From a virus: a stretch of DNA of 25,373 nucleotides. The notes beneath the pieces were generated by a model. It saw only the letters and a list, made by a program, of their open reading frames with translations. It was not told the origin of the DNA and did no database searches. Within the stretch, counting starts at the first letter, position 1; every line of letters begins with the position of its first letter. Shown in pieces: positions 1 through 25,373 of the stretch. The stretch is taken from positions 1-25,373 of IMG/VR virus record IMGVR_UViG_3300044984_000949; one strand, written 5' to 3'. Made by a program: the position numbers and the translations under genes.

Positions 1-119
1 CCAGTTGCATCCGCCTCGCCATCGTTATCATAAATAGCAGGGGTTCCGTTATCTACGACCTCGGCCGCAGCAGGTACATTTGGTATGTCGCTTGCGCGCA
101 TTTCTCGTAGTGATTTCAT
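1..119 (-). CDS. Partial CDS, N-terminus only, unknown function
   Basis: An open frame begins at the ATG at 117-119 and runs off the left edge, giving 39 visible residues that start MKSLREMRASDIPNV. The ATG overlaps the TGA of the upstream 181-residue gene in an ATGA arrangement, which is the usual junction in this genome and the main reason to call it. The visible part is acidic and Ala/Pro-rich (PAAAEVVDNG). I do not recognise the family from so short a piece. Confidence 0.6.
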   Translation of the reverse strand, partial: MKSLREMRASDIPNVPAAAEVVDNGTPAIYDNDGEADAT

Positions 120-661
120 AGTAGTTCGAAGCTCTTAGGGATGTCTAGTTTCTTGGTGTTCTTATCAAAGAAAATTGTTGGGTGCTGTGTAGCACCTGGT
201 AGTCCGTCAAGGTCGAGACGCAACTGATGTTTGAACGCTGCTTGCTTCCACGTACCTTTGAACGTATCGCCGACACGGCATGCCCCGAGACGAGCAATGC
301 ATTTGACTTTGCCTTCCGAACCAGGCGTGATGCCTTCCGATTCAACGAGGGTTGAATCAAATTGTTCCCACGCGTCCTTGATTGTCAGCATTGACTTCGA
401 CGCGATGCCTTCATTCAAATCAATGAAGTGACGCACAACGCCTGGATGTTGTGCACCAACCGTAAGTTCAATGATGCGGTTATCACGAAGATCAGAAACG
501 GACTCATTCTTGTTTTGTGCCGCGTAATGCGCGCCAAGAGCCATCTTGATTCTTTCCTTCTTACTCTTTCCTTCGAATTTTGGATTGGTCGACTTCACGA
601 AGTCGGTGATCCATGTTTCGACAGGATCGGATGGTGATAGTACTTCGTTTAGATTTTCCAT
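116..661 (-). CDS. Conserved phage protein with KKERIKMALGA motif, unknown function
   Basis: A 181-residue protein. Residues about 9-50 hold the pattern SDPVETWITDFVKS followed by KSKKERIKMALGAHYAAQ. From memory this block recurs in proteins of environmental T4-like and other large phages, usually as part of short uncharacterised or virion-associated proteins. The rest is mixed alpha/beta with no catalytic motif I can name. It starts 6 bases after the stop of the NadM-like gene and overlaps the next start by ATGA, so it sits in the same transcript. The transcript is probably late, since the exact late promoter at 2355-2362 lies upstream. Function unknown. Confidence 0.8.
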   Translation of the reverse strand: MENLNEVLSPSDPVETWITDFVKSTNPKFEGKSKKERIKMALGAHYAAQNKNESVSDLRDNRIIELTVGAQHPGVVRHFIDLNEGIASKSMLTIKDAWEQFDSTLVESEGITPGSEGKVKCIARLGACRVGDTFKGTWKQAAFKHQLRLDLDGLPGATQHPTIFFDKNTKKLDIPKSFELL

Positions 662-667
662 ACTGCT

Positions 668-1495
668 TTATTTATTTAGTTTCTCGACTGATGTAATCCA
701 CTTACGTTGGGTTCCTGCTGGTGATTGCACAACGACAAAGTTAGGACCCAACTCAGTAATCACGCCCTCTACCTTTGATTCAATGATTCTGACTTGGTCG
801 CCTACTTCAAATAAGGACCCTTTGATAAACTCTTCGCGCTGTTCCGAGACAGGATCGAGTTGAATGTGTTGGCGGTGTACCCATGCTTCCTTAAGGCCCA
901 TGCCAGTCCTCACAGCATTGAACAACGCAGGAGATTCTGAGAAGTCCTTAGGAACACCTTTGTTGAAAGTTTCGATGTTGTTATCTGCAGCAGCAGCCCT
1001 CATCTTTGATGCGGACATACCATCAACATCATCGGAGTCAGGATCACGTTCCCCGCTTGATATGATTTGCAAACCATCTTTGAAATTATAGAAGCCATGC
1101 TTTGCCTCAACGCCGTTGTACTTATTCAACATTCGGTTGAACTCGTCGATTCGGTCAGACCCTACGACAACAATCGCTTTCGTGAATCCTTGCTTGAATA
1201 GTTTGGTTAATGCTCCGAAGATATCACGAATTGACTCATCCTCGATTATGTTACGGCCATGCTTAGGAAACATCTTCCGCATGAACTTGATCTTATCGGA
1301 ATATGTTAATGGATTTTTCTTTGCGTCTTGTGTCTGGGATGTATAGACACGGTAGGCATTACCTTTTGCAAGTGATGCCATTTTGGTAATCACCTTTTCA
1401 TGCCCTATGGTAGGAGGCTGAAAGCGGCCGAACGTAAGAACGATTGATTTTACGCGTTCTTCCGTGAAAGACCTAAATGATTTCAACTTGGGCAT
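668..1495 (-). CDS. NadM-like nucleotidyltransferase (cytidylyltransferase-like fold) with C-terminal SH3/KOW-like tail
   Basis: A 275-residue protein. The N-terminal domain has GRFQPPTIGHEKVI at residues 23-36, the (H/T)xGH nucleotide-binding motif of the nucleotidylyltransferase superfamily (NMN adenylyltransferase, CTP:phosphoglycerol transferase). A later SASKMR resembles the ISxxxxR motif that binds triphosphate. These enzymes transfer a nucleotide from NTP to a phosphorylated substrate; an NAD-related substrate is likely but unproven. The last 50 or so residues (GSLFEVGDQVRIIESKVEG) look like a small KOW/SH3 barrel. The N-terminus MPKLKSFRSFTEE resembles the short leader seen on other proteins here. 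One base separates it from the upstream basic protein. Alternative: a different cytidylyl- or adenylyltransferase of the same fold. Confidence 0.8.
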   Translation of the reverse strand: MPKLKSFRSFTEERVKSIVLTFGRFQPPTIGHEKVITKMASLAKGNAYRVYTSQTQDAKKNPLTYSDKIKFMRKMFPKHGRNIIEDESIRDIFGALTKLFKQGFTKAIVVVGSDRIDEFNRMLNKYNGVEAKHGFYNFKDGLQIISSGERDPDSDDVDGMSASKMRAAAADNNIETFNKGVPKDFSESPALFNAVRTGMGLKEAWVHRQHIQLDPVSEQREEFIKGSLFEVGDQVRIIESKVEGVITELGPNFVVVQSPAGTQRKWITSVEKLNK

Positions 1496-1496
1496 A

Positions 1497-2348
1497 CTAT
1501 AATTTATCCGCGTATTGGTTCTTTGTTGGAGGCGGCGCTGCTATGTGTTTTGGCGGTACTGGTGCAGGCACATGCTTAGCAGGCTTATTAGAAGGATGCG
1601 GCTTAGCTGATGATGCAGGTTTCGTAGCAGGAGTATGCTTAGGCTTTGTAACAGTCCCAGGACGAACTTGTTTATGCGCAAATCTAGCGGATTGCTTTTT
1701 ACGAACAGTAGGAACTAAACGAGTCGCAAGTCGCTCAATGCCCTTCTTACGTGTGGCAAGGATTTTCTCGATACGAGCGCGTTCACCGACAGATACATCT
1801 GCTTTATTACGACCGCCCAACAACTTGCGAGCCATCATTGTTCGAGCAAGGCCACGAGCACGACGCTTAAGAACATCGGTACCGCCTCGGCGTTTCATTG
1901 CAATGGCACGGGCACGAGCAAGCTTAGGAGCAATACGACGCATGACCATTTTGCGATGCATGCGTTGTTGAGGTGTTAGGGCCTCGCCTAACATATCAAC
2001 GTCTTCATTCATCGACCGCATGAACAACTTAACAGCCATCGCAGTCGGAGCACCATCATAAGACCCACTGCTGTTGCTTACGTCATACTTAATCGCTTTG
2101 TCGAGGATATGACTCAGCGCCTTCTTAGCGCTATTCGACACCTTCCCAACAGCCTTGATATGCTTTAGAATTGCAAGGTCAGTTGCAGCTAAACCCTTTT
2201 CAAGAGCAGCCCAATAATCAGTAGCCTCACAATAATTCTGACGGCGCTTATATGCGTGATATGTCATCAGCCCAATCGGGTCAATTTGTCCCCACATCAC
2301 AGGGTCAATGCTGATGAGGTCGCGGAAATCGTAAACACGGGTGTCCAT
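1497..2348 (-). CDS. Basic, Ala/Lys/Arg-rich protein, likely capsid-internal or virion protein
   Basis: A 283-residue protein in three parts. Residues 1-115 are ordinary globular sequence. Residues 120-225 are strongly basic and helical (MHRKMVMRRIAPKLARARA and onwards). Residues 228-278 are a Pro/Lys/Ala/His-rich, probably disordered tail. Just before the basic part is LGEA (120-123), which fits the (L/I)-x-E cleavage consensus of the T4 gp21 prohead protease. The basic segment resembles a conserved region that I recall in structural or internal proteins of environmental T4-like phages. An exact late promoter 6 bases upstream of the ATG supports late, structural expression. The role as DNA-contacting internal capsid protein is inference. 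Confidence 0.75.
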   Translation of the reverse strand: MDTRVYDFRDLISIDPVMWGQIDPIGLMTYHAYKRRQNYCEATDYWAALEKGLAATDLAILKHIKAVGKVSNSAKKALSHILDKAIKYDVSNSSGSYDGAPTAMAVKLFMRSMNEDVDMLGEALTPQQRMHRKMVMRRIAPKLARARAIAMKRRGGTDVLKRRARGLARTMMARKLLGGRNKADVSVGERARIEKILATRKKGIERLATRLVPTVRKKQSARFAHKQVRPGTVTKPKHTPATKPASSAKPHPSNKPAKHVPAPVPPKHIAAPPPTKNQYADKL

Positions 2349-2350
2349 AT

Positions 2351-2385
2351 TCCGTATTTATACATACCTTGCTATCAAATACGGA
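2351..2385. repeat. Perfect 9-bp inverted repeat around a late promoter
   Basis: The arms are TCCGTATTT (2351-2359) and AAATACGGA (2377-2385), an exact reverse complement, separated by 17 bases. One arm overlaps the TATAAATA box and the other carries the TGA of the upstream nucleotidyltransferase gene (2375-2377). No U-run follows, so it is not a standard terminator. It could fold in read-through RNA or bind a dimeric protein. Confidence 0.6.
2355..2362 (-). promoter_or_regulatory. T4-type late promoter, exact TATAAATA
   Basis: The minus strand reads TATAAATA, the late-promoter box of T4-type phages, in a 26-base intergenic gap. Only 6 bases (CGGAAT) separate it from the ATG at 2346-2348. 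The usual late start site would therefore fall at or one base before the start codon, giving a leaderless or nearly leaderless mRNA. It lies inside an inverted repeat. Confidence 0.75.
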
Positions 2386-3250
2386 GCAGGTCAGGGACAG
2401 GATATCCCTTCTTCTCAATGCCCTTAATAGTATCTGCAATGATGTCATTGATTCGATCCTTGTAAGGAAACGTCGGACCATTCATTGCTCGCAACGCGTC
2501 CTCGAATGTTAGGATCCCGTCTGAGTCAACATCAGGTCCATAAAGGAATCGAGCAACCTCGTCAGGATCATTCGTGACAACCCGCTTGTAATGCACTCGC
2601 GGCGTCTTCGTGATCTTGCCAGTCTTCGCGGATAACAGTGTTTGCTTACCGTGAAGCAACCCTTCGCTTGTCGAGAACCAGTACCGTTCCCACTCAGTTA
2701 CGATACCGTCTTGAACGACAGTCGGACGCAGTTCAGCATGCTTAGCAATGAAGAAGTTCAGTTCATTGCGGTAAAGACCTTTGTATTCCGAATGCAAATG
2801 TTGTGGTGAGTAGTAACTCCACATTGCATAATCAAGCGAGCCAACCACCATGAGGTCGATCTGCACAAGTTGTCCTTCTTGCTTATCATCGTAATTCATG
2901 ATCGGATAAGCAATAGAGATGATGCCGATTTGTCTCATGTCTTTGAATGCATAACCTAGGCGCGTTAGCTCCTCGACGTATAGATCAAAAATGTTGAACT
3001 TCAACATGTCTCTGTTATACACTTCGACCGCAATGTCAATATCGCCCGAGGTTTCATTCCAAGCCTTCTTACCTGCTGAGCCGATGATAGCGGTATTACT
3101 TGAGTTGAAGCATAGCGGCCCACCGAGCATCTCGCGAAAGTTCGTGTATGTCCAAGACACGTTCGCTTGATTGATTCGAGTCACGCCTTCGACAGCATTG
3201 CCTCCGTTAGGCTTTACTGCATCAGCTAGTTTTGAGAACGTCGTTTCCAT
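2375..3250 (-). CDS. DNA polymerase beta-type nucleotidyltransferase
   Basis: A 291-residue protein. GSAGKK at residues 57-62 followed by GDIDIAV at 69-75 matches the hG(G/S)-x(9-13)-Dh(D/E)h signature of the pol-beta nucleotidyltransferase superfamily. The two metal-binding aspartates are D70 and D72, and a third is probably D132 in VQIDLMV. Such enzymes add a nucleotide to RNA, protein or a small molecule; the substrate here is unknown. Its start overlaps the end of the ligase-family gene by 29 bases, and a GAAGGA ribosome site lies 7 bases upstream of the ATG. The pairing with a ligase suggests joint work on nucleic-acid ends, as inference. Confidence 0.75.
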   Translation of the reverse strand: METTFSKLADAVKPNGGNAVEGVTRINQANVSWTYTNFREMLGGPLCFNSSNTAIIGSAGKKAWNETSGDIDIAVEVYNRDMLKFNIFDLYVEELTRLGYAFKDMRQIGIISIAYPIMNYDDKQEGQLVQIDLMVVGSLDYAMWSYYSPQHLHSEYKGLYRNELNFFIAKHAELRPTVVQDGIVTEWERYWFSTSEGLLHGKQTLLSAKTGKITKTPRVHYKRVVTNDPDEVARFLYGPDVDSDGILTFEDALRAMNGPTFPYKDRINDIIADTIKGIEKKGYPVPDLLRI

Positions 3251-4154
3251 ATTGTAGTCCTTCTTTGATGAATTTATCAGTGATCACTTTCAGTAGAGTT
3301 CGGTCAGGGAATTCAATGACGAGTCCTTCAATAAATGGACCGAACAAGCCTCGGTCCATGTATGATAGTATCTTGTCACGTATGATGACTTGGTGTTTAT
3401 GAACTTCACACTTAAGAGCAGCCTTTGCTACTTTATCAGCCTTCTTGCGTGAGCTCAAGATTTCAATTAAGCCAAAGTTACGCACATCATTCAACTCGTA
3501 AAGATCACGGTTGATATTCTCGATCTCCGAAGTCAAATCAATTTCTCGTATGTGCGTGTTAGGCAAAACATACTTACGTTCAGACGTAGAGATTCCAACC
3601 AAATCATGGAACACCGCGAACTCGTCGGAGCTGCGGTTGCCTTTTCCATCAAGAACCATGATAGGAACGAATGTCCACAAGTAACCTAAGTCGACTTTGA
3701 AATACGGAATGCGAATGAACCGGGCCATAGTGTCCGATTGGGCACGCGCCATCGGCATGAACATGATTTCACCAATGATCTTGATCCCGTCATTGGAAAA
3801 CTTACGAAGGACTTCCATCAATTTTGTGTCTCGGCTAATTGCCTGAAGTAGGAAGTCAAAGTTTCTCCCGATTGAGCCGTCATAACCTTTCGACTTATCA
3901 CGTGCTTCGAAGTCGCCAACGGAAAACATCGGAGGCGAAGTGGCGGACTCAAGAAATAAGTCGCCTTGTTTGTTAAGCCCGAAGCGTAGGGCAGATCCGT
4001 CAACCTTTTCGGTTATTCTGACGCTTGACTCGAATGGGTCGTATTGCCTTAAGAAGCAGTCGAACTCTGTCTCAATCATTTTCATGAGAGATAGGAATGC
4101 AAGTGGCTTCATCTGATCAAGATGATTGATATAAACCTTCTGTGTCTGTTTCAT
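3222..4154 (-). CDS. ATP-dependent DNA/RNA ligase-family nucleotidyltransferase
   Basis: A 310-residue protein with the ordered motifs of covalent nucleotidyltransferases. Motif I is KVDGS (residues 50-54, K50 the expected AMP-linked lysine), motif III is IIGEIMF (126-132), motif IV is IEGLVIEF (275-282) and motif V is LLKV (287-290, K289). The order and spacing fit a compact ligase catalytic core that seals nicks in DNA or RNA via adenylated intermediates. No separate OB-fold domain is obvious, and the length is closer to small phage RNA ligases than to DNA ligases. It is coupled to the upstream 432-residue gene (TAATG) and overlaps the pol-beta-type gene. A second, unrelated-looking ligase is at 24211-25278. 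Confidence 0.8.
   Translation of the reverse strand: MKQTQKVYINHLDQMKPLAFLSLMKMIETEFDCFLRQYDPFESSVRITEKVDGSALRFGLNKQGDLFLESATSPPMFSVGDFEARDKSKGYDGSIGRNFDFLLQAISRDTKLMEVLRKFSNDGIKIIGEIMFMPMARAQSDTMARFIRIPYFKVDLGYLWTFVPIMVLDGKGNRSSDEFAVFHDLVGISTSERKYVLPNTHIREIDLTSEIENINRDLYELNDVRNFGLIEILSSRKKADKVAKAALKCEVHKHQVIIRDKILSYMDRGLFGPFIEGLVIEFPDRTLLKVITDKFIKEGLQYGNDVLKTS
3258..3263 (-). promoter_or_regulatory. Shine-Dalgarno site of the pol-beta-type gene
   Basis: The minus strand reads GAAGGA, then 7 bases, then the ATG at 3248-3250. It supports this start despite the 29-base overlap with the preceding gene. Confidence 0.55.
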
Positions 4155-5452
4155 TATTCAAGTTTGACAAAAGGAGCGGATAGCTCGCTTGAGGAAGACG
4201 CATACCGAATACAAGCAGTAATGAATTCGTTTCCGTTGCCAAATTTTACAATGTTATTGACCAATTGTAAACTAAGAAATTTAGAGAACATCCAAGCAGG
4301 TCCCTTTGCCAAACAAGTCTCGGTAAACGTGTCAATAGAAACAATCGTCTCGTTCTTGACGTTCGTCCGATACGTGAAGTAGAACTCATCAAGCATAGCA
4401 GAATCATTCATGGCAATACGTTTCCGCAATTGCTTTTGATCCGACAAAGGTGGCAATGACAATGACCTCAGAATCGTTTGAAGCGGCCCGTAAGAGATCT
4501 TGCCATGATTTGCGTTCCTGCCTTTGATCTCGCCTTGGAATGTTTCAGGGAATGTTCTAAACTGAATCTTGTCCTTCTCGCCGAAATAGATAAGAGCGTC
4601 CTTGCTTGAAAAGAATCCAGTCAAACCAGTGCTTACTCGGTCGAGCTGATACTCTTTTTGGACTTTACCGACATTGTGAAAAGTGATCTTGGGATCCCGG
4701 TTCAAATACTTGAGTGAAACGCCCAATATGTCGCGAGATTCCATTGCGTCAACCAACACTTTGTTCAATTCAGCGATGCTTTCAACACTCGAGAAGTCAA
4801 TCGTCATCCCAAAATTAGAGATCATGTAGATATCAGCGGGCGACCACTTGTTGAGGTTCGAGAAAATCTCCTCTTTTGCGTTAAGTTTCTTGAAGAGAGC
4901 TTCCAGAGAGTTTACCCAATCGGATCCACGATGGAATTGATAGAAGTGATCATTAAAACTGTCATTTAATGCCTTAGCACCAATGAGGCATGATTGTTTC
5001 CAATCTGATGGGAGATCATTGAGAATCGCGTCAAGTGTCTCGTCGACTTTAGCAAGTGAATAAGCTACGGACAGGTTTGCCGGCACGGCAACGTATTCAG
5101 GCGCCATCGAATACCGATGCAGCATTCGCGACTGTGCATAGACTGCCTGTGCAGCCTCAGTCAATTTGGTCATGACGACACCGCCGCCTGAACCTGACCC
5201 ACCGCCAAATTCAGCAGTCTTGGCAAAGCTTGAAAGAGAGTATGACTTGCCGTCAGTTCCTTGCAGCACGATCCGATCGCGTGAACGGTTCATGATAAGT
5301 GTCTCGATCCTGTCATCGAACACAAGTGTTACTGACTCATCGCCATTCACCAGCGTTAACGGAACCTGATTCCGAAACTTGGAGAGGAACATCTCAACTC
5401 TCCAGTCATAACGATAAAGCTCGCGAGGTGCGAGGTTAGAAGACGATTTCAT
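4154..5452 (-). CDS. Unrecognised 432-residue phage protein with Gly-rich hinge
   Basis: A 432-residue protein I cannot assign. Residues 1-80 look like a small beta-rich domain (VPLTLVNGDESVTLVFDD). A GGGSGSGGG hinge at 83-91 follows, then a long mostly alpha-helical region, and near residues 265-300 a patch containing LTGFFSSKDALIYFG. The EFGGGSGSGGG hinge after a beta-rich domain is an arrangement I associate with other uncharacterised phage proteins. No nuclease, ATPase or membrane motif is visible. Its stop overlaps the ligase start (TAATG) and it lies 8 bases after the ISHK-containing gene, so the two may act together. Function unknown. Confidence 0.75.
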   Translation of the reverse strand: MKSSSNLAPRELYRYDWRVEMFLSKFRNQVPLTLVNGDESVTLVFDDRIETLIMNRSRDRIVLQGTDGKSYSLSSFAKTAEFGGGSGSGGGVVMTKLTEAAQAVYAQSRMLHRYSMAPEYVAVPANLSVAYSLAKVDETLDAILNDLPSDWKQSCLIGAKALNDSFNDHFYQFHRGSDWVNSLEALFKKLNAKEEIFSNLNKWSPADIYMISNFGMTIDFSSVESIAELNKVLVDAMESRDILGVSLKYLNRDPKITFHNVGKVQKEYQLDRVSTGLTGFFSSKDALIYFGEKDKIQFRTFPETFQGEIKGRNANHGKISYGPLQTILRSLSLPPLSDQKQLRKRIAMNDSAMLDEFYFTYRTNVKNETIVSIDTFTETCLAKGPAWMFSKFLSLQLVNNIVKFGNGNEFITACIRYASSSSELSAPFVKLE

Positions 5453-5457
5453 AAAAC

Positions 5458-5465
5458 CATTTATA
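5458..5465 (-). promoter_or_regulatory. Possible weak late promoter, TATAAATG
   Basis: The minus strand reads TATAAATG, one mismatch to the late box, and ends 5 bases before the ATG at 5450-5452. The spacing resembles that at 2355-2362. One mismatch in an AT-rich gap may be chance. Confidence 0.25.
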
Positions 5466-6495
5466 GTTCGTAGAACAAAGTTTTCTCGTTATTTGAGAAA
5501 ATTTTCTTGAAAGTCCAAATGCCAACACGTGTCTTGTTATAGGTGATGCCTTTGTAAATGAATGATCGGTCACCTCCATATCGTGCACCTAAGACAGGAA
5601 CATAAGGACCTGAGAATAATCGAATGTCGCCGTTCAAACTGATGTGGTTTGTAAAAGACAGTTCGTAATACTTCTTATTGCCGCCAAGTTTTAGAACGGC
5701 CTTTCCCTGGCCAATGCATTGCACATTAGCTAGTGAAAATGCCTGGCCGTACTCAGGACCGAAGATTCCCATGTTCGCAAGCTTAGGATCGTTGAACGAT
5801 GCGATGATCGGCGCCTCAAGACGGTCAGCTTCTTCAAGATTCTCGGCGACGATCGACAAGAATTTTTGAACAAGACGATTTCTGTTAATGAGAGGGCCTG
5901 CCGCTGATTCCGATAGTCCGCAAAATTGTTGGAATGCTTCCGCGCCACCCTCCATCTTATGCGAGATGTAAATTGATCCTCGTGCGGTGGGGTTCTTGAT
6001 ATCCTTACACAAGATGATATCGCACTTAGGATCGAACTTAATTCCAGCGGCTTGCTTGTGTTGCTTCGTTACCTTGACAGCATAGGATATGTCGTCATAG
6101 ATCTTTGAATCACCTTTGATCTTAATGCTGATTGGGCCGACCCTCTCGATCGTTGAATTGATGAGTTCGACAACGTCTGCCTCGTACTGAGTGCCGTTGC
6201 CTTCTGTGGGATTCTTGATCCGCGTGATAGGCACGAATCCTTTGCGTCCCGACATTTTAACGGATGCAAGCTTCTTATCACCAAAGATAACCAGCTTTGA
6301 ATCAAGGATGTTTAGTTTCGTTCCTGCTTTGTAAACCTTGATTGTTGCCTTAAGCGTGTTACCTTCCTTAGTGAAGAGAGGCGTTGACTTTCCTTCCTCA
6401 ATCTCAAACTCGTTGGTCTTGAAGTGAGGATTGTTCTTAACGTACTTTTCCCAAAAGATTTTTCCGTCCGCTCCTTTTAGTGCAAGGTTAGCCAT
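5461..6495 (-). CDS. Unknown phage protein, possibly PD-(D/E)XK nuclease-like
   Basis: A 344-residue protein. The centre reads KCDIILCKD (158-166) followed by GSIYISHK (173-180), then a segment with FQQFCGL (188-194). An Asp at the end of one strand followed by a strand with a Ser-His-Lys core resembles the PD-(D/E)XK restriction-endonuclease fold with the usual acidic residue replaced. An ISHK strand followed by a glutamine-rich FQQxxG helix is a pattern I recall from phage proteins. The N-terminal third is beta-rich; the C-terminal 100 residues contain Gly/Tyr-rich strands. Two bases separate it from the metallopeptidase gene. The nuclease reading is tentative; a non-enzymatic virion protein is an alternative. 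Confidence 0.7.
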   Translation of the reverse strand: MANLALKGADGKIFWEKYVKNNPHFKTNEFEIEEGKSTPLFTKEGNTLKATIKVYKAGTKLNILDSKLVIFGDKKLASVKMSGRKGFVPITRIKNPTEGNGTQYEADVVELINSTIERVGPISIKIKGDSKIYDDISYAVKVTKQHKQAAGIKFDPKCDIILCKDIKNPTARGSIYISHKMEGGAEAFQQFCGLSESAAGPLINRNRLVQKFLSIVAENLEEADRLEAPIIASFNDPKLANMGIFGPEYGQAFSLANVQCIGQGKAVLKLGGNKKYYELSFTNHISLNGDIRLFSGPYVPVLGARYGGDRSFIYKGITYNKTRVGIWTFKKIFSNNEKTLFYEL

Positions 6496-6497
6496 GA

Positions 6498-6959
6498 TCA
6501 GTCACAAATTTTGTTTTTCAGGAGTTCATCGAGCAACTTAAGTTCTCCTTTAGCTGCATCAATCTCCCATGGTTGTTTTTCATATGGATACGTATCCTCC
6601 ATAACATATTTACCTTTCCAGATCGCTTGATCAGCATTCTTGTAATTGTATGATAGTTCGCCTTTTGCGTATTGCTTGACATGAGTCAATTCATGCGAAA
6701 GAATTGACAGCTTATCCTCGAATGAAAGAGCGGAGTCAATCGACACCTCAAAGGTTGAGTGCTTATGTGATGATGGCGAATCACAAACCTGACATGAACC
6801 AGCCATGCCTTCTTCTGCATTCAAGCCATCGACGAACGTGATCTTAAGGTCTAACCGTTTCTTGTTAGGCAACAGCTTAGCAAGGCAATAAAAGATAGCC
6901 TTACGAAAACGCGCCCGCGTTAAAGAATCTTTACATCTATAAACGCGGACGCGAATCAC
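6498..6959 (-). CDS. Small zinc metallopeptidase-like protein (HELTH motif)
   Basis: A 153-residue protein. The motif SHELTHVKQ places HExxH at residues 89-93 (H89, E90, H93), the zinc-binding and catalytic motif of metallopeptidases; E132 in PWEID could be the third ligand. A CQVCD at 56-60 and the preceding strands are compatible with a short SprT/minigluzincin-like domain. It has no signal peptide or membrane segment, so it acts in the host cytoplasm or in the particle. The start is GTG at 6957-6959, 27 bases after the ATPase stop, with no clear ribosome site. Substrate unknown; a capsid-maturation or host-protein target would be inference. Confidence 0.75.
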   Translation of the reverse strand: MIRVRVYRCKDSLTRARFRKAIFYCLAKLLPNKKRLDLKITFVDGLNAEEGMAGSCQVCDSPSSHKHSTFEVSIDSALSFEDKLSILSHELTHVKQYAKGELSYNYKNADQAIWKGKYVMEDTYPYEKQPWEIDAAKGELKLLDELLKNKICD

Positions 6960-6986
6960 GGTAGGGGTGCGTGTGGGAGGTGTTGG

Positions 6987-8534
6987 TTATGCGTAGGTAG
7001 AAATCATGCGGGCCATTTCAGCATCGGTCAATGAGCTGCCTGATTTGATTGCAGACGCGTATGTATTTAGACCGCGGACAAGCATTCGAAGACTTGGTGG
7101 CTCCTTCGAAGTAGTTTTAGCAATAAGATCCGCGACGTGCAAACGAGATTTTAGATCGAGTGTAAGACCTTCTTCAAGTTCGGTATCAGGTGCAATGATC
7201 TTCATAAAGTCGAACAACTCTTGATCGGTCGGGTCAATCGTGATCATATAACCACGCGTGCGGAGAGCTCCGTCAGGATCAAGTTTATCCATCTTAAGGT
7301 TCGAGATGAAAACGATACGACCCGTGAACTCAAACCATTGAGGGACTGCACCAGCATCAAGGATTTCGTCTTTCGTATAGTCGTCCGGGTTCATGACACT
7401 CGCGCCACGCTTACTCCAAACGAGCTTACGGAATTTCTGAGTGTCGGTCGCTGCCTTGAGAACGTTACGACCTTCTTGGTCACCGAACACAGCATCCGAG
7501 TCATCGAATACAACGAGTTCATTTTGGTAACGGTAGAGAAGGCTGTATAGACCTGATGCTGAGATAGAGCCTTTGTTGACGAACATGTTCTTTCCGTCAA
7601 CATATCCCATGCCAGCAAGCGTGCGCATAACAGGTACCGTCTTACCGACACCACCGCGTCCTGCGACGAAGATTGCATTTGTTGCGCCAGAAACCATCCA
7701 CTTGACGAGATTGACTAGGTCCTTCTGTTGCTGCTCGTATGTTAGGCGTTCGCGCTGATCTTCGAGCTTATCAGCTTGAGCATCTTGCTCAGGGTAATCT
7801 TCCTTAGCATTGCCACGTGTAACAGTTGCAGTTTCAGCACCGATAGCCTTGAGAACATCATCGCGTTGCTTCTTCATCGCGCTGATGTCGCGAGCCTTGC
7901 CCCACCATGCGTAAGCGGTACCTTGTTTTGCAATAAGCTCGGGATACCGGCGTTCAAGTTCATCAAAGATTTTTACGCCAGCACCTTTGTAACGACCGTG
8001 AATCTTTCCCTTTGTAAAGTTAGGCTCTTGAATTAGATCGAGAACACCATCGAAAATTTCAGGCATGCCAAATGACGCCGGCGCACCAGCTTCTGATATG
8101 ACTGACGAACCTTCAATAAAAGATTCGTTGAGCGGTACGCCGTCAGGCATCGTGATGATCTCATTAGGAACAGTCGATGTCTTGAGGATGTCAGCTACGA
8201 TAGGAAGAGCCTTGACAATAGACACAGGATTGTTGAACGTAATAACGTATGGGCGAGATTCTTTACCGTTCCAATACGTGATTGAGTTTAACTCAGCAAT
8301 GCCAACGCCTGTTGGTTGCTTCCAGTTAAGACGAAGTGATTGATTCTTCTGAGGAAACATCCAACGAATGCCGTAACCGCGATGCTTACCGCCGCCCTCG
8401 AATTGTTCAACGCCGTGTAGACGGAACATTCTCATTCCTGTCTGTCTTTTGAGATACTTGGTGATAACGTCACCAACTTTGTCGAGCGAGGCCGGAGCAA
8501 AGCCTTCTTCTAGAAATGATTTGAAACTTAGCAT
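6987..8534 (-). CDS. AAA+/P-loop ATPase with capsid-targeting-like N-terminus
   Basis: A 515-residue protein. The ATPase domain has Walker A GRGGVGKT (292-299), Walker B LVVFDDSD (340-347) and a later IVFISNL like a sensor-1 strand. The N-terminal 140 residues form a separate beta-rich domain, and residues 150-270 are a linker rich in Lys, Glu and Gln. The first residues, MLSFKSFLEEG, resemble the T4 capsid-targeting peptide (MKTYQEF-type), and L8-E9-E10 then G fits the prohead-protease consensus; ISE then A at 146-149 fits it again. An exact late promoter lies 27 bases upstream of the ATG. It may be a packaged protein or an assembly/remodelling ATPase. No ribosome site is evident. Confidence 0.8.
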   Translation of the reverse strand: MLSFKSFLEEGFAPASLDKVGDVITKYLKRQTGMRMFRLHGVEQFEGGGKHRGYGIRWMFPQKNQSLRLNWKQPTGVGIAELNSITYWNGKESRPYVITFNNPVSIVKALPIVADILKTSTVPNEIITMPDGVPLNESFIEGSSVISEAGAPASFGMPEIFDGVLDLIQEPNFTKGKIHGRYKGAGVKIFDELERRYPELIAKQGTAYAWWGKARDISAMKKQRDDVLKAIGAETATVTRGNAKEDYPEQDAQADKLEDQRERLTYEQQQKDLVNLVKWMVSGATNAIFVAGRGGVGKTVPVMRTLAGMGYVDGKNMFVNKGSISASGLYSLLYRYQNELVVFDDSDAVFGDQEGRNVLKAATDTQKFRKLVWSKRGASVMNPDDYTKDEILDAGAVPQWFEFTGRIVFISNLKMDKLDPDGALRTRGYMITIDPTDQELFDFMKIIAPDTELEEGLTLDLKSRLHVADLIAKTTSKEPPSLRMLVRGLNTYASAIKSGSSLTDAEMARMISTYA

Positions 8535-8561
8535 ATGATTAGATGTTGTGGCTATTGCGGT

Positions 8562-8569
8562 TATTTATA
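8562..8569 (-). promoter_or_regulatory. T4-type late promoter, exact TATAAATA
   Basis: The minus strand reads TATAAATA, overlapping the stop codon of the 87-residue gene at 8565-8567. The predicted start site leaves a leader of about 20 bases before the ATPase ATG at 8532-8534. It marks the probable boundary between the early/middle genes to the right and the late genes to the left. Confidence 0.7.
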
Positions 8570-8828
8570 CGAACTGAAGCTGCTGCATATCAATCGGATG
8601 CTTTTCTAAGTGATCAGGCGATGGTTGTCTCGCATACCACGTTCCTTCCGTGTTATTTCGCTTTGCTCCTATCGAGAAGTCCTGCACAACTAACTGAAAG
8701 CCGCATTCATCCTTGTTCTTCACATAGTAACCCAACGAGCCGCCATCTCTAAAAGTAGTGTCAGGCTCCTTCGGCACAACTATCTTGTTAGGCAACGGCG
8801 TATTTACGAATTCTCTAAATGTTTTCAT
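8565..8828 (-). CDS. Small unknown phage protein
   Basis: An 87-residue protein beginning MKTFREFVNTPLP. I do not recognise the body, which is hydrophilic and contains SLGYYVKNKDECGFQLVVQDF. The first seven residues match the short M-K-T-(F/Y)-x-x-F leader found on T4 internal proteins and on other proteins of T4-like phages. Its start overlaps the thyX stop (ATGA-type), so it is translated with thyX. It contains a TAA that also forms part of the late promoter of the next gene. Confidence 0.7.
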   Translation of the reverse strand: MKTFREFVNTPLPNKIVVPKEPDTTFRDGGSLGYYVKNKDECGFQLVVQDFSIGAKRNNTEGTWYARQPSPDHLEKHPIDMQQLQFV

Positions 8829-9652
8829 TCAGTTATTCCGTTGTAGACATTACATACATTCTTTGGTAGAGACTGCCGATACTGAACCCAACCATTGAAG
8901 TTCCCTGATCTCTCAGACGAAAGCAATGATGGCGAAGCTTGATGCTCGAACGGAGAAGCATGGACTGGCGTCGATGCGACTAAACGATCATAGATCAACA
9001 GCGCTTTCTCAAGTGACTCATCAGTCTTACGGTATGAAACCTGAGCGCACAACGATGCAGACAATTTGATGCACTCGTCAAGTGTGTACCGCTTCTTGTC
9101 TTCGTCAGACACATACGGAAGATGGTACTCGTCAACATACTTCAAGTCAGGCGTGTTGATTGAATAAAGGTCCCACATCGAATCCGCGAGCGCATGAATC
9201 TCAGGCTGAGCTGCAGGATGTCGGCGTAGATGGAAGAAGTTATCCCAGTCAGTGGCAGTAGCCACAACCTTGATGTGCGCCCACGGCTCGAGCATGCGGT
9301 TAGCAATCTGTTTGTGCAGACCCTGCTTGACCATTTCTTTTACGTTATAGATCGCTGAATCACGAGCTTCAATCCAAATCTGTTTGGCGTTATACAGAGC
9401 AGCTCCAGTAAGCTCTTCTGTTGCAGCCATGCCTGCTTGGTTCTTGCCCCAGAAGACAGGCCATGCTGGATTCTCCGTGACCTGCTTGATCATGGTCTCG
9501 ATAGGAATTGCGCGCGATGATGCGGCGTTCTTCGAGATCATTCGGTGAGTCATGAACTCCGAATGAATGAACCGAGGATACTCAAGTTCAAACGTCGTGA
9601 TGCGTTTGCCTGATGTTGAGATCGAGTCAGCGATGATTTTTGTTGTGATCAT
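8825..9652 (-). CDS. thyX: Flavin-dependent thymidylate synthase ThyX
   Basis: A 275-residue protein. It makes dTMP from dUMP using methylene-tetrahydrofolate and FAD/NADPH. The sequence THRMISKNAASSRA at residues 35-48 corresponds to the ThyX signature RHRxxSxNExSxR, with the first Arg and the Glu replaced, a variant I recall from phage ThyX proteins. Further support is the C-terminal sequence SPFEHQ followed by a segment ending in GWVQYRQ (the folate/FAD and dUMP-binding end of the family). Its ATG overlaps the stop of a 55-residue gene (ATGA). As ThyX can supply dTMP, the separate ThyA-fold enzyme at 22119-22868 is free for another role. Confidence 0.93.
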   Translation of the reverse strand: MITTKIIADSISTSGKRITTFELEYPRFIHSEFMTHRMISKNAASSRAIPIETMIKQVTENPAWPVFWGKNQAGMAATEELTGAALYNAKQIWIEARDSAIYNVKEMVKQGLHKQIANRMLEPWAHIKVVATATDWDNFFHLRRHPAAQPEIHALADSMWDLYSINTPDLKYVDEYHLPYVSDEDKKRYTLDECIKLSASLCAQVSYRKTDESLEKALLIYDRLVASTPVHASPFEHQASPSLLSSERSGNFNGWVQYRQSLPKNVCNVYNGITE

Positions 9653-9816
9653 GCTTGCTTTCTGTTTTCAATATTTTGTGCCTCAATCTGAAGGCGCGTT
9701 TGGACAGCACCGAGGAATGACTGATACACATAGATTGCCTCCTGCCTTTCATTGACATTCGCAAAATCAATTGAGTTTAGAAACTTATCGGCGATTGCTT
9801 GTTCTTTTTCGTTCAT
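9649..9816 (-). CDS. 55-residue unknown protein, coupled to thyX
   Basis: A short frame of 55 codons starting MNEKEQAIADKFLNSIDF and ending in ENRKQA. It has ATGA overlaps at both ends: its ATG (9814-9816) overlaps the stop of the CSCEMC gene and its TGA (9649-9651) overlaps the thyX ATG. Without it there would be an otherwise unexplained 160-base gap. The sequence is hydrophilic and probably all-helical (NVNERQEAIYVYQSFLGAV). Function unknown. Confidence 0.75.
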   Translation of the reverse strand: MNEKEQAIADKFLNSIDFANVNERQEAIYVYQSFLGAVQTRLQIEAQNIENRKQA

Positions 9817-10082
9817 TGTTCTGTTTGGTTTATGTTACTAAGAGCTTTTCTTTCTTGCATCGTGAGCTTGCTTGTTCCGTTTGCCCAACGTGATCGTCTT
9901 GGGTTACGACACATCTCGCATGAGCATGGTGTCGGAGTATCCTTGAGATGTCGTGCCCGCTTCTCGATGCGTTCTATATTAGGAGATGATCCTTGTTCCC
10001 ACTTATTGTTTTCGGTCTTAACGCGTGTTCGCGCGCGCTCGAGCGCGACCTGATCTTTGTGGCGGTTGTATGACAGGCTCAT
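9813..10082 (-). CDS. Small phage protein with CSCEMCRNPRR zinc-binding-like motif
   Basis: The frame is open from a GTG at 10151, but I choose the ATG at 10082 (89 residues, MSLSYNRHKDQ) because it reduces the overlap with the upstream zinc-ribbon gene from 134 to 65 bases. The C-terminal half has CSCEMCRNPRRSRW and then LTMQERKA, a Cys-x-Cys-x-x-Cys cluster followed by basic residues. From memory this block is widespread in T4-like and other phages as a small conserved protein of unknown role. The N-terminal half is basic and helical. It may bind metal and nucleic acid, which is inference. Confidence 0.7.
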   Translation of the reverse strand: MSLSYNRHKDQVALERARTRVKTENNKWEQGSSPNIERIEKRARHLKDTPTPCSCEMCRNPRRSRWANGTSKLTMQERKALSNINQTEQ

Positions 10083-10194
10083 TGGTTTGGGCAAAGGGGT
10101 TACAGTAACTACATTCGCGTCTCGGCTCGTACCGCTCAAACTCGTTTCCACATATTGAGCAGGGGCCGATTACCCATCGTCTTATCTTCTTCAT
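10018..10194 (-). CDS. 58-residue zinc-ribbon protein
   Basis: A 58-codon frame starting MKKIRRWVIGPCSICGNEF. It has two Cys pairs, CSIC (12-15) and CSYC (28-31), spaced as in a small zinc ribbon, and an Arg-rich C-terminus (SGRARARANTR). Its ATG at 10192-10194 overlaps the TGA of the preceding 114-residue gene (ATGA), the same coupling as elsewhere. The overlap with the downstream CSCEMC gene is 65 bases in another frame. Likely a nucleic-acid or protein adaptor; function unknown. Confidence 0.7.
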   Translation of the reverse strand: MKKIRRWVIGPCSICGNEFERYEPRRECSYCNPFAQTNEPVIQPPQRSGRARARANTR

Positions 10195-10535
10195 GCCGGG
10201 TCAGCTGTAAAGTTGAATGAGAGTAGTTCGATGTCTTTTACCATGCCTTCTTCTATACGACCAACAAAGGCGGGCCTAACATGTAAAGCGCGAAGGGCCT
10301 CATCATTTGGAAACAGATGGACCGTGCCAGACATTTCGAAGTCGTTGAACTGAATGTCTTTGACTTCGCCGCATACGTTCTCAAGATTCACGCCTGCTTC
10401 CCTGCTGAATGCACGCTGAATTAGCATAGGCTTGCCTCTTGCGATGTATTCATCAATCGCCTTCTTTACGACATCCGTTGAGTAGGTCAGCCCATTTAGG
10501 TTCGGCTCGTTCAGTGTCATTAGTTTTACTTGCAT
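10191..10535 (-). CDS. Unknown phage protein with NLNGLTYS motif
   Basis: A 114-residue protein beginning MQVKLMTLNEPNLNGLTYS. The sequence N-x-N-G-x-x-Y, followed by a helix ending in AIDEYIARGKP and later VCGEVKDIQ, resembles the N-terminal part of phage prohead-protease-like proteins, but the protein is far too short for a complete protease and I see no catalytic Ser/His. It overlaps the previous gene by 83 bases and the zinc-ribbon gene by ATGA. Function unknown. Confidence 0.7.
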   Translation of the reverse strand: MQVKLMTLNEPNLNGLTYSTDVVKKAIDEYIARGKPMLIQRAFSREAGVNLENVCGEVKDIQFNDFEMSGTVHLFPNDEALRALHVRPAFVGRIEEGMVKDIELLSFNFTADPA

Positions 10536-10647
10536 ATCTGTATTTGAATTTGAATGGATGCGGGCGGAAGATAGTCTTCGAATAGTCAGGCGCTGGGATA
10601 TCCGTCATCACCCACTTACGTCCATGTATGATAACTATTTCGCTCAT
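10453..10647 (-). CDS. Small unknown protein overlapping its neighbour
   Basis: A 64-residue frame, MSEIVIIHGRKWVMTD onwards. The ATG at 10645-10647 overlaps the helicase TGA in an ATGA junction, which argues that it is translated. Its last 83 bases overlap the next gene in a different frame, which is unusual and lowers confidence. The sequence is basic in the middle (HPFKFKYRYASK) with no known motif. It could also be a short reading frame whose main role is translational coupling. Confidence 0.5.
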   Translation of the reverse strand: MSEIVIIHGRKWVMTDIPAPDYSKTIFRPHPFKFKYRYASKTNDTERAEPKWADLLNGCRKEGD

Positions 10648-12035
10648 GTCTTGAATCCAGTGAACTGTTTTCGTTCGGGCTTACCTGCGCTGAACGGTGT
10701 CTGCACGACATTTGATTGCGAGGACGACTCGTTCGCGATGTTAGCCATTGGGTCAGCAATGTCATACAACCGCATCTTAGCTCGATCAACACCGACCGTG
10801 AATCGCTTGTACTTGCCTACATCATTGTAACGATTCTTGAGTTGCTTAATCATGATCTGACCCATCTTCTCGAGTTGTTCAGTTGACATCAAGGCGATCA
10901 TCAAGTCCGCTGTTGCAGGAAGACCGAATGATTCAGACGTGTCCGTGATTTCAACGTCGGACGAGGCATACCCGGATCGAGTGACCTGCGTGGCTGACCA
11001 AATCGGAACATTGAACTCGACCGCCAAACCGCGAAGCTCTTCAGCAATCGACTTGATGAGCGAGTATGTACCGCCTTCAGCTCCACCTTTGATTCGAGAC
11101 GATGCACAAATGTTCAGGTAGTCGATGAAGATGATGTCAGGAACGAAGTTCTTCTTCAGCTTCAGTTCCATCAGGAGCGCCCGGAAGTGTCCGGCATGAG
11201 CAGCTCCTGTTGGATATTCCTTGATGATCAGCTTGCCGTGTGTCTTTGCAGCAATGCCTTTGATCTTGTGATTGAACATCTCCTTCGAGAGGTTCGTGAT
11301 CTGATCAATGTTGATGTCGAAGAGGTTAGCATCATTACGTTCAGCGATCTTTTCCTCCGCCATTTCCATCGTGATGTATAACACACTACGACCTTGGGCC
11401 ATCGCCGCAGCCGCGAGGTGACACATAGCGAGCGACTTACCCACGGCAGTACCTGCAAGAATGATGTTCAATGTCTTGCGCGATACACCGCCGTTCGTGA
11501 TCTTGTTCAACATGTCGATGTCGAACGCAATCTTATCCTCGACGCGGTGATAGTAATCATACCGCTTCTCCGCGTCCTCGAGGTAGTCGTGGCCTACGTT
11601 AGTGTCGAATGTTACTGCAAGCGCCTTCGAGAGGATGTCAGGAATCATCCCCTCCGCCTTACCTTCAGCCTTGCCGTCGATGATCTGAATCGACTCCATG
11701 ATTGCGATGTAGACTGCACGGTCCTTACACCACTTCTCGGTCGAGTCAACTAACCAATCATACTCAACAATCTCTGGCGTATCAACGTCGGAGATTAGTT
11801 TCGCGACGTTGATCGTGTCAGCGCCTACGTTATGATTTGATGCGCGGAATTCAATGTCAAGTACTGCAGAGTTAGGCAGCTTGTTATACTTGGAAATGAA
11901 CTTAAGAATCAGATCATAAACAACTCGATGCTCGCCCTCAAAGTATTCAGGCTTTATGTGTGGTAACGCCTTACGGCAGAATGTCTCATCATGGAGTAGT
12001 CCCTTTACGATTATCGTCTGTAAATTTGGTTGCAT
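10644..12035 (-). CDS. Replicative DNA helicase, DnaB/T4 gp41-like
   Basis: A 463-residue protein of the RecA-like hexameric helicases that unwind DNA 5' to 3' at the fork and work with primase. The N-terminal all-helical domain (residues 1-120) is followed by a RecA-type core with Walker A GTAVGKS (195-201) and Walker B IIFIDYLNI (301-309). A later SATQVTRSG corresponds to the H3/Q-type motif region. The length matches T4 gp41 (475 residues). It lies downstream of uvsX with two small genes between, placing replication and recombination genes in one transcript. Confidence 0.92.
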   Translation of the reverse strand: MQPNLQTIIVKGLLHDETFCRKALPHIKPEYFEGEHRVVYDLILKFISKYNKLPNSAVLDIEFRASNHNVGADTINVAKLISDVDTPEIVEYDWLVDSTEKWCKDRAVYIAIMESIQIIDGKAEGKAEGMIPDILSKALAVTFDTNVGHDYLEDAEKRYDYYHRVEDKIAFDIDMLNKITNGGVSRKTLNIILAGTAVGKSLAMCHLAAAAMAQGRSVLYITMEMAEEKIAERNDANLFDINIDQITNLSKEMFNHKIKGIAAKTHGKLIIKEYPTGAAHAGHFRALLMELKLKKNFVPDIIFIDYLNICASSRIKGGAEGGTYSLIKSIAEELRGLAVEFNVPIWSATQVTRSGYASSDVEITDTSESFGLPATADLMIALMSTEQLEKMGQIMIKQLKNRYNDVGKYKRFTVGVDRAKMRLYDIADPMANIANESSSQSNVVQTPFSAGKPERKQFTGFKT

Positions 12036-12324
12036 CTTTGCCTATATGTATTTCTTCACTTGATAGGATATCGGCAAGGATATCACCTATCATATTTCTA
12101 AACGCATCACTCGTCTCCAGATCTTCTGGTGCGAATGAGGTGTCACCTACATCTTCGATGCGGTAATCAAATGAGAGGACTGCAGTGTCGTTGCGCCGAT
12201 CCTCCCTAATAGAAACACGCCCATAAGTGTAAATAACACCAGCCCAATTGCCGGTCATCAATCGAATCGAGTAAAGAGTCGAATCGGCGTGTTCTACAAA
12301 ATTGTAATCTATTTCCTCTTCCAT
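11989..12324 (-). CDS. Unknown 111-residue acidic protein
   Basis: The frame is open from a TTG at 12372, but I choose the ATG at 12322-12324 (MEEEIDYNFVEHAD), 5 bases after the stop of the preceding gene. The protein is acidic, with a beta-rich first half and a C-terminal helix (DAFRNMIGDILADILSSEE). Its last 47 bases overlap the start of the helicase gene in another frame. I do not recognise it. Its position between uvsX and the helicase suggests a replication accessory role, as inference only. Confidence 0.65.
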   Translation of the reverse strand: MEEEIDYNFVEHADSTLYSIRLMTGNWAGVIYTYGRVSIREDRRNDTAVLSFDYRIEDVGDTSFAPEDLETSDAFRNMIGDILADILSSEEIHIGKDATKFTDDNRKGTTP

Positions 12325-12329
12325 GTAAA

Positions 12330-12620
12330 TCAAGAAATGGTTAGTCGAATGAAATTCCTGATGAGTGTCCAATTCACGGAGAACCTAACAGGCACGCCTA
12401 GCAGGCTACAGTTGAAGTTGGTTGCGTCACCAAAGCTCAACTCGTTTGCTAGGTTAGGCGACACCTCAACCATGACCTGGGTAGGCGCTTGCCTACCACG
12501 CTCAGCACTGTACTTGATAAGTTCATCTCGGATAAGTTGATGAACTTCATTAGTGCGTTCGCCTAACCATCTGACACGCGAGAATTCGATGTCGACTTGG
12601 ACTATCTTGGTGTTAGGCAT
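12330..12620 (-). CDS. Unknown 96-residue protein
   Basis: A 96-residue protein, MPNTKIVQVDIEF onwards. I choose the ATG at 12618-12620 rather than the one at 12650 because a strong AGGAGG lies 6 bases upstream of it; it overlaps the uvsX stop by 8 bases. The pattern is helix (ERTNEVHQLIRDELIKYSAE) then strands (TQVMVEVSP and LGVPVRFSVNW). No motif recognised. It is coupled to uvsX and probably co-expressed with it. Confidence 0.7.
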   Translation of the reverse strand: MPNTKIVQVDIEFSRVRWLGERTNEVHQLIRDELIKYSAERGRQAPTQVMVEVSPNLANELSFGDATNFNCSLLGVPVRFSVNWTLIRNFIRLTIS

Positions 12621-13689
12621 CTTCGTCCTCCTCATCCGTGTCAGGACCAACTTCGTCTGAGTCGTCTGAGATCATTTGACGAAGTCCGATCGTGTACTTG
12701 TTCGTGATGTAGTCCGCGAAGGGTTGATAGTTGACCAGTTCAGCAAAGTACGAATCAGGGATTGCCTTAGGACGAACCTTCGCAGTACCAAACTCTCCGG
12801 TCGCAAAGTCAAGCAACTGACAGAATTGGGCGGATGGCTTCTGAATGAAACCTGCTTCCAACGCAAGGTCAAGCAAACCTGAGTACTTGTCGATGCCGCC
12901 GTCCCATGAAACCGAAATCGGAATCTTGGACTTCTCCTTGACGAACCGGCTCTTCTCGACATTGATGACGAAGTGATAACCTTGAACCTCAGTACCTACC
13001 TTGTCTTGTTGACGACCGACGATCCAAATGTTGGATGCGGAGTAATAGATGCCAGTACCACCTGAGACGACTGCTTTCGGGAACAAGCCCATCTCTTGAT
13101 ATGTGTGGTTCACGGCCAAGCAAGGAACATCCTTGATCGTGAGGAACGGCGTGACCATACGGAACAAGCCTTTGATCGACTTTGCACGCGACATGTCCGT
13201 GACCGACTTCGCGTCGATTGCGTCCTCCAACTCCTTCTTCGATGCAAGGTTACCAATTGAGTCGATGATGATAATGACCTTGTCTTTCCGATCAAGGTTT
13301 TCAAGTTGGTTGACAAGGTCGAACTTCAGCTCCTCGACATCCTTGATAGGAATGTGTAGAACACGCGCAGGATCAATCCCGAACGATTCGAAGTATGCTT
13401 GAGGCGAACCGAATTCCGAATCATAGAACATCAGACATGCGTCCTTGTGCTTGTTCAGATATGCCGCGGCCATAAGCAACGCATAGCTTGTCTTGAAGTG
13501 TTTGGATGGACCTGCAAGAACAGTAAGGCCTGAAGCGAGACCACCGTTAAGTGAGCCTGAGAGCGCGACGTTGATCATCGGCACTGGCGTTGTCGTCAAC
13601 TCAACCTTTCCAAAGAAAGGTGAGTCACATAGGATCTCCGCGGATTTGACGCGGGAGTTCTTCTTGAGTTTGTCGAGTATTGCTGACAT
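12613..13689 (-). CDS. uvsX: UvsX-like RecA-family recombinase
   Basis: A 358-residue protein. It forms filaments on single-stranded DNA and drives strand exchange and recombination-dependent replication. The Walker A is GPSKHFKTS (60-68), the characteristic UvsX form, with Walker B KVIIIIDSIG (137-146). A highly acidic C-terminal tail (DTDEEDEDA) matches the regulatory tail of UvsX/RecA. T4 UvsX is about 391 residues, so this is slightly shorter. A 22-base gap separates it from the methyltransferase gene with no obvious promoter or ribosome site, so it may be read from the upstream transcript. Confidence 0.95.
   Translation of the reverse strand: MSAILDKLKKNSRVKSAEILCDSPFFGKVELTTTPVPMINVALSGSLNGGLASGLTVLAGPSKHFKTSYALLMAAAYLNKHKDACLMFYDSEFGSPQAYFESFGIDPARVLHIPIKDVEELKFDLVNQLENLDRKDKVIIIIDSIGNLASKKELEDAIDAKSVTDMSRAKSIKGLFRMVTPFLTIKDVPCLAVNHTYQEMGLFPKAVVSGGTGIYYSASNIWIVGRQQDKVGTEVQGYHFVINVEKSRFVKEKSKIPISVSWDGGIDKYSGLLDLALEAGFIQKPSAQFCQLLDFATGEFGTAKVRPKAIPDSYFAELVNYQPFADYITNKYTIGLRQMISDDSDEVGPDTDEEDEDA
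12627..12632 (-). promoter_or_regulatory. Strong Shine-Dalgarno site, AGGAGG
   Basis: The minus strand reads AGGAGG 6 bases before the ATG at 12618-12620. It lies within the acidic Asp/Glu tail codons of uvsX, and it decides the start of the 96-residue gene. Confidence 0.6.
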
Positions 13690-13711
13690 ATGTTATTGTG
13701 TGGTGTGTGTA

Positions 13712-14962
13712 TTAGAAGAAGGAATCAAGGGACGCCGTAGTTTCCTTTTGGGCGTTGACTGAGATGACCGAGAAGTTTCGGTTAGACTGCTTGATGTAAT
13801 CGGAGTTAGAGAACTCGCAATCGTCGTTCAAGTATTGAAGAATGCCGTCCATCATGTCACGCGCAGTTGTCACCGGCACGTTCTGACAAATGTGGTTAGA
13901 CTTCGAAACAGGATTCTCGGACGCGAGATTGAAGTCCTCGGGCATACCCATGATTCGAAGACAATCACGAAGTGTTAGGAATGTCCCTGTGAATGGATTG
14001 ATTAACGAACCTGGCATTGCGCCGATCAACGATGGGATAGCACCCTTCGACATCGTGACGCCGTGCGACCAATAACCTTTGCCGTCATCAAGCTTGCCTT
14101 GCATTGCGCGTGCGCGCTTCGCGACATGCGAGAACGTAGGTTTGTCCTGTGCGTCCATCCAATCAGCAACCTCTGGGAGTGACTGACCGAAGTCGCCGTC
14201 CGCACCGTTGATGAGGTTCTGCGTTTCTTCGATGTAATCATAAACACCTTTGAGTGTTCCGCCGCCGACCTTCTCAACCGCGTATGCAACCCATGGGTTA
14301 TCCATTGGGTCCGCTTTGTTGATGAGAACATTCATTGGATCCTTCTTGAGTGTCTTCTTCTTGAGGATGTCCTCAACAGGATTGAGATCGCGTCTCCAGG
14401 TTTTGAAGATAGGAGCAACTTCGGATTGTGTGAAGAAGTAGAATGTACGCGGACGCTTCTGGCAAAGGCCATGCAGCTTAGACTCCGTGTAGTAAAGGTT
14501 GAGCGAATATCCGTACTTCTTACCGATTGCATGAAGCTTATCAGCAACGGGCTTACCGAACGATGAGAATAGACGCGGCGCGTTTTCTCCCCAGAAGACC
14601 TTGGGCTTCACGGTAGATAACACATACTCAGCCGAGGTGTAAAGCCATTCGTTCACGGGCGAATCAGCTGACGATGCAACGGACAACGACGACAAGCCTG
14701 CACACGGGCAAGTGCTCATGACAACATCAACCTGCTTTGGAACATAGTTCTCGAATGCAGGATCATCGATGACAGCATAGTCACCCGTGAATCCCTTAAC
14801 ATCACGGAGATATTTGATGTAGTGCGAATCGTTGTCGGCGAAAGGCGAATATGATAACACATACTCAGGCAGTTGCCCATTGAGTGCTGTCATAACACCC
14901 AGAGGTTCACCACCGATTAGCGGGATGATTGGCGCGTATGTAATTTTGGTTTGTTTATTCAT
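13712..14962 (-). CDS. C5-cytosine DNA methyltransferase
   Basis: A 416-residue protein with the ordered motifs of the family. Motif I is PLIGGEPLG (14-22), motif IV STCPCAGLSS (83-92, catalytic C87 after P86), motif VI GENAPR (125-130), motif VIII QKRPRTF (168-174). Motif IX-like RDCLRIMGMPEDF and motif X-like QNVPVTTARD are near the end. All catalytic residues look intact, so it should methylate C5 of cytosine in DNA. The region between motifs VIII and IX, about 150 residues, is the target-recognition domain and gives no readable specificity. It lies 20 bases downstream of the glycosyltransferase. A methylase beside a cytosine-hydroxylation and glycosylation pathway is unusual, since both would target C5. 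Confidence 0.9.
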   Translation of the reverse strand: MNKQTKITYAPIIPLIGGEPLGVMTALNGQLPEYVLSYSPFADNDSHYIKYLRDVKGFTGDYAVIDDPAFENYVPKQVDVVMSTCPCAGLSSLSVASSADSPVNEWLYTSAEYVLSTVKPKVFWGENAPRLFSSFGKPVADKLHAIGKKYGYSLNLYYTESKLHGLCQKRPRTFYFFTQSEVAPIFKTWRRDLNPVEDILKKKTLKKDPMNVLINKADPMDNPWVAYAVEKVGGGTLKGVYDYIEETQNLINGADGDFGQSLPEVADWMDAQDKPTFSHVAKRARAMQGKLDDGKGYWSHGVTMSKGAIPSLIGAMPGSLINPFTGTFLTLRDCLRIMGMPEDFNLASENPVSKSNHICQNVPVTTARDMMDGILQYLNDDCEFSNSDYIKQSNRNFSVISVNAQKETTASLDSFF

Positions 14963-14982
14963 TGGCTGATTTGATTTATAGG

Positions 14983-16224
14983 TTATAGAACGACGCCGGT
15001 GTACTGCTCGAGGTTCGTCTTGACGACGTTGTAAAGGAAGTCTCCGTTGAAGTAGCTGTCGTCAAGCATGTCATACAGCCGCTTCTGCACGAGCTTATAT
15101 GTCTCGGGATTCTCGTCAAGGAATTTGATTCGTTCCCACATATCCTTGGGTGTCTTAACTCGAAGGATAGCTGGCACGTTGAAGATGTTGTCGGTATCGT
15201 AATTTGGATGGAAGAACGGGATGATGCCATAGTAAATCATCTTCCAGAACTTTTGAGTTACGAAGTTTCCTGTTGGTTTATGCGGAGGCGCAATGATCGT
15301 GTAACGCGAATTGAGGAACACGTCCTCGACCGACCGGATACTCTTGTTCTCAAAGACATCGGGCCAACCCGTCGTGAACTCGTCCGCCCATTCGCCATAA
15401 ACCTTAATGCCCGTCGTATCACCCTTGAGAATCCAATCCTTGATGAACTCATCACGAGATAGACCGCCATTAAGGCCAATGACAAACTTGTTCGTCTTTG
15501 GACGGTCAAGCCATTCAATCTTTTTCTCGCCAAGCAGGAAGACAGTTTCGATTCCGGAGTAAATGTACTTCAGCTTGACGTCACGCAACGTCAACGACTC
15601 CTCGTATGACTTGATTCGTTTGCGCGCGTATGTTTGGTTGATTTGACTAAGCACTACCCGTTCATCATTGATGATATCGCGTGCGTATTGCGGAGCATAC
15701 TTAGGGTCTGAACATATTGAGATGAACGGCGTGTTCGTCCAATTGAGCGTATGCACAATGCCAGCATAGTACTTTTGAAACATCTCCAGTGTCTTCGCCT
15801 TTCCTTTTCCGTCAAGGCGTTCAATGCCTACATTAGGAATTCCCACGGCTGGCGTAGGTCCGATGAAAATAACACCTGCATCGAACTTCAGGTCCAGTCG
15901 ACGAATCTTTTCCTCGAGCCAAACATGATCATCAATCGTAACCTTGTTCGTCCAGTCGTCGAAGAGGTTGATTATGTTAGGCGGCAAACCTTCGTCGATT
16001 TCTTCCTCCTCAACTTCATCGAAGAAGGATGATAGCGAACCCGTCGTCTCCTTGTCACGCATCCGTGTAATGTCGGACCTGCCGATAAGATAGAACGTAT
16101 GCTCGGGATTTCTTTTCGCGAGGAGCCGATATAACATAGGCGCCTCTTCATCACCGGCCGTGAACCCACGACTGTTCGAGTTGAAGTAAATAGAGCGGCC
16201 TGTTTTGCCGATTAGAATATTCAT
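14983..16224 (-). CDS. Glycosyltransferase, probably GT-B type, candidate DNA glycosyltransferase
   Basis: A 413-residue protein. The N-terminal half has a Rossmann-like start (MNILIGKTGRSIYF) and an acidic insertion near 68-81. The C-terminal half has the pattern NKFVIGLNGGLSRDE (246-260), KVYGEWADEF (274-283), and PTGNFVTQKFWKMIYYGIIPFF (317-338, pieces given), typical of the donor-sugar site in GT-B enzymes. I cannot fix the family or sugar from sequence. It is translationally coupled (ATGA) to the sugar kinase-nucleotidyltransferase gene and precedes the cytosine methyltransferase, so the favoured role is moving the cluster's sugar onto modified cytosine in phage DNA. An alternative is glycosylation of a virion protein or host surface polymer. 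Confidence 0.8.
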   Translation of the reverse strand: MNILIGKTGRSIYFNSNSRGFTAGDEEAPMLYRLLAKRNPEHTFYLIGRSDITRMRDKETTGSLSSFFDEVEEEEIDEGLPPNIINLFDDWTNKVTIDDHVWLEEKIRRLDLKFDAGVIFIGPTPAVGIPNVGIERLDGKGKAKTLEMFQKYYAGIVHTLNWTNTPFISICSDPKYAPQYARDIINDERVVLSQINQTYARKRIKSYEESLTLRDVKLKYIYSGIETVFLLGEKKIEWLDRPKTNKFVIGLNGGLSRDEFIKDWILKGDTTGIKVYGEWADEFTTGWPDVFENKSIRSVEDVFLNSRYTIIAPPHKPTGNFVTQKFWKMIYYGIIPFFHPNYDTDNIFNVPAILRVKTPKDMWERIKFLDENPETYKLVQKRLYDMLDDSYFNGDFLYNVVKTNLEQYTGVVL

Positions 16225-17804
16225 GATAGTGTCGAGACTAGGTATTTGTTCAGTAGATGTTTGCCAAGATAGAATAGGTATAGCGAGTAAGGATACTCAT
16301 GAAGCGCTGCGATGTTCAGGAAGATTAGTGCGGTAAGCAATCTCACGCGCGATGCGTCATAATTATTCTCCTTCAGCCACTTCACGAACGTCTCCTCAGC
16401 TTCGACTAAACGGTGTGGCCGTAAAATATCTATCGTGATGTTATTCGAGGAATCTCGCTCGACCGTAAAGTGGTTGCACAAAATCTGATGGTGAGAAACA
16501 ATGAGCCCGTGCATGAACTTAGCGAAGTCATAGTATGCATCGCCGATGTCTAGGTTATCATACCCAAAGTTTTGGCGCCAGTCGATCAGCATTGGATTGC
16601 CGGACGGCGTGACTAGAATGTTTTCGTTGTGGAAGTCGCCATGATACTTCGAGGCATGCGGATGATCACATAGGTCGCGCCAATCAACGCGATTAAGCAG
16701 CACATACATTGGCGGAATCGTCACGCCGTTAATCGTGTCCACCGTGTCAACACACTCAAAGACGTCGAAGAATTGTTGGACACGCTTGAACGTCTTATCA
16801 CGGTAGAACGAATAACACGCCTCGACGAGTTCAGGCGTAGCATTCGAAGTGTTATCCCACATCTCCTTCTTCGCGAAGTCGAGGATGTCGATGACGTTAG
16901 TCCCATTGAGTGTCTTGCTTACAACATCGCCGACGATTCGGTTATAGACGTAGAGGTTCTTGTCAACGTGGATCAGTGAAGGAAAGATTTGATTGCCCAA
17001 TCCTTGAAGGCGCTTGACTCGATCAGCAATGAACTTATCGTCAACACTGAACTTGATCACGCGGTTATCGTAAAACCAGATAGCCTCATCATTCTTGTGA
17101 ACGATGTTGAACTCGTGAGTCTCTAGCAGTTCACGCGTCTTAAGAAGTGATTCGACGTTCCCGGTGTCGCACCATGATGGGACAGGAATCGCTTTGATGT
17201 TATTGAGAAACTTAAGCCCGTATGATTCGCCGACAGGAATCGCACGCGGGTTGTCCATGCTCTTCCAGAAACCGTCATAATCTTTGACACCGCATAGACC
17301 AACATAAATGTTAGGGCATACGATTCCCTTCGGGTTGATGTTTGTCACAACACCGTTGTCAATCTCGACGGTGCGGTAGACCGACGTGTTAAACGAGTCA
17401 GCTTTTGTCGCGGTATAGTAAGCCATCCAATTGCCCGTGATGTTAGGGTCAAGATCAATGACTTCATCAGGAATGATTGTGTCGTTCGAGATGAATATGA
17501 ATGGGCACTGCAACAGATGTTCGGCGCATCCTAACGTAAGACCAAGTCCGGATCCTTCACCTTGATAAAGCTCGACGTCAACGAAAGAGATCTTACGGTC
17601 AGGATAGATCGCCTCGAGCGATTGCCTTACGTAAGATCCGTGATGACCTAATAACACAACGATCTCGACGTCCTTCTTGAACTTGTCGATGACGTGCGAG
17701 ATGACAGGCTTGTTGCCAATCGTGATTAGTGCTTTGTTGATGTTAGGCGAATGCGCGGCGACGCGTGAACCTAACCCGGCAGATGGGATTACGACTTTAT
17801 ACAT
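16221..17804 (-). CDS. Fused sugar-phosphate nucleotidyltransferase and APH/choline-kinase-type sugar kinase
   Basis: A 527-residue two-domain protein. Residues 1-225 form a nucleotidyltransferase with the signature SAGLGSRVAAHSPNINKALI (8-27) and an NDT motif at 107-109, as in enzymes that make NDP-sugars from sugar-1-phosphates. Residues 235-500 are an APH-family kinase: HGDFHNENIL (388-397, catalytic Asp D390) and LIDWRQ (406-411, metal D408). The combination could phosphorylate a free sugar at C1 and activate it on the same chain, as a NahK-type kinase plus GlmU-type pyrophosphorylase would do. Coupled to the epimerase (TAATG) and glycosyltransferase (ATGA). Choline or another amino-alcohol substrate is the main alternative. 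Confidence 0.85.
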   Translation of the reverse strand: MYKVVIPSAGLGSRVAAHSPNINKALITIGNKPVISHVIDKFKKDVEIVVLLGHHGSYVRQSLEAIYPDRKISFVDVELYQGEGSGLGLTLGCAEHLLQCPFIFISNDTIIPDEVIDLDPNITGNWMAYYTATKADSFNTSVYRTVEIDNGVVTNINPKGIVCPNIYVGLCGVKDYDGFWKSMDNPRAIPVGESYGLKFLNNIKAIPVPSWCDTGNVESLLKTRELLETHEFNIVHKNDEAIWFYDNRVIKFSVDDKFIADRVKRLQGLGNQIFPSLIHVDKNLYVYNRIVGDVVSKTLNGTNVIDILDFAKKEMWDNTSNATPELVEACYSFYRDKTFKRVQQFFDVFECVDTVDTINGVTIPPMYVLLNRVDWRDLCDHPHASKYHGDFHNENILVTPSGNPMLIDWRQNFGYDNLDIGDAYYDFAKFMHGLIVSHHQILCNHFTVERDSSNNITIDILRPHRLVEAEETFVKWLKENNYDASRVRLLTALIFLNIAALHEYPYSLYLFYLGKHLLNKYLVSTLS

Positions 17805-18496
17805 TACTGGAGAAATGATTTGATGCGTTGCATGTTCGTGCGGATGATCGCTTCTTGGGTTTCCCAGTTTGTGTTGCGATCTACGTTCTTATATATAGTG
17901 CCCGTCCCGCCGACGAATGAATCAACGCCGTCGTTCCTAAATTGTTCGAAGGTGTCGAAGTTAAGAGCGCCGTCGATTTGGATCTCGACGTTAGGATAAA
18001 CCGAGAGGAAGCCGAATATGTCATCAGTAACTGTTTCAGGACGTGCCGTTTGAACGAGTACACCAGGATGAATACCCATGAACATCACGAGGTCAAGTTC
18101 TCCGTTGTCAATCAAGCGGTGCAACGCGTAGAGCGGCATGTCAAGGTTCATGACAAGGCCTGGCCGTGCTCCTTTTTCACGAATCTTGTCCATGAGGTAA
18201 AGCGCTCGCCCTTCATTACCGTTCAAGTGGAATGTTACTGTCCTGACCTTCGAGATATCGAACTGACTAATCGCGAACTCGACATCCGACACCATGAGGT
18301 GAAGGTCAAGCGGGAGGTCAGTGATGGTCGCGATGCGTGCAACCTGCTCAGGATAGACACCATAACGAGGAACGGCATGGCCGTCCATTGCGTCGAGGTG
18401 GAGGTAGTCGACTCCGAGTTCAGCACACAACCGAACATCGCGTTCGAGGTTGAGGTGATCCATGCATATAACTGATGCGCCGAAGATAGGTTTCAT
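17804..18496 (-). CDS. rpe: Ribulose-phosphate 3-epimerase-like protein
   Basis: A 230-residue TIM-barrel protein. It should interconvert D-ribulose-5-phosphate and D-xylulose-5-phosphate. Expected metal ligands and catalytic acids are present: H33 and D35 in YLHLDAMDGHAVP (31-43), H66 in DLHLM (64-68), D175 in IQIDGAL (172-178). The usual NPGFGGQ loop reads HPGVLVQ (143-149), so phosphate-loop contacts differ and substrate specificity may be shifted. An allulose- or other hexulose-phosphate epimerase of the same fold is possible. Start and stop both overlap neighbours by one base (TAATG). Phage-encoded copies in such a cluster suggest routing of a pentulose phosphate into the sugar pathway. 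Confidence 0.88.
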   Translation of the reverse strand: MKPIFGASVICMDHLNLERDVRLCAELGVDYLHLDAMDGHAVPRYGVYPEQVARIATITDLPLDLHLMVSDVEFAISQFDISKVRTVTFHLNGNEGRALYLMDKIREKGARPGLVMNLDMPLYALHRLIDNGELDLVMFMGIHPGVLVQTARPETVTDDIFGFLSVYPNVEIQIDGALNFDTFEQFRNDGVDSFVGGTGTIYKNVDRNTNWETQEAIIRTNMQRIKSFLQ

Positions 18497-19020
18497 TATT
18501 CGAGGATTGAGTGATTATGAGTCGTGAACTCAGGGTCTAGGTTTAGTTTTGATGAAAGCTCCATGACGATGTGATCATATAACAGCATCGAGAATTGTTC
18601 GTAAGCCGACTTCATCAGCTGAACCGAATTGATTTTCGGGAGAGGAATAACTTCATGTGATAGTCTGCCGATGGACGACATCGGGTTGCACGTCGTCGTG
18701 TAAACACGCGAACCTGCGTCACGGGCTTGCTTAACATACAAAAGGATCGACGGAGTTTCACCTGATGAACTGTTCACGAGCACGATATCATTCGCGGTGA
18801 TAAGAGGGACGTTCGTGTCGCCTATCATGCTTGCGTTGAAACCCATGTGATTGAGGCGCATGATGAATGCTCGCAACGCGTATCCCATACGACCCGCCGC
18901 GAGACCTACGATAGCTGGCTTGGATATTAACCTATACGCGAGAGAGTTAACGTATGTCTGAACTTCTTTTGTGTCGAGGGCGTCGCCCATTCGAGTCATT
19001 TCGTCGAGGATGATCTTCAT
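18496..19020 (-). CDS. SIS-domain sugar-phosphate isomerase (arabinose-5-P isomerase or 6-phospho-3-hexuloisomerase-like)
   Basis: A 174-residue single SIS domain. GRMG (43-46), RAFIMRLNHMGF (50-61) and SSSGET (84-89) are the sugar-phosphate binding motifs, and E141 after a conserved helix is a likely catalytic base. Sequence feel is closest to 6-phospho-3-hexuloisomerase, but the KdsD family (D-ribulose-5-P to D-arabinose-5-P) is closely similar and single-domain KdsD enzymes without CBS domains exist. With a ribulose-5-P epimerase on one side and a KdsC-like phosphatase on the other, the arabinose-5-phosphate reading fits best. GmhA-type heptose isomerase is a less likely alternative. Coupled by ATGA to the phosphatase and TAATG to the epimerase. 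Confidence 0.85.
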   Translation of the reverse strand: MKIILDEMTRMGDALDTKEVQTYVNSLAYRLISKPAIVGLAAGRMGYALRAFIMRLNHMGFNASMIGDTNVPLITANDIVLVNSSSGETPSILLYVKQARDAGSRVYTTTCNPMSSIGRLSHEVIPLPKINSVQLMKSAYEQFSMLLYDHIVMELSSKLNLDPEFTTHNHSILE

Positions 19021-19529
19021 AGTAGTCTTAGGTCTTTAAGTAGGGCATCAAGTTCATTGGGGAACCAGGTGCTGATAGTATATAGTGCTGCTTCAAGAAG
19101 GACACCGTTACCGCCGCGGGCTTTGCAGTTGTGCTTAGCATATTGTCGAACGAAGTCAGGCGCGTTCGATGGAGAGAACGAGAATGAACAATCCGCGAGG
19201 AGGGCCGCGTCGAAAATGCCATCACCGATGAAGCATGTATCGCCTAACACAAACTTATCTGCGACAAACCGATATCGGTTGTTCTCAGTAACATATTCAA
19301 TGGGGACATTCATGTCATTCATCCTCGCTAGCGTGATTGGAAACCCACGCTTATCCGCCGAGATCGCATAGACAGCAATTCCCAAACGACGAAAGATCTT
19401 GACACCGTCAGAATCATGCGGCCCAAAGACCTTGTGCGTTTTACCGTCAGGGGAATAATGAAATGAACCGTCCGTGAGGACACCATCAACGTCGGTGACG
19501 ACGTGCCTGAAAGGACATGTTATGTTCAT
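19017..19529 (-). CDS. KdsC-like HAD phosphatase
   Basis: A 170-residue protein of the HAD C0 (capless) group. DVDGVLTDG (13-21) gives the nucleophile D13 and acid D15; ISADKRG (56-62) gives the second-motif Ser; GDGIFD (102-107) is the metal motif; GGNGVLLE (139-146) matches the KdsC C-terminal glycine loop. KdsC normally removes phosphate from Kdo-8-phosphate, but no KdsA or KdsB is seen here. In this cluster it probably removes the 5-phosphate of a pentose (or related sugar) so the kinase can rephosphorylate C1. That is inference. Coupled by ATGA to both neighbours. Confidence 0.88.
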   Translation of the reverse strand: MNITCPFRHVVTDVDGVLTDGSFHYSPDGKTHKVFGPHDSDGVKIFRRLGIAVYAISADKRGFPITLARMNDMNVPIEYVTENNRYRFVADKFVLGDTCFIGDGIFDAALLADCSFSFSPSNAPDFVRQYAKHNCKARGGNGVLLEAALYTISTWFPNELDALLKDLRLL

Positions 19530-19894
19530 GCTTTGCGTGTCATGCGGTTAAGAAAATCTCGCGAAGGATCTTGGCCATCAATCTTGCCGCGAGAGTATGA
19601 GACACCGAAGGCAAGGTAATTGATTGCATCCTTGCATGAGTCTTCGAACGATTCGAAGTTGGGGACGTAGTTAGGATCGTTCTCCATCGCTTCGATGACG
19701 GACCTCATGCGGAGAACCTTGGCATGCACGATGTCAAGTATCGTCGCAACGCCTGCAGGATAATAGTCCGCTTGTCGAATACGCGAGTGCGGATTCTGAT
19801 AATCGTTCCCCTTCTTTTCCATCGTTGCACGGCACTCGTCAAGGACGCGCATCGCTTCGGTTTCTTTTACTGTGTTAACGCTGAGTATTTCCAT
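19526..19894 (-). CDS. Nmad1/MazG-like all-alpha protein, possible nucleotide pyrophosphatase
   Basis: A 122-residue helical protein, first gene of the modification operon. The conserved pieces KKGNDYQNPHSRIRQADYY (27-45), KVLRMRSVIEAM (59-70) and ESFEDSCKDAINY (81-93) match the nucleotide-modification-associated domain 1 (DUF1599) pattern, related to all-alpha NTP pyrophosphatases. Acidic residues E81, E84, D85 and D89 could bind metal. Known relatives occur next to phage base-modification genes. A dCTP pyrophosphatase role, like T4 gp56 feeding dCMP to the hydroxymethylase, would fit the pathway but is inference. Its ATG lies 7 bases after a near-consensus -10 box, so the mRNA is probably leaderless. 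Confidence 0.7.
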   Translation of the reverse strand: MEILSVNTVKETEAMRVLDECRATMEKKGNDYQNPHSRIRQADYYPAGVATILDIVHAKVLRMRSVIEAMENDPNYVPNFESFEDSCKDAINYLAFGVSYSRGKIDGQDPSRDFLNRMTRKA

Positions 19895-19901
19895 TTTTAT
19901 G

Positions 19902-19930
19902 ATTATACACTATTGGACGTCATATGTAAA
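19902..19930 (-). promoter_or_regulatory. Sigma70-type promoter of the sugar/DNA-modification operon
   Basis: On the minus strand: TTTACA (19925-19930), 17 bases, TATAAT (19902-19907), then 7 bases to the ATG at 19892-19894. The -10 box is exact and the -35 box has five of six consensus bases. The distance predicts a transcript start at or beside the start codon. It follows the NADAR gene stop and heads the cluster 19.9-13.7 kb. Confidence 0.85.
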
Positions 19931-19935
19931 TAACA

Positions 19936-20463
19936 TTATGACATGAAAGAGTCGAGCGTGCTTTGAGCAAACCGCGCGCGCATTTCCATCAGTAGTCTGC
20001 CTAAATGATTTGAGCCTGTCTCCTTCCTGATGTCCCAGCCCCAGAACGTGTCGTTCCAGTTGTTGAACTCAATGATAGGATCGGCTTGGGTTTGCATAAG
20101 CTTCTCGTGCCATGACGTGCCTGGCAAGAACTTCCAGTTGAGCGCATACTGCATTGTTCGGAGCTTGCGGCCCGTCGTCCAATCCTGCATCACGACAAAC
20201 TTGTCAGGTTCCCTCCGGAAGCATGCCTTCGACTTAGGCGGGCTCATGCTTGCAATCTCGACGCGCAACTCGCGCCGGTATGCCTCAATCTTTGAAGCTT
20301 GGTAAAAATTCTCGACCGAGAAGTATGTTATTCCGTCAACGACAAGCGGGTGATCGAATGGTAACATGTTCGAGAACCAATTGTCCACGTACCCATCAGG
20401 ACGAAACTTGATTGTCTTCAATAATGCGGGAGATATCTCGAAAGGCACTTTGGGTGTATGCAT
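19936..20463 (-). CDS. NADAR-domain protein (YbiA-like)
   Basis: A 175-residue protein of the NADAR (DUF1768) family. The signatures are DNWFSNMLPF (27-36), YFSVENFYQASK (47-58), IIEFNNWNDTFWGWD (130-144) and GSNHLGRLLMEMR (150-162). NADAR proteins cleave the N-glycosidic bond of ADP-ribose-type substrates; some reverse guanine ADP-ribosylation of nucleic acid made by DarT-type toxins. In a phage this suggests a counter-defence or NAD-salvage role. The gene starts 68 bases inside the previous frame, with only a weak AAGAG near the ATG. Last gene before the next operon's promoter. Confidence 0.88.
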   Translation of the reverse strand: MHTPKVPFEISPALLKTIKFRPDGYVDNWFSNMLPFDHPLVVDGITYFSVENFYQASKIEAYRRELRVEIASMSPPKSKACFRREPDKFVVMQDWTTGRKLRTMQYALNWKFLPGTSWHEKLMQTQADPIIEFNNWNDTFWGWDIRKETGSNHLGRLLMEMRARFAQSTLDSFMS

Positions 20464-20731
20464 TAGCTCTTATTTCGTTTTCAGATCTGTCTGTAGGTAA
20501 ACCAAAGTCAGATCCAATAGTTGGCGCTATCTTACTGATGTTGCACAACCCAATCTTGTTGATGTCAATCGGAAGACGTGTTATCGCGCGAACTCTAACG
20601 AAGTACATTCGCATGATTTCCGTGAGTCGACTTCTCGTTAGTTCATCGTTGAACTCGCCGATGAAACTTTCGATGTCGGTCGTTAACATATCGGACAAGT
20701 CAACGATTTCTTGGAGGTCTTCTTTATGCAT
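20396..20731 (-). CDS. Unknown 111-residue helical protein
   Basis: A 111-residue acidic, mostly helical protein starting MHKEDLQEIVDLSDML. It overlaps the HAD gene stop by 8 bases and its own C-terminus overlaps the NADAR start by 68 bases, an unusually deep overlap here. The C-terminal part (RSENEIRANAYTQSAFRDI) would still be present if the NADAR protein began a little later. No domain recognised. Confidence 0.6.
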   Translation of the reverse strand: MHKEDLQEIVDLSDMLTTDIESFIGEFNDELTRSRLTEIMRMYFVRVRAITRLPIDINKIGLCNISKIAPTIGSDFGLPTDRSENEIRANAYTQSAFRDISRIIEDNQVSS

Positions 20732-21110
20732 TGTTTCCGAATAGTAAGAGTTCTACTGCGTCCCAGTCAACGAAAGGACGTTCATCTTTAAAGCCTGGCT
20801 TCATGGGACAACCAAGCGCGGCATCATCGATGTAAATCTTTGCATACGCCTTAGGACTAGTCGTCCATGTGTACTGGCCTGGGTTTACCTGAATACCGTA
20901 GAGCGGAATATCATTCTCGTCAAACCAAGCAAGCGCATCATCGAGATGTTCGCCGCTTCGCATTGTCCATAAGATAAGCTTACCGCCCTCAGCAACAATA
21001 CGATGCAACACTTTCTGTGCACCGATGAATCGACCGACCTTCGGATATTCGTGTGTTACGCAAGTTCCATCGAAGTCAACCGCAATAGGATCACCTTTCT
21101 TAAACAGCAT
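20724..21110 (-). CDS. Small phage HAD-superfamily hydrolase
   Basis: A 128-residue protein. DFDGT (12-16) holds the nucleophile D12 and acid D14; WTMRSG (48-53) is motif II; a Lys in SPKAYAKIYIDDAALG and the Asp pair D95-D96 give motifs III and IV. This compact form, with NPGQYTWTTSPK before the last motif, is common in phages and usually annotated as a HAD hydrolase or phosphatase of unknown substrate. It is distinct from the KdsC-like enzyme at 19017-19529. A nucleotide or nucleic-acid 3'-phosphate is possible but not shown. Confidence 0.85.
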   Translation of the reverse strand: MLFKKGDPIAVDFDGTCVTHEYPKVGRFIGAQKVLHRIVAEGGKLILWTMRSGEHLDDALAWFDENDIPLYGIQVNPGQYTWTTSPKAYAKIYIDDAALGCPMKPGFKDERPFVDWDAVELLLFGNNA

Positions 21111-21402
21111 TGTCGTAAATTTCTTGGAAGGCCCAGGTGGTGTAATAGTTGATCGAGAAGTTGGGCGGAGTTATTGCTAGCACGCCAAGACGAGAATAGT
21201 CGAGATCATGAACGCCAGGAAAAGCCTTTGTATGAAACAACATCTGACGAGCTACATGTCTTACAAGTTGATTTGGTATCTCGAGGTCTGTTATGTCTAC
21301 GCCAGGCGAATCAACATGCTTGAAAAGGATTTCTTCGAGTTCGTTTATCAATGAGCAGATCTTTTTCTGCTCGCGAGTTTCTATTAAGGATGCCATCTTC
21401 AT
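21100..21402 (-). CDS. Unknown 100-residue protein
   Basis: A 100-residue protein starting MKMASLIETREQKKICSLI. The first half is helical and acidic; the second has VRHVARQMLFHTK and ends in a Tyr-rich segment (NYYTTWAFQEIYDNAV). It overlaps the next gene by 11 bases and the previous by ATGA. No motif recognised. Confidence 0.65.
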   Translation of the reverse strand: MKMASLIETREQKKICSLINELEEILFKHVDSPGVDITDLEIPNQLVRHVARQMLFHTKAFPGVHDLDYSRLGVLAITPPNFSINYYTTWAFQEIYDNAV

Positions 21403-21599
21403 GAAGGTATGTGTTTGTCGATTAGTTCGTTCAGATCGTCTTCATCAATAGGATGAATCCTTACTTGCTTAGTAAGCGCGTCCACGAACGAAATGTACGC
21501 GCGGATATCATCGATTAGGCGGCCAACAACGATAGGTGCTGGAGACTCGAGCAGGTTCTTACACGCGTCTTGCTTGTTAATGTTTTCAAGTGTTATCAT
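21399..21599 (-). CDS. Unknown 66-residue protein
   Basis: A 66-residue acidic protein, MITLENINKQDACKNLL onwards, with a helix-strand-helix look and a Pro in LESPAPIVVGRLID. ATGA overlaps at both ends place it in the same translationally coupled run as the ThyA-fold gene. No family recognised. Confidence 0.65.
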   Translation of the reverse strand: MITLENINKQDACKNLLESPAPIVVGRLIDDIRAYISFVDALTKQVRIHPIDEDDLNELIDKHIPS

Positions 21600-21865
21600 A
21601 CAACATTTATTCCGGTTGAACTAATCCTGAATCGGTACTGTGTCTCTTCAGGTTTCTTAGCATCTCCCTTAATGACAATCCCGCGCAACTCATTCATATA
21701 AATCACTGACGGCGGATTAGTAGTCTCGTCGCAAATGACTTTGATACGAACACACTCCTTCAGACGATCCTCAAGTTCTTTCGTAACCTTTGCGCGCAGC
21801 TCAGGCGTATTAGCTTCGCCGATTACCTTCTCAAGTACTTCCTGAATTGTTTGATATGTTGTCAT
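21596..21865 (-). CDS. Unknown 89-residue protein
   Basis: An 89-residue protein with a helical N-terminal half (MTTYQTIQEVLEKVIGEANT) and a beta-rich second half containing PPSVIYMNELRGIVIKGD. It has ATGA overlaps with both neighbours. I do not recognise it. Confidence 0.65.
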   Translation of the reverse strand: MTTYQTIQEVLEKVIGEANTPELRAKVTKELEDRLKECVRIKVICDETTNPPSVIYMNELRGIVIKGDAKKPEETQYRFRISSTGINVV

Positions 21866-22122
21866 GCGTTTTTGATTGCCGGGGTGATTAGAGTTCCGTC
21901 GCCATTATGAGTAAGCCAAAACATAAACTCGTGAGCGTCAAGCTTGGACTGATCAATATTTCCATACTGTAACATCAGGCCTGCGAGGAATTGTGTTAGG
22001 AGCATAACTCCGCGTGTGTTAGGCTGGCGCTCGCTTCTGATCTTGCCTAATAGCTGATCAAGCTCAGCCTCAACCTCTGCCTTGGTGATGATGTCTTCAC
22101 GATGTTGTTCAGCCATGTTCAT
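21862..22122 (-). CDS. Unknown 86-residue helical protein
   Basis: An 86-residue protein, MNMAEQHREDIITKAEVEAE onwards, predicted all-helical with a hydrophobic helix GVMLLTQFLAGLMLQYG too short and polar-flanked to be a confident membrane segment. It follows the ThyA-fold gene by an ATGA overlap and could act with it, but no family is recognised. Confidence 0.65.
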   Translation of the reverse strand: MNMAEQHREDIITKAEVEAELDQLLGKIRSERQPNTRGVMLLTQFLAGLMLQYGNIDQSKLDAHEFMFWLTHNGDGTLITPAIKNA

Positions 22123-22868
22123 TTGTAAAGCTTGTTATAGTTTTCGAGCGTGATGTGGTGTTCGCCCGTCTTCGCGAAGTGATCGAGCAAATAGAATTGG
22201 CGTTGGTAGACGTGCAACGATGACACCTGCCAATGAACATCACCTAGCTCATATAAGCTGTTGAAACGTGGCGCATTCAAAGCATAAAGCACAAACTTCT
22301 GAACGAAGAGTTGCCAAGCCAGGTCATTGCGGAAGCCTGCCCATGCGTCGTTAGAGCGCATCTGAACGATCACGTGCAGTCGATTGTTGCGAATGATGTA
22401 CTGCACGGCGTTCGTGCAAACGAAATCTTGCATGCCATTCGTGTTGAAATCAACATGCATTGTCGGCCGCGTGTAGATCATTGTTGCACGTCGAGACGAC
22501 GGCGACTGCAATAGCGTGTCGATGACATTGCAAACCTGTGCACCGTTTTCTTTGGAGAAGATGAGGTACCCGTAGTTCGAGTTGATGAGACCATCAGGAG
22601 AAGCAACCGCCTTCCAGATCTTAGGCACCTCGCCAGGAATGTCATTCACGTTGAGCGACTTCGAGATGTACCAATCAATCTCGTTTTGGATGTAAGGATA
22701 GTTGGGTACACCAAAGATTGCAGACTCGTCAGCAATGAATGAAGCGCCGAGGATCTCGACTGTATCAGCACCGGACAACGAACCTGTGTCATTTGTTACG
22801 ATATCTCCTCTTAGGTATTTTTCAACGAATGCTTGCCGAATGTCGGCAACTTTATAGATTGGTAGCAT
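22119..22868 (-). CDS. ThyA-fold enzyme, probable dCMP hydroxymethylase
   Basis: A 249-residue protein of the thymidylate synthase fold. SSRRATMIYTRP (124-135) binds the phosphate; FVCTNAVQY (149-157) holds the nucleophile C151; RSNDAWAGFRNDLAW (171-185) aligns with RSCDVFLGLPFNIAS of ThyA. The residue that binds the base is Asn177 in E. coli ThyA and Asp179 in T4 dCMP hydroxymethylase; here it is D182, exactly 31 residues after the Cys in all three. Asp at this site selects cytosine. The product would be 5-hydroxymethyl-dCMP or a related dCMP derivative. The His after the Cys (PCH in ThyA) is Thr. ThyX at 8825-9652 covers dTMP synthesis. Confidence 0.82.
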   Translation of the reverse strand: MLPIYKVADIRQAFVEKYLRGDIVTNDTGSLSGADTVEILGASFIADESAIFGVPNYPYIQNEIDWYISKSLNVNDIPGEVPKIWKAVASPDGLINSNYGYLIFSKENGAQVCNVIDTLLQSPSSRRATMIYTRPTMHVDFNTNGMQDFVCTNAVQYIIRNNRLHVIVQMRSNDAWAGFRNDLAWQLFVQKFVLYALNAPRFNSLYELGDVHWQVSSLHVYQRQFYLLDHFAKTGEHHITLENYNKLYK

Positions 22869-22875
22869 ATTAGTA

Positions 22876-22904
22876 ATTATATCACATTCTTCGTGCGTTG
22901 TAAA
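22876..22904 (-). promoter_or_regulatory. Sigma70-type promoter of the ThyA-fold operon
   Basis: On the minus strand: TTTACA (22899-22904), 17 bases, TATAAT (22876-22881) preceded by TGA as an extended -10, then 7 bases to the ATG at 22866-22868. The -10 box contains the stop codon of the upstream gene. The predicted mRNA has essentially no leader. Confidence 0.85.
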
Positions 22905-23242
22905 ATCAAATCTTGTAATGGATTAAAGGCAAGAGCTGCGTCCATCTCCTCTTGGAATGACATCGGCGCCTTAGGCGATTCACAAACAACTTCACGAGAC
23001 GTTCGGAGTGGTCGTTGTGGACGTAATGTAGGTTCCCAACCTTTTATTTGAATTGATGTTGGATGCCACCCAGGTGAGACAGTCTCTTCTACAGCCGGAG
23101 GACTTTTTCCTCCAGTGACAACACAAATTGAGCAAAGGTCTCCCCAGACGCTAGCATCAACTAGAGAGTTGCAACCTCGGCAGTGAACTATATTGCGAGG
23201 CGACGGAGGTGCAGGTGGCGCAGGCGGCGGGATGAAACACAT
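22877..23242 (-). CDS. Proline-rich zinc-ribbon-like protein
   Basis: A 121-residue protein. The frame is open from 23296, but the ATG at 23240-23242 overlaps the previous stop by one base (TAATG), so I choose it. The first residues MCFIPPPAPPAPPSPRN form a proline-rich stretch, followed by two Cys pairs, CRGC and CSIC, separated by about 15 residues, a likely small zinc ribbon. The C-terminal half is low-complexity and Pro/Arg-rich with a final helix. Function unknown; protein-binding or nucleic-acid binding is possible. Confidence 0.65.
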   Translation of the reverse strand: MCFIPPPAPPAPPSPRNIVHCRGCNSLVDASVWGDLCSICVVTGGKSPPAVEETVSPGWHPTSIQIKGWEPTLRPQRPLRTSREVVCESPKAPMSFQEEMDAALAFNPLQDLILQRTKNVI

Positions 23243-23607
23243 TAGTCTTCTTTCGTCATGGCGATTTCCCGCCAACGTTCTGCTTCGGCTTTCCAAAGAT
23301 CGCGCTCATGCTCGAGCCGGTCGCATTTCTCGACGAGCGCATCGAGTTGATCGAACGTCGAAAGAATCGCTTGGGTCTCTTGCTGTTGCATCGTTTTCGT
23401 GTGCATATCAAAATTTATATGCACTGGGATGGCGGGTTTATCAGTCCGCTTCTTTTGAACGCTCACAATACGAAACATGAACTTGTTCTCAAGATCTTGC
23501 TTACGCTCTATTGTAAATTGCGAGGCGAGCCTACGCAACTCTTCAGCTGCGTAGGCCCACGTCATAGACGGGATGTAGGCGTCTCCGCCTCTTGAAGTGT
23601 CACTCAT
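23242..23607 (-). CDS. Unknown protein with C-terminal coiled coil
   Basis: A 121-residue protein. The middle (DKPAIPVHINFDMHT) is strand-rich and residues about 80-115 (QLDALVEKCDRLEHERDLW) form a probable coiled coil rich in Glu, Leu and Arg. The ATG at 23605-23607 lies directly beside the opposite-strand homing endonuclease, so its original upstream region has been occupied by that gene. I find no convincing promoter for it there. Function unknown. Confidence 0.65.
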   Translation of the reverse strand: MSDTSRGGDAYIPSMTWAYAAEELRRLASQFTIERKQDLENKFMFRIVSVQKKRTDKPAIPVHINFDMHTKTMQQQETQAILSTFDQLDALVEKCDRLEHERDLWKAEAERWREIAMTKED

Positions 23608-23619
23608 TTGGAAATAAAT

Positions 23620-24222
23620 ATGGTTATGTACATCGTGTATGAAACTACTAATTTAGAGACTGGCAAAATTTACATTGGTGTTCATAGAAATGGCGGAGAT
23701 CATGATGACTATCTTGGTTCAGGCACTCTAATCTCTAGAGCAATCAAGAAACACGGAAGATCAAAATTCAAAAGAGTTACGCTTCATGAGTTTGACAACG
23801 CGACTGAAGCATATGCTAAAGAACGTGAATTAGTAACAGATGAATTCATCTCAAGTGGAAATGTGTATAACTTAAAACCAGGCGGGCTTGGTGGATTTAC
23901 TAGAGAGAATGGTCAGCGGCTTGTTGGCAAATTTGGGAAAGAGCATCCGGCATCATGCAAGCGATCTGATGAATCACGCAGACGAATATCTGTTGCTAAG
24001 AAAGGAATGACATTCTCAGACGAGCATAGGAAAAATTTGTCTATTGCTAAATTGGGATCTTCTGCTTCCGATGCTACTCGTAGAAAAATGTCTATAAGTT
24101 CAAAGCGGCATACATCAAAGAAGATTGAATACTCCGGCAAGACCTTCTCTAGCATTATTGAAGCAGAGCAGCTTACCGGAGTATCGCGTTATCTTTTGCT
24201 CAAACACGGATCACTTCTGTGA
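23620..24222 (+). CDS. GIY-YIG homing endonuclease with NUMOD-type DNA-binding repeats
   Basis: The only plus-strand gene, 200 residues from the ATG at 23620-23622 (a TTG at 23608 in frame would add four). A GGAAA lies upstream of the ATG. The N-terminus MYIVYETTNLETGKIYIG carries the GIY-YIG motif, with YLGSG and the catalytic Glu in AKERELV following. The centre has two NUMOD3-like repeats (DESRRRISVAKKG, DEHRKNLSIAKLG) and the end a NUMOD1-like segment (FSSIIEAEQLTGVSR). It is visibly more A+T-rich than its neighbours, consistent with recent transfer. Its stop overlaps the 3' end of the RNA ligase gene by 12 bases in a convergent arrangement. Confidence 0.93.
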   Translation: MVMYIVYETTNLETGKIYIGVHRNGGDHDDYLGSGTLISRAIKKHGRSKFKRVTLHEFDNATEAYAKERELVTDEFISSGNVYNLKPGGLGGFTRENGQRLVGKFGKEHPASCKRSDESRRRISVAKKGMTFSDEHRKNLSIAKLGSSASDATRRKMSISSKRHTSKKIEYSGKTFSSIIEAEQLTGVSRYLLLKHGSLL

Positions 24223-25278
24223 ATCGTAGTGCTTCGAGATGACCTTGAAGGAATGAGCAACGTATGTCTTTGCGCCGCCAACATCGCGTTCAACTCCGTC
24301 AGGGCAAACCATGATGTTCGACTCGCGCTCGATGACGTAGTCACCGTGGTTGATCACGACGCCTTCGAATGGCTTGCCGTCAATCTTCTTGAGACCAACG
24401 GAGTACTTGTCGATGAGTTCCTGTGTAAGCACCACGTCACGCTCGAGGATTGGCACAGTTGGAAGGCCGAGTTGTTCAGCAACAAGCGGGTAATAGAACG
24501 GATGACCTTTACGAGCGTAGCGGCGTTCATCGATGAGATATACGGAGAAGATAGCAAGACCTGCCTTTTCCTTCGCATGCGGATTGAATGAGTGCGCTTG
24601 AAGGCCATCGCCATAAGACTCGCCTCGGATACAAAGCGACATGCCAAGCTCAGTGCAGTATTGAACAAGCTTGTTCTTGATGTCATACCGTTCGATCTGT
24701 GCTGTGTAACGGTTGGAGCACTCTTCCTTGTATTCCATCGTGCGGCCCAGCACGCCGAACTCCTTTGTCTTGACATTGTAATATGCAGACCATGATTGGC
24801 CGTCGATCTTCAGAGACACATCAACCTTCTCACCGAAAGGCAAGCGGCCCGTGATGTTCTCCCAACGCTCTTCGTCGGTCTTCGGGATGCCGAAAGGAAG
24901 GGCACCCTTTGCAGAAAGATCTTGGGGAAGCGGTGGCTCGTAGTGTTTGACGCCAAGCAATTCAGCAACATCAAATCCTTCAGTCCCGTAGGAATTAGCC
25001 AAACCAACTTGCTCGAACTTCACGATGATGCCTTCCGAGAATTCACCGCGGAGCTTCACGGCCTTGATACGACCAGGAGAGTACTTGCGATAGCCCTCAG
25101 CCCATGCTGCATCTTCAGGCAAGACAGAGTCAGGCTGAATGTAGATGATGAGGTCGCCAGCGGAATGCAGGCCCTTTTCGGTCACGCATTGGTAACCCAA
25201 CACCTTGACGAGATCAAGACGGTCCGCATTTGGATGCGGTTCAACAGAAATTAGTTTTTCTACAGAAGCGATTTTCAT
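24211..25278 (-). CDS. RNA ligase, Rnl5/DraRnl-like
   Basis: A 355-residue protein. An N-terminal OB-like domain (SVEPHPNADRLDLVKV, as in tRNA-binding domains) precedes a nucleotidyltransferase core: motif I SLKIDGQS (155-162, K157 adenylated), motif III CIRGESYG (216-223), motif IV FEGVVI and motif V SFKVISK near the end. An N-terminal OB domain before the catalytic core is the hallmark of the Deinococcus Rnl5 family, also found in T4-like phages. It seals RNA breaks, plausibly tRNA cuts made by host defence nucleases. It has its own promoter with ATG 7 bases from the -10 box. Confidence 0.88.
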   Translation of the reverse strand: MKIASVEKLISVEPHPNADRLDLVKVLGYQCVTEKGLHSAGDLIIYIQPDSVLPEDAAWAEGYRKYSPGRIKAVKLRGEFSEGIIVKFEQVGLANSYGTEGFDVAELLGVKHYEPPLPQDLSAKGALPFGIPKTDEERWENITGRLPFGEKVDVSLKIDGQSWSAYYNVKTKEFGVLGRTMEYKEECSNRYTAQIERYDIKNKLVQYCTELGMSLCIRGESYGDGLQAHSFNPHAKEKAGLAIFSVYLIDERRYARKGHPFYYPLVAEQLGLPTVPILERDVVLTQELIDKYSVGLKKIDGKPFEGVVINHGDYVIERESNIMVCPDGVERDVGGAKTYVAHSFKVISKHYDSQK

Positions 25279-25285
25279 TTGTGTT

Positions 25286-25314
25286 ATTATATCAAATTTT
25301 GGTGAGGATGTAAA
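25286..25314 (-). promoter_or_regulatory. Sigma70-type promoter of the RNA ligase gene
   Basis: On the minus strand: TTTACA (25309-25314), 17 bases, TATAAT (25286-25291) with a TGA giving an extended -10, then 7 bases to the ATG at 25276-25278. Spacer and ATG distance are identical to the promoters at 22876-22904 and 19902-19930. Confidence 0.85.
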
Positions 25315-25373
25315 TCAGATTTTCATCCACGCGGGAGATCGTGAAGGGCCAGCGTGATGTTGTTTTCTTCGAT
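25292..25373 (-). CDS. Partial CDS, C-terminus only, frame uncertain
   Basis: The end of an upstream gene probably enters from the right edge. Two frames are open at the edge: one ends in NLIYILTKI with TGA at 25292-25294, directly beside the -10 box; the other ends in LALHDLPRG with TGA at 25323-25325. I prefer the first because it fills the gap to the promoter, as the upstream gene does at 22877, but cannot decide without more sequence. Confidence 0.35.
   Translation of the reverse strand, partial: SKKTTSRWPFTISRVDENLIYILTKI

Follow-up and report, generated by a model that had tools for sequence, protein, structure and literature searches.

A candidate sugar-biosynthesis operon for glycosylation of hydroxymethylcytosine in a T4-like phage

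Phage T4 combines the dCMP 5-hydroxymethylase gp42 with the products of b-gt and a-gt, and draws on host UDP-glucose. RB69, whose DNA is arabinosylated, carries a KdsD-like SIS gene as well as a fused protein of NTP-transferase type (PMC6024577, available part). The RB69 phage group is described as having a distinct 5-hydroxy-dCMP synthase, and the Mosigvirus cluster as including a predicted epimerase (both from the available text of PMC13390438). In Shewanella phage Thanatos, UDP-xylose pyrophosphorylase activity was demonstrated for TH1_063, and TH1_060 is 53.2% identical to RB69 ORF052_053c, which links Thanatos indirectly to the family of fused nucleotidyltransferase-kinases; the words isomerase, epimerase and kinase are absent from the main text of that paper (PMC12838424, available part).

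The locus described here lies in a window of 25,373 nucleotides (the whole stretch of DNA analysed) from a T4-like virus that is probably marine. We propose, with a probability of roughly 0.8, that this phage hypermodifies its DNA in a T4-like manner, a sugar made by its own operon being put on hydroxymethylcytosine by a BGT-like enzyme.

Gene organization and promoters

Seven genes form a run on the minus strand, in the order Nmad1-like protein, HAD phosphatase, SIS isomerase, 3-epimerase, fused nucleotidyltransferase-kinase (NT-kinase), glycosyltransferase and C5-cytosine methyltransferase-like (MTase-like) protein (Table 1); every open reading frame called in the first-pass annotation was recovered in place on this strand. 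Adjacent genes overlap by 1–4 nt from Nmad1 through the glycosyltransferase, which is followed by a gap of 20 nt before the MTase-like gene. With the exact TTTACA-N17-TATAAT sequence heading the run, these overlaps agree with the earlier description of one promoter and coupled genes. The same exact promoter is shared by the hydroxymethylase gene, and a third exact copy precedes an RNA ligase gene (25314-25286). The spacing from -10 box to ATG is 7 nt at all three copies, and the sugar-operon transcript would be leaderless or nearly so. When up to two mismatches were allowed, 6 matches were found against a shuffle mean of 1.70, a number reached in 1 of 100 shuffles. Over the region, a general sigma-70 scan did little better than chance (19 sites; mean of the shuffles 15.6), and its top two sites are the two promoters within the scanned region. 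An assembly artefact is unlikely, because the window and an 83,186-bp contig agree at 99.995% over 19,150 bp, and the same gene order is found on other contigs.

Table 1. Predicted genes and promoters of the locus, with positions in the window
Feature	Position	Strand	Evidence
UvsX recombinase, T4 synteny landmark after b-gt	12613..13689	-	phrog_97 1.4e-81
C5-cytosine methyltransferase-like protein	13712..14962	-	PF00145 3.1e-14, 53.6 bits vs cut-off 22
BGT-like (GT-B) DNA glycosyltransferase (predicted)	14983..16224	-	model pLDDT 83.4; Foldseek T4 BGT 2.8e-10
Fused sugar-1-phosphate nucleotidyltransferase (N) and APH-type sugar kinase (C)	16221..17804	-	phrog_4098 1.9e-20
Ketose-phosphate 3-epimerase, Rpe/AlsE family	17804..18496	-	PF00834 1.3e-34; best PDB AlsE 4.6e-24
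SIS sugar-phosphate isomerase, 6-phospho-3-hexuloisomerase (HxlB) type	18496..19020	-	TIGR03127 1e-33, below cut-off
KdsC-type HAD phosphatase	19017..19529	-	NF058599 6.5e-22, TIGR01670 2e-16, both below cut-off
Nmad1 (DUF1599)-like protein	19526..19894	-	11/13 family members match PF07659, best 4.7e-8
Sugar-operon promoter TTTACA-N17-TATAAT	19902..19930	-	exact match; 7 nt from -10 box to Nmad1 ATG
Small HAD phosphatase, phrog_1238 / BT0820 type	20724..21110	-	phrog_1238 3.8e-29; NF046079 6.7e-21
dCMP 5-hydroxymethylase, T4 gp42 type	22119..22868	-	PDB T4 dCMP hydroxymethylase 3.8e-75
Promoter TTTACA-N17-TATAAT of hydroxymethylase gene run	22876..22904	-	exact match

Acceptor base, glycosyltransferase and destination of the sugar

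The window hydroxymethylase is identical to T4 gp42 at 117 of 213 positions (55%). Its Cys (FVCTN) and its diagnostic Asp (GFRND), which stands for the Asn of TS, align with those of gp42. To judge from its sequence, this homologue would supply hm-dCMP as acceptor base, and the modified base should be hydroxymethylcytosine rather than the hydroxycytosine of RB69. The analogy drawn earlier with RB69 breaks down at the base, as that group has the synthase mentioned above (PMC13390438, available text) and the RB69 homologue ORF048c is only 24.7% identical to the window enzyme, against 55% for gp42. An RB69-type 5-arabinosyl-dC system was rejected on this low identity to ORF048 and on an SIS protein that is not of KdsD type. 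The hydroxymethylase gene sits outside the range covered by the first-pass annotation, which had missed it.

The Nmad1-like protein of the window has no PF07659 match itself; its gene lies near a hydroxymethylase in many relatives, and it is possibly a nucleotide-pool enzyme. A T4-type dNMP kinase (PF21448) was found in none of the five contigs searched, all possibly incomplete, and L012 has next to the cassette a gene resembling a kinase (AAA_18 at 5.1e-4, below cut-off). The small HAD of the hydroxymethylase run is a possible second sugar phosphatase. Small HAD genes adjoin the NT-kinase gene in RB69, XG4 and Denvervirus; the three proteins match one another, and in blastp none matches the small HAD of the window at E<=0.01.

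For the glycosyltransferase no Pfam, PHROG or NCBIfam match was obtained at the thresholds used. A comparison based on its predicted structure, suggested earlier as a check, gave T4 BGT as best PDB fold: BGT entries took ranks 1-6 in Foldseek, with a Z of 21.8 and an rmsd of 4.1 over 315 residues, and the next family at Z 18.8. The second match in a viral structure library is a protein annotated as DNA beta-glucosyltransferase (E 4.4e-26). In sequence the protein resembles BGT only weakly (hmmsearch E 0.074), and the GT-B fold is a common one; hhalign gave E 1.3e-4 (probability 54) for BGT and 0.061 for AGT. R257, K325 and K328 align with R195, R269 and E272 of BGT (numbers counted on the alignment), which we take to be donor-site residues.

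The position of the gene points the same way. T4 has the order 42, b-gt, segA, uvsX, 40, 41, and the window glycosyltransferase gene lies between 42 and uvsX, in the b-gt slot. Among 79 homologous loci compared, 42 have an upstream hydroxymethylase and an MTase-like gene, many of the others being short fragments. In these 42 the slot holds a window-type glycosyltransferase in 14, a T4 AGT-type enzyme in 21, neither in 7 and both in none; after thinning at 95% MTase identity the numbers are 10, 10 and 5 (neither), and across all 79 loci 17 are of window type, 36 of AGT type and none has both. All five AGT-type members tested match PF11440. The cassette of hydroxymethylase, glycosyltransferase and MTase-like gene also occurs in L012 (a 262-kb contig), L131, L135, L136, L137 and L138, and in XG4 and Denvervirus, two other groups of phages, a glycosyltransferase relative adjoins the fused NT-kinase, with a TS-family enzyme near. 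That the sugar is destined for DNA cytosine is thus strongly supported, and the earlier proposal, that a dedicated pathway supplies a nucleotide sugar for glycosylating cytosine in DNA, is upheld by the hydroxymethylase, the BGT fold, the b-gt slot and the AGT-type swaps.

It is improbable that virion proteins or surface glycans receive the sugar instead of DNA, although the sugar half of the operon is not confined to this setting. Four of the sugar genes occur on a SAR86 chromosome, in a polysaccharide locus with Wzz and UDP-glucose/GDP-mannose dehydrogenase, and these surface-glycan neighbours imply that the sugar half is not DNA-specific. The marine virus AG-345-E15 has an NT-kinase relative amid several sugar genes, and its 66-kb record yielded no match to the TS family. 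In ten viral contigs with NT-kinase relatives (L120-L129, 29-36%), nothing within the stretch matched the glycosyltransferase, the hydroxymethylase, the SIS protein or the epimerase of the window. The part that differs, however, is the glycosyltransferase: the SAR86 stretch has no match to it, whereas the phage enzyme combines a predicted BGT fold with the b-gt position and AGT-type replacements. Moreover, a hydroxymethylase lies within the stretch in six of the eight contigs L131-L138, the other two (L133 and L134) being cut off upstream.

The MTase-like protein has C87, E126, Q168, R170, R172 and Q360-N361-V362-P363 identical in all 81 aligned sequences (near-duplicates included), and scores 28.2 bits against TIGR00675, below the cut-off of 100.65. 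With its gene adjacent and the catalytic Cys, Glu and Arg kept, the acceptor might arise after replication, by TET-like oxidation of 5mC followed by glycosylation, the gp42 homologue being otherwise employed. We regard this as very unlikely, since no TET or 2OG-Fe(II) oxygenase Pfam match was found in the 20 of 34 listed window ORFs scanned, and since the gp42-type enzyme is encoded upstream in 42 of the 79 loci. As the hydroxymethylase can produce the acceptor, the C5-MTase need not do so.

In the proposed glycosylation of hydroxymethylcytosine, the gp42-type enzyme would, from its close homology, form 5-hydroxymethyl-dCMP, which would be phosphorylated, by a kinase not found here, and then incorporated. 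In parallel, the 3-epimerase and the SIS isomerase would convert a common ketose phosphate to an unusual aldose phosphate, from which the HAD phosphatase would release the free sugar. The C-terminal kinase would then add phosphate at the anomeric position, after which the N-terminal nucleotidyltransferase would activate the sugar to a dedicated NDP-sugar. This order is suggested by the enzyme classes, and the sugar genes appear to belong together because their order is conserved on several viral contigs. Finally, the BGT-like enzyme, in view of its fold, position and AGT-type replacement, would move the sugar onto hydroxymethylcytosine in DNA. The purpose is most likely to withstand host nucleases, the DNA sugar probably acting as armour against bacterial defences.

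If this is true, phages can bring in a complete module for sugar biosynthesis at the former b-gt locus and in this way alter the sugar that coats their DNA, glycosyltransferases and sugar cassettes being interchangeable within one slot. For uncultured phages, the chemistry of the sugar on DNA would then be predictable and testable from sequence, and such loci would be a source of new DNA-glycosylating enzymes. It also suggests a way for phages to outrun modification-dependent restriction.

Sugar-pathway enzymes and candidate sugars

Most family labels of the first-pass annotation stand (PF00834, SIS, APH, PF00145, KdsC-type HAD and, via relatives, Nmad1), except that the SIS protein is of HxlB and not of KdsD type. 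In the KdsC-type HAD, with a predicted role from sugar phosphate to free sugar, D13-V-D15-G-V17-x-T19-x-G21 and G102-D-G-x-x-D107 are invariant in 3/3 sequences. The fused protein has an NTP_transf_3 domain (2.3e-5, below cut-off) and an APH domain (6.2e-6, 26.6 bits vs cut-off 23.2), a candidate NahK-type kinase acting at C1 of a free sugar; K24, D108, W211-x-D213-x-G215, H388-G-D390, N395 and D408 are invariant in 7/7, and its structure model is poor (pLDDT 59.8).

The SIS protein (Pfam match 2.2e-8; PDB matches YckF 2.3e-22 and MJ1247 2.2e-18) has a C-terminal NHSILE that is invariant in 3/3 sequences. It scores 116.7 bits against HxlB (TIGR03127), its relatives 109.5-118.3, so that the cut-off of 160 is not reached; HxlB would be its nearest family, not an equivalog. 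A KdsD/GutQ arabinose-5-phosphate isomerase was rejected, the KpsF/GutQ profile giving 21.5 bits against a cut-off of 203.7.

In the epimerase, H33, D35, H66 and D175 are invariant in 7/7 sequences, including E. coli Rpe and AlsE. Its scores lie below both equivalog cut-offs (Rpe TIGR01163, 115.9 vs 212.6 bits; AlsE NF007266, 111.2 vs 271), and Rpe models are slightly ahead of AlsE models also for the epimerases of L012, L099 and L131. The profile search placed the AlsE structure at 6.3e-35 and the best Rpe at 5.3e-33, and the loop (GGTGT/CGTST/GGTSS) is closer to the GTSG of AlsE than to the GSA of Rpe. The enzyme lies between Rpe and allulose-6-phosphate 3-epimerase.

The route first suggested, from ribulose-5-P through D-arabinose-5-P (by a KdsD-like SIS), arabinose, arabinose-1-P and NDP-arabinose to DNA, has RB69 as precedent and agrees with the NCBIfam ranking of the epimerases. 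We nevertheless consider it doubtful, and neither D-arabinose nor KdsD-type chemistry is supported, since the window SIS is of HxlB type whereas that of RB69 is of KdsD type. Furthermore, ribulose-5-P is present in any host, which would make a dedicated epimerase superfluous; the SAR86 genome already has a second Rpe-family gene, by eye an ordinary Rpe; and neither the epimerases nor the SIS proteins of the cassettes find a match in the RB69 stretch (E<=0.01).

Tentatively ahead of it is a rare hexose: fructose-6-P would be converted by the AlsE-like epimerase to allulose-6-P, and by the SIS protein to allose-6-P or altrose-6-P, for NDP-allose or NDP-altrose and transfer to DNA. This would fit AlsE as closest solved epimerase structure, both singly and by profile, as well as the AlsE-like loop. 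On the wastewater contig L010 an epimerase gene adjoins an SIS gene above the HxlB cut-off (181.3 vs 160 bits); by eye, the neighbouring genes look mannitol-1-phosphate-dehydrogenase-like and PTS-like. The namesake HxlB acts on hexulose-6-phosphates. Against a rare hexose, HxlB shifts the carbonyl between C3 and C2, not C2 and C1, and NCBIfam slightly favours Rpe, with all scores below cut-offs. Another pentose, or some other sugar, is in each case slightly less probable than D-arabinose; a rare hexose (allose or altrose) and a pentose are about as likely. The fuller picture, in which hydroxymethylcytosine carries D-allose or D-altrose from fructose-6-phosphate, through a module common to a bacterial surface-glycan locus and a BGT-like enzyme with its nucleotide pocket re-tuned from UDP-glucose, is a possibility that we would put a little below the hexose route itself.

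Comparison with known systems

Like RB69 (Mosigvirus), the window phage carries genes for a TS-family base enzyme, a HAD, an NT-kinase and an SIS protein close to uvsX; RB69 differs in its KdsD-type SIS and in its base enzyme, a 5-hydroxy-dCMP synthase and not a hydroxymethylase (PMC13390438, available text). When ten RB69 proteins were compared, a direct match to a window protein was obtained for the TS-family one alone, and the two NT-kinases are linked only via XG4 and Planchet relatives. With Thanatos, which has a pentose modification, the window phage would share a sugar on cytosine. Enterococcus phages 9183/Planchet and Pseudoalteromonas XG4 likewise have a glycosyltransferase relative (26-31%) whose gene adjoins those of a fused NT-kinase and a HAD, a TS-family enzyme being encoded nearby; XG4 also has the MTase-like gene. 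Searches of their stretches with the cassette proteins brought up neither an SIS protein nor an epimerase at E<=0.01, apart from a partial epimerase match in Planchet/9183 (E 0.004-0.005), obtained only in smaller single-locus searches. T4 shares the gp42-type hydroxymethylase, the BGT-fold glycosyltransferase and the slot between gene 42 and uvsX. The window phage departs from T4 in having a Lys at the E272 position of BGT, a C5-MTase-like gene and a sugar operon for which five activities are predicted.

Fold and position of the glycosyltransferase

The glycosyltransferase encoded at the end of the sugar operon gave no match in family searches. An AlphaFold2 model was built from 15 sequences (pLDDT 83.4, pTM 0.83), and when it was compared with the PDB the first six matches were all T4 DNA beta-glucosyltransferase (BGT; best E-value 2.8e-10). 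BGT scored Z 21.8 in a second structural comparison (315 residues, rmsd 4.1), ahead of the next family (18.8) and of the T4 DNA alpha-glucosyltransferase AGT (17.3). A library of viral structures returned an uncharacterised myovirus protein (1.5e-33), followed by an annotated DNA beta-glucosyltransferase (4.4e-26). BGT also ranked first, albeit weakly (E 0.074), when the profile was searched against PDB sequences, and hhalign gave 1.3e-4 for BGT versus 0.061 for AGT, a weak signal in the same direction as the fold. The protein matched 5 of 50,697 phage records.

The gene order of T4 is 42, b-gt, segA, uvsX, 40, 41; that of the window is hydroxymethylase, sugar operon, glycosyltransferase, C5-methyltransferase (MTase)-like gene, uvsX, helicase, in the same direction. 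The gene in the position of 42 encodes a predicted dCMP hydroxymethylase, which matches the solved T4 structure at 3.8e-75 and shares 117 of 213 residues with T4 gp42; the catalytic Cys and the Asp that replaces the Asn of thymidylate synthases both align with those of T4. Since the enzyme is this close to gp42 and only 24.7% identical to the RB69 homologue ORF048c, the base to be decorated would most likely be hydroxymethylcytosine. A ThyX-type thymidylate synthase gene coexists with this gp42-type enzyme (see table). No member of the T4-type dNMP kinase family was found in any of the five contigs searched.

Homologues of the MTase-like gene provided at least 80 loci, among them the long copy of this phage; the remaining 79 were inspected for the content of the slot between gene 42 and uvsX, the place of b-gt in T4. 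Among the matches listed, 42 of the 79 have a hydroxymethylase upstream; of these 42, 14 carry a window-type glycosyltransferase in the slot, 21 carry an AGT-type one, 7 have neither, and no locus combines the two. Thinning of the listed matches by the identity of their MTase-like proteins, with the threshold set at 95%, left 10, 10 and 5, respectively. Many of the other 37 listed loci, which have no hydroxymethylase match, are short fragments; all 79 listed loci together comprise 17 of the window type, 36 of the AGT type and 26 with neither, and none with both. All five AGT-type proteins tested match PF11440, and the remainder were assigned by similarity to these five. The strongest argument for an action of the window glycosyltransferase on DNA is this exchange with known DNA glucosyltransferases. 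The sugar genes in the slot vary: HAD and NT-kinase, a larger HAD-containing protein with a cytidylyltransferase-like protein, a sugar dehydratase/epimerase, or none detected. In several relatives (L019-L028; L-numbers denote stretches of other contigs) the match to UvsX or the helicase is interrupted and falls into two or three segments, suggesting inteins or introns that are absent from the window.

The MTase-like protein keeps its Cys, Glu, RxR and QNVP in all 81 aligned sequences, and its first motif is PLIGG, with 78 of the 81 agreeing at each residue. Its gene is often found beside the hydroxymethylase gene, which suggests a part in the modification. Locus L135 carries two tandem copies (10834-13259 of that stretch), followed by dehydratase/epimerase-like and cytidylyltransferase-like genes before uvsX.

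The sugar operon and the sugar it may supply

The first-pass annotation had described a single promoter heading coupled genes for Nmad1, HAD phosphatase, SIS isomerase, 3-epimerase, NT-kinase (an N-terminal sugar-1-phosphate nucleotidyltransferase fused to an APH-type kinase) and glycosyltransferase, followed by the C5-MTase-like gene. Every one of these genes was found in its place on the minus strand, and the promoter proved exact. Adjacent genes from Nmad1 through the glycosyltransferase overlap by 1-4 nt; the MTase-like gene starts 20 nt further on and uvsX another 22 nt beyond it. The window, 25,373 bases long, is an IMG/VR virus record in full, and an 83,186-base IMG/VR contig matches it across 19,150 bases at 99.995% identity.

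Promoters and accompanying genes in the window
Feature	Position	Remark
Promoter TTTACA-N17-TATAAT of the sugar operon (Nmad1)	19902-19930	exact match
Promoter TTTACA-N17-TATAAT of the hydroxymethylase gene (22119-22868)	22876-22904	exact match
Promoter TTTACA-N17-TATAAT of the RNA ligase gene (24211-25278)	25286-25314	exact match
NADAR-domain gene, immediately upstream of the sugar operon	19936-20463	PF08719, 2e-16
ThyX-type thymidylate synthase gene	8825-9652	PF02511, 2e-13
Cytidyltransferase-like gene	671-1495	phrog_395, 9.3e-64

The distance from the -10 box to the ATG is 7 nt at all three exact promoters, and a Shine-Dalgarno core precedes only 1 of the 33 genes examined; these promoters are therefore likely to give leaderless messages, probably early ones. 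The phage is probably marine, judging by XG4, which comes from seawater, and SAR86, the closest relatives whose source is stated or whose habitat is known. For the NADAR gene a counter-defence or NAD/ADP-ribose role is possible. Several related viral loci have a match to the cytidyltransferase-like gene as well. Against solved structures the Nmad1 family profile gave no relative, with E 0.41 at best.

In the proposed pathway, a ketose phosphate would be converted by the 3-epimerase and then the SIS isomerase to an aldose phosphate, from which the HAD phosphatase would release the free sugar; the APH-type kinase would form the 1-phosphate and the nucleotidyltransferase the NDP-sugar, an order that fits the enzyme classes. 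The SIS protein scores 116.7 bits with the HxlB type versus 21.5 with KpsF/GutQ, which speaks against its earlier assignment as KdsD-type. As the window protein and its relatives (109.5-118.3 bits) all fall below the HxlB cut-off, they look like a distinct subfamily by their scores.

Residues H33, D35, H66 and D175 of the epimerase, which we take to be catalytic, are shared without change by Rpe and AlsE of E. coli; AlsE is nearest in the PDB, and NCBIfam scores put Rpe slightly ahead of AlsE. SAR86 has a second Rpe-family gene, an ordinary Rpe by eye, which argues that the cassette epimerase may have a job other than that of Rpe. Against this counts the predicted epimerase that PMC13390438 names in the arabinosylating cluster of Mosigvirus. 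The NT-kinase gave a poor structure model (pLDDT 59.8). Aligned by hhalign with two neighbours of the second SAR86 epimerase, AmgK/MurU-like by eye, the nucleotidyltransferase part of its profile reached 9.3e-10 and the kinase part gave no worthwhile match (0.26).

The position equivalent to E272 of BGT (residue number obtained by counting along the alignment) was compared in 33 glycosyltransferases, near-duplicates included, and is Glu in 20, Lys in 9 and Ser in 4. All 13 non-Glu proteins come from loci with SIS and epimerase genes, and the stretches of the 20 Glu-bearing ones had no match to the cassette SIS or epimerase at E<=0.01; a smaller search gave a partial epimerase match (E 0.004-0.005) in two Enterococcus phages. 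The conserved GT-B Glu of T4 AGT contacts the nucleotide ribose, according to PMC6024577; this distribution suggests that the donor may differ from UDP-glucose in nucleotide or sugar. The 13 non-Glu sequences form one clade (support 0.998, midpoint-rooted FastTree), so the difference may go back to one event.

The pathway put forward in the first-pass annotation led through arabinose to DNA cytosine. Its DNA glycosylation is well supported by the hydroxymethylase, the BGT fold and the slot exchange with AGT, whereas arabinose, given the SIS type and the epimerase scores, was dropped as the leading reading and is less likely than a sugar other than arabinose. A rare hexose comes first among the candidates (probability about 0.35). 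Arabinose ranks second, as an unlikely candidate, and slightly below it come another pentose and any other kind of sugar, both unlikely too.

Recurrence of the cassette

The viral 262-kb contig L012 unites the hydroxymethylase and MTase-like genes with those for HAD, SIS, epimerase, NT-kinase and glycosyltransferase. When alignments of the cassette proteins were used for scanning, the epimerase gave 28 rows, which after subtraction of two known contigs correspond to 26 loci. The order HAD, SIS, epimerase, NT-kinase occurs in 11 of the 26 (L131, L132, L134-L138, L140-L142, L145), and L133 starts within the SIS gene. Epimerase and NT-kinase are found in L143 and L149-L157, the epimerase alone in L144 and L146-L148. 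In six loci (L149, L152-L154, L156, L157) the order is epimerase, NT-kinase, SIS, and the window glycosyltransferase was unmatched within the stretch.

In L131 and L133-L138 (55-56% identity), as in L140-L142 and L145 (27-30%), the cassette has a glycosyltransferase relative at its flank. Hydroxymethylase matches adjoin the cassette in L131, L132 and L135-L138, and L140-L142 and L145 come from four contigs, each with a thymidylate synthase-family gene elsewhere. The diagnostic hydroxymethylase residue is Asp in all nine loci checked by tblastn (L131, L132, L135-L137, L158-L161). The contigs include near-duplicates: L133 equals L134 across the glycosyltransferase, and L136-L138 are 94-97% identical.

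Ten contigs with NT-kinase relatives (L120-L129, from 11 new scan rows) have, within the stretch, no further gene of the cassette and neither a glycosyltransferase nor a hydroxymethylase, and count against a DNA-only role. In L099, from a SAR86 single-cell genome, HAD, SIS, epimerase and NT-kinase genes (36, 60, 46 and 43% identical to the window) lie at a polysaccharide locus, with housekeeping genes on one side and Wzz and a nucleotide-sugar dehydrogenase on the other; the module thus looks like a portable sugar maker. The 60% identity of SIS may reflect an exchange of genes and might also be a clue to the host. In searches for a bacterial source, the SIS profile reached E <= 1e-20 in 3 of 369 genomes at class level (SAR86 itself and two at ~1e-23) and in 1 of 203 at order level, the SAR86 genome. 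Among the 50,697 phage records, NT-kinase matched 4, SIS 5 and the epimerase 42; many SIS and epimerase matches in unverified wastewater or faecal phage records may be bacterial DNA.

Relation to T4 and RB69

The literature covered (titles and abstract openings, with most subscription papers outside) contained no operon of HxlB-type SIS and 3-epimerase in a hydroxymethylcytosine phage. Arabinosyl-hydroxy-cytosine was reportedly described from phage in a 2025 paper. The RB69 group has a 5-hydroxy-dCMP synthase, according to PMC13390438, and a KdsD-type SIS protein, whereas the window encodes a gp42-type hydroxymethylase and an HxlB-type SIS protein. We infer that the DNA of this phage carries the sugar of the cassette; the system would be T4-type DNA glycosylation in a new form.
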